A stretch of 64,000 nucleotides of DNA from Klebsiella pneumoniae (GTDB lineage: Bacteria > Pseudomonadota > Gammaproteobacteria > Eutrophobiales > Eutrophobiaceae): assembly GCA_945878555.1 (NCBI GenBank), contig CAMDWI010000003.1:1-64000 (forward strand), in the 5' to 3' direction. Positions 1 to 64,000 of this stretch are shown here, one piece after another. The position numbers and the translations under genes are program-made. The notes under the pieces were generated by a model. It ran no database searches. It was not told the origin of the DNA and was given only the letters and a program-made list of their open reading frames with translations. Each line of letters begins with the position of its first letter. Within the stretch, counting starts at the first letter, position 1.

Positions 1-1118
1 TCGATACGCAACGGGAAACCGCCGGTGATATTCTTCTTCACCGCGACCAACTCGTCTTCGGTCGGGCCCTGCTCGATAAAATCCGCGATCGTCTTTTTCA
101 GCACAGAGAGTCCCTCAGCGGCCTGGTCACCACGCGTCGAAATACTGGCCATAAACGGTCCGGCATCACGGCGCGGTGCGAAATAGCTGCTGGCGCCGTA
201 AGACAGCCCGCGTTTTTCGCGTACTTCCTGAAACAGGCGTGAAACCAGACCACCACCACCGAGGATATGGTTGCCCACATACAGGGCAAAATAGTCGGGG
301 TCACCATAACGCATACCGGTCTGGCCGGTCACAATATGTACCTGTGATGACGGATGGGGCAGGCTGATGGTGGTACCGGCGGACAGGACGACGACCGGTG
401 CGGCCGGGCCAGGAGCGGTACCCTCGGGCAGGTCACGGGTAATCGCTTGTGCGATTGCCTCTGCCCCCGCACGGTCGGTGTCACCGACGATGGTTATCAT
501 CGCATTGCTCACGGTATAAAAAGCCTTGTGGAAACTGACGAGGTCCTCACGCGTGATCGCCTCCAGTGAGGTCGCATCACCTTCGGTCGGATAACCATAC
601 GGATGGCCCTGATATATCGCCTCCATGAATTTTTCATCGGCGATATCGCCGGGTGACTGTTGCTTGCCCTGGATGCCGACCAGCAACTGCTTGCGTTGCC
701 GATCCAGATCCTCGGCCTGGTAATCCGGGTGGGAGAGTACTGTTTTCAGGTTGTCCAACGCGGGTTGCAGTTTCGCCGGGTCTGCAAGACTGCGTAATGA
801 GACCGAGGCAGAATCATAACCGGACTGCGAACCAAATTCGGCACCCAGACGTTCAAACTCGAAACTGATACGGTCTGCATCCAGACCGCCGGCCGACTGG
901 TCCATCAGACTGTTTGCCAGCAGCGCGACGCCGCGTTTGCCTTCGGGGTCACGTACGGTACCGGCATCAAACACAACCTGGATATCCAGCATCGGCAACT
1001 GACTGGTCCCGACAAAGTAGACCCTGACACCACGTGGTGTCTCCCAGGTCTGGATTTGCGGGGCGGCAAATGTATTTACAGATACCAGCATTAATAGTAA
1101 CAGTAGTTTATTCAGCAT
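1..1118 (-). CDS. M16 family peptidase-like protein, second of a pair (3' end outside window)
   Basis: Partial gene on the minus strand; 372 codons are visible and the C-terminus lies beyond base 1. The ATG at 1118 overlaps the stop of the preceding M16 gene by 11 bases, so the two are translationally coupled. The N-terminus is a hydrophobic signal peptide (MLNKLLLLLMLVSVNTFA). The mature part reads like the M16 fold, with segments such as GTVRDPEGKRGVALLANSLM where the catalytic partner carries its zinc site. The HxxEH zinc motif is replaced here (G-V-A-L-L-A-N). That is usual for the non-catalytic subunit of paired M16 proteins, which form a periplasmic heterodimer. The substrate is unknown. 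Confidence 0.85.
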   Translation of the reverse strand, partial: MLNKLLLLLMLVSVNTFAAPQIQTWETPRGVRVYFVGTSQLPMLDIQVVFDAGTVRDPEGKRGVALLANSLMDQSAGGLDADRISFEFERLGAEFGSQSGYDSASVSLRSLADPAKLQPALDNLKTVLSHPDYQAEDLDRQRKQLLVGIQGKQQSPGDIADEKFMEAIYQGHPYGYPTEGDATSLEAITREDLVSFHKAFYTVSNAMITIVGDTDRAGAEAIAQAITRDLPEGTAPGPAAPVVVLSAGTTISLPHPSSQVHIVTGQTGMRYGDPDYFALYVGNHILGGGGLVSRLFQEVREKRGLSYGASSYFAPRRDAGPFMASISTRGDQAAEGLSVLKKTIADFIEQGPTEDELVAVKKNITGGFPLRI

Positions 1119-2490
1119 GGTGTTCTCCTTGTGCGTTGGCACCCGCCTGCGCTGCCTGGATGGGCTCCAGCACGCCGACAGTGGAACGGTCATCGATCAG
1201 GTATTTTTTTGCTACTGCCTGGATCTGGGCCGCAGTAATCTGCGAGATACGATCCACATATTCATCTGCCATCTTCCAGCCCAGCCCCACGGTCTCGAAC
1301 GTCCCGAGGATCATTCCCTGGTAAAACGCTGAATCACGTTCATATACGTTGCCTGATACGACCTGCGCCTTGACCCGTTGCAGTTCTTCTGCGGTTACCT
1401 CTTCCTGCTGTAGCTGGCGTATCTGCTCATTGATAGCCGCCTCAAGTTCGGCAATGGTCCGGCCTTGTGCAGGTGTGGCACTGATGGTAAACATGCCATC
1501 AAGCCTGCCGGTTAACTGGTAACCACTTCCGGCGCCAGCGGCGACCTGCTGACCGCGCACCAGTCTCGATTCAAACCGGGCGCTGCTGCCCCCACTGAGT
1601 ATGCCTGACAACACCTCAAGTGCGTACGGCTCCCAGACCTCGACCTGCGGGTTCTCGCCGGTGGCGGAGATCAGGCCGGGAACCTTGTAGCCCAGATAAA
1701 GCTGGGCAAGTTCTGCCGGACGTTTGACGACCACACGTTTCTGGCCCTGCTGCTCAACCTCGGGCCGGTGCGCCGGCGGGATGATATTTTCCTGTTTCAG
1801 ACGACCAAAATATTTCTTTGCCAGTTGATGGACTTCTTCGGCAACAACATCACCGACCACCACGACAGTTGCATTGTTCGGCGCATACCACAGTTGATAC
1901 CAGTCACGCAGTTCAGCTGCCTGCATACCCTTCAGGTCTGCCATCCAGCCAATAACCGGAGCACGGTATGGACTGGTCTGGTAGGCGGTTGCCATCATCA
2001 CTTCACGCAGATAGGAATTCGGATTATCCTCGGTACGCAGGCGGCGCTCTTCCATTACCACCTCAATTTCCTTCCTGAAGGCCTCTTCCGGCAATGTCAG
2101 GTTACGCATGCGATCCGCCTCCAGCTCGAAGCTGATCGGCAGACGCGACTTTTCCATCGTCTGGAAGTAGGCGGTGTAATCATCGCCAGTGAAGGCATTT
2201 TCATTACCGCCATTTTCCGCAATGATGCGGGAGAACTCGCCTTCGCCATGTTTTTTGGTGCCCTTGAACATCATGTGTTCAAGCGCATGGGAAATTCCGG
2301 TCAGTCCGTCATGTTCATAGCTGGCACCCACCTTGTACCAGACCTGTGACACCACGACCGGCGCCCGATGGTCCTCCTTGACCAGCAGTTTCAACCCGTT
2401 TTTCAACATATATTCATGCACCTGACTGACCTGTGCCCCGGCAAGCGCACTGCACAGTGACAGGATTACCACCAGAATCGTCTTTACCAC
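1108..2490 (-). CDS. M16 family zinc metallopeptidase, catalytic subunit
   Basis: Periplasmic or secreted zinc peptidase of the pitrilysin/insulinase family, about 460 residues. The inverted zinc motif HALEH is near residues 68-72, with the downstream acidic ligand region EIEVVMEERRLRTEDNP. I place the start at the GTG at 2490, not at an in-frame ATG at 2559. A GGGAGA Shine-Dalgarno sequence stands 7 bases before the GTG, and the protein then begins directly with a signal peptide (VKTILVVILSLCSALAGA). The gene overlaps the next M16 gene, which lacks the zinc motif, so the pair probably works as a heterodimer that degrades small peptides. The family is clear; the substrate is not. Confidence 0.9.
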   Translation of the reverse strand: MVKTILVVILSLCSALAGAQVSQVHEYMLKNGLKLLVKEDHRAPVVVSQVWYKVGASYEHDGLTGISHALEHMMFKGTKKHGEGEFSRIIAENGGNENAFTGDDYTAYFQTMEKSRLPISFELEADRMRNLTLPEEAFRKEIEVVMEERRLRTEDNPNSYLREVMMATAYQTSPYRAPVIGWMADLKGMQAAELRDWYQLWYAPNNATVVVVGDVVAEEVHQLAKKYFGRLKQENIIPPAHRPEVEQQGQKRVVVKRPAELAQLYLGYKVPGLISATGENPQVEVWEPYALEVLSGILSGGSSARFESRLVRGQQVAAGAGSGYQLTGRLDGMFTISATPAQGRTIAELEAAINEQIRQLQQEEVTAEELQRVKAQVVSGNVYERDSAFYQGMILGTFETVGLGWKMADEYVDRISQITAAQIQAVAKKYLIDDRSTVGVLEPIQAAQAGANAQGEHHAE

Positions 2491-2688
2491 GTGTTCATCT
2501 CCCGAAGTATTTACCCGTATGACAGACAGATTTGACTGACATTTAACCCATCTGTTCATTTTAGCAGCAAATACGATGCTAATGATATGTACCCTGCAGG
2601 TAACGAAGTCCTGTATTCATATCGCAGTGCTTCGGTTAAAATCCACGCCTTTCTCACAACTCGCATGCACAATAAAAACGGACGACTG

Positions 2689-3519
2689 ATGAAAACGCTG
2701 AAAAAATCCCGAATACAAAAAAACAATGATGGTTCCCAGGCTGCAAAGGCGGACATCCACCAACTGTATGAAGACTCGGTCCAGTGCGTCGAGGCGGAGA
2801 TCGATTTCGTCGACCAGACCTATAAAAAGTTGCGCGGGAAGACTGCCCGCACCTTACGTGAGGACTTTTGCGGGACGATGAACACCTCCTGTGAGTGGGT
2901 ACGTCGCCGCAAGGACAATCAGGCCTGGTGTGTGGATCTGGATCGCAAGGTACTGGCCTGGGGCAAGACCCATAAGATCTCGCAACTGGAACGCGCACAA
3001 CAGGAACGGTTAACCATCATCCGCGAAGATGTACGGACGGTGCAGACACCACCGGTCGATATCGTGCTGGCGATGAATTTCAGTTACTGGATATTCAAGA
3101 CCCGGGAGGCAATGGTCGCCTATTTTCGCCATGTGCATGCCAGTCTGACAGACAAGGGGGTCTTTTTCCTCGACAGTTTCGGTGGCCACGACTCCTACAA
3201 GGAAATGCTGGAAACAACCCGTTTCAAGGGTTTCACCTATGTCTGGGACCAGAACAAACACAACCCGATTACCGGCGATGCCACCTTTCACATCCACTTC
3301 CGCTTCCCGGACGGCTCAGCGATAGACAAGGCCTTCAGTTATGAGTGGCGGATGTGGAGCCTGCCGGAACTGACCGAATTACTGACCGAGGCCGGTTTTC
3401 GGGCCGCCGTTTACTGGGAAGGCACCGGCAAGGACGGACAGGGTAACGGTATTTTCAGCAAGACGACCCGGGGTGAGGCAGATGCCAGCTGGATAGCCTA
3501 TATTGTTGCTGAAAAGTAG
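2689..3519 (+). CDS. class I SAM-dependent methyltransferase
   Basis: Predicted soluble methyltransferase, about 276 residues from the ATG at 2689. The frame stays open to 2587, and an ATG at 2665 is also possible. The SAM fold shows as REDFCGTMNTS (motif I region), CVDLDRKVLAWG with the acidic ribose-binding residue, IIREDVRT, and VDIVLAMNFSYWIF as the motif IV strand. The N-terminal 20 residues are rich in Lys, Arg and Asn and look disordered. The gene converges with sixA 10 bases downstream. The substrate cannot be told from the sequence. Related proteins are annotated only as generic methyltransferases. Confidence 0.8.
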   Translation: MKTLKKSRIQKNNDGSQAAKADIHQLYEDSVQCVEAEIDFVDQTYKKLRGKTARTLREDFCGTMNTSCEWVRRRKDNQAWCVDLDRKVLAWGKTHKISQLERAQQERLTIIREDVRTVQTPPVDIVLAMNFSYWIFKTREAMVAYFRHVHASLTDKGVFFLDSFGGHDSYKEMLETTRFKGFTYVWDQNKHNPITGDATFHIHFRFPDGSAIDKAFSYEWRMWSLPELTELLTEAGFRAAVYWEGTGKDGQGNGIFSKTTRGEADASWIAYIVAEK

Positions 3520-3529
3520 CCTTGAGGCC

Positions 3530-4054
3530 TCAGTCCAGATCCCGCGGGCGGATCAGGTGTTGCAAATGCAGAGAGTGTTGCAACGGTGAGAACGCACCAT
3601 CTCCGCAATCAAATATGGCCAGCGCCGATGTGGTCATCAACTTGCCCGAGGCCGTCCGCTCCGGCTCGGTATCGGCCAGATAACGCACCAGCGTGTCCAG
3701 GCCGGGATTATGGCCTATCAGTAACAGGCAGCGACTGTTGGCCGCGTGACTGGCGATAACGCGCAACAGGGTTTGCAGGCTGGCCTCGTATATGTCCTGC
3801 TCCGGTATTATCAAATCCGGGTTCAGTTGCAGCTGTTCTGTTACCCTGAGCGCTGTAGTACGGGTGCGCACTGCCGGGGAACAGACGATGCGGTCTGGCA
3901 GGTACCGGTGTACACCCATCCACTGGGCGACCCGGATGGCATCAGCATTACCACGCTTTGTTAAAGGGCGATCAAAGTCAGACTCGACATCGGAATGCCA
4001 GTCCGATTTGCCATGGCGCATCAACATCAGGTGGTGTTTTTGATGAATTGTCAT
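3530..4054 (-). CDS. sixA: phosphohistidine phosphatase SixA
   Basis: Histidine-phosphatase superfamily member of 174 residues. The RHG catalytic motif is at residues 13-15 (LMRHGKSDW) and the second catalytic histidine is in LIGHNPGLDTLV. SixA enzymes remove phosphate from histidine phosphotransfer domains or from phosphohistidine in the nitrogen PTS. The gene is divergent from ppx (46-base gap) in a block of polyphosphate and phosphate genes. That placement makes a role in phosphate signalling or polyphosphate turnover conceivable, but the sequence only supports the family assignment. Confidence 0.88.
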   Translation of the reverse strand: MTIHQKHHLMLMRHGKSDWHSDVESDFDRPLTKRGNADAIRVAQWMGVHRYLPDRIVCSPAVRTRTTALRVTEQLQLNPDLIIPEQDIYEASLQTLLRVIASHAANSRCLLLIGHNPGLDTLVRYLADTEPERTASGKLMTTSALAIFDCGDGAFSPLQHSLHLQHLIRPRDLD

Positions 4055-4100
4055 AATAATTGTCTGCCATCCTTACCGAATCTACATAAACGGGTATTGT

Positions 4101-5606
4101 ATGCGTAAAACATCTGTAGCAAAAACATACGCCGCTGTTGACCTTGGGTCTAACAGCTTTCACATGATCGTGGCCAGCTACAGCAATCGCCGCATCACAA
4201 TTATCGACCGGATCAAGAAGATGATCCAGCTCGCCTCTGGCCTGGATGAAAATGATAACCTGACCGAGTCGTCCATGTTACGCGCACTGGAGTGTCTGGA
4301 AGAATTCGGACAGCGTATCCGCGAAATCCCGCGGGCCAATGTCCGGGTTGTAGGCACCAACACGCTGCGACAGGCCAACAATGGCAAACGATTCATCACT
4401 CTGGCGCAGAAGGCGCTGGGCCATCCTATCGAGATCATCGCCGGTCTGGAAGAGGCCCGTCTGATTTATTCGGGCGTGGCACACAGCGTCTATGACGATA
4501 CCAGCAAACGCCTGGTGGTCGACATCGGCGGTGGCAGTACGGAACTTGTCATCGGCAAGGGCTTTGCCACCTACCGGCTGGAAAGCCATTACGTTGGATG
4601 TGTGAATATGAGCCGTCGCTTCTTCGCCTCCGGTCGTATCATGGCGCGGAACATGGAGCAGGCTATCATCGCGGTCCGCCAGGAAATCGAGTCCAGTGAA
4701 GGGACGTTCAAGAAGATCGGCTGGCGCAAGGCCATCGGTTCATCCGGCACGATCCTGACGATCAATGGCATCGTCCAAAATCGTGGCTGGTCCCGGAACG
4801 GTATTACCCGCTCCGCGCTGATGAACCTGAAACACGAGGTCATCCGTGCAGGCCATGTCAACCGGCTGAACCTGCCCGGCCTCTCGGACAGCCGCATACC
4901 TGTATTTACCGGTGGTCTCGCCATACTCTGTGGCATATTCGAGACCTTTGATCTGGAACGTATGGATGTGTCTGACGGGGCCTTGCGCGAGGGGCTGTTA
5001 TATGACCTGATAGGCCGTTTGCATGACGAGGACATCCGCGACAACACCATCGACGAGATGGCCAGGCGCTATAATATTGATATGCAACAGGCTGGACGGG
5101 TCAGAAATACGGCGGTGCGGTTGTTCCGCCAGGTTGCAGATGACTGGGGGCTGGATCGCAAATCGGACCTTAAATATCTCGAATGGGCCTCCAGTATCCA
5201 TGAAATTGGTCTGGCCGTAGCCCATGCCCAGCATCACCGCCACGGTGCCTATCTGATTGCGAATTCCGATATGGCCGGATTTTCCCGGCAAGACCAGAAC
5301 CGGCTGGCCATGCTGGTCCGTTGCCATCGTCGCAAATATCCGCTGGAAGAGATCACAACCACAGGCAAGGAAGAACGCGAACAACTGATCCGCCTCAGCA
5401 TACTGTTACGCCTGGCCGTATTGGTGAACCGCAGCAGGTTACTCGCCTCACCACCCGGATTAAAAATCAAGGTAACGGACAAATCGATCAGTATAGGCAT
5501 AGCCCGCAAATGGCTGGCGAAAAACCCGCTTACGCGCACGGACCTCGATTCCGAGCAGGACTATTTCAGGGCCATCCATTACACACTCAAATATCGCGCC
5601 GGTTGA
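4101..5606 (+). CDS. ppx: exopolyphosphatase (Ppx/GppA family)
   Basis: Enzyme of 501 residues that hydrolyses terminal phosphate from polyphosphate (and possibly pppGpp), with the ASKHA phosphotransferase fold. Visible motifs are the N-terminal phosphate loop AAVDLGSNSFHMIV (residues 7-20) and the second glycine loop VVDIGGGSTELVIG (near 138-151). A C-terminal HD-like helical domain follows (around 315-500, WASSIHEIGLAVAHAQHH). Length fits the long Ppx form. It faces ppk tail to tail, so the synthesising and degrading enzymes are transcribed convergently with only 21 bases between them. Ppx and GppA are hard to separate by eye; the neighbouring ppk favours Ppx. Confidence 0.9.
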   Translation: MRKTSVAKTYAAVDLGSNSFHMIVASYSNRRITIIDRIKKMIQLASGLDENDNLTESSMLRALECLEEFGQRIREIPRANVRVVGTNTLRQANNGKRFITLAQKALGHPIEIIAGLEEARLIYSGVAHSVYDDTSKRLVVDIGGGSTELVIGKGFATYRLESHYVGCVNMSRRFFASGRIMARNMEQAIIAVRQEIESSEGTFKKIGWRKAIGSSGTILTINGIVQNRGWSRNGITRSALMNLKHEVIRAGHVNRLNLPGLSDSRIPVFTGGLAILCGIFETFDLERMDVSDGALREGLLYDLIGRLHDEDIRDNTIDEMARRYNIDMQQAGRVRNTAVRLFRQVADDWGLDRKSDLKYLEWASSIHEIGLAVAHAQHHRHGAYLIANSDMAGFSRQDQNRLAMLVRCHRRKYPLEEITTTGKEEREQLIRLSILLRLAVLVNRSRLLASPPGLKIKVTDKSISIGIARKWLAKNPLTRTDLDSEQDYFRAIHYTLKYRAG

Positions 5607-5627
5607 ACCCTGTGCGGGTACCGCTAA

Positions 5628-7697
5628 TTATTCGCAGAAATGGTCGAGTGCCATCTGCTGGGCAGATCGCGGTTTGCTGCTGCCCGGTTTCATCCGCTTG
5701 TAACTGCCGTCTGCCTGCATGATCCACGACTGGGTGTTGTCGACCAGATAGTTTTGCAATCCAAAGTTCAATACCTGGTCGCGCGGACGTTTCTCATCGA
5801 TCGGGAAACAGGTCTCAACCCGGTTATGCATATTTCTCGGCATCCAGTCAGCACTGGAACAGAACAACAGCTCATCGCCACCCTGATAAAAGTAGAACAC
5901 GCGCGTGTGTTCGAGAAAGCGGCCCACGATCGAGCGCACATTAATATTGTCTGACACACCCTTGATACCCGGTCGCAGGCAGCAGATGCCCCGGATTATC
6001 AGCTCTATCTTCACTCCTGCCTGCGAGGCACGATACAGCGCACGTATCAGCTCCGGGTCGACCAGCGCATTCATCTTGACGATGATCCTGGCCTCTTTCC
6101 CGTTTGAGGCATTCTTCGATTCCATATCTATCAGTTCAAGCAGGCGCTTGAACAGAGTAAACGGCGACTGTAACAGCTTTTTCAGCTTGCCTGCCTTGCC
6201 AAGCCCGGTCAGTTGCAGAAACAGGCGATTTACATCAAGACCTATGTCCTTGTCACAGGTAAACAGGCCATAATCCGTATAGATACGTGCGGTACGCGAG
6301 TGATAATTACCCGTACCCAGATGGACATAACGCCGCAGATTGCGGCCTTCACGACGGACCACCATACACATCTTCGCATGGGTCTTGTAACCAACGATTC
6401 CGTAGACTACATGTGCACCCACTTCCTGCAGCTCGTTCGCCATCTCAATATTGGCTTGCTCGTCAAAACGAGCGAGCAATTCAATCACTACCGTCACTTC
6501 CTTGCCGATACGTGCGGCGTCCTTTAACGCCTCGACAATGGCCGAGTCTACACCGGTACGGTACAGTGTCTGCTTGATCGACAGGACATTCGGGTCATGG
6601 GCAGCCTGACGCAGAAAATCCACCACCGGGGCAAACGACTGGAACGGGTGGTATAACAGGATGTCACCGTTACGCAGCGTATCAAATATATTATTGCTCT
6701 TCTGCAGTCGCGGCGGGATGTCCGGGGTAAAACCTGGATAGACCAGATCGGGGCGATTACTCTGGTCGATAATGGCAAGCAATCGATGCAGGTTTACCGG
6801 ACCATTCACCTTGTACAGGTCTGTCTCGTCCAGTCCGAATTTTTGCAGCAGGAACGAGCTCAGTTCCTCCGGACAGTTGTCCGCGACCTCAAGGCGGACC
6901 GCATCACTGAAACGCCGGGATGGCAGTTCACCTTCAAGTGCTCGCAACAGGTCGTCAACCTCTTCGCTGTCTACAAACAGATCGCCATCGCGGGTAACCT
7001 TGAACTGATAACAACCTGTCACCTTCATCCCGGGGAACAAGTCGCTGACATGGGCATGGATTATTGATGACAACAGTACGAAATCATTGGGGCCATTGGT
7101 ATGTGAGGAAGGTACCGGTACGACTCTGGGCAACGATCGTGGTGCCTGCACGATTGCAAGATCTGTCTCCCGGCCAAACGCATCTTTTCCGTCCAGCGAG
7201 ATTATAAAATACAGGTTCTTGTTCAATACGCGCGGGAAAGGATGTGAGGGATCAAGACCTATCGGACTCAACACCGGCAAGACGTTATTGTTAAAATATT
7301 TTTTTACCCACCTTGCCACACCCGGGACCCAGAAGCTGCGCCGGAGTACACGGATCTTTTCCCTGGCCAGTGCCGGGGTAATCACTTCATTCAGTACCCG
7401 GTACTGCTCTTCCACCAGCGCGTGTGCCGTCTGGCTGATCCGTGTCATGATCTCCAGCGGCGACAGGTTGTCAGGTCCGGCCTGCACTGAACCATATTTG
7501 ATCTGCTGTTTTATCCCGGAAACCCGAATCTCGAAAAACTCGTCGAGGTTGGTGCTGGCAATACACAGAAACCGCAGTCTTTCCAGCAAGGGTACCGATT
7601 CATCACTGGCCTGGGCGATCACACGGCGGTTGAACTCCAGCAGACTGAGTTCACGGTTAATATACAACTCGGGGTTATTCAGATTCGACTTGTCCAT
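5628..7697 (-). CDS. ppk1: polyphosphate kinase 1
   Basis: PPK1 of 689 residues, which reversibly makes inorganic polyphosphate from ATP. The N-terminal domain begins YINRELSLLEFNRRVIAQA. The phospholipase D-like catalytic half holds the autophosphorylated histidine in GYKTHAKMCMVVRREG and the second histidine in LEHTRVFYFYQGGDE. Length and motifs are those of intact bacterial PPK1. It lies downstream of phoU-pstBAC on the same strand but is separated from phoU by about 95 bases. That gap contains a good -10 hexamer (TATAAT, 7750-7745), so it probably has its own promoter. Confidence 0.95.
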   Translation of the reverse strand: MDKSNLNNPELYINRELSLLEFNRRVIAQASDESVPLLERLRFLCIASTNLDEFFEIRVSGIKQQIKYGSVQAGPDNLSPLEIMTRISQTAHALVEEQYRVLNEVITPALAREKIRVLRRSFWVPGVARWVKKYFNNNVLPVLSPIGLDPSHPFPRVLNKNLYFIISLDGKDAFGRETDLAIVQAPRSLPRVVPVPSSHTNGPNDFVLLSSIIHAHVSDLFPGMKVTGCYQFKVTRDGDLFVDSEEVDDLLRALEGELPSRRFSDAVRLEVADNCPEELSSFLLQKFGLDETDLYKVNGPVNLHRLLAIIDQSNRPDLVYPGFTPDIPPRLQKSNNIFDTLRNGDILLYHPFQSFAPVVDFLRQAAHDPNVLSIKQTLYRTGVDSAIVEALKDAARIGKEVTVVIELLARFDEQANIEMANELQEVGAHVVYGIVGYKTHAKMCMVVRREGRNLRRYVHLGTGNYHSRTARIYTDYGLFTCDKDIGLDVNRLFLQLTGLGKAGKLKKLLQSPFTLFKRLLELIDMESKNASNGKEARIIVKMNALVDPELIRALYRASQAGVKIELIIRGICCLRPGIKGVSDNINVRSIVGRFLEHTRVFYFYQGGDELLFCSSADWMPRNMHNRVETCFPIDEKRPRDQVLNFGLQNYLVDNTQSWIMQADGSYKRMKPGSSKPRSAQQMALDHFCE

Positions 7698-7793
7698 AAG
7701 TGATTGTCTAGCAGTCGATTATTTATGATATTCCATGTCTGCTTATTATACAGCCGCAGACAGTAACAGGTACGATATTACTGACCAATGCCC

Positions 7794-8501
7794 TCAGGAG
7801 TTAACTTCCTTCTCCATCTCTTCAATACTGATATGACGTACGTCCTTGCCCTCGACGAAATAGATCACATATTCACAGATATTTCGCGCATGGTCACCGA
7901 TACGCTCCATCGCGCGCGCACTCCAGATCACATCCATAGAGCTGGTGATATTGCGTGGGTCTTCCATCATGTAGGTAATAAGCTGCCGGAGTATGGCAAC
8001 ATACTGATCATCGGATTCCGGCTCCCTGCTCGCAACCCGTAATGCCGCCCGGGAATCCATACGTGCGAAGGCATCCAGTGAGTCGTGAACCATATGACTG
8101 ACCAGCGTACCCATTGCCTTCAGACCAATATAATACGCCTTGGGGGCCTGTTTCTCGGTCAGTTCGATCGCCATTTTTGATATCTTCTCTGCCTCATCGC
8201 CGATACGTTCAAGATCAGTAATTGTCTTGATGATCGCCGTGATCAGGCGCAGGTCAACCGCTGCTGGCTGGCGTTTGGCAAGGATACGCGTACATTCCTC
8301 ATCTATCGCAACTTCATAACGGTTCACGTTATATTCCGATTTGATCACACTTTCTGCCACTTCACTATCCGATTCGATCAGTGCCGTGAGCGAATTGTTC
8401 AGCTGCTGTTCCACCAGTCCGCCCATCGCCAGTACCTGACTACGGATGTTTTCAAGCTCATTGTCGAATTGTTTGGATATGTGCTGATAGATACTGGTCA
8501 T
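7794..8501 (-). CDS. phoU: phosphate signalling protein PhoU
   Basis: PhoU of 235 residues, made of two three-helix repeats. Metal-cluster acidic segments are visible in DLERIGDEAEKISKMAIELT and ERIGDHARNICEYVIYF. PhoU mediates repression of PhoR by the Pst transporter when phosphate is plentiful. It is the last gene of pstC-pstA-pstB-phoU, 20 bases after pstB. A GGAGAAACAAC stretch before the ATG gives a good ribosome-binding site. Confidence 0.96.
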   Translation of the reverse strand: MTSIYQHISKQFDNELENIRSQVLAMGGLVEQQLNNSLTALIESDSEVAESVIKSEYNVNRYEVAIDEECTRILAKRQPAAVDLRLITAIIKTITDLERIGDEAEKISKMAIELTEKQAPKAYYIGLKAMGTLVSHMVHDSLDAFARMDSRAALRVASREPESDDQYVAILRQLITYMMEDPRNITSSMDVIWSARAMERIGDHARNICEYVIYFVEGKDVRHISIEEMEKEVNS

Positions 8502-8521
8502 GTTGTTTCTCCGCCGTAAGG

Positions 8522-9412
8522 CTAGCCGTGTCGGCCGGTAATATAGTCCTCGGTCATTTTCTGCCAGGGTTTGGTAAACAGGGTGCTCGTATCGTTAAAT
8601 TCAATCAACTCACCTATATACATGTAGGCGGTATAATCAGACACACGGGCGGCCTGCTGCATGTTATGCGTTACAATTACGATTGTGTAGTTTGATTTAA
8701 GTTCATAGATCAATTCCTCGATCTTCAACGTCGAGATCGGGTCGAGCGCAGAGGCAGGTTCGTCCAGCAGCAACACCTCCGGCTCTATCGCGATCGCCCT
8801 TGCTATCACCAGACGCTGTTGCTGACCGCCGGACAGGCCCATCGCATTGGCATCAAGCCGGTCCTTGACCTCGTCCCAGAGTGCAGCGCTGCGCAGCGAT
8901 TTTTCAACAACCTCCTCAAGCACCTTGCGGTTCTTGATCCCCTGGATACGCAGTCCGTAAGCGACATTTTCGAAGATCGACTTGGGGAACGGGTTCGGTT
9001 TCTGGAATACCATGCCGACGCGCCGACGCAACTCGGACACGTTTACCGATTTGGCAAAGATGTTCTGGTCATGCAGTGTCACTTCACCCTCGACCCTGAC
9101 ATTGTCTATCAGGTCGTTCATCCGGTTGAAACAACGCAGCAGGGTCGATTTGCCGCAACCACTCGGACCGATGAATGCGGTCACCCGTTTCTCGGGTATC
9201 TTCAGATTGATAGTTTTCAGCGCCTGGTTATTGCTGTAATAAAAGGAAAAATCCTTCACTTCGATACATATCTTCTCGTCTTCCAGCAATGCACGACTGG
9301 CGGTTTTGCGGATGATGTCCGGGTCTATCGCATGGGTACGCACATCGCGTGGCTTTTCTTCTTTCTGGCTCATATCGCTGTTGCTGACCTGACTAGTGCT
9401 GCTCGGAGGCAC
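8522..9412 (-). CDS. pstB: phosphate ABC transporter ATP-binding protein PstB
   Basis: Cytoplasmic ATPase of the high-affinity phosphate importer, 296 residues. Walker A is GPSGCGKST, the signature is [16 protein letters not shown], Walker B is [12 protein letters not shown], and the switch histidine is in [10 protein letters not shown]. The start is the GTG at 9412, overlapping the pstA stop by 20 bases. A GGGAG sequence 7 bases upstream supports this over the ATG at 9373. The result is an N-terminal extension of about 45 residues beyond the ABC core, absent from compact PstB proteins and probably disordered. Confidence 0.96.
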
Positions 9413-11054
9413 GGTACTTCTCCCTTAGCTTATTTCTTATATGGATGGCTGCCAAGTTTAAAAATATGATGATTAATACCAGTAACAGGGCTGTTGCATA
9501 AACCAGCGGTCTGGCAGCCTCAACATTCGGGCTCTGGAATCCCACATCATAGATATGAAAACCCAGATGCATGAACTTGCGTTCCAGGTGCAGATAGGGG
9601 AAGTTGCCGTCCAGCGGCAGCGAAGGCGCCAGTTTGACCACACCGACGAGCATCAAGGGGGCGACCTCGCCGGCAGCGCGGGCGATAGCCAGAATCAGAC
9701 CGGTCATCATCGCAGAAGCGGTCATCGGCAGTACGGTCCGCATCAGCGTTTCCGCCTTGGTGGCACCAAGCGCCAGACTGCCCTCACGAATTGAGCGCGG
9801 CACACGTGAGAGACCTTCTTCGGTCGAAACGATGACCACCGGCACGGTCAGGATGGCCAGTGTCAATGAAGCCCACAACAGTCCCGGCGTTCCGAACGTT
9901 GGCGATGGCAGCGACTCGGCGTAGAACAGTTCATCAAGGTTGCCACCGATAAAGTAGACAAAAAATCCGAGCCCGAATACACCATAAACAACCGAGGGTA
10001 CTCCGGCCAGGTTATTCACGGCGATACGGATGATACGCACCAGCGTCCCCTGCCGCGCATATTCGCGCAGATACACAGCGGCGATGACGCCAAACGGTGT
10101 CACCATCACCGACATAATCAGCACCATCATTACCGTACCAAAAATGGCCGGGAAGATACCGCCTTCGGTATTGGCCTCGCGCGGCTCGTCGGAGACAAAC
10201 TCCCACAACTTTTCCAGATAAAACCGGACCTTCGCAAACACCGACATGGCATTGGGCTGATAGGCCCTGACAACCTGCGCCAGCGGCAGATCCACCTCGG
10301 TATCATCCGACAGTCTTGCGGTGATGCTGTAACTGCCGAGTTGCGTATACAGCCGTGCCAGCTCTTCGGTATGGCTATTATATTGCTGCTGAAATCCGGC
10401 TTCTGCCAGCTGAATCTCTGCTATATCTTCAGACGCTGCCGGGGCAAGGCGTTTTTCCTGCAGACGCAACTGCTCAATTTCATAATTGATATCGCCTATC
10501 AGATCTTTCTCGATGTGTTCTATCTGTTCATGTAAGGTGCTCGTTTCTCCTATCACCTGCATCAGCTTGTCCCACACCAACGTCGGATCACTGACCTCTA
10601 CCTGGCCGTCCTTGTTGACCGCAACCAGATAACCGTAAAGATTACCCCATTCCCGCCGTTCCACCGCCATTAACTGTTCCGGGTACAGAATGTTCTTCAT
10701 CGCCGGGGCAACTACCCAGCGGAAATCTATGCCGAGATGATCACGATTACCGGTCTTGATCAGGTAGCGTTCGATAAAGTCAGCGTCTTGCGGTATCCGT
10801 GTATCTGTCTCAACCATCCGCGCACGCGGCACGCTTTCATGTTCGACCAGTTCACCGATGATGCGTACGCTTGCACCCATCTCATCCAGATATTCGAACT
10901 CGGCAATAGACTTTGGCCAGAAATGACCCAGCCCCCTGACCGCTATCAGTGTCAGCAGACCCACGACCAGCAAAATGGATACGCTGACCGCACCGGCATT
11001 CAGCCATATCCAGGGCGTTCCGGAATCAAACCAGGATTTTAATCTGCTCGTCAT
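9393..11054 (-). CDS. pstA: phosphate ABC transporter permease PstA (long form)
   Basis: Inner-membrane permease of 553 residues, nearly twice the size of compact PstA. TM1 is near residues 17-40. A periplasmic insertion of about 250 residues follows, including a Glu/Gln-rich coiled-coil stretch ([20 protein letters not shown] and beyond, near 175-235). The usual permease TM bundle starts near 305, with the EAA-type loop [16 protein letters not shown]. The start shares ATGA with the end of pstC. Large insertions of this kind are known in PstA of pseudomonads and related bacteria, so this is a lineage trait and not a fusion artefact. Confidence 0.94.
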
Positions 11055-13330
11055 AATGAACTGTATTTCTGGCGCAGCCGCTGTCTGACGACTTCAGCCA
11101 CGGTATTAAACATGAAGGTTGCAAGAAACAGGACCAGACCGGCCAGAAACAGGATGCGATAATGGGTACTGCCCAGTTCTGATTCCGGCATCTCGGTAGC
11201 GATATTGGCTGACAGGGCACGGAAACCCTGAAACATGTTCAGATCCATAATTGCGGTGTTACCGGTTGCCATCACCACGATCATGGTCTCACCCACCGCA
11301 CGACCAAGACCAATCATCACGGCCGAGAAAATACCCGGACTGGCAGTCAACAGGATCACACGTGCCATTGTCTGCCAGGGTGTAGCGCCCAGCGCCAGTG
11401 AACCGGTGGTCAGGTGTCTTGGGACGCCGAAAATTGCGTCCTCGCTGATGGAGAATATGGTCGGAATGACAGCAAAGCCGATGGCGATACCGACTACAAA
11501 CGAATTACGCTGATCATAGGTGATGCCCCACTGCTGGCTCATCCACAACGGCAAATTACCGTCAAACAACCACAACTCCAGCGGCTTGCTCGAACTGAAT
11601 ACCATGATAGTTACCAACATAATGACCGGGATCAGGATGATCGCCTCCGATCCGGACGGGACCCTCAGCCGGAAAGACTCCGGCAATCTGCCCCAGACCC
11701 AGGCCGTCAGCAACACGGCCGCAGGGATCATCACAAACATCAGGAACATCGCCGTCAGATAGGCCTCTACCAACGGCGCAAACCACAGTCCCGCCAAAAA
11801 TCCGAGGATCACGGTGGGTAGTGCGGCCATGATTTCGATAGTCGGTTTGACGATGTTACGCATACCTGGCGACATGAAATAGGCTGTATAAATGGCACCC
11901 ATAATCGCGAGGGGTATAGCAAACAACATCGCATAAAACGAGGCCTTCAAAGTGCCAAACGCCAGCGGGGTCAGACTGAATTTCGGTTCAAAATCACTGC
12001 TGGCCGAGGAAGACTGCCAGATATACTCCGGTTGTCCCCGGCTCTCGTACCATACCTTGCCCCACAAGGAACTCCACGATACTTCAGGATGGTTATTTTG
12101 CAGGTCCCAGAACTGCAAGTTCCCACCCTCACCCTCTATCAATAAAGCGTTTGCCCGTGGGGCAACGGCCAGCTTGCCCGCCGGACCTGATTTCACATTT
12201 TCCAGCTTTACCGTGCGGTGTGCAGTGGCATGGTAAATCCCGAGATTTCCGGCGGCATCAAGGGCTAACAGACCTTTGCGAAAATATTCCGGTACCACAC
12301 TGGTTATCGGTGCATCCTGGGATGCGAAATTACGCACATTTTGCAAGGTATAATTATTGTCAGCGTCGCGAACCGGGAACCATTGCGATATCGTCCCGTC
12401 GGTTTTCCCTACAACTAGTGATATACCACCACTCAGAAATTCGAGTGCCGTAATACTGTCGTTGTCATTGGATAACCTGACCCGTTCCAGTAACAGTGGC
12501 TCAGACTTGTCACTGATATCGTACGAATACAACCAGCCCCTGTCGTCAGCGAAATAGAGTTCACGTTGTTCAACGTCTATCACCAGATGGGTAATGCTGG
12601 TATTGAAATTAATCGGTATCTCGGTTTCGGTCCGGTTAAGGGTCTCACCTTCACCCAGAAATCCCGACTGTAATTCCAGATTGACCAGCAACAGCCTGTT
12701 ATCTTCGGTCACGGCGGCAACAGTTGTTTGTGTGGTATCGGTCTGTCCCGCCACCAGGACCAGTGGCTTGCGGGACTGGTCGAGACTGACAGGTTTGCCG
12801 TCGAACAGGCTGTATACCGCCGGCGTGATCAGTCTTTTATCATCAGGGTAGGTGACAGTATATTGATGCCCGCGCAATAACACCGTCCCGTTATCCATAC
12901 CAAAAACCAGCAGATGCTGCGCCGGGTCTCCAGCCGCAAACGAACGGATGCTGCGGCGCTTGTCGGTCAAGATGGCTTCCGTTTTGATAATCTCGCCATT
13001 TGTCGTGTGAAAGAAAAACAGACTACCCTGGCTGGTTACACGCATGCCAACTTCGTGCTGTTCTTCCAGTGAATAGTAGAGTGTTTCCTGGTCCGTACCA
13101 CCGGGGACAGTGTATGCGGCCAGTTGTTCCATGCGCGCCGGCAGGAACAAGGGAATGACCACCCAGATCAGATAGAGGGCAATCATCACAATCGCGCCTA
13201 TCACACTGATACCACCGATCGCCATCAGATAACGAATGACCACATCCTTGACCATGCGGTAACTACGATATCGCTTCGCGGCGGCATCGTTGAAGTCGGG
13301 CAAAAAAGATTCGGTTTTACTTACTGACAT
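11051..13330 (-). CDS. pstC: phosphate ABC transporter permease PstC with periplasmic beta-propeller-like insertion
   Basis: Permease of 759 residues, against about 300 in compact PstC. TM1 (near 33-58) is followed by about 400 residues with repeating WD-like strands (LLVFGMDNGTVLLRG, LYFADDRGWLYSYDIS, ISLVVGKTDGTISQWFP, LLIEGEGGNLQFWDLQ). This suggests a periplasmic beta-propeller. The membrane permease domain starts near 455, with the loop LGATPWQTMARVILL. The ATG at 13330 has no convincing Shine-Dalgarno sequence. A PhoB site at 13342-13370 with a -10-like TAGACT (13342-13337) would place the transcription start on or next to this ATG. An ATG at 13255 is the alternative start. Confidence 0.94.
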   Translation of the reverse strand: MSVSKTESFLPDFNDAAAKRYRSYRMVKDVVIRYLMAIGGISVIGAIVMIALYLIWVVIPLFLPARMEQLAAYTVPGGTDQETLYYSLEEQHEVGMRVTSQGSLFFFHTTNGEIIKTEAILTDKRRSIRSFAAGDPAQHLLVFGMDNGTVLLRGHQYTVTYPDDKRLITPAVYSLFDGKPVSLDQSRKPLVLVAGQTDTTQTTVAAVTEDNRLLLVNLELQSGFLGEGETLNRTETEIPINFNTSITHLVIDVEQRELYFADDRGWLYSYDISDKSEPLLLERVRLSNDNDSITALEFLSGGISLVVGKTDGTISQWFPVRDADNNYTLQNVRNFASQDAPITSVVPEYFRKGLLALDAAGNLGIYHATAHRTVKLENVKSGPAGKLAVAPRANALLIEGEGGNLQFWDLQNNHPEVSWSSLWGKVWYESRGQPEYIWQSSSASSDFEPKFSLTPLAFGTLKASFYAMLFAIPLAIMGAIYTAYFMSPGMRNIVKPTIEIMAALPTVILGFLAGLWFAPLVEAYLTAMFLMFVMIPAAVLLTAWVWGRLPESFRLRVPSGSEAIILIPVIMLVTIMVFSSSKPLELWLFDGNLPLWMSQQWGITYDQRNSFVVGIAIGFAVIPTIFSISEDAIFGVPRHLTTGSLALGATPWQTMARVILLTASPGIFSAVMIGLGRAVGETMIVVMATGNTAIMDLNMFQGFRALSANIATEMPESELGSTHYRILFLAGLVLFLATFMFNTVAEVVRQRLRQKYSSL

Positions 13331-13341
13331 CGTGCAAGTCT

Positions 13342-13370
13342 ATGTCTGGATAATGACACAAGTGTTACAT
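13342..13370 (-). promoter_or_regulatory. PHO box candidate upstream of pstC
   Basis: On the minus strand, heptamers ATGTAAC (13370-13364) and GTGTCAT (13359-13353) start 11 bases apart, with a weaker third repeat CAGACAT (13348-13342). A -10-like TAGACT begins exactly 10 bases after GTGTCAT. The spacing matches PhoB-activated promoters, where the box replaces the -35 element. The predicted transcript would begin at about base 13330, the A of the pstC ATG. Confidence 0.6.
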
Positions 13371-13590
13371 AAGCCGGTATTCGGGAAAATATACTGTCTG
13401 TCTGCACCGTTGTTTACTCCCCAGTCAGTTCAGGACTCCAGGTCGACGGATTGCCGGGAACAGTTGTCCGTAGTTAATCCAGGCTGGTGTTGGTTACTTA
13501 TCATGCCGGTCACACTGCGCGAGACCGGGATCCTCCAGGATGGCTCATGTCTTACAGGGTAAGATTCTTGTCCGTATTTTACCGGAAAAA
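13371..13590. other. intergenic stretch without recognised gene
   Basis: This is the middle of the 393-base gap between divergent pstC and the TPR gene. An open frame that crosses it on the plus strand overlaps the pstC start and has no family resemblance. I see no tRNA, small-RNA hallmark or convincing terminator. The PhoB-type repeats lie at both ends, at 13342-13370 and 13591-13661. Confidence 0.5.
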
Positions 13591-13661
13591 CTGTCATAAA
13601 AGTTTAACAATACTTTTCTGTACAAGTAATATAATTGTCACATCTGTAATAAAACTGTAAC
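13591..13661 (+). promoter_or_regulatory. two PHO boxes upstream of the TPR gene
   Basis: Box 1 is CTGTCAT (13591-13597), AAAA, GTTTAAC (13602-13608). Box 2 is CTGTAAT (13644-13650), AAAA, CTGTAAC (13655-13661), a near-consensus 7-4-7 PhoB site. A perfect -10 hexamer TATAAT lies at 13630-13635. That is 10 bases past the position where a third, degenerate repeat of box 1 (13613-13619) would end. The gene start is at 13724. Both boxes point toward the TPR gene. Confidence 0.78.
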
Positions 13662-13723
13662 AAAAGTGTGTTTCGAAAGTTCCTGTCTGTTTTTATTGTT
13701 ACTTTTTGATGGAGGGTGATGTC

Positions 13724-14074
13724 ATGAAATTTCAAACTGTTGTTTTTGTTATGTTACTGGGCCTGGCCGGGTATTCCTCAGTCGGCTACAGTGAGGAAAG
13801 TGAGTCCTATCAGGCTGATGCCATTGCCAGCGGGAAATACGCTGATGCTGAACAGGGTCTGCTTACGATACTGAAAAATAATCCGGATGACCCGTATGCC
13901 TTGCTTAATCTCGCCTATGTTTACCAGAAGTCAGGCGATGCCATGAAAGCCCAGCAAGTATACCAGCGCATTCTCGATATGAAAAACAACCCGTACGCCG
14001 AGCTGACATCGGGCAAACCGGAGCCGGTAAAAAACATCGCCCGCCGTGGTATTGCCAGCCTGGAATCCCGTTAA
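13724..14074 (+). CDS. small exported TPR protein, probable Pho-regulon member
   Basis: Protein of 116 residues. The ATG at 13724 follows a GGAGG ribosome-binding site by 8 bases, and the frame extends a few codons upstream without support. An N-terminal signal peptide (KFQTVVFVMLLGLAGYSSVGYS) precedes a tetratricopeptide unit around residues 30-85 (GKYADAEQGLLTILKNNP, DPYALLNLAYVYQKSGDAM). It is therefore a small periplasmic helical-repeat adaptor. It stands alone, divergent from pstC, behind two PhoB-type boxes, so it is probably made under phosphate starvation. The binding partner is unknown. The secreted lipoprotein or the Pst proteins are possibilities, but nothing in the sequence decides. 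Confidence 0.8.
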   Translation: MKFQTVVFVMLLGLAGYSSVGYSEESESYQADAIASGKYADAEQGLLTILKNNPDDPYALLNLAYVYQKSGDAMKAQQVYQRILDMKNNPYAELTSGKPEPVKNIARRGIASLESR

Positions 14075-14095
14075 ACCAGCCGGTTTACTCCAGAT

Positions 14096-14536
14096 TTACT
14101 CAATTTCCGCCGTACATGTGGTCAGGGCGCTCGCTGTAGCGCTCGACCACAGCAGTTCTCCCGAGTTGTCCTGATTCAGTACAAACAGGAAATGTTCGAC
14201 CCCTGAATCCGATTCGAGTACCAGATGTACCGGATTACCGTTGCCCTGAACCTGGGTCAATTTTCCATTTGCAGAGACCGAATCCGCACCAGCAAGCAGA
14301 TCATAGTGATCACTACCGTCCAGTCGGACCAGGACTATCCGACTCGATACTGCATAAGAAGAACGGACGGGATCAAGACTGACATACTGATGTCTGTCGT
14401 AGAATTCCACGGGCATCTCACATCGGGTAACAATCCCGCTTCCAGGCAGGACTGACGGGTTAGATGCGGGAATCGCAGCAGAGACCAGACCTGCGAATGA
14501 CAGTAACAAGGTGAATATCAGTGGGTAGATGTGCAT
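14096..14536 (-). CDS. small secreted protein of unknown function
   Basis: Hypothetical protein of 146 residues. A signal peptide (MHIYPLIFTLLLSFAGLVSA) is followed by a mainly beta-strand sequence with two cysteines (TRCEMPVEFYDRHQYV and LTTCTAEIE), which could form a disulfide in the periplasm. I do not recognise the family. It converges with the TPR gene (21-base gap) and is transcribed away from the lipoprotein and TonB-receptor genes, downstream of their terminator. A PhoB-like 7-4-7 site lies 45 bases before its ATG, so it is probably phosphate-controlled like its neighbours. Confidence 0.7.
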   Translation of the reverse strand: MHIYPLIFTLLLSFAGLVSAAIPASNPSVLPGSGIVTRCEMPVEFYDRHQYVSLDPVRSSYAVSSRIVLVRLDGSDHYDLLAGADSVSANGKLTQVQGNGNPVHLVLESDSGVEHFLFVLNQDNSGELLWSSATASALTTCTAEIE

Positions 14537-14580
14537 GGTTGCTCTTTCTGTACGTGCGCATGTAACTTTACGTACTGTTT

Positions 14581-14598
14581 ATTACAATAATATTACAC
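14581..14598 (-). promoter_or_regulatory. PHO box candidate upstream of the small secreted protein
   Basis: On the minus strand, GTGTAAT (14598-14592), ATTA, TTGTAAT (14587-14581). A -10-like TAAAGT (14570-14565) begins 10 bases further on, the same geometry as at the other PhoB-type sites in the window. The site is AT-rich, so chance similarity is a real alternative. Confidence 0.55.
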
Positions 14599-14632
14599 AC
14601 ACAGATTTGATCTATCAGTATATCCGGAAACG

Positions 14633-14661
14633 AAAAAAAGGGTGGCCGTGAAGCACCACCC
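14633..14661 (-). terminator. rho-independent terminator of the receptor/lipoprotein transcript
   Basis: On the minus strand the stem GGGTGG/CCACCC (14661-14640, 10-base loop) runs into seven T residues. A second hairpin with a perfect 10-base stem (CAGCCATCGC pairing with GCGATGGCTG, 14675-14706) lies just before it in the 3' untranslated region. Confidence 0.8.
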
Positions 14662-14722
14662 CTTTCAGGAACAACAGCCATCGCATCCTGTCAGCCGCGA
14701 TGGCTGTAATACAGTGTACCGC

Positions 14723-16933
14723 CTACTGCTGGATTTCTGCCTGTAACGGATGGAAGTTATTGCCAGGCAGCTTCCCGTCTACATTGGCATGGATATAGGT
14801 CCAGCCATCCCAGAACGGCCCACCACCGGTACCGTTATTTTTCGGGTTCAAATCCGGGTTGCCGGAGGACGGGTCAACCGCACCAAAATAGTTTCCAACA
14901 GTATTACCATTTACTCCGGCAGGGGGTGCAACGCTATTGTCCGGCGCGACGCCCGGGTTGATTGCGAACGTGGTCGGATTGATGTCACCGGTAAACAAGG
15001 TGAAGTCACGGCGACTGGCCGCCACCGGGGAACCGGACTCATCATTACCACCATTCATGAAGGTGGACTGGAATGCGTCGTCACCGGAGGCAGACTGGAT
15101 ACCAAAGCCCCAGGTACCCGCATCCCCGTTCGCACATTTGACCGCGACATCGCGGAATGCGGTATTGATATCTATCTGTGAATCAATATCGAAACAGCCA
15201 CGGGTGAATTTACCAGTGCCAGCAGGGGCTATCGTGTTATCTATGAATGCAGATCGCCACATCGCACCACCAAAACCGACCGTCCACAAACCACCCACTG
15301 TCGAATTTGAACTGCCCTGGTTACCAAGTATGGTCACATTGACAAAATTCGGGCGACTTACCGGCAAGGCATCGTTACCCGGTCCGGCGTTGTCTGCCTC
15401 TATTCCCCGGTCACCGTTGGCCGCACCCATAATGACCAGTGCGTTTTGTACCGTACCGACATATCCCTCGTCCATGTCGAGACCATCATCATCGGCCCCG
15501 TTGATTACTACATTCGAGGCGCTGGCTTCACCACCGAACCATTCGATGCCGTCGTCCTCAGAACCCAGTACTTGCAGGTAGTTGATGCGCGTGCCTGAAC
15601 CGGCGGCCTCAATTGTCAGGCCCTGTACTTCCTGGTTTGGCCGAAAGCCGAGTCCGGACTCGGCGATGATCACATATTCGATCGTACCGCTATTATCGTT
15701 GTTGGTGTTACAACCAAAGAAACGGGTCACACCATCTGGTGCAGCCTCGGTCGCGATCTGTCCGCCCGAACAATTATTATTGACACCTCTGCCACTCAGC
15801 ACCAGGCCGGCCCACTGGCCGCGACCGGTCAGGTCCGCCGGATCGTCTGTGATCTGCAGTATGGTACCGGTACCGGTTGCGGTGACCGCCGCCATGATTA
15901 TCGGCAAGTCCGGTGTACCCACTGCATTGATGCGTGAACCGCGGGTAATCACCAGGCCAGTCTGTAATCCGTCATAGCCGAAAATCTGGGTGCCCGGTTC
16001 TATCGTCAACACGGCATTATTATTACCTGTCGGTCCACCACTGATATCACCATCACCCACATTGATCGCATTTTGCAACACATAGATATGATTATTGGTC
16101 AACGTTACGTCGTCGGTAATGTTCGCGGTCAGTACACAGACCGGGAACTGTTGACCGAAGATCGGCTCTTTCGTTGATGCCAGCGTACCGACCGGACAGT
16201 TACCCGTCGCAGCAGCGGTGATGGTACTGCCGGTACCGGTGCCAGCACCACCGGTCGCCTGGTTTACTGCGACCAGCAGTTCAGCCTGGGCCGCGACCGC
16301 ACTGACCAGATTACCCTCGGCACGGGGAGCGGTATTGCCTGCGGTCATTTCATCAATCAGACCTCCAAACAACGTATCAAAATTGGTGCCGCTGACGAGC
16401 GTCGCCTGCAGGTTGTCCCTGACCGTCTGGCCCAGACCGTTGATTGCGTTCAATGTAGTCGTTGTTATGGTGATCCCGTTTGCCGTATTTCCATCGCCGT
16501 CCAGTGACTGCAGGAAGCGGGCAATACGCACGGCCCGTGCGTTGGACGGGTCAGCAGTGGCGCCGGCCAGTTCTGACGGGGTCACGATCTTGCCATTGGT
16601 CACCGCGCCGTTAGTGCTACCCAGTGAAATACCGCCGATGGAAAATGATACTGTGTCACCCTGGGCAACAGTAAAACCGCCAGGCGTACCGTTAGCTCCG
16701 GTCAGGCCAGTGGTGTTTGAAGGGGTGCCGGTAAAGGTAATACCGTTGACTGCAGCATCGACGAATGTACCGGACACCATGGTCGTGGTCGTAGTCGTCG
16801 TGGTTCCAACCGTATCCGCACCGACAATAATATCACCGGTGTTGGGGCCACCACTGCCGCCACCACAGGCGGTGAGCGCAAGGCTGAACAAGCCTGTCAT
16901 GAGCATCCTGTTTTTTGAGTTGAACATCATCAT
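14723..16933 (-). CDS. large secreted lipoprotein, beta-helix-like, paired with TonB receptor
   Basis: Protein of 736 residues with a lipobox (LALTACGGG, lipidated Cys near residue 23) and a Thr-rich linker (eight consecutive Thr, near 44-51). An N-terminal beta domain (VDAAVNGITFTGTPSNTTGL, VSFSIGGISLG) is followed by a long Gly/Asn/Asp-rich region. There, strands repeat with IEPGTQIFG, DDGIEWFGGEASASNVVI and GADDDGLDMDEGY, which resembles a right-handed parallel beta-helix with possible calcium sites. It is downstream of the TonB receptor (107 bases), probably in one transcript, and next to a type II secretion operon. The family is widespread but uncharacterised. A role in phosphate scavenging similar to Caulobacter ElpS is inference from position and PhoB sites. 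Confidence 0.8.
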   Translation of the reverse strand: MMMFNSKNRMLMTGLFSLALTACGGGSGGPNTGDIIVGADTVGTTTTTTTTMVSGTFVDAAVNGITFTGTPSNTTGLTGANGTPGGFTVAQGDTVSFSIGGISLGSTNGAVTNGKIVTPSELAGATADPSNARAVRIARFLQSLDGDGNTANGITITTTTLNAINGLGQTVRDNLQATLVSGTNFDTLFGGLIDEMTAGNTAPRAEGNLVSAVAAQAELLVAVNQATGGAGTGTGSTITAAATGNCPVGTLASTKEPIFGQQFPVCVLTANITDDVTLTNNHIYVLQNAINVGDGDISGGPTGNNNAVLTIEPGTQIFGYDGLQTGLVITRGSRINAVGTPDLPIIMAAVTATGTGTILQITDDPADLTGRGQWAGLVLSGRGVNNNCSGGQIATEAAPDGVTRFFGCNTNNDNSGTIEYVIIAESGLGFRPNQEVQGLTIEAAGSGTRINYLQVLGSEDDGIEWFGGEASASNVVINGADDDGLDMDEGYVGTVQNALVIMGAANGDRGIEADNAGPGNDALPVSRPNFVNVTILGNQGSSNSTVGGLWTVGFGGAMWRSAFIDNTIAPAGTGKFTRGCFDIDSQIDINTAFRDVAVKCANGDAGTWGFGIQSASGDDAFQSTFMNGGNDESGSPVAASRRDFTLFTGDINPTTFAINPGVAPDNSVAPPAGVNGNTVGNYFGAVDPSSGNPDLNPKNNGTGGGPFWDGWTYIHANVDGKLPGNNFHPLQAEIQQ

Positions 16934-16975
16934 TGCTGTTTGACTCCTCTTTATATATTTACATTTCGTCTGTCT

Positions 16976-17003
16976 GGATAACCGCGTACCTTACGCGTTA
17001 TCC
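16976..17003 (-). promoter_or_regulatory. hairpin between receptor and lipoprotein genes
   Basis: Inverted repeat GGATAA plus CGCGTA pairing with TACGCG plus TTATCC, with one bulged base and a 3-base loop, in the 107-base gap between the TonB receptor stop and the lipoprotein start. It has no T-tract, so it looks more like an mRNA processing or stabilising structure than a terminator. It could let the lipoprotein mRNA accumulate above the receptor mRNA. Confidence 0.45.
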
Positions 17004-17040
17004 ATGAATTTCTTGTTACCGGAATATGACCAATCTGTGT

Positions 17041-19635
17041 CTATTCGGAAAACCCGTCAAAGCGCCACTTCACGCTGAGCAAACCCGTCACGCCTGACTT
17101 GTAGCGACGGGTCACAAACTCGCCCTGGCTACGCTCATATGCATCATTGAGCAGATTCTCGAGTTCTAGACTGACGGTCAGTGGTTCCAGCATTGGTATC
17201 GCAGGTGACCATGACCATTTCAGGCCGAGGTCGAGGCGGGGTTCCAGGTATTCATCTGGCAATCCCTGGATACCGGCAGTAATAAGACGTTCACCGACAC
17301 GACCAAACTTCATGGTCACTATGTGCTCTTCACCTGAATAACCGAGTTGTAAATTCAACAAGGTGTCAGGCTGGCCGGTCATACGACGCACCGGATTGGT
17401 GGATATCGTGGCCCCGGTGATCTCGACCTCGGAATCCTGCCAGGCCAGATTGCCACCAATATGCATGTTATTGAGCCAGTCAGGACCGCCCTGCATCAGA
17501 TCAATCAATCTGCCCATATTGAAGTAGCTGTTTACCTCAAAACCAATCACATCGCCCTTGTCTGCATTGATAAAGGTGATGGTCTGACCGCCACCTGCAA
17601 TCGGGCTGAAGCTGCGCTCAATGGGATCTGTAAAGTCCTTGTAAAACACTCCAGTAGTCAGAGCTTCATCGCTGTTCGGATACCATTCCCAGCGCAGGTC
17701 CGCACTATCAATGATCGCCGGTCCAAGTAAAGGATTGCCCTGAAAGCGCTCATCCTCCTCAGTATCAACAAATATTGTGTTTGATACCTCGACGGTGGCC
17801 GGGTAGGACAAGGAACGGGTCAGACCGGCACGTATCTGTGAGTTTTCGGACATGGACCAACTGGCCACGAGAGAGGGCAGACCCTTCTGTTGTTCGAATC
17901 CGGAATCTACGGCGAGTGCACCGGAGGCTCCACCCGACTCAAAAGTCTGGACCTGGAAGCTGGCGTCCTCCAGGCGAATGCCAGCAACCACGCGAAACTT
18001 CTCAATCATTTCAAAATCGACCTGGGCATAACCACCGATTACCTCGACTTCACTGCTGTAATCATTGGCGACACCCCCGAATTCGGTAAAGCTCACGTCG
18101 ACACCGATATTCTCGTCTGCAAATATCTGCTCCACCTTACGAAAGCGTGAGCCGGTCGTATTAAAGCCAAACTGCCGGATTTCAGACACACGATCACGAT
18201 AGTCGTAATCAAATCCGGCCTTGATCCCGGTAGCGGATCTGTCCGTACTGAACAAAGGAAAGGTTACGTCAGCACCACCACTCAGCGTGTCTTCATCCAC
18301 GCTATTGAAGGAGCGCAACAGATTCGGTGCCGCATTCTGCAGGAATAAATTACCACTGCCATCAACCTCGGTGTTCTGCAGGGAAAATTCGCGGCGATCA
18401 GGCAACTCACGGGTGGCATTGGCCACCAGTATCCGCCAGTCAATCACTACCGGCTCCAGCGTATGCTGGCCGGTAAATTGTTGCATCAGCATTTCGCGTT
18501 GTTCAAACTCAAGCATGTAGCGGCGTAACCAGTCGGAGTTACTGCTGGGCTGGAACAGACCTTCTGCCATCTCAACCTTCTCGGTGGTGTCGCGGATCCA
18601 GAAGGTATTGCTTTTAATCCTGTGTTGCATCCATTCGCCGGTCAACGCCAGCAGACCACCAAGACCGGTATTCAGCTTCGTACGATTGTTCAGATAATCA
18701 TCCTGGATTTCAGGGGTATCGTTGCCGTTTGCATCTGTACCCAGACGCAACACCCTGTACTCTTCCTGTTCTACACGGACGTTCTGGCCGTAGTCCAGCG
18801 TAAGACTGGCGCCCAATGTCATCTCATCACTGTCATAACGTTTGCCGGCCGACAGCGAGAAACTGCCGTCCGGGCCCATCCGTTCCAGATAGCCAGGTGC
18901 CAGTTCATCGGAGAAGCTTTGTCCCAATGCGTTGCGTTCGGCCAGCGGGAGGGTAGCTATCGGTGTGCCGGATGCCTGGATGTCGACTATGGCCTGCGGC
19001 AGTTTCAGGATACTATCCACTTCTCCAAAGATATCCTTACCGGTATTAAACTCCAGACCGTCCTCATCCATGGTCTCGTTCAGGCCTGCCCCAACTTTCA
19101 GTTCGATAAAGTCCTCGGTGGGCAGTCCACTGGTACTCAGCTGTACCTGACCGGATCCGAATGACCCGGGCCGATCAGCCGTATAGGCCTTCTGCACGGC
19201 GATACTCGAGAGCACCCCTGACGGAAACAAGTCCAGCGGCGTAATCTGCTGAATCGGATCCAGACTGGGTAATTGTGATCCATTGAACAAGGTGGACGTA
19301 TAACGCCGCGGCTGACCACGGATAACGACAAACTTGTCATCCTCTACAGTCAAACCGGTAACACGTTGCAGTGTGTCTGCGGCGTTGCTGTCGCCCAGTC
19401 GCAAAAATTCTTCCGCACCACTCACCTCGGTCACCGTGGTCGACTCGCGCTGTATACTAAGCACCGATGCCGTACTTCCCTCAAGTGCAGCTCGACCGCG
19501 GACAACAAGCTCCTCGATTTCACCGGACTGTGCGTATACCGGGTTGCTGATACAGTTAGTCGCAAAAATAATGAGTAACAGGTTTCTGAGTGATTGCGGT
19601 TTGTTCGAGGTAGCCTGGAAGTCTTTCATCTTCAA
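17041..19635 (-). CDS. TonB-dependent outer-membrane receptor
   Basis: Protein of 864 residues. A long signal peptide ends at about residue 36 (CISNPVYAQ) and is followed by a TonB-box-like EIEELVVRG (38-46). The plug domain (about 60-185) includes DTLQRVTGLTVEDDKFVVIRG, and a beta-barrel runs to the C-terminus (VKWRFDGFSE). It imports a ligand across the outer membrane using energy from TonB. Four PhoB-type heptamers stand 88 bases upstream, and the gene is followed by the lipoprotein. The likely ligand is therefore a phosphorus compound or something released by a secreted hydrolase, rather than a siderophore. The substrate cannot be read from the sequence. Confidence 0.92.
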   Translation of the reverse strand: MKMKDFQATSNKPQSLRNLLLIIFATNCISNPVYAQSGEIEELVVRGRAALEGSTASVLSIQRESTTVTEVSGAEEFLRLGDSNAADTLQRVTGLTVEDDKFVVIRGQPRRYTSTLFNGSQLPSLDPIQQITPLDLFPSGVLSSIAVQKAYTADRPGSFGSGQVQLSTSGLPTEDFIELKVGAGLNETMDEDGLEFNTGKDIFGEVDSILKLPQAIVDIQASGTPIATLPLAERNALGQSFSDELAPGYLERMGPDGSFSLSAGKRYDSDEMTLGASLTLDYGQNVRVEQEEYRVLRLGTDANGNDTPEIQDDYLNNRTKLNTGLGGLLALTGEWMQHRIKSNTFWIRDTTEKVEMAEGLFQPSSNSDWLRRYMLEFEQREMLMQQFTGQHTLEPVVIDWRILVANATRELPDRREFSLQNTEVDGSGNLFLQNAAPNLLRSFNSVDEDTLSGGADVTFPLFSTDRSATGIKAGFDYDYRDRVSEIRQFGFNTTGSRFRKVEQIFADENIGVDVSFTEFGGVANDYSSEVEVIGGYAQVDFEMIEKFRVVAGIRLEDASFQVQTFESGGASGALAVDSGFEQQKGLPSLVASWSMSENSQIRAGLTRSLSYPATVEVSNTIFVDTEEDERFQGNPLLGPAIIDSADLRWEWYPNSDEALTTGVFYKDFTDPIERSFSPIAGGGQTITFINADKGDVIGFEVNSYFNMGRLIDLMQGGPDWLNNMHIGGNLAWQDSEVEITGATISTNPVRRMTGQPDTLLNLQLGYSGEEHIVTMKFGRVGERLITAGIQGLPDEYLEPRLDLGLKWSWSPAIPMLEPLTVSLELENLLNDAYERSQGEFVTRRYKSGVTGLLSVKWRFDGFSE

Positions 19636-19722
19636 TCTCTTGTCCGTGGTTTTGTAGCGTGGCCAGATAACCGCTTTGGAAGCGATTTCCGTTCTTTACC
19701 GGCGGGATACTAGGGGTGGTGT

Positions 19723-19762
19723 GTGACAGGATGATTAACTGAAAATGACAATCAGGTTACAA
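19723..19762 (-). promoter_or_regulatory. tandem PHO box upstream of the TonB receptor
   Basis: On the minus strand four heptamers lie at an exact 11-base period: TTGTAAC (19762-19756), TTGTCAT (19751-19745), AGTTAAT (19740-19734), CTGTCAC (19729-19723). A -10-like TAGTAT (19712-19707) starts 10 bases after the last one. This is one of the best PhoB-type promoters in the window. Confidence 0.85.
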
Positions 19763-19825
19763 ACAGGACCCCGAACTGTATTCAGGGGTGTATTACAGCA
19801 GTGTTGTTATTATTGTATTACGAGA

Positions 19826-20611
19826 CTAATAACCGGTCCGCCACTGGATGTGGGCACGATCGTTTGTTATTTCTCCAAGCAATGGCAACAGACTTTTGAC
19901 TGCGTCTGGTGCATCTAAACCGGCACTGGCCTCGCCATCAAAGCGGATGAGGCGATCTGATGGCTCCAGCGCGAGTCTGCCCTTGATAATCAACAGAGAG
20001 ACTGTGGAGTCGGTGGCGACATCGCCTTGTATGCCACCGGCAGTGGATGCCTGTAATGATAACGAGTAATCGCCAAGTGTATGCTGATTACTGAGGCTGA
20101 CGACCTTGAGGTTATCAAACATCATCTGCATTCTGCCCGAAACAGGCAGCCCCGCGTAGGTACCGGAGAGTCCGGTGCCAGTGAAATCGACCCTGCCACT
20201 GGTGCCGGACACACGGAGTAACGGGTGAAGTTCAGACAGTGCCTGCAGGGCAAAACTGCCTTTCATTTCCTTCAACTGCCACCCGGATCTGTCCAGCAGG
20301 GCGACACCCCGGATCTCACCATTATAGGCATCAAATTCGAATTGAATTCTCACCTGGCCGATCAACAGCGGTAATATCGATAACTGTAGCGTGCCAGCAT
20401 GGATCAGCAGATGCTGATGGTTCGGTAAACGAACTGCGAGATTGGTAAAAGCAGAGTCGAATACTGTCCCTGTCAACTGCTGCCAGACGGTACCTTCGGG
20501 CAGTCTGCTGCGGAAGACATGAACCACACGATCCGCAGGCAGGTTCACCATTAACGTGCCGGCAAAAAAAACCATGAACAGAAAAACCAGTAGCGTACGG
20601 TATCGTGTCAT
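19826..20611 (-). CDS. gspN: type II secretion system protein N
   Basis: GspN of 261 residues, the last gene of the gspC-N operon. A single N-terminal membrane segment (TLLVFLFMVFFAGTLMVNLPADRV) is followed by a periplasmic beta-rich domain with the typical GTVWQQLTGTVFDSAF start. GspN is an accessory component present in only some T2SS and its role is not well defined. The gene overlaps gspM by 4 bases. Confidence 0.9.
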   Translation of the reverse strand: MTRYRTLLVFLFMVFFAGTLMVNLPADRVVHVFRSRLPEGTVWQQLTGTVFDSAFTNLAVRLPNHQHLLIHAGTLQLSILPLLIGQVRIQFEFDAYNGEIRGVALLDRSGWQLKEMKGSFALQALSELHPLLRVSGTSGRVDFTGTGLSGTYAGLPVSGRMQMMFDNLKVVSLSNQHTLGDYSLSLQASTAGGIQGDVATDSTVSLLIIKGRLALEPSDRLIRFDGEASAGLDAPDAVKSLLPLLGEITNDRAHIQWRTGY

Positions 20612-21117
20612 TGGCTACCGGCAGGGGCAATCGTCAGCGTGGCCTCCACCATACCGTCCTGATCAGCAATTCGACTGATACTGGCCAGCACCGGACGGGC
20701 GGTGCTACGTGTACGCAGTTGTAACAGAAATTCCATCAGGCCGGAAAAGGCCACCGCATCAAAGCGTACGGTGACCGATTGTCCGGACGCCGGCTTCAGC
20801 TCGGTAACCTGGGTATGGATTCCGGCCGCATGTAATAATTCCTCAACCAGTGTTATTGTCAGCGCAGACTTGCCTGTGCCTTCTGCGGTACTGCCACCGC
20901 GCAGTTGTTCTACCTGCAGCAGACTGTCCTGCATCCAGACACTGTCCTCACGCAGTCGCGGGATATCTGCCTCAAGCTGGGCACGCCGCAGCAACATCGG
21001 CTCAACCAGCAAATACACTATGAGCAATACCATAATCAGCACTGCGGACGCCAACGCCAGTTTCTCGCGCTGTGCACGCTGTTGCCACCACTGCATAAAC
21101 CGCTGTTGGCTTGTCAT
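20608..21117 (-). CDS. gspM: type II secretion system protein M
   Basis: GspM of 169 residues. It has a short cytoplasmic end (RFMQWWQQRAQREK), one TM helix (LALASAVLIMVLLIVYLLV, near 20-38) and a periplasmic ferredoxin-like domain. It binds GspL and helps build the inner-membrane assembly platform. Start and stop both overlap neighbours by 4 bases, so the three genes are tightly coupled. Confidence 0.93.
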   Translation of the reverse strand: MTSQQRFMQWWQQRAQREKLALASAVLIMVLLIVYLLVEPMLLRRAQLEADIPRLREDSVWMQDSLLQVEQLRGGSTAEGTGKSALTITLVEELLHAAGIHTQVTELKPASGQSVTVRFDAVAFSGLMEFLLQLRTRSTARPVLASISRIADQDGMVEATLTIAPAGSQ

Positions 21118-22370
21118 GCCTGACCTCGCAGACGGATCCGTCCAAACACACGACCGTTCTTCAGCTCTGCATTTTCGATATCAACACTCCCCCCGGTAGC
21201 AAGCTGCCCCTGCAGTCGATCGAGCGCTTCATAATCCGGCACACTGACCTCGACAGTGAAACTGTTGCCATCAAAACTGACCTTGTATAACTGACTGTCC
21301 GGACTGGTGGCGAGCTTATCCGCGATATCCTGCAGGCGCGCCAGAAAATCCTGGCCATTACCCGCATTGCTGTTACCCCGGGCGAGGTCCTGTAATTGTT
21401 GCTCCATCTGGAAACGTGGATCCACCAGATTATTTGTCCCGGGGAAGGCCTGCATATAGGTTGCCTTTATCGATTGCTCTAACTCATCATATTCCGCCTG
21501 TAATCTGGCCCCGGCAACAAACCAATGCACGATACTGACGAGTATCAGTACAGCCAGCATCGCGCCTGCCGGCAGAAACCGGCGCAGGTCTTTCCACTGG
21601 CGATCATCAACAGCGTAAGGTCCGGTCAGCAGACTGAGTTGCTGATCAGGCAACGGCTGACGTGCGAGCCACTGTCCGCGCGGGGTATCTTCCAGTACGA
21701 TCTCAAGCTGAATATTGCGTGATGCCAGCTGTTCTGACCAGCCGGTGATTGCCCTGTATTGTTCACGATTGCACACACGCACGATCAGTTTTTCCGGATG
21801 TTGCGTTGCCTGTTCGAGTGCCAGCAAAAACATGCCGGGGATCTGCGACCCGATCTCACCAAGCAACACGGCACCATCACGTCCGGGTCTGCGCAGCAAC
21901 AAGGGGGCAGCACTGGCCTCGATAAACCACACGGACGGCGCGGGTGTCGCTATCGCCAGATAATCCGGTACCAGCAACAGGACGTTCCAGCCGGACGCAC
22001 TGCATTGTTGCAGCAAGCCTTTGATGTATTCATGTTCGCTAACAATAACCGGTATCCCGGACACGCCACGGTCAGACCACAAGGGCACCAGATGGTAATC
22101 GCCCGCATCATGTAACAGCTGATCCTCCAGCGCGTAGTGCAAGGCTCCGAGCAGGCGTTTGCGATTATTGGTGGGTATGTTGACCCGATGGATACGGGCA
22201 CGCTCACCCGGCACGCACAGCACCAGCCTGGCACCGGCCGGTGCCGGCAGATTATCCAGCCGGTCTGACTGTCCATACTGACGCGGGGCGGGCTCACCGC
22301 TATAACACTGCGCCCAGTCTATCCCTTGCGCATGCACGCGGACCCACCAGTATTCGCCACGTATATTCAT
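21114..22370 (-). CDS. gspL: type II secretion system protein L
   Basis: GspL of 418 residues. The actin-like cytoplasmic domain (about 1-250) recruits the GspE ATPase. One TM helix follows (LPAGAMLAVLILVSIVHWFVA, near 265-285), then a periplasmic domain that pairs with GspM. Normal length for the family; lies in the middle of an unbroken gsp operon. Confidence 0.93.
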   Translation of the reverse strand: MNIRGEYWWVRVHAQGIDWAQCYSGEPAPRQYGQSDRLDNLPAPAGARLVLCVPGERARIHRVNIPTNNRKRLLGALHYALEDQLLHDAGDYHLVPLWSDRGVSGIPVIVSEHEYIKGLLQQCSASGWNVLLLVPDYLAIATPAPSVWFIEASAAPLLLRRPGRDGAVLLGEIGSQIPGMFLLALEQATQHPEKLIVRVCNREQYRAITGWSEQLASRNIQLEIVLEDTPRGQWLARQPLPDQQLSLLTGPYAVDDRQWKDLRRFLPAGAMLAVLILVSIVHWFVAGARLQAEYDELEQSIKATYMQAFPGTNNLVDPRFQMEQQLQDLARGNSNAGNGQDFLARLQDIADKLATSPDSQLYKVSFDGNSFTVEVSVPDYEALDRLQGQLATGGSVDIENAELKNGRVFGRIRLRGQA

Positions 22371-22396
22371 AAATAATTATTACCTGTGCACGTCAT

Positions 22397-23350
22397 TTAT
22401 AACAGTTCCCGGTTTTGTCTTAACAATTCTGCCTGACCTTCATTACGGCGGTAGAGTGAACTCACACGGTATTCAACATTATCAAAATTCAGCTGTGTAT
22501 GTGCCATAAAGTAGCGGGTCACGGTTGAGATGCCCTGCGGGACCGGTTTTTCCCGGTCTCCGAGCAGCCGCTCGGCAAGTGCGGCCTGGTCTGCTACCGG
22601 CTGCTTGCTGATCTCTTCCGCCCATTGTTTTGCCATTGTCATCGCCTGACCGGACAAGTCCCATTCGACCACCGTCGCCGCCAATACCTCGGTGCTGGCC
22701 GTATTGACATTAAGAGGAGTTGGCTCCGGCAAGGCAGAGACAAACGGAGCCAGCTTTTGCCAGACATCGCTGTCGATGCCGCGAACCAGTCGAAGTTCAG
22801 CCACATCCTCAAACGGACGGTTTGCCGCAAAATACGGCGTCGCAAGACCGATATAAAACACATCTTCCGCGCCCCAGGGCCCGGAAGGACTGCCATCTGT
22901 ATCTATCCAGTCAGCCACCGCCTGGGCGATACCCGTGTCAAGTTCAAGTATCTGCAACAATCGTTCAAACTGTTGCATCGCCTGTCCATTTAACTTGCCT
23001 TCAGCATCAATCAGATTATTCAGATTGAATCGCGACTGCATGTCCTCAATACGTCCGGACAAAATACCCCAGACTGCCGGTATCGGTGGCAAGATCTGCG
23101 CCCACATATCATCGGTCGCATCATAGCCATTGGTGTCCTGTTCAAGTATGTCGGCCACCCATAATTGGGCCGCCACTGTGGCCAGCCTGGCGCGGGCAAG
23201 TGCATTGCCATTTTCCACCTGGCGGACCCAGAGCTGACCGGACAATCCAATCCGACTGACGATGGCCGTCAGCAAGGCCACAATCAGCAGGATGGTGATC
23301 AGCGCCACACCGGCCTGCCTGGACCGGGGTTTAATATGTAAGGCCGACAT
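22397..23350 (-). CDS. gspK: type II secretion minor pseudopilin GspK
   Basis: Minor pseudopilin of about 317 residues from the ATG at 23350; a GTG at 23359 is also in frame. The prepilin site is G-VALITILLIVALLTAIVSR. Position +5 is Thr instead of Glu, which is normal for GspK at the pilus tip. The large insertion domain carries SRFNLNNLIDAEGKLN, typical of the alpha domain of GspK. It caps the pseudopilus together with GspI and GspJ. Confidence 0.93.
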   Translation of the reverse strand: MSALHIKPRSRQAGVALITILLIVALLTAIVSRIGLSGQLWVRQVENGNALARARLATVAAQLWVADILEQDTNGYDATDDMWAQILPPIPAVWGILSGRIEDMQSRFNLNNLIDAEGKLNGQAMQQFERLLQILELDTGIAQAVADWIDTDGSPSGPWGAEDVFYIGLATPYFAANRPFEDVAELRLVRGIDSDVWQKLAPFVSALPEPTPLNVNTASTEVLAATVVEWDLSGQAMTMAKQWAEEISKQPVADQAALAERLLGDREKPVPQGISTVTRYFMAHTQLNFDNVEYRVSSLYRRNEGQAELLRQNRELL

Positions 23351-23957
23351 GAAATACACGCTTATAGATTTGTCCGTTATCCAGCTCCAGCGTCAGCTCT
23401 ACCGCCCGCGGCAGGGCGGATTGTGCCGCTGTAACCGATCCCACCGGCCAGTTTGAATTCCACTGGTGCGTATTATCCAGGTAGCGCAGTTGCAAGCTGG
23501 CGATATCCGCTGTCAACTCTGCCTCATTACCCTGCTCATCTTCCGGCATATTCAGGCGCGGCCAGCTGACACGGTAAAGTGTGCCCTCACGTAAACGATA
23601 CGCCACGCGCAGATGCGGGCTGACCAGACCGCTGCTATACGAGGCATGACCACCGCGGGTAAACAGCATCAACTCACCCTCCGCGCCTGTATTCGCTGTT
23701 CCCGCACCCGCAAACGGACGGGTGGAGGTCAGCGGAATCCTCTGGCCCAGGTTTCGGGCCTGATCGAGATCCTGCTGCATCAACACCATCACACTGTCGA
23801 GCCGACGCCAGAACTGGCGTTGTTGTTGCAGGCCATCCTCGATGGAGATCGCCTGCTGCAAACCGGTGTAACCGGCACCGGCAATCAGGATAAAAATGGT
23901 CAGCGCCACCAGGACCTCCAGCAAGGTCATGCCGGACTGGCGGGAATAACGACTCAT
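23331..23957 (-). CDS. gspJ: type II secretion minor pseudopilin GspJ
   Basis: Minor pseudopilin of 208 residues. The cleavage site and hydrophobic helix are G-MTLLEVLVALTIFILIAGAG, with Glu at +5. The globular part includes LDSVMVLMQQDLDQARN, as in other GspJ proteins. Its 3' end overlaps the gspK start and its 5' end overlaps gspI by 4 bases. It needs a prepilin peptidase, which is not encoded in this window. Confidence 0.94.
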   Translation of the reverse strand: MSRYSRQSGMTLLEVLVALTIFILIAGAGYTGLQQAISIEDGLQQQRQFWRRLDSVMVLMQQDLDQARNLGQRIPLTSTRPFAGAGTANTGAEGELMLFTRGGHASYSSGLVSPHLRVAYRLREGTLYRVSWPRLNMPEDEQGNEAELTADIASLQLRYLDNTHQWNSNWPVGSVTAAQSALPRAVELTLELDNGQIYKRVFHVGLTY

Positions 23958-24376
23958 CCTTCACCTCGTGAACCGCTGTCTTGACTACCGACAGACAGTG
24001 CCCTGTTCGCGCGATGCAGGAATCCCTGCAGATTGATTAACGCGGTTTCTGCCTCCAGCCCGACACTGACGGTGATGCTGCGCAGGTTGTCCTGACCGGT
24101 CGTTGCAATCTGTTCCTGCCAGTACCAGGTGCGGCCACCCATCTGCTCGGTGCCGTTATAGGCACGTGGGTCCGGCCATTCATCCATCACCTGGCGTTCA
24201 ACTATACGGTTCTCGGCCACCCAGCGTGCGACCACCCGATCAGACATACCCTGACTGACAGCCACACCTTGTGCGAGTCCTTTCCACAAGGCGGTCATCG
24301 CAATAACCATGACGGCGAGTGCGACCAGGATCTCAATCAGGGTAAACCCGTCATTCAGTCTGCGCCGGGTCAGCAT
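23954..24376 (-). CDS. gspI: type II secretion minor pseudopilin GspI
   Basis: Minor pseudopilin of 140 residues with the site G-FTLIEILVALAVMVIAMTAL (Glu at +5) and the GspI hallmark RVVARWVAENRIVERQV. Its ATG shares the last A of the gspH TAA stop (TAATG), giving tight translational coupling. It nucleates the tip complex with GspJ and GspK. Confidence 0.94.
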   Translation of the reverse strand: MLTRRRLNDGFTLIEILVALAVMVIAMTALWKGLAQGVAVSQGMSDRVVARWVAENRIVERQVMDEWPDPRAYNGTEQMGGRTWYWQEQIATTGQDNLRSITVSVGLEAETALINLQGFLHRANRALSVGSQDSGSRGEG

Positions 24377-24897
24377 TACAGTTCAACCAGCCCGGCTTCT
24401 CCCACCGGTCCCATCGCGATCACAAATTCATTATCAGCGCCGCGCACTACCAGTCTGAACGTATCCTGTTCTCCGGTGGGGAACAGATACACCTCGGCCA
24501 CGGTCGGTACCAGTTCACCGTTAATCTCCAGACTGCCGAGTCGTGCCTGATCGAGTTCGTGTTCGCCGGCAAACGGTGTCATGGATACTTCGATAAATTC
24601 ATTACCGGCCAGTTGCAGAAACCGGTAGTTCTGTTCAAGCGGATCAAACCGGACCTGCCAGATGCGGGAAGACATGACCGATTCTTCACGGGCCTGGTTG
24701 ATTAACTGTGCCAGCCTGTGTGCGGAAGCAGCGGCATCACGATCGGCATTATTGCCCAGCATAGGTACAACCAGACCAGACAACACGGCAATGATGGTAA
24801 TGACCGCCAGCAATTCAAGCAGGGTAAAACCGCCTTCACGGCGTACCACCGGCAACAGTACCGGCCCCGATTTGTTGTCAGCGGAAACGGGTCTCAC
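24376..24897 (-). CDS. gspH: type II secretion minor pseudopilin GspH
   Basis: Minor pseudopilin of 173 residues. An N-terminal stretch of about 23 residues before the cleavage site (G-FTLLELLAVITIIAVLSGLV) is longer than a usual leader. The globular domain has MSSRIWQVRFDPLEQNYRFLQ, typical of the GspH/FimT fold. It overlaps gspG by 4 bases. Confidence 0.93.
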   Translation of the reverse strand: MRPVSADNKSGPVLLPVVRREGGFTLLELLAVITIIAVLSGLVVPMLGNNADRDAAASAHRLAQLINQAREESVMSSRIWQVRFDPLEQNYRFLQLAGNEFIEVSMTPFAGEHELDQARLGSLEINGELVPTVAEVYLFPTGEQDTFRLVVRGADNEFVIAMGPVGEAGLVEL

Positions 24898-25334
24898 AGA
24901 TCCCAGGAACCGATATCATCCGTATCACCACTGCGACCGTTCGGGCCGGGACTGAATACGTCAACATCGCCGTGTTTGCCCGGCTGCAGATACAGAAACG
25001 GTTTGCCCCACGGATCCTGCGGCACCTTTTCCATATAGCGGTTCCAGTTTTGCGGCACCGGCTCAGAGGTCGGTCGCTCTGACAGGGCCTGCAGGCCTTG
25101 ATCCGTGGATGGATAGTTGTGGTTGTCCAGTTTGTACATGTCCAGCGCAGAGCGAATAGCACGGATATTGCTTTGTGCCGCACTGATGCGCGCCTGTTCC
25201 GGTCTGTCCATTACCCTCGGCACCACCACGGCCGCGAGTATGCCGAGGATGACCACAACGACCATCAACTCGATCAGGGTAAAACCACGCATGGCCCTGC
25301 CAGGTCTGCGGCAAGCGGTATTCATTCTGTTCAC
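24894..25334 (-). CDS. gspG: type II secretion major pseudopilin GspG
   Basis: Major pseudopilin of 146 residues. The leader ends at G-FTLIELMVVVVILGILAAVV. The conserved body includes ALDMYKLDNHNYPSTDQGLQAL, DPWGKPFLYLQPGKHGDVDV, and the calcium-loop Asp residues near DDIGSWDL. GspG forms the shaft of the pseudopilus. A 34-base gap separates it from gspF, the widest gap in this half of the operon. Confidence 0.96.
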   Translation of the reverse strand: MNRMNTACRRPGRAMRGFTLIELMVVVVILGILAAVVVPRVMDRPEQARISAAQSNIRAIRSALDMYKLDNHNYPSTDQGLQALSERPTSEPVPQNWNRYMEKVPQDPWGKPFLYLQPGKHGDVDVFSPGPNGRSGDTDDIGSWDL

Positions 25335-25368
25335 GTCTCTGTCTCCTTTGATCTTGCAGTCGTCCTGC

Positions 25369-26583
25369 CTATAAACCTACCAGCTGGTTCAGCTCGAATA
25401 TCGGTAACAATATTGCGAGTACGATGACCAGTACAATGCCGCCCATCAGCAGGATCAGCAACGGTTCTATCAACGCTGTCGCCGCCGCGACTGTTGATGC
25501 CAGCTCACGTTCATGATGGGTGGCGGCACGGTCCAGCATATTGTCCAGTTCACCACTGTCCTCACCACTGGCGATCATATGTACAAACAGCGGTGAAAAA
25601 TAACCGGACCGTTTTAACGATTCATGCAGGCGTCCGCCTTCACGCACCGCTACCGCCGCCTCAAACACGGCATCGCGTACCGGCACATTGCCGATCACCT
25701 GTGCACCGATACGCAGTGCCTCCAGCAAGGGCACTCCACTACCGGTCAGGATCGCCAACACCCGGGACAGGCGGGCCGTATGTATCGTCCGCAACAGGTG
25801 ATTGATGAACGGCAACAGGGTCAAAAACCGGTCACGCTGGAAACGCACTGCCGGGCGCCGCAACAACCACGCCTGTACGGCGACCAGTGCCACGATGGCC
25901 ACTGCCACATACACGCCATAGTTGCGGACAAAATCACTGCATACGATCAAACCACGCGTCAACAGGGGTAATTGTTGACCGGTCTGTTCAAACACCCGGA
26001 TCACCTCGGGGACAACGTAGGCAAGCAAGGTCGTGACGATCGCAATCGCAACCAGTGTCAGCAATACCGGGTAGATCAGCGCGATACCGAGTTTCTGACG
26101 CAGGTATTGCTGTTCCTCCGTATAGTCAGCGAGCCGATCCAGGATTTCGTCCAGCCGCCCGCTGGCCTCTCCGGCCTCGACCATCGCGCGGTAAACCTGG
26201 GGAAACGTGGCCGGAAACCGCGACAAGGCCTCGCCCAGCGAGAGTCCTTCCGTAATATGCGCACGCACTCCGGTAATGACAGATTGTAACTGGCGACGAC
26301 CTACCTGTTCGCCCAGCGCACGCAAGGCCTGCTCCAGCGGCATGCCCGCACGGACCAGCGTGGCCAGCTGGCGTGTCATCAGTGCCAGGTCTGCCGCAGA
26401 GACCGCACGTCCCGACCAGGCCATACCCTGCGAGACTCCCTGCTCCGCTACCTCCTGTACCTCCAGAGGAAACATGCCCTGACCACGTAACCAGGCACGG
26501 ACCTGGCGCGGCGACTCTCCGGTCAGTACGCCCTTGCGGGAACGTCCGTTCGCATCAAGTGCGCGGTATTCAAAGGCGGCCAT
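25369..26583 (-). CDS. gspF: type II secretion inner-membrane platform protein GspF
   Basis: Polytopic platform protein of 404 residues, starting MAAFEYRALDANGRSRKG. It has two repeated T2SSF domains (about 70-195 and 270-395), each with the LSLGEALSRFP or LHESLKRSG motif. Three TM helices are near 170-195, 220-243 and 370-398. It couples the GspE ATPase to pseudopilus assembly. Confidence 0.95.
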   Translation of the reverse strand: MAAFEYRALDANGRSRKGVLTGESPRQVRAWLRGQGMFPLEVQEVAEQGVSQGMAWSGRAVSAADLALMTRQLATLVRAGMPLEQALRALGEQVGRRQLQSVITGVRAHITEGLSLGEALSRFPATFPQVYRAMVEAGEASGRLDEILDRLADYTEEQQYLRQKLGIALIYPVLLTLVAIAIVTTLLAYVVPEVIRVFEQTGQQLPLLTRGLIVCSDFVRNYGVYVAVAIVALVAVQAWLLRRPAVRFQRDRFLTLLPFINHLLRTIHTARLSRVLAILTGSGVPLLEALRIGAQVIGNVPVRDAVFEAAVAVREGGRLHESLKRSGYFSPLFVHMIASGEDSGELDNMLDRAATHHERELASTVAAATALIEPLLILLMGGIVLVIVLAILLPIFELNQLVGL

Positions 26584-26584
26584 A

Positions 26585-28222
26585 TCAAACCTGGGTTACC
26601 CGCAGTACCTCGGCCAGACTGGTATCACCGGAAAGGACCCTGGCGATTCCGTCTGCACGCAGGCTGCGCATACCCCGTTCACGGGCCAGCCTGCGTAATT
26701 CCTGTTCACCGCGATTGTCATGTATCAACTGGCGGATTGCCTCATCCACGATCATCAGTTCATAAATTCCGGTACGCCCACGGTATCCGGTAAAACCACA
26801 GGACTCGCAGGTACCCGGATAATACATCGTCACCGGTTTGTTGCCGGTCACACCGAGTAGTTCGCGTTCGGCCTCATCCGCTGCATGTGGTTTACGACAG
26901 GTCACACACAGCTTGCGTACCAGCCGTTGCGCCATCACACCGAGCAGACTGGAGGCCACCAGATACGGCTCCACGCCCATATCCACCAGGCGGGTGATAC
27001 TGCCTGCTGCATCGTTCGTATGTAAGGTGGAAAAGACCAGATGTCCCGTCAGGCTGGCCTGTACCGAGACCTCGGCAGTCTCCAGATCACGAATCTCACC
27101 GACCATGATCACATCCGGGTCCTGACGTAACACCGCGCGCAGGCCGCGCGCGAAACTCATGCCGGTTTTGGTGTTGACCGGTATCTGGCCGACACCGGGC
27201 AGTTCATATTCAATCGGATCTTCTATCGTAATGATATTCACCTCGGCGCTGCGTACCTGCTGCAGGGCCGCGTACAGTGTCGTGGTCTTGCCGGAACCGG
27301 TCGGCCCGGTCACCAGAAAGATGCCATGGGGTGAACGAATCAGATCGGTAAACCCGGCACGGATGTCGGAGGGCATACCAATCTGTTGCAACGTCAACGG
27401 CCCCTGCTCCTTTTCCAGGATACGCATGACGACCCTTTCACCGTAATAGGTGGGCAGGGTGGACACACGCACATCGACCATCCGGCCTGCCAGTCTCAGG
27501 CTGATGCGCCCGTCCTGCGGTACACGACGCTCGGCAATATCCAGACGCGCCATTACCTTGATCCTGGCGGCGATACGTCCTGCCAGTGCGCGCGGCGGTT
27601 CTACCACATCCCGCAGGATGCCATCGACGCGATAACGTATAACCATACGGGATTCGAATGGCTCGACATGGATATCGGAGGCACCTTCCTCAATCGCCTG
27701 CGTCATCACCGCATTCAACAAACGGATGATAGGTGCATCATCCTGGTTATCAAGCAGGTCCTCGGGCAAGGCGGCAGAGGCAGTCTCCAGATCAACAGAA
27801 TCACCCAGATCTTCCACGACATCCGCTGCTGCACCGGTGCGTTCAAAGGCCCGTTGCAGGGCGCGGTTAAATGCCGCATCACTTACCAGTACCGGATGCA
27901 GGCCATTACCAAACTCGGCCTGTACTTCAAGCCAGGTATCAAAGTTCACATCGGCACGCACCCAGATGACCGTAAAGTCTGCTTCACGATAGGCGGGCAA
28001 AATGCCGAGGCGTCGCGATTGACCAAATCCAAGTGTGGCTGCAAACGACTGATCGAGCCGGCTGATATCCGGATGTTCATCGCAGGTCCAGCCCAGTTGC
28101 CGGGCACGTTCATGCAACGCCGACAGGGGGTTGGCCGCCTGCCCCGGGTCTGCTGGCGTATCAACAGCTGCGAGGACCTTGCTGTTGTCCATAGCCAGCA
28201 CCTTGCCAGCCGGGCTGTTCAT
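26585..28222 (-). CDS. gspE: type II secretion ATPase GspE
   Basis: Secretion ATPase of 545 residues. The N-terminal GspL-binding region is followed by Walker A GPTGSGKTTTLYAAL, the Asp box IITIEDPIEY, Walker B DPDVIMVGEIRDLETA and the His box LTGHLVFSTLHTNDA. A C-terminal zinc module has CxxC pairs (CVTCRKP and CESCGFTG). The start overlaps gspD by 4 bases. All catalytic motifs are intact. Confidence 0.96.
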   Translation of the reverse strand: MNSPAGKVLAMDNSKVLAAVDTPADPGQAANPLSALHERARQLGWTCDEHPDISRLDQSFAATLGFGQSRRLGILPAYREADFTVIWVRADVNFDTWLEVQAEFGNGLHPVLVSDAAFNRALQRAFERTGAAADVVEDLGDSVDLETASAALPEDLLDNQDDAPIIRLLNAVMTQAIEEGASDIHVEPFESRMVIRYRVDGILRDVVEPPRALAGRIAARIKVMARLDIAERRVPQDGRISLRLAGRMVDVRVSTLPTYYGERVVMRILEKEQGPLTLQQIGMPSDIRAGFTDLIRSPHGIFLVTGPTGSGKTTTLYAALQQVRSAEVNIITIEDPIEYELPGVGQIPVNTKTGMSFARGLRAVLRQDPDVIMVGEIRDLETAEVSVQASLTGHLVFSTLHTNDAAGSITRLVDMGVEPYLVASSLLGVMAQRLVRKLCVTCRKPHAADEAERELLGVTGNKPVTMYYPGTCESCGFTGYRGRTGIYELMIVDEAIRQLIHDNRGEQELRRLARERGMRSLRADGIARVLSGDTSLAEVLRVTQV

Positions 28223-30186
28223 TGTTGCGGGGCCGCAGGGGCGGGATCAGTTACCGGAGAGTTGGCAGGACTGACATATTCCCACTCTTCCAGCGGTGGC
28301 GATTTTATCGCCGGCTTTCCGGATACCGGCTTGCTGGTCAGCTCATCAAGGTATTCATATTTGCGCCGGGTCGGTTCGTCCATGTCCTCCGATCCGCGCA
28401 CGATGCGTGGTCGCAGGAATACCAGCAGGTTGGTCTTGGTACGTTTATTACTGCGATAACGGAACAGGTTGCCGAGGATCGGGATGTCACCGAGCAGTGG
28501 CACCTTTTGCCGGTTCTGCGTGGTATCTTCCTGTATCAGTCCTCCGAGTACGAGCATGCGATTGTTTTCAGCGACCACGGTCGTCTTCAATGAACGTGTG
28601 TTGGTCACAATGTCCTGTGCCTCGCCACGTTGCGCGACATTGGAGACCTCCTGATAGATCTCCATCTTGATAGCACTGCCTTCTGTGATCTGCGGCTTGA
28701 TCCGCAGTGTCAGGCCAACGTCCTTGCGCTCTATCGTCTGGAACGGGTTGTTCAGTGTCCCGGCCGTTGCCGTCTGGCTATACGCGCCGGTAACAAACGG
28801 GACATTCTGGCCAACCACGATCTGTGCCTCCTGGTTGTCCATCGTCAGGATATTCGGTGTCGACAGGATGTTCGCATCACTCTGGCTTTCCAGCGCACGG
28901 GCCAGCCCGAGCAGATTGACCACCTCGGTACCGTCCGGCAGCACCACTGTGCCGTCTATAAATCCGATACTGAGTCCGGCACCGGTAGATAACGGATTGG
29001 TGATCACGTCCTGGATACGGGTACCAACATCAAAACCGGTACTGCCTATCACCCCGCTATTGTCATTGCGCAGACCATCAGCGGTCTGTAACTGGATCCC
29101 GAATTCCCGGGCGACATCGGCTGATACCTCGGCAATCAACGCCTCGACATACACCTGCAAGCGCCGCACATCCAGAGTCTCGATCACCTGGCGGATTTTA
29201 TTAAACTCCGATTTTGAGGCCTGCACGATCAGCGCATTGGTATCGGTATCTGCCTTGATGGACATCTTCGGCAGTGGTGTGGCACTGGCCTGTTGTTCCG
29301 CTGCCGAATTTATCGTCCCCTGTAATACCTCGACCAGGTTTTCCGCATCGGCATTATTCAGAAATATGACCTGGGTATCACCGTTGTTCTCCGCAGGCTG
29401 ATCCAGATCGGCGAGCAGCTTGCGAATCTCACTGCGGGTAGAGACATCGGCCTTGATCACCAGACTGTTGGTGCGCGGATCTTCAATGACCATGACACCG
29501 GCACTGATCGCCGTTTGTTCTGCCGGCAGTACGGGATACAGTCGCCCGAGCAACGCCGCCATTTCAGCTGCGGATGCATTCGTCAGCGTAATAACCTCCA
29601 GCTCACCATTCTGTGAGGGCCGATCCAGCCGGTTCACAATGCTTACAATGCGATCCACATTCGAGGCCCGATCAGTGATGATCAATGAGGAGGATTCGGA
29701 GTCGGCCGCGAGGTGCCCATAGGCCGGTACCAACGGCCGCAACACCGGAACCAGTCGTTCCGGATTCACGTGTTCAAGCTGGATGATCCGGGTCTGCATG
29801 TCATCACCGGCCGGTTGTGGGTCATCACTGTACACACTGGTATCACGGACCTTGCCTTCCTCGGCCGGTACTATCTTGACCGCCCCATCGGCATCCACAG
29901 TGACAAATCCGTTAACCTCAAGCACGGACTGAAACACCTTGTAAGCCTGCTCCACAGTTAATGGTGTAGGTGCCACCACGGTAACCTTGCCCTGTACGCG
30001 CGGGTCCACCAGAAAATTCTTGCCGGTAAATTCGGAAACCGCCTGGATGACTGTACGCAGGTCAGCCTCCTCAAAGTCAAAACTGACCTGCTGGGCATGG
30101 ACCCTCTGCGGGCCCGCCAGCATCATTCCAAGCAGCACCAGACCTGGCAACGACAGCACGCAGCGGGTTGGTTTACGGTTTTTCAT
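28219..30186 (-). CDS. gspD: type II secretion outer-membrane secretin GspD
   Basis: Secretin of 655 residues with a signal peptide ending near QRVHAQ. N0 (VSFDFEEADLRTVIQAVSEF) and N1-N3 periplasmic domains are followed by the secretin core (VGQNVPFVTGAYSQ, QEVSNVAQRG, VPLLGDIPILGNLFRYRS). The C-terminal 50 residues are Pro/Ser-rich and could act as an S-domain that binds a pilotin. No pilotin gene is next to it. It forms the exit channel for folded proteins. Confidence 0.96.
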   Translation of the reverse strand: MKNRKPTRCVLSLPGLVLLGMMLAGPQRVHAQQVSFDFEEADLRTVIQAVSEFTGKNFLVDPRVQGKVTVVAPTPLTVEQAYKVFQSVLEVNGFVTVDADGAVKIVPAEEGKVRDTSVYSDDPQPAGDDMQTRIIQLEHVNPERLVPVLRPLVPAYGHLAADSESSSLIITDRASNVDRIVSIVNRLDRPSQNGELEVITLTNASAAEMAALLGRLYPVLPAEQTAISAGVMVIEDPRTNSLVIKADVSTRSEIRKLLADLDQPAENNGDTQVIFLNNADAENLVEVLQGTINSAAEQQASATPLPKMSIKADTDTNALIVQASKSEFNKIRQVIETLDVRRLQVYVEALIAEVSADVAREFGIQLQTADGLRNDNSGVIGSTGFDVGTRIQDVITNPLSTGAGLSIGFIDGTVVLPDGTEVVNLLGLARALESQSDANILSTPNILTMDNQEAQIVVGQNVPFVTGAYSQTATAGTLNNPFQTIERKDVGLTLRIKPQITEGSAIKMEIYQEVSNVAQRGEAQDIVTNTRSLKTTVVAENNRMLVLGGLIQEDTTQNRQKVPLLGDIPILGNLFRYRSNKRTKTNLLVFLRPRIVRGSEDMDEPTRRKYEYLDELTSKPVSGKPAIKSPPLEEWEYVSPANSPVTDPAPAAPQQ

Positions 30187-30198
30187 CGGCCATCCTGG

Positions 30199-31116
30199 TT
30201 ATTGAACTGAAAAATTGAGATTGATATTACTGCCACCCCGTAACACGCCGATGCGAAATTGTGTCGTTGATGCGAGGGCCTGATACGCCCCCAGCGCCTC
30301 CTCACCATTCCGGACCGGTTTGCCATTTACGGAATTGATAATGTCGTTCTGGCGCAGCCCAAGCTGCTCGAATACGCTGCCCTGCTTCAGGCTGACGATA
30401 CGAAAACCGGTCTGCTGGCCATTTTCTATCTGCGGTACCGCCGTTGCCTGCATTAATAATGCAGGCAGGTTTTTCATATGTTGTTCCAGTGTGGCCCGGG
30501 TAATCATCCTTTCAGTATCGCTGATCCTGACGATCTGACCCGGTAGATTAAACCGGGCCTGGGCGAGAGGCTTGTCCGCATCACCTGACAGTTTTCTCGC
30601 CACCAGATTCAGTGCCTCGGTGATCCCGTTCCTGCGTATAACCACCCGCCGTGGTTCAATCCGGATTATCTCGGCGCCTTCCACCTGTTCGCCAGTCCGG
30701 TAGACCTTTTCCTTCTGACCGCTGGCCGAAATCAGTGCATATCTGTTCTGTGTGCCCTGATCGGCCAGTATTCCCTTCAACACCAGATTCAGGGGGGTCT
30801 GTTGTAAGGATTGTTCGGAAACTTCCACGGGAACAGCGGTGGCGTCCGCGTCTCCAAACATCCGCTTCAATACTGGAGATATGGAAATTGCCTCAATACT
30901 GCGTACCTGTGCAGACCGGCCATTTTGACTATCCTGGGAAGATACACCCGCGAGGCCGGTGTCCACCTCGGCAACGGGCGGTATCAGATCGAGGATCAGC
31001 CGGGCCAGCATAACCGCTATAAATAACACGAGCAGCAGCTCAATACCCCGGAGGACACGGTTTTGCACGGTCTGGTCATGTACCAGTCTACCTGCAATGT
31101 CTGATATACGGATCAT
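30199..31116 (-). CDS. gspC: type II secretion protein GspC
   Basis: First gene of the secretion operon, 305 residues. One TM helix (near 24-46), a homology-region domain that contacts GspD, and a C-terminal PDZ domain (about 215-300, FRIVSLKQGSVFEQLGLRQND, INSVNGKPVRNGEEAL). Its ATG is 115 bases beyond the pstS stop on the same strand. That gap holds a strong terminator and no PhoB site that I can see. The operon therefore has either its own weak promoter or depends on read-through from pstS. Confidence 0.94.
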   Translation of the reverse strand: MIRISDIAGRLVHDQTVQNRVLRGIELLLVLFIAVMLARLILDLIPPVAEVDTGLAGVSSQDSQNGRSAQVRSIEAISISPVLKRMFGDADATAVPVEVSEQSLQQTPLNLVLKGILADQGTQNRYALISASGQKEKVYRTGEQVEGAEIIRIEPRRVVIRRNGITEALNLVARKLSGDADKPLAQARFNLPGQIVRISDTERMITRATLEQHMKNLPALLMQATAVPQIENGQQTGFRIVSLKQGSVFEQLGLRQNDIINSVNGKPVRNGEEALGAYQALASTTQFRIGVLRGGSNINLNFSVQ

Positions 31117-31151
31117 AGTATTTTCAGTTTAAACACGCCTGCCGGGAAAAG

Positions 31152-31191
31152 CAAAAACGTGCCCTGTTTATCTGTGATACCCAGGGCACGT
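31152..31191 (-). terminator. terminator between pstS and gspC
   Basis: On the minus strand a perfect 10-base stem (ACGTGCCCTG with CAGGGCACGT, 31191-31157) with a 15-base loop is followed by a short T-run (TTTTTGC). It ends the pstS transcript before gspC. Partial read-through would put the secretion operon under the pstS promoter. Confidence 0.85.
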
Positions 31192-31231
31192 CGCGAATTG
31201 GCCGGACCGCCGGTCCGTCCGGAAGGGGAGA

Positions 31232-32197
31232 CTACTTGGCCAGACCCAGCTGTTTTTCAGCGAGCGCGGCTGGCAGGGGTATATAGCCGTCCTTCAATAC
31301 GACCGTCTGCCCGGTCTTCGACATGACCATTTTGACAAACTCCATCTCCAGAGGGGATAACGGATTATTCGGGTGTTTGTTTACATATATATACAACAGA
31401 CGGGAAAGCGGGTATCTCCCTGCAATTGCATTGTCGGCTGTGGCCTCGATATACGCCTCACCGGTTTTTTTTGCCAGAGGTACGGCCCTGACACCGGACG
31501 TCTTGTAACCTACACCTGAATAACCAACCGCATTTATCGATTTGGTTATGCCCTGCACGACCGAGGCCGAACCCGGCTGTTCATTCACGGTATTCTTGAA
31601 ATCACCCTTGCACAGGCCAAATTCCTTGAAATACCCGTAGGTGCCGGAGACCGAGTTTCTGCCATACAGCTGGATAGGGCGGGCGGCCCAGCTGGCATCA
31701 AGCCCAAGCTGACCCCAGTTGGTTATGTCTGCCGGATGACCACATTTACGCGTGGCGGAATACACCGCATCCACCTCGGCAATGGTCATCCCCTTGATCG
31801 GGTTGTCCTTGTGCACATACACGGCCAGTGCGTCGATAGCCACACCGATCGCTGTCGGCTTGTAGCCATGGTGTCCTTCGAATGCGGCAATCTCGCCCTG
31901 GGTCATCATCCGGCTCATCGGCCCCAGATTTGCCGTGCCCTCGGTCAGTGCCGGTGGGGCCGTGGAAGAACCGGCCGCCTGGATCTGGATATTCACATTC
32001 GGATACAGGCGTTTGAATTCCTCTGCCCACAGGGTCATCAGGTTGGCCAGCGTATCTGAACCTACACTGATGATAGTACCGGAAATACCGCTCTGTTTTG
32101 AATACTCGGCCAGTGCGGGGTCAAGGTCATCTGCCGCGTAAGCAGTCCCTGACAGCAGCAGAAATAAAAAAGCGATTTTTTTCATGGGGTTTTTCAT
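31232..32197 (-). CDS. pstS: periplasmic phosphate-binding protein PstS
   Basis: Phosphate-binding protein of 321 residues. The start is the ATG at 32197, 10 bases after a GGAG site, rather than the open frame to 32221. A signal peptide ([16 protein letters not shown]) precedes the binding domain. Phosphate-contacting segments are visible as [29 protein letters not shown] and [10 protein letters not shown]. It feeds PstCAB, whose genes lie 18 kb away on the same strand, an unusual split of the pst operon. Four 11-base-spaced PhoB-type repeats lie just upstream. Confidence 0.95.
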
Positions 32198-32255
32198 CAA
32201 TCCGTTTCTCCAGTTAAGCAATATTCAGGTAACAACGGCATTGTTGGCCGGGGTC

Positions 32256-32295
32256 ATTACCAAAATATGACACTATTATTAAAATAATATGACAG
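32256..32295 (-). promoter_or_regulatory. tandem PHO box upstream of pstS
   Basis: On the minus strand heptamers at an 11-base period: CTGTCAT (32295-32289), TTTTAAT (32284-32278), GTGTCAT (32273-32267), TGGTAAT (32262-32256). A -10-like TATTTT (32267-32262) begins 10 bases after the second heptamer and overlaps the third and fourth. The box lies between phoR and pstS, so pstS can be induced independently of phoBR. Confidence 0.87.
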
Positions 32296-32315
32296 CGGCA
32301 GAATATCACTGTCAT

Positions 32316-33659
32316 TCATCGCACCATCTCCGGCCTCGCGGGTATAACGTCCCTGCGTAATACCCGGTTTGCCGGGAACCGGAAGCGGAAGGTACTGCCT
32401 GTACCGGGGCTGCTCTCAATCTCAAGTCGGGCATTGTGTCTTGCCAGTATATGTTTGACGATGGCAAGCCCAAGACCGGTCCCGCCCTTTTCTCGCGATC
32501 GTCCCCGGTCTACCCGATAAAACCGTTCGGTCAACCGGGGGATATGCTCGGCTTCGATCCCTTCACCGGTATCCGTTACCTCGAACACGGCACCCTCATC
32601 ATCTGCGTACCAGCGTAACATGACCTTACCCTGGTCCGGTGTGTGCTGGACCGCATTGATGACTACATTGGATACCGCGCTGTAGATCTGGTTACGATCA
32701 CCCTCTATCCACAGTCCCGGCTCTGCCTCGATGACAAAGTCATGTTTTTGCTCACCACTGATCGCTCTCGCCTCATCAATGATACTGTTCAGCATATCAG
32801 GCAGCCTGACCGGTTCACGCTCACCTGGAGTTTCGCGGGTTTCCAGTGAGGACAGTTTCAGCAGGTCCTCAATCAGACGGCTCATTCTTTCAGTCTGCTT
32901 GCGCATCTGTCGGATCCTGGCGCGGGTCTGTTCGACCTCATCGTCAGCAAATCCGTCTTCGAACGACTCAAGATAACCGGATATGACCGTCAACGGAGTT
33001 CGTAATTCGTGGGAGGCATTCGCTATAAAATCGGTGCGCATACGAGTAACCCGGTAGATCTTGGTAATGTCGCGCGCCATCAACAACTTGCCGAAATCAC
33101 CATATGAAACCACCCGCAGCTCCAGATGCACGTCCTTGTTGACCGGGGAAACCAGGTCGAGACTTTTTTCCCGGACCTGGCCGGCCTCCCGGGTCTCTTT
33201 CATGAAGTTGACCACGCTGGGATGGCGGAACAGGTTAACCAGTCGTTGTCCGCGGTCCTGTGGATTGCGGATACCGAGATACTCACCGGCCTTGCTGTTG
33301 GCCCATTCAATCTCGTCATTTTTGCCGAGCACGACGACCGCGTCAGGCAAGGCCTGGGTGGCCTCCTTGAATCGTTTCAGGTAACTGGCAAGCTTCTTCT
33401 TCTGTTTACGGTGATGGTCGCGTAAATAATCATACTGACGCGCTATCGCCTCCAGTACACCGGGGACATGCGGGGGTTCTGAAAATTTACTCCGCCGCAT
33501 CCAGTGCAACAAACCGAGCAGTGTTGTGTATTCCCAGTAACCGTAGGCCAGCACACCGATAAACAAGCAGAAATAGAGGTGACCACTCAACAGGCCAATG
33601 GCAACGGAAATTGCAAGGACAGCGGTTATACGATATAAATCCTGTCTCATCGGCAACAA
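32316..33659 (-). CDS. phoR: phosphate regulon sensor kinase PhoR
   Basis: Sensor histidine kinase of 447 residues. Two TM helices near the N-terminus (about 11-30 and 29-50), a linker, a PAS domain (about 100-200, LPDAVVVLGKNDEIEWANSK) and the H-box FIANASHELRTPLTV (His217). The ATPase domain has the N box (YSAVSNVVINAVQHTP) and G boxes (VTDTGEGIEAEHIPRL, GGTGLGLAIVK). It phosphorylates PhoB when phosphate is low and is held off by Pst/PhoU. It follows phoB after 12 bases. Confidence 0.95.
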   Translation of the reverse strand: MLPMRQDLYRITAVLAISVAIGLLSGHLYFCLFIGVLAYGYWEYTTLLGLLHWMRRSKFSEPPHVPGVLEAIARQYDYLRDHHRKQKKKLASYLKRFKEATQALPDAVVVLGKNDEIEWANSKAGEYLGIRNPQDRGQRLVNLFRHPSVVNFMKETREAGQVREKSLDLVSPVNKDVHLELRVVSYGDFGKLLMARDITKIYRVTRMRTDFIANASHELRTPLTVISGYLESFEDGFADDEVEQTRARIRQMRKQTERMSRLIEDLLKLSSLETRETPGEREPVRLPDMLNSIIDEARAISGEQKHDFVIEAEPGLWIEGDRNQIYSAVSNVVINAVQHTPDQGKVMLRWYADDEGAVFEVTDTGEGIEAEHIPRLTERFYRVDRGRSREKGGTGLGLAIVKHILARHNARLEIESSPGTGSTFRFRFPANRVLRRDVIPARPEMVR

Positions 33660-33671
33660 TCGTGTACAGGC

Positions 33672-34358
33672 TTATTTGAGGGAGAAACGGTAACCAAAAC
33701 TCCTGACAGTCTGGATGTATTTATCGAAACCAAACGGCTCCAGCGTTTTGCGCAGCCGGCGGATGTGGACGTCGACAGTCCGTTCTTCCACGTAGACATT
33801 CTGGCCCCAGACCTGATCGAGTAATTGGGTCCTATTATAGACCTTTTCCGGATGTTTTATAAAAAAATGCAGCAGGCGGAATTCAGTCGGGCTGATATCA
33901 ATGATGCTTTCACCGGCGCTGACCCGACAGGTTTCCGGGTCGAGTCGCAGGCCGGCGATCTCGACAATATCCAGCGTTTCTTTCTGTGAGGTACGGCGGA
34001 TGACAGCACGTATCCTTGCCAGCAGTTCCTTGGTTGAAAACGGTTTGGTGATGTAATCATCCGATCCGATATCAAGAGCGCGGACCTTGTCGGTTTCATC
34101 TCCCCGGGCGGTCAACATGATCACGGGAATGTCGCGGGTCTCAACATTCGTACGCAAGCGCCTTGCATACTCTATCCCGCTGGTACCGGGCAACATCCAG
34201 TCCATCAGGATCAGATCCGGTTTGCGTCGTTCTATGACCAGGCGAGCGGCCTCGGTGTCAGCCGCCTCCTCAAAGATATAGCCCTCCTTCATCAGGGCGT
34301 AACCGAGCATCTCACGGATCGCGGCTTCATCCTCGACAACGAGTATGCGTTCTTTCAT
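33672..34358 (-). CDS. phoB: phosphate regulon response regulator PhoB
   Basis: Response regulator of 228 residues from the ATG at 34358. A GTG at 34379 would add 7 residues; neither has a strong ribosome site. The receiver has the acidic pair in VVEDE and phospho-acceptor Asp53 in LILMDWMLPGTSG. The C-terminal winged-helix OmpR/PhoB domain ends with RTVDVHIRRLRKTLEPFG, whose recognition helix resembles that of characterised PhoB. That supports reading the CTGTCAT-type repeats in this window as its sites. Confidence 0.95.
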   Translation of the reverse strand: MKERILVVEDEAAIREMLGYALMKEGYIFEEAADTEAARLVIERRKPDLILMDWMLPGTSGIEYARRLRTNVETRDIPVIMLTARGDETDKVRALDIGSDDYITKPFSTKELLARIRAVIRRTSQKETLDIVEIAGLRLDPETCRVSAGESIIDISPTEFRLLHFFIKHPEKVYNRTQLLDQVWGQNVYVEERTVDVHIRRLRKTLEPFGFDKYIQTVRSFGYRFSLK

Positions 34359-34423
34359 CTTGACGGTGTAATCGGGCACATTGGTATTTAATCCGGTAAA
34401 TGTGACATTTTGATTAAATTAGT

Positions 34424-34441
34424 ATGTATAAACTGTTACAG
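34424..34441 (-). promoter_or_regulatory. weak PHO box candidate upstream of phoB
   Basis: On the minus strand CTGTAAC (34441-34435), AGTT, TATACAT (34430-34424). Only the first heptamer is good and no clear -10 follows at the usual distance. Autoregulation of phoB is common in the class, which makes it plausible. Confidence 0.45.
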
Positions 34442-34482
34442 GGTCGTATCCACTACAGTCCGTTAATATGGAATACGCACGA

Positions 34483-34516
34483 TTGTAACAGTACTGTCAT
34501 AATTGTGTCATATTCT
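34483..34516 (+). promoter_or_regulatory. tandem PHO box and -10 upstream of the porin
   Basis: Heptamers TTGTAAC (34483-34489), CTGTCAT (34494-34500) and GTGTCAT (34505-34511) at an exact 11-base period. A -10-like TATTCT (34511-34516) starts 10 bases after the second. The arrangement is almost the same as at pstS, including the shared GTGTCATATT at the end. The porin start is at 34554. Confidence 0.87.
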
Positions 34517-34553
34517 GCGCCCGCGCATCACAGGCGAATAACAGGAGAATATC

Positions 34554-35807
34554 GTGCTCTCATATCGAACCCGGCAGCTGGGGCTGCTAATACTGATTTT
34601 GACCTTCGGGTCTGTGCCGTTCCAGGCCTCTGCCGCCAACTCCGCACTGATGGAACTGATCCAGATACTGAAAAACAAGGGGAGTATCACCGAGGAAGAA
34701 TTCGAGCTGTTACAAAAAGCCGCCGCCGAGGATGAAAAACCGGCCGTCGTCGCTGCCCAGCCCGAATCAGTTAAACCACCCGCCGCCGCACCGGTTGCCG
34801 TGGTCCCGGTCAAACCGGCCAGCACCAGCTGGACCGACACCATCGTAATGAAGGGTGATGTGCGCGTGCGCTACCAGGACGAGCAGGAAAAACCGGGTCT
34901 CGGTCGTGACCGGGGCCGGGTACGCTACCGCCTTGGTATCACCGCCCAGCCGACAGCCGGCTGGGAAGTCGGTGCCGGACTTGCCAGTGGCGCCACTGAC
35001 GCGCGTTCAACCAACCAGTCGTTTGCCGACTCCTTTACCAAGAAACCGGTCAATCTGGATTACGGTTATGCGCAATATCAGGTGAATGATACGCTGAAGC
35101 TGATCGGCGGCAAGTTCAGGATGGCCGGTTATCTGTATACGGTATCCGACCTGATCTGGGACACCGATGTAAACCCGGAAGGCGTTTCTGCCAATTTTAC
35201 CTACAAGTCTGACCTCGGCACCTCCTTCGCCAATGCCGGTCTGTGGGTAATGGAAGAAAAACGTACCAGTGACAAGGACCCGTACCTGGCATTTCTGCAA
35301 CTTGGTCAGTCCTACAGTGCAGACAGTCTGTTTGCCAGTCTGGCGGGCACTTACTACAGTTTTGAAGACAATATTGCAGCCGGGTCATTCCCGACCACCG
35401 GCTACAACACCGATTTCGGTTTCAGCGGTATCTATAATGTCGCTGGTGAAATAGGTCTGCAGAACCTGATTGCTGAGGGCACCCGTTTCAGTCTGGTGGG
35501 TGAACTGGTGGAAAACAGTGATACCGCTACTGACGATGAGACCGGCTATCTGCTCGGCTTCAAGGGCGCGTATCAGCTGTGGTCGTTCCGTTATAACTAC
35601 GCACGACTGGAGCGTAACAGCTGGCCGGACTTCCTGCCGGACGCCGATCGCTATGAAGGACGCACCGGCGTACGGGGCCATGAGTTTCTGGTCGAATATG
35701 CGATCATGAAAAATGTGCTGCTCGGTGTGAATTATTACCTGAGTGAGCAGGACACTACCGGCTCTGAACAGGATCTGCTGCAACTGGATCTGAACGTTCG
35801 GTTCTAA
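34554..35807 (+). CDS. outer-membrane porin, probable phosphate-starvation porin
   Basis: Protein of 417 residues starting at a GTG (34554) behind AGGAG. A signal peptide (to about residue 26) is followed by a short helical segment (LMELIQILKNKGSITEEEFE) and an Ala/Pro-rich linker. Beta-barrel strands then run to the C-terminal phenylalanine (LLQLDLNVRF). This is the layout of the so-called putative porin family, distinct from OprP. With a strong PhoB-type promoter and phoBR divergent to it, it most likely lets phosphate or small phosphorylated compounds through the outer membrane. Selectivity is inferred from context only. Confidence 0.85.
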   Translation: MLSYRTRQLGLLILILTFGSVPFQASAANSALMELIQILKNKGSITEEEFELLQKAAAEDEKPAVVAAQPESVKPPAAAPVAVVPVKPASTSWTDTIVMKGDVRVRYQDEQEKPGLGRDRGRVRYRLGITAQPTAGWEVGAGLASGATDARSTNQSFADSFTKKPVNLDYGYAQYQVNDTLKLIGGKFRMAGYLYTVSDLIWDTDVNPEGVSANFTYKSDLGTSFANAGLWVMEEKRTSDKDPYLAFLQLGQSYSADSLFASLAGTYYSFEDNIAAGSFPTTGYNTDFGFSGIYNVAGEIGLQNLIAEGTRFSLVGELVENSDTATDDETGYLLGFKGAYQLWSFRYNYARLERNSWPDFLPDADRYEGRTGVRGHEFLVEYAIMKNVLLGVNYYLSEQDTTGSEQDLLQLDLNVRF

Positions 35808-35816
35808 GCTGATTTT

Positions 35817-35850
35817 GGACTGCCCCACTCCCATGCATGTGGGGCAGTCC
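35817..35850 (+). terminator. hairpin after the porin gene
   Basis: Perfect 12-base stem GGACTGCCCCAC / GTGGGGCAGTCC with a 10-base loop, starting 9 bases after the porin stop. No T-tract follows, so it may be a rho-dependent or mRNA-protecting structure. Its last five bases begin the terminal repeat of the next element. Confidence 0.7.
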
Positions 35851-36030
35851 ACATTACTTGTGCAAGACACGCCGTAAATACGTCCATGTAGGCTCGGGTG
35901 CCGCTTTCTTCGCTGCGCGTCCCGCTCCGCTCGAAAGTCCAGCCCGGTACATCCATGTACCGGGCGCTAGCGGCTCCTTAACCCGCCGCTAGCCCATGCG
36001 GCACACGGTCTAGCACAAGTAATCTGGACT
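35846..36030. repeat. 185-bp MITE-like element with 23-bp terminal inverted repeats
   Basis: The ends 35846-35868 and 36008-36030 are inverted copies matching at 21 of 23 positions (AGTCCA..ATTACTTGTGC..GAC). Inside are further palindromes: CCCGGTACAT/ATGTACCGGG near 35942-35967 and GCTAGCGG/CCGCTAGC near 35968-35995. A TACGTCCATGTA motif resembles a dispersed intergenic repeat that I recall from other gammaproteobacteria. No coding capacity. The rest of the gap to comEA (36031-36199) shows nothing recognisable apart from the comEA ribosome-binding site. Confidence 0.65.
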
Positions 36031-36199
36031 ACCCTTACAGCCTGTGAGTTCGTCCAGGTCTTCTACCTGCTAACCACTAGCACCACTTTCAATATCCCCT
36101 TTTTGCGGTATGTTCGCGTCCGCCGTCTACGGGTACTATCTGCCCGCAGTTTGAAGTTCATGGAAACAATGGATTATGGAACCCAACAAGGAGATCACA

Positions 36200-39240
<3,041 letters not shown>

Positions 39241-39319
39241 TGTTGCCGATTATGCGCTTGTATGTCGCTCCACATGACCTTATCCTGCGGTGCTATACCG
39301 AATTATGTGAACTGCTGAC

Positions 39320-39817
39320 ATGAAACTGCATTATGCGCTACTGCTTGCCCTGTTACTGCTGACAACCTCCTGCGGGTTTCATCTGCGAGGTTCGCAGGGT
39401 TATGGCATTACCGGCATATCCAGCATCACCGTTACCGACAGCGGCGCGCCCGGGGTCGGCACCGAGGTCCGCTCCCTGCTGGAGGCCTCCGGTACCCGGA
39501 TTGCACCGGCCTCTGATGCAGCGGACTACAGCCTGGTCGTCTCTGAACAGTATATGAACAAGGCGATACTGAGCGTCTCGGCCATAACCGGCAAGATAGA
39601 GGAATATCAGCTGACTCTGACGGTAAAAATGACAGTGGCAGACAAGGACCGTAATGAACTGTTATCAGGACAACTGATACGTATCACCCGTGATTATGCA
39701 TTTGATGATGAGGCAGTGCTGGGGTCGGTAACGGAACAACGTGTGCTCGAACAGGAGATGTCGCGCCAGGCCGCCTCGCAAATCATCCGGCGACTGGCCG
39801 CACTGACACGTAACTGA
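39320..39817 (+). CDS. lptE: LPS-assembly lipoprotein LptE
   Basis: Outer-membrane lipoprotein of 165 residues with lipobox LLLTTSCGFHLRGS (Cys19), the classic LptE start. LptE plugs the LptD barrel that inserts lipopolysaccharide. The order leuS-lptE-holA is conserved in gammaproteobacteria. The stop codon shares its last base with the holA ATG (TGATG). Confidence 0.94.
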   Translation: MKLHYALLLALLLLTTSCGFHLRGSQGYGITGISSITVTDSGAPGVGTEVRSLLEASGTRIAPASDAADYSLVVSEQYMNKAILSVSAITGKIEEYQLTLTVKMTVADKDRNELLSGQLIRITRDYAFDDEAVLGSVTEQRVLEQEMSRQAASQIIRRLAALTRN

Positions 39818-40845
39818 TGCGCCTGAATCCGGATCAACTCCACTCGCACCTGCAACGCTCCGGCCTCGTGCCGATCTATGTGCTCAGTGGTGATGAACCA
39901 CTACAGATGCAGGAGGCAAGTGATCAGATCCGCGCCGCCGCCAGACGCACCGGTGCCGAACGCACCGTCCTGTCAGTCGACAAAGGCTTTGCGTGGAACC
40001 AGCTGTTTGAGGAAAGTGCCTCAATGTCTCTGTTTGCGACCAACCGGCTGATCGAATTGCGCATGAATGATCAGTCACCCGGCAAGGAAGGTAGCGAGGC
40101 GCTGGCCCGCTGGGCGGAGCGTCCGACACCGGACACCACCCTGCTGATTACAATGGAAAAGATCGACAAGCGCAGCCAGCAGAGCCGCTGGTACAAGGCG
40201 ATCGATCAGATCGGGGCTATCATGCAGATCTGGCCGGTGGAGCCGTCAAAGTTGCCGGACTGGATCATCGCGCGCCTGAAACTGCAGGGTAAACGCATCG
40301 ACCGTGCTGCCGCCACGCTGATTGCACAACGTACCGAGGGCAACCTGCTCGCTGCCCGCCAGGAGATAGACAAACTGTGTCTGCTGGCTGAGGGTGAGGA
40401 AATATCGCTGCAACAGGTTCAGGACAGCGTAAGTGACAGCACCCGGTTTGGTGTATTTATGCTGCTGGAGTACGCTCAGATGGGCGATGCGGCACGCATT
40501 GCAGGCATGTTACGCGGCCTGCGTCAGGAAGGTGTCGAGCCTATCGGCCTGTTTGGGGCTATAATGTGGGAGTTGCGCCGCCTGTGTGCGATCGCAGCCC
40601 TGATTGCCAACGGGGCCAGAAAGGACAAGGTGTTCGAGGACTACCGGATCTGGAACCAGCGGCAGACCGCCATCAACAAGGTACTCGGCCGACTGGATAC
40701 ACGCCAGCTGGATACACTGCTCGCCGAGGCGGTATTGATAGACAAGTCACTCAAGGGTGCGGTAAAACGCAATCCCTGGGAACTGATGGAAAACCTGCTG
40801 TTCCGGTTTGCGGGCATCAAGCTGCATCCCGGCACAAACAACTGA
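39817..40845 (+). CDS. holA: DNA polymerase III delta subunit
   Basis: Clamp-loader delta subunit of 342 residues. N-terminal domain has [20 protein letters not shown]. The degenerate AAA+ core lacks a working P-loop, as expected for delta, and the collar domain lies at the end ([21 protein letters not shown]). It opens the beta clamp. Coupled to lptE and followed by proA after 44 bases. Confidence 0.95.
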
Positions 40846-40889
40846 CCCGCCCGGCTGTCCGCCGGTCAGGTCCGGTGGATACTGAACTT

Positions 40890-42146
40890 ATGAACGTAAA
40901 ACAATACATTACCCAAACCGGACAACGCGCCCGTAGTGCAGCACAACTGATGGCACAGGCTTCAACGGCCGCAAAAAACGCCGCGCTGATCCATATCGCT
41001 GCGATCCTGCGTGCCGAAGTGGCGGCATTGATGCAGGCGAATGCACTCGACCTCACAGCAGCCAGAGATAACCATATTGAACCGGCCATGCTCGACCGGC
41101 TGGAGCTGAACCCGGCGCGTATCAATGCGATGGCAGAAGGCCTCGAACAGATCGCTGCACTGGCCGACCCGATCGGCGAGATCACTGACATGAAATTCCG
41201 GCCCACTGGCATCCAGGTCGGCCGGATGCGTGTACCGCTCGGTGTGGTGGGCATCATCTATGAGTCGAGACCAAATGTGACGGCGGACGCCGCCGGGCTG
41301 TGTCTGAAGTCCGGCAATGCGACCATCCTGCGTGGTGGCTCGGAGGCCATCCATTCGAACCAGGCGATTGCCGGCTTTATTCGTCAGGGCCTGAAACAGG
41401 CCGGACTGCCCGAAGACGCCGTACAGGTAATCGAGATGACTGATCGCGCCGCCGTCAGTTTGCTGTTACAGATGCCCGAATATGTCGATGTCATTATTCC
41501 GCGGGGTGGCAAGGGCCTCATCCAGCTCGTCAGTGAACAGGCAAAGATGCCGGTCATCAAACATCTGGACGGTATCTGTCATGTCTATATCGATGACAGT
41601 GCGGACCTGGACAAGGCCGTTGATATCGCCATCAATGCGAAGACCCATCGTTATGGCGTCTGCAATGCGATGGAATGTCTGCTCGTTGCCGAATCGATCG
41701 CGCCTGCCGTGCTGACCAGACTGGCGCCACTGTTCGCCAGCGCCGGGGTGGAAATCCGTGGTTGTGAACAATCCGCCAGGATCCTGCCCGACATCAAACT
41801 GGCCACCGAAGAGGATTACGCGACCGAATATCTGGCACCGATCCTGTCCCTGCGTATCGTCAGTGGTCTGGATCAGGCACTGGAACATATAGACCGCTTC
41901 GGCTCAAAACACACAGATGCGATCGTGACAGAAAACCTGGTCCACGCCAGACGCTTTCTCTCCGAGGTCGATTCCAGTTCGGTCATGGTCAACGCCTCAA
42001 CCCGGTTTGCCGATGGCTTTGAATACGGGCTGGGTGCCGAGATCGGTATCAGCACGGACAAGTTCCATGCACGCGGCCCGGTCGGCCTCGAAGGCCTGAC
42101 CTCACAGAAGTATATCGTGATTGGTAATGGCCATATCAGGAAATAG
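40890..42146 (+). CDS. proA: gamma-glutamyl phosphate reductase
   Basis: Proline biosynthesis enzyme of 418 residues that reduces gamma-glutamyl phosphate with NADPH. The frame is open much further upstream inside holA. The ATG at 40890 starts [20 protein letters not shown], the normal N-terminus. The aldehyde-dehydrogenase-like fold shows as [20 protein letters not shown] and the catalytic cysteine region [15 protein letters not shown]. proB is not nearby; proA next to nadD is common in this class. Confidence 0.95.
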
Positions 42147-42188
42147 ACCGAACACACCGCGCGCGAACCGGCTGTGTGGGACAACCTG

Positions 42189-42836
42189 ATGAACGGTCCA
42201 CTCGGAATTCTGGGCGGCACGTTCGACCCGGTACATTCCGGTCATCTGCGCCTCGCTCTCGAATGTCTGCAGGCGGTAGGCATGGACCAGGTCAATCTGG
42301 TGCCCTTGCACAAACCCGCACACCGGGGAGGCATCCATGCCAGCGCCGAACAACGCTTGCAGATGTTACGCCTGGCCACCGCTGGCGTGCCACGATTACA
42401 AGTTGATGATATTGAAATCCGGCGCGATGCCACATCATGGACGATTGATACCGTCACCGAATATCGTCGCCAGCATCCGGCAAGGCCCGTCTGTCTGATC
42501 ATGGGCATCGATGCCTTCCGTAATTTTCATCAATGGAAGCAATGGGAATTGATTCCGGAGCAGGTTCATATTATCGTGGCGACCAGACCGGAGACGGACG
42601 ATGGTGCAGAAACCGGACCGGTGGCAGATTTATACGCCACCAGACACACCAATAATGTGGCGGACATCCATAAGGCACCGGCAGGCAGGATATTGAAGGT
42701 ACAGATCCCGTTGCTGGCAATCTCATCAACCCGGATACGTAGCCTGCTGCTGGCAGGACAGGACCCCACCTTCCTGTTGCCGGAAAAGGTACTGACCTAC
42801 ATACACGATAATAAAATCTACCCCGAGAACTCATGA
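42189..42836 (+). CDS. nadD: nicotinate-nucleotide adenylyltransferase
   Basis: NadD of 215 residues, starting at the ATG 42189 (a GTG at 42174 is also in frame). The nucleotidyltransferase motif is GILGGTFDPVHSGHLRLA, and the C-terminal ISSTRIRSLL is the second signature. It makes NaAD from nicotinate mononucleotide and ATP in NAD synthesis. Overlaps rsfS by 4 bases. Confidence 0.95.
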   Translation: MNGPLGILGGTFDPVHSGHLRLALECLQAVGMDQVNLVPLHKPAHRGGIHASAEQRLQMLRLATAGVPRLQVDDIEIRRDATSWTIDTVTEYRRQHPARPVCLIMGIDAFRNFHQWKQWELIPEQVHIIVATRPETDDGAETGPVADLYATRHTNNVADIHKAPAGRILKVQIPLLAISSTRIRSLLLAGQDPTFLLPEKVLTYIHDNKIYPENS

Positions 42837-43201
42837 CCCCTAAGAAAACTGCTGAAAAACTGATAAACGCGCTCGAAGACATGAAGGCGCTCGACATCAA
42901 GACGATAGATGTGCGCAAGCAGACATCGATCACCGACATGATGATGATCGCGACCGGCCGCTCGAACCGGCAGGTGCGTGCGATAGCTGACAAGTTACAG
43001 GAAACCGCCAAACAGATCGGTCTGCCGGTCATCGGTGTTGAAGGTCTGCAAGACGGTGAATGGGTGCTGGTCGATCTCGGCGATTATGTCATCCATATCA
43101 TGCAGCCGGAGATACGTGAGTATTACCAGCTGGAAAAACTCTGGATACCGGAACCGAAAAAGCCGCGTGCCCCGAGGAAGAAAAAAGCGGACGCCGAATA
43201 A
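42833..43201 (+). CDS. rsfS: ribosome silencing factor RsfS
   Basis: RsfS of 122 residues. It binds ribosomal protein uL14 and blocks subunit joining in starvation. Conserved parts are LEDMKALDIKTIDVRKQTSI, ATGRSNRQVRAIAD and DLGDYVIHIM. The Lys/Arg-rich tail (PKKPRAPRKKKADAE) is an extension. Conserved place between nadD and rlmH. Confidence 0.95.
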   Translation: MTPKKTAEKLINALEDMKALDIKTIDVRKQTSITDMMMIATGRSNRQVRAIADKLQETAKQIGLPVIGVEGLQDGEWVLVDLGDYVIHIMQPEIREYYQLEKLWIPEPKKPRAPRKKKADAE

Positions 43202-43675
43202 TTGACCCGGATCAGCATCGTTGCTGTCGGCAAACGCATGCCGGACTGGATCCAGACCGGCTTTGCCGAATATAAAAAACGGCTGTCCCAGGATGTGACG
43301 CTCGAACTGATTGAGGTTACTCCTGCACATCGCTCCCGAAGCACGATTACGCAGCGACTGCGCCAGCAGGAAGCGCAATTGATACTCGACGCACTGCCGG
43401 CACATACCCATGTGATCGCGCTTGATGAAACCGGCAAACGCCAGACGACCATGCAGTTGGCGGTACGCATGCAGGACTGGATCGATCAGGGCATCAATAT
43501 CTGCCTGATCATCGGTGGCGCAGACGGGCTGGATGAATCGGTGCTCACAACCGCGCATGAGCGCTGGTCATTGTCTGATTACACGCTGCCGCATGCACTG
43601 GTACGTGTTGTGCTGGCCGAACAGCTGTACCGCGCCTGGACCATTCTGAAAAACCACCCGTATCACCGCGAGTGA
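43202..43675 (+). CDS. rlmH: 23S rRNA pseudouridine-1915 N3-methyltransferase RlmH
   Basis: SPOUT methyltransferase of 157 residues. The start is a TTG directly after the rsfS stop. The N-terminus ISIVAVGKRMPDWIQTGFAEY and the knot region IGGADGLDESVL, LSDYTLPHALVRVVLAEQLYRAW are diagnostic. The C-terminus PYHRE matches the family's invariant HR(E/D) end, so the protein is complete. Confidence 0.96.
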   Translation: MTRISIVAVGKRMPDWIQTGFAEYKKRLSQDVTLELIEVTPAHRSRSTITQRLRQQEAQLILDALPAHTHVIALDETGKRQTTMQLAVRMQDWIDQGINICLIIGGADGLDESVLTTAHERWSLSDYTLPHALVRVVLAEQLYRAWTILKNHPYHRE

Positions 43676-43683
43676 GCACAAGG

Positions 43684-44241
43684 ATGGACACCTTATATCT
43701 GGCCTCACGGTCACCCCGCCGTCGCGAATTACTCGAACGCCTGGGGCAATCCTTTGTACAAATTGAGGCAGACATTCCCGAAGTCCCGGCCACGGCTGAG
43801 TCTGCACTCGACTATGTCAAACGCGTGGCGCTGGAGAAGGCCTGGGCAGTCCGCAAACGTACCGGCAATTCCATACCGATCCTGTCAGCGGACACCGAGG
43901 TTGTGCTGGATAATCGCATACTCGGTAAACCGGCAACGCTGGATGAGGCCGTCCACATGTTGCAATCACTGGCAGGACGAGAGCATCAGGTCCATACCGC
44001 CGTGGTGCTGTTGACTGACAAACCAGTGACCGTTGTCAGCAGCAGTCAGGTCTGGTTCAGACCACTGAACGAACAACAGTGTCGACAATACTGCTTGACC
44101 TACAAACCTCTCGACAAGGCCGGTGCCTATGGCATACAGGATCAGGCCGCCGGATTTATTACCCGCTTTGAAGGCAGTTATTCCGGGGTGATGGGTCTGC
44201 CACTTGCAGAAACGCGTGAATTGCTCTCCAGACTCCAGTAG
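43684..44241 (+). CDS. maf: Maf family nucleoside triphosphate pyrophosphatase
   Basis: Maf protein of about 185 residues that hydrolyses non-canonical or excess nucleotides. LYLASRSPRRRELLERLGQ at the start and ILSADTEVVLDNRILGKP are hallmarks. SPRRRELL fits the dTTP/UTP-type (YhdE) subgroup better than YceF. A GTG at 43672 overlaps the rlmH stop as GTGA and is the alternative, coupled start. Confidence 0.92.
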   Translation: MDTLYLASRSPRRRELLERLGQSFVQIEADIPEVPATAESALDYVKRVALEKAWAVRKRTGNSIPILSADTEVVLDNRILGKPATLDEAVHMLQSLAGREHQVHTAVVLLTDKPVTVVSSSQVWFRPLNEQQCRQYCLTYKPLDKAGAYGIQDQAAGFITRFEGSYSGVMGLPLAETRELLSRLQ

Positions 44242-44335
44242 CAGTCACAATTCCGGGCTGTTAATACGCCATAAACAGGTTGTATTCATCTCGTGACTGG
44301 GCAAAGATAACCGTCCATCAACTATTCCACTGCCG

Positions 44336-44869
44336 ATGATAAAAACTGATAAATTGACCGGCATCATTAACCCCGGAAAAAAAACTGCGCCTGTGCCGGA
44401 GTTACTGGGATGGCGCGAATGGGTGGCACTTCCTGATCTCGGCATACCTGCTATCAAGGCGAAGATCGACACCGGTGCGCGCACGTCTGCGTTGCATGCC
44501 TTTCGCATTGAGCCATTCATACGTGATAACAGTGATCATGTACGCTTCTGGTTGCACCCGTTGCGCAAGCAACAGGACATCGAATTAATCTGTGAGGCAC
44601 CGGTAGTCCAGAGACGACTGGTAAAGGATTCCGGAGGACACAGTGAGGAACGTTATGTTATTGAGTCAGCTGTGCGGATCGGTGATCGCCAGTGGACGAT
44701 AGAACTGACGCTGACCAGCCGCGAGGACATGATATTCAGGATGTTGCTGGGTCGTTCGGCGATTGCCAGCGGCAGTATGCAGGTTGATCCGGCCGCGTCG
44801 TATCTGGCCGGACGTGGCAAGGGTAAGGTATATAAAAAATCCGGTAAGCCCGGCAGGACCCGTATATGA
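44336..44869 (+). CDS. retropepsin-like protease associated with RimK
   Basis: Protein of 177 residues of the family often labelled ATP-dependent zinc protease. The sequence shows an aspartic-protease-like motif, [15 protein letters not shown], near residues 40-55, and no zinc or ATP site. The pairing with rimK is conserved in many proteobacteria (rimB-rimK in pseudomonads). It probably processes or regulates the glutamylated products or RimK itself. ATGA overlap with rimK. Confidence 0.85.
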
Positions 44870-45771
44870 AAGTAGCGATTTTATCCCGAAATACAAAATT
44901 GTATTCAACCCGAAGACTGATTGAGGCGGCAAAGGAACGCGGCCATGAAGTGCATGTGCTGGACGTATTGCGCTGTTATATGGGCATTACCTCGCACAAG
45001 CCGGAGATCCATTACAAGGGCAAGGCGCTGACCGGCTTCGACGCGGTGATCCCGCGTATCGGCGCGTCGGTTACCTTCTATGGTACCGCCGTCTTGCGTC
45101 AGTTCGAGATGATGGGCGTGTATCCGTTGAATGAATCGGTTGCAATCAGTCGTGCCCGCGACAAGTTACGGGCATGTCAACTGCTCGCACGCAAGGGTAT
45201 AGGCCTGCCGATAACCGGCTTTGCCAACAAACCGGATGACATCCAGGATCTGATCAAGATGGTGGGCGGTGCGCCGCTGGTAATCAAGATCCTGTCAGGC
45301 ACCCAGGGTATCGGGGTGGTGTTGGCCGAAACCCAAAAGGCAGCAGAAAGCGTGATCGAATCGTTTCTCGACCTGAAGGTCAGTGTGCTGGTACAGGAAT
45401 TCATCAAGGAGGCCGGTGGTGCTGACATCCGCTGTTTTGTCGTGGGTGAAAAGGTAGTCGCCGCAATGAAGCGTCAGGGTAAGGACGGCGAATTCCGTTC
45501 GAACCTGCATCGCGGTGGTACTGCCACACTGGTGACCACCACTGCTGAAGAACGTGCCACCGCCATACGCGCCGCCAAGACGATGGGCCTGAATATATGT
45601 GGCGTCGACATACTGCGTTCCAGTCGGGGACCCCTGGTGATAGAGGTTAACTCCTCGCCCGGTCTTGAGGGTATCGAGACCGCCACCGGCAAGGACATCG
45701 CCGGGATAATCATCCAGTTTATGGAAAAGAATGCCAGAGAGGGCAAGACCAGGACCAAGGGCGGACACTGA
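44866..45771 (+). CDS. rimK: RimK, ribosomal protein S6 glutamate ligase
   Basis: ATP-grasp ligase of 301 residues that adds glutamates to the C-terminus of ribosomal protein S6 and can make poly-glutamate. Conserved segments are [54 protein letters not shown], and the metal-binding [14 protein letters not shown]. Lies between the protease-like gene and an AstE/AspA-family gene in one operon. Confidence 0.95.
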
Positions 45772-45774
45772 TCC

Positions 45775-46776
45775 ATGCGCAAACCCATCCGTGTTGGTCG
45801 TGTTTCCATCAAACCGGGTACCAGTATTACAGTTGATCTGGATGTCCCGGACCTTTACACCCATACCGGCATTACACTGCCCGTACACGTTATCCATGGC
45901 ACCCGGCCCGGACCCGTCCTGTTTCTGTCCGGCGCGATTCATGGTGACGAGATCAATGGCGTCGAGATCATCCGCCGCATACTGAAACACAAACGTATCA
46001 GCCAGATCAAAGGCACTTTGCTTGCAGTGCCGGTCGTTAATATCTACGGCTTTATCAACAAGACGCGTTATCTGCCGGACCGTCGCGACCTGAACAGGTC
46101 ATTCCCCGGTTCGGAAACCGGATCTCTGGCTGCACGTATGGCCAATGTGTTCCTGCAGGAGATCGTCGCAAAAAGTACACACGGAATTGATATTCATACG
46201 GCGGCGATCCATCGCGATAACCTGCCACACGTGCGTGCCTTGATGGACGACGCCGAGACCGAGCGGGTTGCACGTGCCTTCGCACTGCCGGTGATCCTGA
46301 ATACCAGCATCGTCAGCGGTTCACTGCGTGAATCAGCGGAGAAGGCCGGCGTCACCGTGATCGTTTACGAGGCGGGTGAGGCGCTGCGATTTGATGATGA
46401 TTCCATCCTGCGTGGTGCAGAGGGCATCCTCTCAGTCATGCGCGAAATCGGCATGTTGCCACGACTCAAACAGATCGGCAGCAAGGCCGAACCGTTGGTG
46501 GCACACACCAGTACCTGGGTTCGCGCGCCGCAGAGTGGCATATTGCGCGCGATGAAAACACTGGGCGCAACGGTGCAAAAAAATGAATTGATGGGCATCA
46601 TCTCCGATCCGTTTGGCAAACGGGAGGAAGAGGTACGTGCAACCGCGACCGGCATCATCATCGGCAGGACCAATATCCCGCTGGTGAACGAAGGCGAGGC
46701 ACTGTTTCACATCGCACGGTTCCGTAACAACAACGAATCCAGTGACCAGATTGAGGAAGTCCAGAACAACCTGTAA
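45775..46776 (+). CDS. succinylglutamate desuccinylase/aspartoacylase family protein
   Basis: Zinc carboxypeptidase-like deacylase of 333 residues. Zinc ligands lie in LSGAIHGDEINGVEI (HxxE) and GIDIHTAA (His), with VYEAGEALRF carrying the catalytic Glu. A C-terminal beta-barrel domain follows. It is 3 bases after rimK and ends the operon. The family acts on N-acyl amino acids. In this setting it may trim or deacylate glutamyl groups, but that is inference. Confidence 0.88.
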   Translation: MRKPIRVGRVSIKPGTSITVDLDVPDLYTHTGITLPVHVIHGTRPGPVLFLSGAIHGDEINGVEIIRRILKHKRISQIKGTLLAVPVVNIYGFINKTRYLPDRRDLNRSFPGSETGSLAARMANVFLQEIVAKSTHGIDIHTAAIHRDNLPHVRALMDDAETERVARAFALPVILNTSIVSGSLRESAEKAGVTVIVYEAGEALRFDDDSILRGAEGILSVMREIGMLPRLKQIGSKAEPLVAHTSTWVRAPQSGILRAMKTLGATVQKNELMGIISDPFGKREEEVRATATGIIIGRTNIPLVNEGEALFHIARFRNNNESSDQIEEVQNNL

Positions 46777-46833
46777 GGGTGTTGTCGGTTGGGTCAGGGA
46801 ACGGTGGAATAAATATCGGGGAGCGGAACTACC

Positions 46834-46872
46834 GGGCAGGGTTTACGCCATGGTAAACCCTGCCCTTGTTTA
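46834..46872 (+). terminator. terminator after the rimK operon
   Basis: Perfect 13-base stem GGGCAGGGTTTAC / GTAAACCCTGCCC with a 6-base loop (46834-46865), followed by TTGTTTA. It lies between convergent operons and probably serves both. The T-rich side favours the plus strand. Confidence 0.85.
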
Positions 46873-46879
46873 CTGAATA

Positions 46880-48907
46880 CTAGATCAGCGGAACAATCAG
46901 CAATGCAACAATGTTGATGATCTTGATCAGCGGATTAACAGCCGGGCCGGCGGTGTCCTTGTACGGGTCACCAACAGTGTCACCGGTCACAGCGGCCTTG
47001 TGGGCCTCGCTGCCTTTACCACCGAAATGACCATCTTCAATGTACTTCTTCGCGTTGTCCCAGGCACCACCACCGACAGTCATCGAGATAGCCACGAAGA
47101 TACCGGTAATGATCGTACCGACCAGCAGGCCGCCCAGACCACGTACACCGGCGCCTTCACCCATCAATGCTTCCATACCAAAGGCCACAACGATCGGGGC
47201 CAGTACCGGCAACAGTGAGGGGATGATCATTTCCTTGATCGCCGACTTGGTCAGCATGTCGACCGCACGGGAATAATCCGGCTTGGTCGTGCCTTCCATG
47301 ATGCCCTTGATCTCCTTGAACTGACGGCGGACTTCAACAACTACGGAACCGGCGGCACGGCCAACCGCTTCCATCGCCATCGCACCAAACAGATAAGGAA
47401 TCAAACCACCGATGAACAGACCGATAATCACGGCCGGATCATCCAGCCTGAACTCGACCAGTTTGCCGGCCGCTTCCAGACTGTGGGTAAAGTCAGCAAA
47501 CAGAACCAGCGCGGCGAGACCAGCGGAACCGATTGCATAACCCTTGGTGACGGCCTTCGTCGTGTTACCAACCGCATCCAGCGGGTCGGTGATGTTACGG
47601 ATCTTCTCGTCGAGACCAGCCATCTCGGCAATACCACCGGCGTTGTCGGTGATAGGACCATACGCGTCCAGCGCCACAATAATACCGGCCATCGACAACA
47701 TCGAGGTCGCGGCAATCGCCAGACCGTAAATACCGGCCAGCTCATACGCGCCATAGATACTGAAACACACTGCCAGTACCGGCCAGGCAGTTGAACGCAT
47801 CGACACACCCAGACCGGCAATGATGTTGGTGCCGTGACCGGTGGTGGATGCCTGGGCGATATGACGTACCGGCGGATACTGGGTACCGGTGTAGTACTCG
47901 GTGATCCAGACCATGGCAGCCGTCAGTGCCAGACCAATCAGCGCGCATCCGAACAGTGGACCGGCGCTCTCGCCCATCATGCTGGACGTTACAAAATAGA
48001 AACCAATGGCGGACAATACACCGGCCACGATCAGGCCCTTGTACAGCGCACCCATAATCGAGCCACCCTCACTGGTCTTGACGAAGAACGTACCGATGAC
48101 CGAGGCGATTACGGACACACCACCGAGCACCAGCGGATACAGGATCGCGGCATCGCCGAGGTCCTTCATCATCAGACCGCCGAGCAGCATGGTCGCAACC
48201 ACGGTGACAGCATAGGTCTCGAACAGGTCTGCGGCCATACCGGCGCAGTCACCGACGTTGTCACCCACGTTATCGGCAATAACGGCCGGGTTACGCGGGT
48301 CATCTTCCGGGATACCGGCCTCAACCTTGCCGACCAGGTCAGCACCGACGTCGGCACCCTTGGTGAAGATACCGCCACCGAGACGGGCAAAGATGGAGAT
48401 CAGCGAACTACCAAAGGCCAGACCAACCATCGCATGCAGCGCGGTCTCTGAATCCAGACCCATCTGCAACATCAGGCCATAATATCCGGCCACACCGAGC
48501 AGACCCAGACCAACGACCAACATGCCGGTGATGGCGCCGCCGCGAAAGGCGACCTGCAGTGCGGCGTTCAGACCCTTATTGGCTGCCTCTGCGGTACGCA
48601 GGTTGGCACGCACTGAGATATTCATACCAATGTAACCGGCTGCCCCGGAGAACACTGCACCGACCATAAAACCAAATGCGGTATACCAGCCCAGCGCAAA
48701 ACCGAGCGCAACAAACAGGATCGCACCGACGATACTGATAGTGGTGTACTGACGGTTAAGGTAGGCAGAGGCGCCTTGCTGGATTGCTAATGCGATTTCA
48801 CGCATACGGGCATTTCCTTCAGGCTGTTTCAGTATCCAGAGCACTGACCATATGCCGTAGGCTATGGCAAATACGCCGCATAAGAGGGCAAAAACTAATG
48901 GTGACAT
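46880..48907 (-). CDS. hppA: membrane-bound proton-pumping pyrophosphatase, K+-independent type
   Basis: Integral membrane PPase of 675 residues with about 16 TM helices, coupling PPi hydrolysis to H+ export. The PPi-binding signature is present ([39 protein letters not shown]). The segment [10 protein letters not shown] has Lys where K+-dependent enzymes have Ala, marking the K+-independent H+-pump class as in Rhodospirillum rubrum. A ribosome site AAGGGGA precedes the ATG. It is downstream of pfp on the same strand but behind a terminator. Confidence 0.95.
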
Positions 48908-48940
48908 GTAAAAATTCCCCTTTAGGAGTGTATCGTTAAC

Positions 48941-48966
48941 AAAAAATGAGGGGCAATTGGCCCCTC
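48941..48966 (-). terminator. terminator after the PPi-phosphofructokinase gene
   Basis: On the minus strand the stem GAGGGGC / GCCCCTC with a 5-base loop (48966-48948) is followed by ATTTTTTG. It separates the pfp transcript from hppA. Confidence 0.85.
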
Positions 48967-49043
48967 TGGCTGAAAAACCGCGTTAGTGTACTTATCAAAC
49001 CGCTGAAAAACCAGTCTTTATGCCACTAAAATGCGGATTTGAC

Positions 49044-50309
49044 TTAAATCTTGAAGCCTTCCTGCAGTTTTTTTGGCACCGCATTGTTTTTCAGACGGAC
49101 ATAGTCGGGCATGCCATTCACATAAGGCGGATAGTCCTCGCCCTGGATTAACGGGACCAGATAACGTCGGCAGGCTTCGGTAATCCCGAACCCGTCCTCG
49201 CTGATAAACTCGGCCGGCATGAACTTCTCGACATTGGCGACCTTTGCCAGATCAACGGACCCAACCTCCCAGCTGTACGGCTGGTCTGAGGTGCGGACGA
49301 TCGTTGGCATGACCGCATTTTTGCCCTGCAGGGCCAGCTCGACTGCGACCTTGCCCAGCGCATAGGCCTGATCCACATCGGTTTTGGAGGCGATATGTCG
49401 TGCCGCGCGTTGCAGATAGTCCGCCACCGCCCAGTGGAACTTGTAGCCGTGCGCCTGCTTGACCATATTGGCGACGATCGGAGCGGCACCGCCAAGCTGG
49501 GCATGACCAAACGCATCGCGCGTGCCCTGCTCGGACAGGAACTTGCCATCCGGGCCTTTGGCCCCTTCGGACACGACCACGGAACAATAACCATACTTCT
49601 CGACATTCGCCTTGACCCGGTCGAGGAAGCGCTGCTGGTCAAACCGGACCTCGGGGAACAGGATCACAACCGGAATATCATTATTGGCGTCGGCAGCCAG
49701 CGCACCGGCGGCGGCTATCCAGCCGGCATGGCGTCCCATCACCTCGATCACAAACACCTTGGTCGAGGTTGAGGCCATCGACTGCACATCGAATGAGGCC
49801 TCGCGGGTCGAAACCGCGATATATTTGGCGACCGAACCGAATCCGGGGCAATTGTCGGTAATCGGCAGGTCATTATCTACCGTCTTCGGCACATGGATGG
49901 CCTGTACCGGGTATCCCAGCGTGTCTGACAGCTGTGAGACCTTGTGACAGGTGTCAGCAGAATCGCCGCCACCGTTATAAAAGAAATAGCCGATGTTATG
50001 CGCCTTGAACACCTCGATCAGGCGCTCGTACTGGGCCTTGCTCTCAACCAGACCCTTCAGTTTGTAACGGCAGGAACCAAACGCCCCGGACGGTGTGTGG
50101 CGCAGCGCGGCAATCGCGGCATCACTCTCCTGGCTGGTGTCAATCAGGTCCTCGGTCAGCGCACCGATGATGCCGTTTCTGCCAGCGTAGACATTTGCTA
50201 TCTTGTCACGATGCTGGCGGGCGGTCTGGATTACCCCGCAGGCACTCGCATTAATGACCGCGGTCACACCGCCTGATTGTGCATAAAACGCATTTTTTGC
50301 TTCAGCCAT
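49044..50309 (-). CDS. pfp: pyrophosphate-dependent phosphofructokinase
   Basis: Reversible enzyme of 421 residues, from the ATG at 50309 behind GGAGAG; the frame is open to 50354. Motifs: NAFYAQSGGVTAVINAS near the start, NGGGDSADTCHKV (phosphoryl-donor loop) and PKTVDNDLPITDNCPGFGS. The PKTVDND form is that of PPi-dependent enzymes, whereas ATP enzymes usually have GTIDND. In methanotrophs and some sulfur oxidisers this enzyme sits next to the H+-pyrophosphatase, as here. Together they link glycolysis/Calvin-cycle sugar phosphates to PPi and the proton gradient. Confidence 0.92.
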   Translation of the reverse strand: MAEAKNAFYAQSGGVTAVINASACGVIQTARQHRDKIANVYAGRNGIIGALTEDLIDTSQESDAAIAALRHTPSGAFGSCRYKLKGLVESKAQYERLIEVFKAHNIGYFFYNGGGDSADTCHKVSQLSDTLGYPVQAIHVPKTVDNDLPITDNCPGFGSVAKYIAVSTREASFDVQSMASTSTKVFVIEVMGRHAGWIAAAGALAADANNDIPVVILFPEVRFDQQRFLDRVKANVEKYGYCSVVVSEGAKGPDGKFLSEQGTRDAFGHAQLGGAAPIVANMVKQAHGYKFHWAVADYLQRAARHIASKTDVDQAYALGKVAVELALQGKNAVMPTIVRTSDQPYSWEVGSVDLAKVANVEKFMPAEFISEDGFGITEACRRYLVPLIQGEDYPPYVNGMPDYVRLKNNAVPKKLQEGFKI

Positions 50310-50460
50310 CCTGTTTCTCTCCGGATATTCGTATATATTCGATTTAATAATCACTGGTTACAGGTATGCTAGACTCATATGCAGTGCGTTATCACCTGTT
50401 AAGATGATCACCATACCCTTTAATATTGAACCACGGCCTGCTCACAGACTCAAAAACGCT

Positions 50461-51936
50461 ATGGTACAGAATAAACTCATATCGCGACTACTCAGACAGC
50501 TGATTTTTTGTCTGATCCTGCCGGCAAGTTATGCCGCGGCCGTGACCACACTCGACCTGCCGGATATCGGCGAGTCGACCGGTAATATCCTCAGCCCCGA
50601 ATATGAACGTCGTCTTGGTCAGGCATTCCTGAACCAGATCCGACGCCAGACCGACATTATCGCCGATCCGGAGATCGAGACCTATATCCAGTCTATAGGC
50701 TACCGGCTGGTCGCCCAGAGTGACAACAGCAGTCAGCTGTTTACCTTCTTTGTTGTCAATGACAACGGGATTAACGCGTTCGCCGCCCCCGGTGGTATCG
50801 TCGGGATCAATACCGGCACTATCATCAGTGCGGAGACCGAGAGCGAACTGGCCGGTGTTATCGCCCACGAAATCGCCCACGTGACCCAGCGCCATATGGC
50901 CCGCTCGGCCGAGATGTCGCAAAAGATGAGTATACCGATGATGGCAGCGATGCTCGGCGCGATCCTGATCGCCTCACAAAACCCCGATGCGGGAACCGCG
51001 GCGATGGCAGCCATCCAGGGCGGGGTCATGCAGGCCCAGATCAATTTCACCCGTGGCAATGAGGAAGAGGCCGACCGGATCGGCATGCAACTTCTTGAAC
51101 GTGCCGAGTTTAATCCACAGGGTATGCCCGCCTTTTTTACCAAACTGCAGCGCAACTCGGTCTATGCCGCCCAGGCCCCGGAATTCCTGCGCACCCATCC
51201 GTTGACCGTCAACCGTATCTCCGACACGCAGGCGCGTGCCGCGGCCTTGCCAAAAGACAAGCCGTATAACGAGAGCAAGACCTACCAGTTCATCCGCACC
51301 AAGCTGCTGGTGAAATCACACAAGACCCCGGCGGATGCGATCAAACATTATGAGGCTATCCTGGCCGAGGGTGAGTTCCGCGATGACATCGTCCCGATCA
51401 AATACGGGCTGGCACTCGCCCATCTGGAAAACAAGGACTATACAAAGGCGGCCGCCTTGCTGGATGAGCTGATAGCGAAGGACACGGAGAATCTGTCCCT
51501 GCAACTGGCCCGTGCGGATGTCGAGGTACGTCAGGCCCGGTATGATGCGGCCATCGCAATTTATGCCGACATGCTGAACATCTATCCGGACTATCGGCCG
51601 TTGATATTGTCCTATGCGAACACGCTGCTAACGGCCAAACGACCGGGCGAGGCGAAGACGGTGCTGGAAAACTATGGCAAATACAACACACCGGATATCA
51701 CCTATTACAATTATCTGACCCGCGCCGAGGCAGAGGCCGGCAATACGATCGAGGCCGGCATGGCGAATGCGGAGTATTACTTCCTGACCGGCGAGACCCG
51801 CGTGGCGATAGAACAGTTAAAGAGCCTGCTGCGCACACAACCAAAACCGGATTATTACCAGGAAGAACGTATCCTCTCGCGCATCAGCCAGCTCGAACAG
51901 GAGCTGAAGATGGAACGGGACCTGAATCTCGGATGA
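50461..51936 (+). CDS. bepA: BepA-like M48 metalloprotease with TPR domain
   Basis: Periplasmic protease-chaperone of about 491 residues that checks LptD and other outer-membrane proteins. Start chosen at 50461, directly before a signal peptide (VQNKLISRLLRQLIFCLILPASYA); an ATG at 50404 adds 19 residues. Zinc motif HEIAHVTQRH with the third ligand in GNEEEADRIGMQLL. TPR repeats fill the C-terminal half (about 290-480, KHYEAILAEGEFRDD, YTKAAALLDELIAKD). Full length for BepA. Confidence 0.92.
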   Translation: MVQNKLISRLLRQLIFCLILPASYAAAVTTLDLPDIGESTGNILSPEYERRLGQAFLNQIRRQTDIIADPEIETYIQSIGYRLVAQSDNSSQLFTFFVVNDNGINAFAAPGGIVGINTGTIISAETESELAGVIAHEIAHVTQRHMARSAEMSQKMSIPMMAAMLGAILIASQNPDAGTAAMAAIQGGVMQAQINFTRGNEEEADRIGMQLLERAEFNPQGMPAFFTKLQRNSVYAAQAPEFLRTHPLTVNRISDTQARAAALPKDKPYNESKTYQFIRTKLLVKSHKTPADAIKHYEAILAEGEFRDDIVPIKYGLALAHLENKDYTKAAALLDELIAKDTENLSLQLARADVEVRQARYDAAIAIYADMLNIYPDYRPLILSYANTLLTAKRPGEAKTVLENYGKYNTPDITYYNYLTRAEAEAGNTIEAGMANAEYYFLTGETRVAIEQLKSLLRTQPKPDYYQEERILSRISQLEQELKMERDLNLG

Positions 51937-51978
51937 AGTCAGGTCACGTAGCGGCCTCTGCCAACTGAACACTGTCGC

Positions 51979-52866
51979 TTGCGTCCTGTAATTGTCTTCC
52001 TGCTGGTTTTTATTACCGCATTATTTGCCGGTACGCTGCTCGCCTACCCATTCTATCTGATCACTGGTCTGTTCGCAGACGCGCAGTTCAGTTCGGTCAT
52101 TATGCTCTCAACTCAGCTTTGTGGTCTGGTGTTCAGCCTGGTCTACTTAAAATACGCTGATCAGCTCACGCTTGAAAACATCGGACTGAAGGCTGACTCT
52201 CACCAGCTTATGCCGCAATTCGGATCGGGTTTCATCGGCGGACTGCTGCTGTTTGCCGGACTGGCACTTGCACTGTTTGCCTTTGGTATTTACGGCATCA
52301 ATAGCAGTCGCGATGTCGGCCTGCTTGCGATAACGAAGTTGCTTACCGGTGCCGTACTGACCGGTCTCGCAGTCGCGTTGTTTGAAGAGACAGTATTCCG
52401 GGGCGCGCTGTTACAGGGTCTGCGCAAACAGGCGGGCATGAACAGCGCCGTGCTGACGATCAGCCTGATCTATGCGGCCACACATTTTATCAACTACCCC
52501 GAACCGGCTGACCCCGCCACTATCGGCTGGACGACCGCAGTACAACTTTTCATACCGGCGTATCTCGGCGTATTCAGCCTGCAAACAATGGATGCGCTAC
52601 TCGCACTGTTTGTGCTCGGACTGTTATTTGCCTTCGTACGTATCCGTGCCCGTAACCTGTTTCAGTGCATCGGCTTGCACGCCGGTGTCGTCGCGGGCGT
52701 AAAACTGTTCCGCTACTTCGCTGAATACCGACCTGACAATAACTACAGCTATCTGGTCAGCACCTACGACTATCGCCTCGGCTGGCTCGCATGCGTCTGG
52801 CTGCTGTTTGTCACCATCGCCTACTTTGTCTATTTACACCGCAAACCAAAAACGACGAACGCCTGA
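51979..52866 (+). CDS. CPBP family intramembrane metalloprotease
   Basis: Membrane protein of 295 residues with about 7-8 TM helices and the CPBP/Rce1 motifs: EETVFRG (EExxxR, near residues 138-144), ATHFINY (FxxxH type) and LHAGVVAG. The start is a TTG at 51979 right before the first TM helix. No ribosome site is obvious and the start may be wrong by a few codons. Substrate unknown. It lies 42 bases after bepA, probably co-transcribed. Confidence 0.85.
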   Translation: MRPVIVFLLVFITALFAGTLLAYPFYLITGLFADAQFSSVIMLSTQLCGLVFSLVYLKYADQLTLENIGLKADSHQLMPQFGSGFIGGLLLFAGLALALFAFGIYGINSSRDVGLLAITKLLTGAVLTGLAVALFEETVFRGALLQGLRKQAGMNSAVLTISLIYAATHFINYPEPADPATIGWTTAVQLFIPAYLGVFSLQTMDALLALFVLGLLFAFVRIRARNLFQCIGLHAGVVAGVKLFRYFAEYRPDNNYSYLVSTYDYRLGWLACVWLLFVTIAYFVYLHRKPKTTNA

Positions 52867-53085
52867 ACCGCACCGCCTTTGTGCACACTTTCTTGAATCA
52901 AAACCGTTATTCACACTGATCTCACCTGCAACCTTTAAATTAAAGCCAGTCGCAAAGGCCCGTCCCGTCTGACTATCGCGCCTGCGTGATTATTTTTGGC
53001 GCATGAATTCCACCTGTTGCACTACGGTGGCGCAATACTCAGAGTTTCATTGCGGTGCGAATATTGGTTCTGCTAACGTGATTTC

Positions 53086-54930
53086 ATGCACACACGCAAA
53101 CCCCTGCAATCACCTATCCAGACCTATCTGGAAGAGCTGTTTCAAAAATTCCGGGGCATCAAAGACGGTACGCTTGCTGATTACATACCGGAGCTGGCGA
53201 AGGCCGACCCGGCGCTTTTCGGGATAGCACTCGTTACTGTCGACGGACACATTTACCAGATTGGGGACAGCCAGCACAAGTTTACTATCCAGTCGATCTC
53301 AAAACCATTCACCTATGCACACACGCTGGACGTTTACGGTGTGGATCATGTATTGACCAAGGTCGGGGTGGAACCATCCGGCGAGGCCTTCAACGAGATC
53401 AGTCTGGAGCTGGGCACCGGACGTCCATTCAATCCGATGATCAATGCCGGTGCAATCGCCACGTCCGGACTGGTGCAGGGTGATAACATTGAGACACGCT
53501 TCAACAAGATACTGTCCAGTTACAACCGCTTTGCCGCCATCGATTTGACGATGGACAAGGATGTATACCAGTCCGAGTCTGACACCGGCAATCGCAATCG
53601 TGCCATTGCCTATCTGTTGAAAAATTCGAACATCATTGAAAACAATACCGAGCAGACGCTGGATCTGTATTTCCGTCAATGTTCGGTGCTGGTCAACTGC
53701 CGTGATCTGGCGGTCATGGGCGCCACACTGGCAAACAACGGCGTCAATCCGATAACCAGTGTGATTGCACTGAAATCCGAAAATGTGGAAAAGGTGCTCA
53801 GTATCATGAGTACCTGCGGCATGTATAACTATGCGGGTGGCTGGATCTATGACGTCGGCATGCCGGCAAAGAGTGGTGTCGCAGGCGGGATCATGGCCGT
53901 GTTACCGGGGCAGTTCGGGCTGGCGGTATTTTCCCCGTTACTGGATCGCTACGGCAACAGCCACCGGGGTATCGGCGTCTGCCGACAGGTCTCGGTTGAT
54001 TTCGGTCTGCACATGTTTGATTCCTCCAAGGCGAGCAACTCGGTCATCCGCGCCAGCTACGACACCACCACCATCACCTCGAAACGCACACGCACCGAGG
54101 AAGACTTCGGGATACTGCGCAAACATGGTGCGCGGATCCGCATTTATGAACTGGCAGGCGACCTGATCTTCAGCGCAACCGACTTTGTGACCGAAACCAT
54201 ACTCAAGGTGCTGCCGGAGACTGACTACATCATCCTGGATTTCAAGCGTGTCACCTCGGCGAAACGTTCTGCCTGTTACCTGATTGCGTGTCTGGCCAGA
54301 ATCATCAAGGAAAATGACAAGTACTTTTATATCACCAACTCGGACTATCAGTTTTCAAAGTTGCTGAAACGTTATCTGGACAAGTCGCTGTTTGAGGAGA
54401 TCCTCGGCTTTCTGGATAATGACACCGCCATTGAATGCTGCGAGAACAAGCTGATTGCGCAATACATTAGTCCGCGCAGTATTGAGGACAAGGTGTTATT
54501 GTCAAACCAGCTTCTGTTCCGCGGCCTGACTTCCACCGGGCTTGCCTATCTGAAAGGCCTGATGTGCAAACATACCTTCAACAAGGGCGAGTACATAGTC
54601 AATGAAGGTGACGTCAGCCAGTCACTGTTTTTTATTACCATCGGTGAAGTCAGCATCATTCTGCGCAGTGAGAAAAACAGTGCACACAAACGGATTGCCA
54701 CATTGTCGGCCGGCATGTCGTTTGGCGAGATGACGTTTCTGAACCAGTCGGAGCGTTCGGCCTCTGTCCGTGCCGAGACCTATGTTGAATGTTATGAACT
54801 GACGCTGGCGGCCTATGATCAGATCGGCGCTGAGCATGCCGGTTTGCGGCACAATCTGCTGAGGAACATCTCGATCGACCTGTCAAACAAATTGCGCAAG
54901 GTGAACCAGCAGATCCGCACCTACCAGTAA
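53086..54930 (+). CDS. glsA: glutaminase fused to STAS and cyclic-nucleotide-binding domains
   Basis: Protein of 614 residues in three parts. Residues 1-310 are a class A glutaminase (glutamine to glutamate plus ammonia) with the catalytic Ser-x-x-Lys in QSISKPFTYAH and NPMINAGAIAT. Residues about 345-450 are a STAS domain (IRIYELAGDLIFSATDFV, YIILDFKRVTSA). Residues about 485-600 are a cNMP-binding domain (FNKGEYIVNEGDVSQSLFFI) whose phosphate cassette is FGEMTFLNQSERSASVRAE. Canonical glutaminases stop at about 310. This suggests activity gated by a nucleotide and by STAS partners. Single gene with 219 bases of upstream sequence. Confidence 0.92.
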   Translation: MHTRKPLQSPIQTYLEELFQKFRGIKDGTLADYIPELAKADPALFGIALVTVDGHIYQIGDSQHKFTIQSISKPFTYAHTLDVYGVDHVLTKVGVEPSGEAFNEISLELGTGRPFNPMINAGAIATSGLVQGDNIETRFNKILSSYNRFAAIDLTMDKDVYQSESDTGNRNRAIAYLLKNSNIIENNTEQTLDLYFRQCSVLVNCRDLAVMGATLANNGVNPITSVIALKSENVEKVLSIMSTCGMYNYAGGWIYDVGMPAKSGVAGGIMAVLPGQFGLAVFSPLLDRYGNSHRGIGVCRQVSVDFGLHMFDSSKASNSVIRASYDTTTITSKRTRTEEDFGILRKHGARIRIYELAGDLIFSATDFVTETILKVLPETDYIILDFKRVTSAKRSACYLIACLARIIKENDKYFYITNSDYQFSKLLKRYLDKSLFEEILGFLDNDTAIECCENKLIAQYISPRSIEDKVLLSNQLLFRGLTSTGLAYLKGLMCKHTFNKGEYIVNEGDVSQSLFFITIGEVSIILRSEKNSAHKRIATLSAGMSFGEMTFLNQSERSASVRAETYVECYELTLAAYDQIGAEHAGLRHNLLRNISIDLSNKLRKVNQQIRTYQ

Positions 54931-54985
54931 CAGGGATGCCGGGAGGATGCTTTCATCTTCCCGGCATCGCCTTCAGACTACAAGA

Positions 54986-55396
54986 TTACTTTTTCAGACT
55001 CTCCTTCAACGCCTTGATCTCTTCCTTTGTGATCGGCTTGAACTTGCCGAGCCCGCAGGAAGGGCCCGCCTGGAATCCGGGGCCGACCTTGTCCAGTACG
55101 GTGATCACATCAATATCACAGAGCTCATTGGTCGAGGTGCGGTACATGATCGCCTCATTCAACCGGAGTCCATTACAGGCGTAGGGCAAGGTATTCAGAT
55201 AATAATCATTGATACCGATCTGGAACACGACGTTCTGGTTATCAATCACGTCGACATTATCGATGCGGTCGATTTTCACACAGCGGATCGGTTCCTTGTC
55301 TGCGGCGGCATCCTGTGCATGGACTACTGGAAGCGCGGTCAGACACACCAGACTGATTGCGGCGATACGGGTATATAACTGTGTTTTGTTGGGCAT
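54986..55396 (-). CDS. small secreted protein of unknown function
   Basis: Protein of 136 residues. The start is the ATG at 55396 after AGGAGG; the frame opens 231 bases earlier without support. A signal peptide (TRIAAISLVCLTALPVVHAQ) precedes a compact domain with four cysteines (IRCVKID, PYACNGL, ELCDIDV, PSCGLG), likely two disulfides in the periplasm. The tail is Lys/Glu-rich. I do not recognise a family beyond conserved hypothetical. Its stop lies 55 bases from the convergent glsA stop. Confidence 0.75.
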   Translation of the reverse strand: MPNKTQLYTRIAAISLVCLTALPVVHAQDAAADKEPIRCVKIDRIDNVDVIDNQNVVFQIGINDYYLNTLPYACNGLRLNEAIMYRTSTNELCDIDVITVLDKVGPGFQAGPSCGLGKFKPITKEEIKALKESLKK

Positions 55397-55491
55397 AATG
55401 GTTGTCCTCCTGACTGTATAAACGCACCGGTATAGATGGCGTTGACCTGTCTCAAGACTAAACCTGTTCAGGGCGCTCTGGCTATCGGTAT

Positions 55492-56184
55492 TTAACGTTT
55501 GCGCAGCAATAAAAACGGCACCAGGCACAACAGATAGACTGCCGACCCGGCTACTATGAGCGTCAACAGATACCACGGCCAGACGCCCATCGCATCCATC
55601 AGTGTGTTCTGTGCCGGTTTTGCACATAAATACATATAGTTCGTGCCCAATAGTTCATTCAACAGACCGATGACCAGCATCAGCACTATAGATGCCATGA
55701 TCGCCTTGCCCACCGAGCGCAACCCCGGACGAAACTGCCAGGCAAAGGTTGCATGCATTACGCCCAGCATGATCAGGCCATGTCCCAGAAAGAAATGGAA
55801 AAAACGCGGATGGGGAAAACCGACGGACAGGTCTGGCGTCAACATGGCCGCAATTGACCCACCGATACCCCAGAAATACACAATCTCATAGGCGGCATAA
55901 CTGCGTCGCCACAACATCCAGCTGGTCAACAGTGCGGCAACGGCGCACAACTGCAAAGGCAAACTCTCTGCCAGTGACAACTGATAGACATACATATCCA
56001 GCAGGGAGACGACGACCTCATTCAGGAACAACACCGCCGCGATCAGCAAGGCAATACCCCGACCTGTGGATTGGCCGAGGCGACGCATGGTCCACGGAAT
56101 GACAACAACAGCGATCAGTACAACCAGCATCATGATGATGTGGGACTGACCAAACGGGACAAACGGTGGTAACTCGTTAGTCAT
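55492..56184 (-). CDS. TIGR02206-type (YwaF) integral membrane protein
   Basis: Membrane protein of 230 residues with six to seven TM helices. Features of the YwaF family: FGQSHIIMMLVVLIAVV start, SLPLQLCAVAALLTSWML, YFWGIGGSIAAMLTPDL, FPHPRFFHFFLGHGLIML. Function is unknown in all members. It follows the PepSY protein on the same strand after 19 bases, so they are probably co-transcribed. Confidence 0.82.
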   Translation of the reverse strand: MTNELPPFVPFGQSHIIMMLVVLIAVVVIPWTMRRLGQSTGRGIALLIAAVLFLNEVVVSLLDMYVYQLSLAESLPLQLCAVAALLTSWMLWRRSYAAYEIVYFWGIGGSIAAMLTPDLSVGFPHPRFFHFFLGHGLIMLGVMHATFAWQFRPGLRSVGKAIMASIVLMLVIGLLNELLGTNYMYLCAKPAQNTLMDAMGVWPWYLLTLIVAGSAVYLLCLVPFLLLRKR

Positions 56185-56203
56185 TTCGATATTATGTGAT
56201 CGA

Positions 56204-57097
56204 TTAACTGCCCTGAACCTTTTGCCTCATAACCACCCGCTTCCACCAGAGTAAAAAGCCACTGATAAAAAGTACCGTCGGCGCGAAGCTGGCGATGATC
56301 CACCCCCAGCGCACCCACTCCCCTTCGCCGATGCGGGTAAAATGCACATCGCGCAGGAAACGTAACCAGCCGTCCGGCCGTTCATAATCTTCAGGGTCGG
56401 TGTCGAGCCAGTCGACCAGTGCATTCATATATTCGGGAAACCCGATCTGAAACGCAGAGATGCCCCACGCCAGCATCAACAACAGTGTCCAGAATCCGAT
56501 AAAACTGTGCAGTTGCCAGATAAAGATGCGCTGACTGTGGCGTTTGATCTGCATGCCCTCCACCCAGCGCGTACGCCCCTGCCACCAGATCATAAGGCCG
56601 GTCAGGCTCATCAGTACAAACAACACACCACCCACGCCATTTATCCGGGTACCCAGATTACCGAGCATCAGTTCGGCATGTACATCACCCACCCAGTCTA
56701 CCGCCTGGATAGGCCACGGATGTGCAAGACCGATATCCTCTCCGGTGTACTGATTGAAGTAGTGGGGGATATATTCGCCGTCCTTGCCTAATACGATGTA
56801 GGTAGCATCGTCCGGGCCTGCCGCATTCATCGTCCAGCCCAACTCGTAGCCGACATAGACCTCTTTCATTCGGGCGGTGAGTGCTTCACCTGTCAACGGG
56901 GTGACATCAAGCGGCTCCAGTTTCTTCGGCTCGAACCACTCATAAATCGGGGACTCCAGCAACAGCGCGCTGCCACTCAGGCTGATGACCAGCACATAAA
57001 GGCCAAAGCCGATACCCATCCATAAATGCACCTGAAACAGCAGTTTACGGAACCAGAGTGTTTGTGGTGCCTGCATCCAGCGTTGCCAGTTATTCAT
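56204..57097 (-). CDS. PepSY-associated transmembrane protein
   Basis: Inner-membrane protein of 297 residues. Helix 1 is near 22-48, a periplasmic PepSY-like domain spans 60-140, and further helices are near 150-172, 195-220 and 268-290 (VLFISGFLLWWKRVVM). Start NNWQRWMQAPQTLWFRKLLFQVHLWMG is typical of the family found with iron-reductase or TonB-linked loci. No such partner is adjacent, so the electron-transfer or metal role is unproven. Confidence 0.85.
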   Translation of the reverse strand: MNNWQRWMQAPQTLWFRKLLFQVHLWMGIGFGLYVLVISLSGSALLLESPIYEWFEPKKLEPLDVTPLTGEALTARMKEVYVGYELGWTMNAAGPDDATYIVLGKDGEYIPHYFNQYTGEDIGLAHPWPIQAVDWVGDVHAELMLGNLGTRINGVGGVLFVLMSLTGLMIWWQGRTRWVEGMQIKRHSQRIFIWQLHSFIGFWTLLLMLAWGISAFQIGFPEYMNALVDWLDTDPEDYERPDGWLRFLRDVHFTRIGEGEWVRWGWIIASFAPTVLFISGFLLWWKRVVMRQKVQGS

Positions 57098-57207
57098 AGT
57101 GTATGTGTCGGATTCCTGATCAGGGTGGTATGGATTAGTGTGTTATCGCACAGAACTTATGCGTCACCAACATTATTATCGAAAACCTTTGTCTAAGGAA
57201 CACTGAA

Positions 57208-57978
57208 TTGTCCGTCAAGCCCCATCCCCAGCAAAATCACCTTCTTGCGGCCTTGTCGCCTGAAGTTCAGACCCGCTTGTTTCCGCACCTGGAACTGGTA
57301 GAAATGCCGTTGCGGGCGCTGTTGTATGAGTCCCGGCGCCCGATGCGCTACGTCTACTTCCCGACTGATTCCATAATTTCGCTGCAATACGTGATGGAAA
57401 ACGGGGCAACCACGGCCATCCTCGTTGTGGGCAATGAGGGTTTGCTGGGTATCACCTTGTTTATGGGTGCCGAGAGTACGCCGAGCCGGTCGCTGGTACA
57501 GAGCGCCGGTCACGCCTATCGGATACCTACGCGACAGGTGAGAGAGGAGTTTAACCGCCACGGCGAGTTGTTACTGCTGATGCTGCGCTACACACAGGCC
57601 CTGATCTCGCAGATCTCCCAGACTGCCGTGTGCAACCGGCACCATTCTATCGACCAGCAACTCTGCCGCTGGCTGCTGCTTTCCATGGATCGCCTGTCAC
57701 ACAACCACTTGACCATGACCCAGGAATTCATCAGCAATATGCTTGGCGTGCGCCGCGAGGGCGTCACCAAGGCGGCGTTTAAATTACAGGATCTGGGTGT
57801 GATTACATACAAGCGCGGATTGATCAAGGTACTGGACAGACCACAACTTGAAACACTCAGTTGCGAGTGTTATGCGGCCGTCAGGAAGGAAGCGGAAATG
57901 CTGCTGCATTACCTGCCACAACGCCAGGTGATAAAAGATACCGATTCGATTCCAACCGCGATTCTCAAAACCTCGTAG
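57208..57978 (+). CDS. Crp/Fnr family transcriptional regulator
   Basis: Regulator of 256 residues starting at a TTG (57208) with AAGGA 8 bases upstream. An N-terminal cNMP-like beta-barrel (about 20-130) is followed by a long helix and a winged helix-turn-helix (SNMLGVRREGVTKAAFKLQD). It has no Fnr-type cysteine cluster and no clear cAMP-binding Arg-Ser pair, so the effector is unknown. It is divergent from the PepSY/YwaF-type pair (110-base gap), which it may control. Confidence 0.85.
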   Translation: MSVKPHPQQNHLLAALSPEVQTRLFPHLELVEMPLRALLYESRRPMRYVYFPTDSIISLQYVMENGATTAILVVGNEGLLGITLFMGAESTPSRSLVQSAGHAYRIPTRQVREEFNRHGELLLLMLRYTQALISQISQTAVCNRHHSIDQQLCRWLLLSMDRLSHNHLTMTQEFISNMLGVRREGVTKAAFKLQDLGVITYKRGLIKVLDRPQLETLSCECYAAVRKEAEMLLHYLPQRQVIKDTDSIPTAILKTS

Positions 57979-57990
57979 AAGACATACGAC

Positions 57991-58032
57991 GGCCGGGCAA
58001 GCGCCAGCGACGGCACGAAGCAGCGCCCGGCC
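57991..58032. other. hairpin downstream of the Crp/Fnr gene
   Basis: Eight-base stem GGCCGGGC / GCCCGGCC enclosing 26 bases, starting 12 bases after the regulator stop. No T-tract follows. It is possibly a weak or rho-dependent terminator. Confidence 0.35.
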
Positions 58033-58177
58033 ACCTGTATAAATACCCGCCGTGCAGGTTTCTGGCACCCTCGGGATACTGCACCTCCAATCTATTTGAT
58101 GACACTCAACCTGAGGTATATTCTGCTACCTGCACCGTTAATCGCTGGTCGGTAATTTAAAAAAGGGGGGGATAAAA

Positions 58178-58831
58178 ATGAACAAATTCGCAAGGGGTTT
58201 TCTAATTCTTGGCTTCGTACTGTCTGCCGCCTATGCCCAGGATTTTGATGCGCTAAAACAGCAGGCCGAAAAGGGCGATGCGACCGCCCAGGTCAAACTG
58301 GGTAAAATGTTAAACACCGGCGAAGGTGTTACGAGGGATGATGCCGAGGCGTTGAAGTGGTACAAACTGGCCGCCGCACAAAATAATTCCCAGGCCCAGA
58401 ATGACCTGGGCAATATGTACCGCGAGGGTGACGGCGTTCCGAAAGACGATGTTGAAGCAACACGCTGGTACACCTTATCGGCCGAACAGGGCCATCCCAG
58501 CGCCCAGAATCATCTCGGTTACAATTACTACATCGGCGCAGGCGTTGCCAAAAATGATGCCGAGGCGGTCAAGTGGTACAAACTTGCCGTCGTACAGGAC
58601 CATGCCCACTCCCAGTTTAATCTCGGCGTCATGTACGAGAATGGCGAAGGTGTAGCTAAAAATGCCGTGACGGCCTATGTCTGGTATTCACTTGCGGCGG
58701 CGAAGGGATTCAAGCTCGGGCAAGAAAGCGTCGAGAAGCTGAAAGCAAAACTGACTGAAGCGCAGGTTGCCGAGGCTACGAAGCTGGCGACACAGTGCAA
58801 GGAGTCCGGTTATAAGGATTGTAATTTATAG
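58178..58831 (+). CDS. exported Sel1-repeat protein
   Basis: Protein of 217 residues with a signal peptide (NKFARGFLILGFVLSAAYAQ). Four to five Sel1-like helical repeats of 36 residues follow, recognisable as AQVKLGKMLNTGEGVTRDDA, AQNDLGNMYREGDGVPKDDV, AQNHLGYNYYIGAGVAKNDA and SQFNLGVMYENGEGVAKNAV. The C-terminal tail carries two cysteines. It is a periplasmic scaffold type with unknown partner. The ATG is preceded by a run of seven G residues that serves as an unusually G-rich ribosome site. Confidence 0.87.
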   Translation: MNKFARGFLILGFVLSAAYAQDFDALKQQAEKGDATAQVKLGKMLNTGEGVTRDDAEALKWYKLAAAQNNSQAQNDLGNMYREGDGVPKDDVEATRWYTLSAEQGHPSAQNHLGYNYYIGAGVAKNDAEAVKWYKLAVVQDHAHSQFNLGVMYENGEGVAKNAVTAYVWYSLAAAKGFKLGQESVEKLKAKLTEAQVAEATKLATQCKESGYKDCNL

Positions 58832-58876
58832 TCAGGACTGCTGTACGGACAATCCATTTCGCATGGCAATACAAAC

Positions 58877-59131
58877 GTGAACTGGATAGACATCACCGGC
58901 TACCTGGCGGCCGCTTGCACAACGTCTGCTTTTATTCCCCAGTCCGTGAAGGTATTCAGGACCAGAAACACGACTGCCATTTCCTTAATCATGTATTCGC
59001 TAATCACCGTTGGCGTGGCGGGATGGTTAGTCTACGGCATACTGAAATCGGAGTGGCCCATCATCATTGCCAATGGCATAACGCTCCCTTTAGCAATGAT
59101 GATTCTTATCTACAAGATTAAATACAAGTAG
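58877..59131 (+). CDS. SemiSWEET-family small sugar transporter
   Basis: Membrane protein of 84 residues with three TM helices, starting at a GTG (58877). The PQ-loop is in TTSAFIPQSVKVFRTRNT and is followed by ISLIMYSLITVGVAGWLVYG, matching the SemiSWEET half-transporter that dimerises to move sugars by facilitated diffusion. Substrate not predictable. Located 45 bases after the Sel1 gene. Confidence 0.85.
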   Translation: MNWIDITGYLAAACTTSAFIPQSVKVFRTRNTTAISLIMYSLITVGVAGWLVYGILKSEWPIIIANGITLPLAMMILIYKIKYK

Positions 59132-59192
59132 TGGTATAAGGAGATGTCTGATTCCATCGCCCAAAAGCGATATTTTATATCTATATGATATG

Positions 59193-59248
59193 AACGATAT
59201 ATATATCGTTTTTATGCGATATATTGACAATATCGTCTTTAGACGATA
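59193..59248 (+). promoter_or_regulatory. three palindromic operators in front of hipBA
   Basis: A perfect 18-base palindrome AACGATATATATATCGTT (59193-59210), then CGATAT N7 ATATCG (59217-59235), then TATCG N8 CGATA (59231-59248). The last has the spacing of the E. coli HipB operator (TATCC N8 GGATA). A TTGACA at 59224-59229 could be the -35. Binding of the HipB dimer here would autorepress hipBA. Confidence 0.75.
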
Positions 59249-59258
59249 ACCTGCTCTT

Positions 59259-59522
59259 ATGGACTACCCTATTCGTTTCCCGGACCAGATACGGCAACAG
59301 TTACGCGCCTTGCGCAAGGCCAAGGGCCTGACTCAGGCGCAGCTTGGAAAATTGCTGGGCATCGGCCAGGTCCGCATTGCTGAAATCGAGCAGGACCCCT
59401 CGGTTGTGAGTGTCGGGCAACTGTTCAGGATACTCACCGCGCTGGATGCAAACATCGTGCTGCGTGATTCGCGGCCAGATGACACAGTGAGGCAAGACAC
59501 AACACCGAAAGGCTCCTGGTGA
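59259..59522 (+). CDS. hipB: HipB-like antitoxin, XRE family
   Basis: Antitoxin and autorepressor of 87 residues with a Cro/C1-type helix-turn-helix at 12-65 (LRALRKAKGLTQAQLGKLLGI, VRIAEIEQDPSVVSVGQLFRIL). The C-terminal tail ends in Trp, like the HipB tail that regulates its proteolysis. No Shine-Dalgarno sequence lies in the 10 bases between the last operator and the ATG. Overlaps hipA by 4 bases. Confidence 0.9.
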   Translation: MDYPIRFPDQIRQQLRALRKAKGLTQAQLGKLLGIGQVRIAEIEQDPSVVSVGQLFRILTALDANIVLRDSRPDDTVRQDTTPKGSW

Positions 59523-60850
59523 GCAGCGAACTTCATATCTGGATGAACGGTGAACCGGCCGGCGTGTGGTCGCGGAACCGCACCGGAGGTCATCGCCTGA
59601 CCTATGAGCCAAGCTGGCTCCATTCCCCACGACGGCGATCACTGTCACTGTCACTCCCCATCGGACCGACACGCGAGGTTACCGGCGCGCCGGTAGCGAG
59701 CTACTTTGAAAATCTGTTGCCCGATAACGATAATATCCGCCGTCGGCTCAGCGCACGCTTTCGCATCCGTGGCATAGAGGCATTTGAACTGCTGACGGCC
59801 ATCGGCCGCGACTGTGTAGGTGCCATTCAACTGCTGCCGCCGGGGACGATACCTGAAGGACACGATCAGATCGACGGTGTACCTCTCAATGAAACTGAAG
59901 TTGAGCATCTGCTTCGCAGCGTTACAGCCGATCCTTTAACCGGCATGCAAGATGACCAGGATGAATTTCGCATTTCGATAGCGGGCGCACAGGAAAAGAC
60001 CGCCCTGCTCTGCCAACACGGCAAGTGGTACCGTCCCCGGGGCGCAACGCCGACTACGCATATTTTAAAGCTGCCGCTCGGCATCGTCGGTGGCGGGATG
60101 CAACTTGACATGTCGGAGTCGATTGAAAATGAATGGCTGTGTGCGCAGATCCTGCGTGCGCTCGGATTTGCCGTGGCGAATACCGAAATGGCGGTATTCG
60201 GTACGCAAAAGGTACTGGTGGTCGAACGCTTCGACCGGCAGTGGATGGATGGGCGCTGGATTGCGAGATTGCCCCAGGAAGATTTCTGCCAGGCACTCGC
60301 GGTACCACCACATCGAAAATACGAATCCGATGGTGGCCCCGGGATAACAGATGCTTTGAAATTGCTCTCCGGCAGCGATTCACCGAATTCAGATCGGGAG
60401 CAATTCCTGCTGGCGCAACTGGCCTTCTGGCTACTGGCCGCGACCGATGGACACGCCAAGAACTTTTCTGTTTTCCTAAATGCCGGTGACAGCTATCGCC
60501 TGACACCGCTGTACGACGTGCTCTCGGCCTGGCCCGTCATCGGTCACGGTGCAAATTTGCTCGCACCACAAAAGGCACGGCTGGCGATGGGCCTGCATGC
60601 CCGGAACAGGCATTACAAATTGACGGAAATCCAGGCGCGACACTTCCGCGAACTGGCAGAAAGCAGTGGCGTACCGATGGTGTGGGACAAGATGCTGGCC
60701 TTGATCGAAAATGTACCCTCCGCACTTGCGAAGGTGGAACAAATACTTGCCCCGGACTTTCCACCGATGCTGTGGGAGCGAATTTCTAATGGCATGATCT
60801 CGCAGGTAGACACTTTCAAAAAACAGATTACGGGTAATGGCTCAGGCTGA
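59519..60850 (+). CDS. hipA: HipA-family serine/threonine kinase toxin
   Basis: Toxin kinase of 443 residues starting at a GTG inside the hipB stop. Couples to the HipB fold by its N-terminal subdomain (HIWMNGEPAGVWSR). The P-loop with the autophosphorylated serine is RISIAGAQEKTALL, the ATP region VVERFDRQW, and the catalytic loop TDGHAKNFSVFL with DVLSAWP (the metal Asp). E. coli HipA phosphorylates GltX and induces persistence. All catalytic residues appear present, so it is likely active. Confidence 0.92.
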   Translation: MSSELHIWMNGEPAGVWSRNRTGGHRLTYEPSWLHSPRRRSLSLSLPIGPTREVTGAPVASYFENLLPDNDNIRRRLSARFRIRGIEAFELLTAIGRDCVGAIQLLPPGTIPEGHDQIDGVPLNETEVEHLLRSVTADPLTGMQDDQDEFRISIAGAQEKTALLCQHGKWYRPRGATPTTHILKLPLGIVGGGMQLDMSESIENEWLCAQILRALGFAVANTEMAVFGTQKVLVVERFDRQWMDGRWIARLPQEDFCQALAVPPHRKYESDGGPGITDALKLLSGSDSPNSDREQFLLAQLAFWLLAATDGHAKNFSVFLNAGDSYRLTPLYDVLSAWPVIGHGANLLAPQKARLAMGLHARNRHYKLTEIQARHFRELAESSGVPMVWDKMLALIENVPSALAKVEQILAPDFPPMLWERISNGMISQVDTFKKQITGNGSG

Positions 60851-60954
60851 ACTCTGGAATTAATGACATGAGTTTATATGTCGTAATACTCCTTATCGCG
60901 CAATATAAACAGGTTTAATTGTCGCAAATCAGGATATTGAATCGCCAATATGAA

Positions 60955-62280
60955 TCAAGTCACCGTCCGATGACTTTTGCGTGTCGCGAAGTAGACCACC
61001 TGGATCACCAGAACCACCATGCCCGCGATCTGCAGTGGCCGTAAATCTCCCGTCGCGCGCGAGACCAGCATCACCGTACAGATGAGCGCAGCGACGATGG
61101 GCACCGCGATCGGCAGCCGGATCGCTGCGGGTGGTTCGCCCGGACGACGCATGAGGATCACCTGCGCGGTATTCATCAGTATGAACACACCGAGCAACAG
61201 GATCACCGTTGCCGAAGCAAGCTGGCTCACATCGCCCGCGAGGATCAGCGCAGTGGCGGCGATGAACATCGCGACCGTTGCGTAGTGGGGCGTGTTGCGC
61301 GTCGGGTGGATGCTGGCGAGCAGTTTCGGCAACAGACCCTGTCTCGCCATACCAAATATGAGGCGTGAGCCCATCACATAGTTAATCAGTGCGGTGTTGG
61401 CGACGGCAAAGATGGTGATCACCGTGTAAACCACCGCTGGCAGCCAGGGGGCCGCACGCTCCATCACTGCGCCCAGTGGCGCGGGTGCCGTGGACAGCTC
61501 CTGCCAGGGAACCACAGACACCGCCGTGATGGCGACGCCAAGATAGAGCGCGGTCGCGCCGAGCATCGCCGCAATCAGGCCGATCGGTACATTGCGCTTC
61601 GGATCCCTGACTTCTTCCGACACATTCAGGATGTCCTCGAATCCGATAAAGGCAAAAAATGTCAGCACCGCGCTCTGCAGGATGAGCGCACCCGTCTCAT
61701 ACCAGGCCTGCGCCGTCGGGAATTCCAGCAGATCGGCCGAACCCCAGAAACGCGCGCCCATGGCGATCACGAACACCAGCCCGGATACCTCTATAAAGGT
61801 GCAAAGCGCATTGAACCAGAGCGACTCCTTCAAACCGCGCCAGACCACCACACAGAGGAGTGCAAGATAGATCACGGCAATGAGTGTGAGCGTCGAATCA
61901 CTCGGGGCCGGCAGACCAAAGAGCCCGAGTACGTTTGCCGCGACGATGCGCGAACCCGTGGCCATCGAGGTGAGACCCGAGGCCACCACACAAAACCCGG
62001 CGGTATAGGAGAGCAACCGCGTTCGGAACGCCCGATCGATCACATAGGCCGTCCCGCCCGCCTGGGGATAACGCGCACCGAGCGCCGCATAGCTGAGCCC
62101 GGTCAGCAGCGCCGCCGCCATCGCGACGACAAAGGAGGTCCACACCGCGCCACCCAGTAGTCCCGCTGCCCGGCCGACGAGTCCATAAATCCCCGCCCCC
62201 ACCATCGAGCCGAGACCATACAAGGCGAGCATCGGCGCACCCATCTTCGGTAACAGACGTTGTTCTGTGGCGGGTTCCAT
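60955..62280 (-). CDS. APC-family amino-acid permease
   Basis: Permease of 441 residues with 12 TM helices. Conserved N-terminal motif LALYGLGSMVGAGIYGLVGRAAGL (helix 1) and FFAFIGFEDILNVSEEVRDPKRNVPIGL (helix 6). Resembles the YfnA/CAT-like branch of the APC superfamily. Substrate unknown. It is flanked by the toxin-antitoxin loci. Confidence 0.88.
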   Translation of the reverse strand: MEPATEQRLLPKMGAPMLALYGLGSMVGAGIYGLVGRAAGLLGGAVWTSFVVAMAAALLTGLSYAALGARYPQAGGTAYVIDRAFRTRLLSYTAGFCVVASGLTSMATGSRIVAANVLGLFGLPAPSDSTLTLIAVIYLALLCVVVWRGLKESLWFNALCTFIEVSGLVFVIAMGARFWGSADLLEFPTAQAWYETGALILQSAVLTFFAFIGFEDILNVSEEVRDPKRNVPIGLIAAMLGATALYLGVAITAVSVVPWQELSTAPAPLGAVMERAAPWLPAVVYTVITIFAVANTALINYVMGSRLIFGMARQGLLPKLLASIHPTRNTPHYATVAMFIAATALILAGDVSQLASATVILLLGVFILMNTAQVILMRRPGEPPAAIRLPIAVPIVAALICTVMLVSRATGDLRPLQIAGMVVLVIQVVYFATRKSHRTVT

Positions 62281-62390
62281 CTAGGTTGTTATGCCCTGGC
62301 TGTTCATTTGCATTTAAAACTGATCCGGGTCTGGTTGGGTTGATTATGACCTATACGCGTTTGTTGTTACCAGAGTTTCTCTCATTAGTT

Positions 62391-62519
62391 TCACTGTACC
62401 GGCCCGAGTGCTGTTACCACTGCAGATACCTTTTCTGCACAGGTCACCAGATCACTGAGCAGTTGTTCATCCTTGAGCTTGCCTATACGAACCAGATTGT
62501 CCAGTTCACGCGAGGTCAT
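62391..62519 (-). pseudogene. 42-codon remnant of a HEPN-type partner of the nucleotidyltransferase
   Basis: The ATG at 62519 overlaps the nucleotidyltransferase stop by 14 bases in another frame, as in coupled toxin-antitoxin genes. The product begins TSRELDNLVRIGKLKDEQLL, like the N-terminus of small HEPN proteins that follow such nucleotidyltransferases. It ends at a TGA after 42 residues, where full proteins have about 120 or more. No continuation is visible in the other frames downstream. Alternatively it is a real mini-protein. Confidence 0.4.
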
Positions 62520-63132
62520 TTTCCGATCCATAGATATAAAGTTTGGGTTGTGAATGTATGTTCACATAAAACGGATTTTTTTCCTTCAGCTTTTTTCGCC
62601 ATTCAGTCAGCGTCGAGAGATTGACGTTCACCTTTCTGTGCAAAAGGCATTCTGCATTTTCCAGTGCGGCGTAGATCCGCACATAGTCGAGAGCATCGCC
62701 AAATACCATTACATCAATATCGCTGCTTGCGGTGTCCGAACCTCGGGCGATAGATCCGTAAATAAAGGCGACATCAATCTGACTGAGGTTAGGCTCCAAT
62801 GCGTTTTTCAACGGCTCCCGTAATCCGACCGTTTTCCGGATTAAGCCGCTCAATTCTTCAAAGATCGGAGACTCCCGGTTGGCCTGATAATGCTTTTGCG
62901 TACCGACTCGCGTTACGGTGACCAGTTCACTGTCCGCCAGGCGTGCCAGTTCACGCTGCACCACACCGGAACCCGCACCAATCAGATTAATCAATTCAGT
63001 AGCAAAAAAACTGCGGTCCGGCTGGCCGAATAACAAACCCAACACCCGTAGCTGCGTGGCAGAAAATAATGCACCGGCCAGACTGGTTGGCGTTGGCACT
63101 TTTCGTACTGTGGATTTCAATGTTCTACCCAT
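62506..63132 (-). CDS. winged-helix nucleotidyltransferase, MNT-like antitoxin type
   Basis: Protein of about 208 residues from the ATG at 63132; a TTG at 63168 would add 12. N-terminal winged helix (ATQLRVLGLLFGQPDRSFFA, GVVQRELARLADSELVTVTR) and a C-terminal DNA polymerase beta-type nucleotidyltransferase with FIYGSIARGSDTASSDIDVM. In MNT/HEPN systems such enzymes AMPylate and silence the HEPN toxin. The HTH suggests autoregulation by binding the long palindrome that covers the start codon. Confidence 0.8.
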   Translation of the reverse strand: MGRTLKSTVRKVPTPTSLAGALFSATQLRVLGLLFGQPDRSFFATELINLIGAGSGVVQRELARLADSELVTVTRVGTQKHYQANRESPIFEELSGLIRKTVGLREPLKNALEPNLSQIDVAFIYGSIARGSDTASSDIDVMVFGDALDYVRIYAALENAECLLHRKVNVNLSTLTEWRKKLKEKNPFYVNIHSQPKLYIYGSENDLA

Positions 63133-63161
63133 ATTGGGTATATTAATACCCAATATGGGTA
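63126..63161. promoter_or_regulatory. long palindrome over the nucleotidyltransferase start
   Basis: Inverted repeat with perfect 15-base arms (TACCCATATTGGGTA at 63126-63140 and its complement at 63147-63161) around a 6-base AT centre. Each arm is itself nearly symmetric. The ATG at 63132 lies inside one arm. Probable operator for the winged-helix domain. Confidence 0.7.
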
Positions 63162-63192
63162 TGTTCAAGTGTTAACTCGTTTTCTCATTTAT

Positions 63193-63219
63193 GCGACATA
63201 TAAAGACTTATTATGTCGC
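63193..63219. repeat. inverted repeat upstream of the nucleotidyltransferase
   Basis: GCGACATA (63193-63200) and TATGTCGC (63212-63219) with an 11-base spacer; the related TTGTCGCT recurs at 63233-63240. It may be a regulatory site. No coding potential between the nucleotidyltransferase start and doc. Confidence 0.4.
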
Positions 63220-63287
63220 TAACGGCCTTTATTTGTCGCTTAAATGGGGTTTACTGTCGTGTAATTTTATAACGGGTGTCCCTCTAA

Positions 63288-63707
63288 TCAACCGCGCCGT
63301 CTTTCCTGGACGCGATTACGCGGGCGCATGCGTATATGCTCGCGCAGCCAGACGGCGAATTCGTCAACCGTCAACTGGCCTTCGGCGAGCGTCAGATAGA
63401 TTGTAAACAGCTCCACATCGTCTGCATCGAGTTGACCCTCATTTAATTCAATAAAGGTTTCACAAACAACAGCTGCCGTGCGTCTGTTACCGTCAATGAA
63501 AGGATGGTTGCGCACAAGGCCAAAAACAAGACTGGCAGCGAGATCGGCAAGATCAGGGAGAGGATCACCGTAGCTATACAGCTGCTGTGGCCGGGCCAAT
63601 GCAGATTCGAGCAGGGATTCATCACGCACTCCTGCACTACCACCATATTCGGCGAGTTGCCGATCATGGATCGCCAGTGTCAGTGCCTTGTTGATCCAGA
63701 CAATCAT
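63288..63707 (-). CDS. doc: Doc/Fic-type death-on-curing toxin
   Basis: Toxin of 139 residues with the Fic-core motif HPFIDGNRRTAAVV (HxFxDGNxR, near 68-76). The N-terminus IVWINKALTLAIHDRQLAEYGG is typical of chromosomal Doc. Doc of phage P1 phosphorylates EF-Tu and stalls translation. The motif has no visible defect. It is 6 bases downstream of its antitoxin; the Arg-rich C-terminus (HIRMRPRNRVQERRRG) is an extension. Confidence 0.9.
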   Translation of the reverse strand: MIVWINKALTLAIHDRQLAEYGGSAGVRDESLLESALARPQQLYSYGDPLPDLADLAASLVFGLVRNHPFIDGNRRTAAVVCETFIELNEGQLDADDVELFTIYLTLAEGQLTVDEFAVWLREHIRMRPRNRVQERRRG

Positions 63708-63713
63708 GTTGAA

Positions 63714-63938
63714 TCAATTTTCAGACAGCTTGTGCAACAAGGTGCGGCGCTTGCGCATTACGTCCTCCGCCACTTCCATCTGTCGCTCAAACTCAGGATC
63801 ATGCGGAATTAATTTGATCCCGCCCGGCACCTCGGTCGCATACAGAATATCGCCCTTGTCCACACGCAGGCGTGCAAGCAATTCCTTCGGCAGGACAACC
63901 CCTGCAGAATTACCCACTGTGGTGATTTTCAGTTTCAT
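63714..63938 (-). CDS. AbrB/MazE-type antitoxin paired with Doc
   Basis: Antitoxin of 74 residues. The N-terminal swapped-hairpin AbrB DNA-binding domain is KLKITTVGNSAGVVLPKELL, LRVDKGDILYATEVPGGIKL. The charged C-terminal helix (FERQMEVAEDVMRKRRTLL) would neutralise Doc. P1-type Doc is paired with Phd; here an AbrB-fold protein takes that place, an arrangement also known from other bacterial chromosomes. It is the first gene of the operon. Confidence 0.88.
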   Translation of the reverse strand: MKLKITTVGNSAGVVLPKELLARLRVDKGDILYATEVPGGIKLIPHDPEFERQMEVAEDVMRKRRTLLHKLSEN

Positions 63939-64000
63939 ATATACCTCACAAACAGGCTCAATATGCCTGTGTTAACTATATGTTATTACATACGTACTTA

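Follow-up and report, generated by a model that had tools for sequence, protein, structure and literature searches.

Gene content of the pho/pst locus

The window, by which we mean the whole stretch of 64,000 nucleotides analysed here, carries a phosphate-regulation locus into which a type II secretion system and a receptor-lipoprotein gene pair are built. The order on the minus strand is phoB, phoR, pstS, gspC-gspN, the receptor gene, the lipoprotein gene, a gene for a small exported protein, pstC, pstA, pstB, phoU and ppk, with ppx on the opposite strand (Table 1). The original prediction had described a receptor of 864 residues followed by a lipoprotein of 736 residues, and both genes are confirmed. 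It did not mention that the unit as a whole is set within the pho/pst locus, nor that lipoprotein residues about 52-228 form a separate N-terminal region. Among the family assignments, PstC scores just under its model cut-off, GspC slightly under the NCBIfam cut-off and GspH under the Pfam cut-off. The small exported protein has no Pfam match above cut-off.

Two plus-strand genes lie nearby. A Porin_5 family porin (34554-35807), possibly a phosphate porin, is encoded divergently from phoB behind a strong three-heptamer PHO box at 34483-34511. A small exported TPR protein (13706-14074) has strong PHO-box-like sites upstream (13591-13630 and 13644-13672); a small TPR gene with a PHO-box-like site is also found near the ElpS gene of locus L130.

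Table 1. Positions of the features discussed, in the window and, in the last three rows, at the corresponding slot of two related genomes.
Feature	Position	Strand	Basis or remark
ppx	4101-5606	+	past phoU
ppk	5628-7697	-	past phoU
pstC, pstA, pstB, phoU (downstream half of pho/pst locus)	7794-13330	-	NCBIfam and Pfam
Small exported protein	14096-14536	-	counterparts at the same place in G004, G003 and G035
Intrinsic terminator of the receptor-lipoprotein unit	14635-14666	-	12-pair stem, then T run; fold z-score -3.85
ElpS-family surface lipoprotein (P0001), 736 aa	14723-16933	-	lipobox LTAC, Cys23; homologues
ElpS domain (residues about 233-736), predicted right-handed parallel beta-helix	14726-16237	-	AlphaFold, VIA-align, conservation
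Mobile N-terminal module (residues about 52-170), after Thr run	16424-16780	-	shared with other lipoproteins; absent in sister species
TonB-dependent receptor (CC0171 type; P0002), 864 aa from TTG	17041-19635	-	Pfam Plug 3e-7, barrel 1e-21
-10-like element TAGTAT, 10 nt past last heptamer	19707-19712	-	read in sequence; TAGGAT in G004 and G003
PHO box, four heptamers, TTGTAAC-n4-TTGTCAT-n4-AGTTAAT-n4-CTGTCAC, 11-bp period	19723-19762	-	matrix scan
gspC-gspN, type II secretion genes	19826-31116	-	Pfam or NCBIfam: gspC, D, E, F, G, H, I, J, K, L, M, N
pstS (upstream half of pho/pst locus, 31232-34379)	31232-32221	-	NCBIfam PstS family model above cut-off
phoR (upstream half)	32316-33659	-	NCBIfam PhoR family model above cut-off
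phoB (upstream half)	33672-34379	-	NCBIfam PhoB family model above cut-off
G003, unrelated TonB receptor behind same PHO box	L150 11998-14815
G003, LpxR-type gene behind same PHO box	L150 14950-15990
G002, LpxR-type gene alone in slot	L152 4860-5864

A conserved PHO box precedes the receptor gene

A scan with a hand-made heptamer matrix scored the PHO box ahead of the receptor gene at 27.6, second among four-unit sites in the 64 kb; only the pstS site is higher (28.2), and the maximum reached by four-unit sites in 30 Markov-simulated windows was 18.5. The next-ranked sites of the window also fall in pho promoters, those of phoB and the divergent porin and the gap between the small exported protein gene and pstC. 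Between the window and two genomes of the same genus, the sister species G004 and G003, the intergenic region has diverged nearly throughout, except for TTGTCAT...TTAATCA..CTGTCAC...CAC..TAG.AT, which comprises the core of the PHO box and the -10 element ten bases downstream. The sparing of these elements in a promoter that has otherwise drifted in three congeners is strong evidence that the predicted box works. The original prediction of a four-heptamer PhoB site at this position is thus borne out by the matrix score and by the conserved promoter footprint, and the predicted site at the promoter marks the unit as a candidate member of the PhoB regulon. Because a terminator lies 3' of the lipoprotein gene and no PHO box was found between the receptor and lipoprotein genes, the pair looks like a two-gene transcription unit.

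Sites of this kind recur across the family. Scored with a three-heptamer site, local base composition and intergenic-only controls, 50 of 74 lipoprotein/receptor promoters exceeded the 99th percentile of shuffled sequence, compared with 29 of 343 control intergenic regions. The Mann-Whitney p of about 1e-24 overstates the certainty, since the matrix is hand-made and the loci share descent, but the difference is large. Pho control as a family trait of receptor/ElpS pairs is well supported by these predicted sites.

The family-wide distribution bears on a different reading: the receptor's ligand, a siderophore or a signal for example, would have nothing to do with phosphorus, and the PHO box would merely come with the gene's place in the locus. 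As this reading would allow, G003 has an unrelated receptor at this slot, but PHO-box-like sites precede the pair in many genera, including loci with no pst genes in their flanks, and Caulobacter elpS does not respond to iron (PMC2996285); we consider a phosphorus-unrelated ligand improbable. Identification as a siderophore receptor found no support and was set aside.

The lipoprotein belongs to the ElpS family

The lipoprotein matched no Pfam or NCBIfam model. Its translation reads as a lipoprotein signal peptide with lipobox LTAC and lipid-bearing Cys23, followed by an octa-Thr run at residues 44-51 (the Thr linker originally described) and, from about residue 233 to the C-terminus, by a domain with the conserved ElpS motifs DDGIE.FGG, DDS.D and GIEAD; the adjacent gene encodes a CC0171-type TonB receptor. 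Judged by these sequence features, the lipoprotein and receptor belong to the known ElpS/CC0171 family. P0001 was matched in 94 of 398 sampled genomes of the phylum, in many over the ElpS domain and in some over the N-terminal module alone. ElpS-domain relatives also number in the hundreds among named loci; the analysis used the best 80. Cysteines are conserved across the family. A search of the lipoprotein's own genome found no paralogue for either half.

One relative (G491; L122/L131), counted from a GTG start, has LAGC at residues 17-20 and Asn at residue 38, and is followed by a TonB receptor gene and gsp genes. These features match the published ones, so we identify this relative as Caulobacter ElpS. 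The window lipoprotein is about 35% identical to it over the aligned part of the domain.

The family includes rearranged members. A 550-residue lipoprotein of Vreelandella utahensis (L034, 9707-11500) contains a circularly permuted ElpS domain, in which the part aligned to P0001 residues 361-735 comes first and the part aligned to residues 258-347 comes last. In many genera (L036, L037, L038, L081, L088, L100, L104 and others) ElpS proteins carry the beta-helix domain two or three times in tandem.

The ElpS domain is predicted to be a beta-helix with an acidic ladder

AlphaFold modelling of the ElpS domain from 97 sequences gave a structure of mostly beta strands (pLDDT 79.1, pTM 0.87). By VIA-align the model superimposes on many beta-helix proteins with Z about 21 over 264-282 residues (rmsd 3.0-3.6), and Z lies in the range of about 17-22 for dozens of unrelated right-handed beta-helices, which include tailspikes, pectate lyases, alginate epimerases and NosD. 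Structure prediction had been proposed as the check for a beta-helix, and the fold is supported in the model. Because the matches spread over dozens of unrelated beta-helices, no enzyme family can be named. Foldseek searches with both models returned nothing that counted at E <= 0.001, searches of solved structures by sequence gave no usable match for the domain profile or for the lipoprotein (best E 0.59), and no enzyme signature or catalytic family was recognised in the lipoprotein. The proposal that it binds or hydrolyses DNA or a phosphorylated polymer whose products are then imported is so far unsupported, as no enzyme family matches.

Six acidic residues (D460, D461, E464, D482, D486 and E512) are invariant across 90 sequences, and two more, D483 and D514, nearly so. 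They seem to recur at equivalent places from one coil to the next and may form a site for a metal or a ligand. The Asp/Asn-rich repeats of the original prediction are retained as coils of the predicted helix, with their invariant acidic ladder, and not as repeats of sequence.

A mobile N-terminal module

The separate N-terminal region has at its core a mobile module at residues about 52-170. This module resembles the N-terminus, just past the lipid anchor, of metalloprotease-, beta-lactamase- and carboxylesterase-type lipoproteins, as well as segments of giant proteins. Pfam gave no match to it at E up to 5, and in the full-length lipoprotein model it is at low pLDDT. The sister species G004 encodes the lipoprotein without it, in an ORF that starts near the ElpS domain. 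The module looks like a mobile surface spacer; as a spacer or anchor it probably takes the part of the short linker that other ElpS proteins have.

The receptor is consistently paired with ElpS

The receptor has the Plug and TonB_dep_Rec_b-barrel domains (PF07715 and PF00593) above cut-off. It falls outside the TIGR01782 TonB-Xanth-Caul subfamily (198 bits; curated cut-off 310 bits) and has no usable match among solved structures by sequence. An in-frame ATG at 19629, two codons after the TTG, would give a protein of 862 aa.

In all 31 genomes compared, the best relative of P0002 genome-wide is encoded next to or close to an ElpS-type gene, with other receptors scoring much less. In one of them (G157) two receptors tie, of which one adjoins its ElpS gene and the other lies about 7 kb from a second ElpS gene. 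A same-strand receptor gene lies within 900 bp of the ElpS gene in 61 of the 80 named loci; five more were missed in this count solely because the stop-to-stop frame overlaps the receptor. This conserved adjacency supports the earlier suggestion that receptor and lipoprotein act as a pair.

Pairing with one receptor type is also what would be expected if the lipoprotein were a non-enzymatic lid or docking protein, similar to SusD, that catches ligand at the mouth of the barrel. SusCD-type pairs likewise consist of a TonB receptor and a surface lipoprotein encoded together, the two- and three-copy ElpS proteins of other genera look like multivalent binders, and secreted Caulobacter ElpS lacks phosphatase activity (PMC2996285). 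Unlike SusD, however, the window lipoprotein is predicted to be a beta-helix and has no sequence relation to SusD, membership being rejected in a search that found no Pfam family at E up to 5. Moreover, Caulobacter cells release ElpS, a step for which a lid would have no need, and the invariant acidic residues might just as well form an active site. A SusD-like role is possible but doubtful.

Comparison with known phosphate-responsive systems

Receptor-lipoprotein pairs of this kind have already been described, as Caulobacter ElpS/CC0171 in 2010 and as Flavobacterium FI and FII with their receptors in 2020. The closest parallel is ElpS (CC0170), CC0171 and gspC-N of Caulobacter crescentus, which share with the window the lipobox and Thr-rich linker, a neighbouring related receptor, an adjoining type II system and phosphate control, which for the window is predicted from its PHO box (PMC2996285). 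Control of the Caulobacter type II system by PhoB is published, and CC0171 expression is reported to be constitutive. Caulobacter ElpS itself is a phosphate-induced, palmitoylated, surface-exposed lipoprotein; the purified protein has no alkaline phosphatase activity (PMC2996285), and deletion of elpS does not lower phosphatase activity. A rise in alkaline phosphatase activity when the lipoprotein is overexpressed counts, with surface display and type II-dependent release, among the traits that characterise the family. The window differs in its gene order, with gspN, receptor and lipoprotein genes in succession, in the single PHO box that serves the pair, in the location inside phoBR-pstS...pstCAB-phoU and in the additional N-terminal module of a lipoprotein about 35% identical. 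In addition, CGGG follows the lipid cysteine, a sequence counted among atypical lipoprotein retention signals in Pseudomonas (PMC2996285), so surface display of the window lipoprotein is not certain.

In Flavobacterium johnsoniae the ElpS-related, phosphate-induced proteins FI, FII and FIII occur with TonB transporters (PUSIII, PUSIV); FI and FII each sit with a phosphate-induced receptor, FII inside the phoBR operon (PMC8115612). Their reported identity to ElpS is 31-36%, and they were modelled on polygalacturonase (PMC8115612). This likeness is drawn from the published description; unlike the window, the system belongs to the Bacteroidetes and no type II system is mentioned in the cluster (PMC8115612). 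The Pseudomonas Hxc system also places type II genes beside a phosphate-starvation-induced exoprotein, the DING protein Psp, with a putative Pho box, but its cargo is a phosphate-binding protein and not a lipoprotein-receptor pair, and hxcR itself is not phosphate-induced (PMC2225411).

Relation of the lipoprotein to the type II system

The original prediction regarded the lipoprotein as a good candidate substrate of the neighbouring secretion system; in that case it would be a hydrolase or lyase of beta-helix fold, secreted or anchored at the surface, that attacks phosphorylated polymers. The gspC-N genes are its immediate neighbours in this genus and occur in 19 of the 80 named loci, the family-conserved cysteines are consistent with folding before export, and the nearest folds include polysaccharide lyases and hydrolases, although these fold matches are unspecific. 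The Caulobacter results divide the claim. ElpS reaches the cell surface without the type II system, which speaks against direct secretion, whereas its proteolytic release requires that system and is blocked by protease inhibitors (PMC2996285), so a dependence on type II secretion persists at the release step. The flanks available for 61 of the 80 loci contain no gsp genes. Direct type II secretion of such an enzyme is therefore, in our judgement, rather unlikely.

ExbB-type genes occur in 20 of the 80 loci, and gsp and ExbB-type genes are never found together within the flanks, a mutual absence that taxonomy and flank length may explain. Some of the ExbB-type loci (within L034-L113) have DUF3450, TonB and TPR genes nearby.

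A variable slot after gspM

The type II genes lie between pstS and pstC, inside phoBR-pstS...pstCAB-phoU, in all five of the congeners examined. The slot that follows gspN holds receptor, ElpS and small protein genes in the window species and in G004. In G003 three genes follow the same PHO box: one for a receptor not significantly similar to P0002, one of the LpxR type and that of the small protein. The slot of G001 has none of receptor, ElpS, LpxR or small protein (for G002 see Table 1). In another genus (G035), gspN, receptor, ElpS and small protein genes lie together just ahead of phoB, with gspC and gspD divergent.

The boundaries of the slot are sharp. DNA identity between the window and G004 is 90% up to position 14232, 67-69% over the lipoprotein and receptor genes, and 90% again from 20606; gspN gave no reported DNA match. 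The low-identity block (14233-20605) has one edge within the gene of the small exported protein and the other where gspM meets gspN. At the protein level GspM is 85% and GspN 35% identical. The simplest reading of these comparisons is that the block, gspN included, was replaced by recombination.

To our knowledge, GspN is a type II component that has no known function. Its gene diverges suddenly just where the cargo does, and on this ground GspN may fit the secretion system to its cargo; such a functional tie is a guess. The wider idea that the gspM-pstC interval is a Pho-driven exchange slot, in which PHO box and flanks stay while the cargo changes and GspN may adapt to it, is speculative, and we hold it unlikely as a whole. 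We found no report in the searchable literature of a type II system inside a pho/pst locus with a variable slot, and the arrangement may be new.

Proposed mechanism and implications

Taken as a whole, the locus is best explained as an uptake pair of ElpS/CC0171 type at the outer membrane, under the control of PhoB, a reading to which we assign a probability of roughly 0.7. Pho control and the pairing of receptor and lipoprotein are the parts well supported by the genomic comparisons. Under phosphate starvation PhoB would bind the four-heptamer box and switch on the receptor gene and then the lipoprotein gene. The lipoprotein would be exported, lipidated at Cys23 and displayed on the surface as its Caulobacter orthologue is, and, again by analogy with Caulobacter, partly released. 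Its beta-helix may bind a polymer or glycoconjugate that bears phosphorus, held by an acidic ladder that coordinates metal, and present or trim it. The receptor, powered by TonB, would take in the product and supply periplasmic phosphatases and the Pst transporter, whose genes surround the pair. The type II system would most likely secrete a protease or other enzyme that frees the lipoprotein, or possibly the lipoprotein itself.

Under phosphate starvation, lipoproteins of the ElpS type can rank with the most abundant secreted proteins; in Flavobacterium, FI is the top exoprotein at 18.7% (PMC8115612). The present analysis ties one receptor type and PHO-box control to the ElpS family across many genera, and provides a good fold model with the six invariant acidic residues as a short list for mutation. 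It also identifies a natural setting in which cargo and GspN change together, so that the purpose of ElpS and the role of GspN become testable questions.
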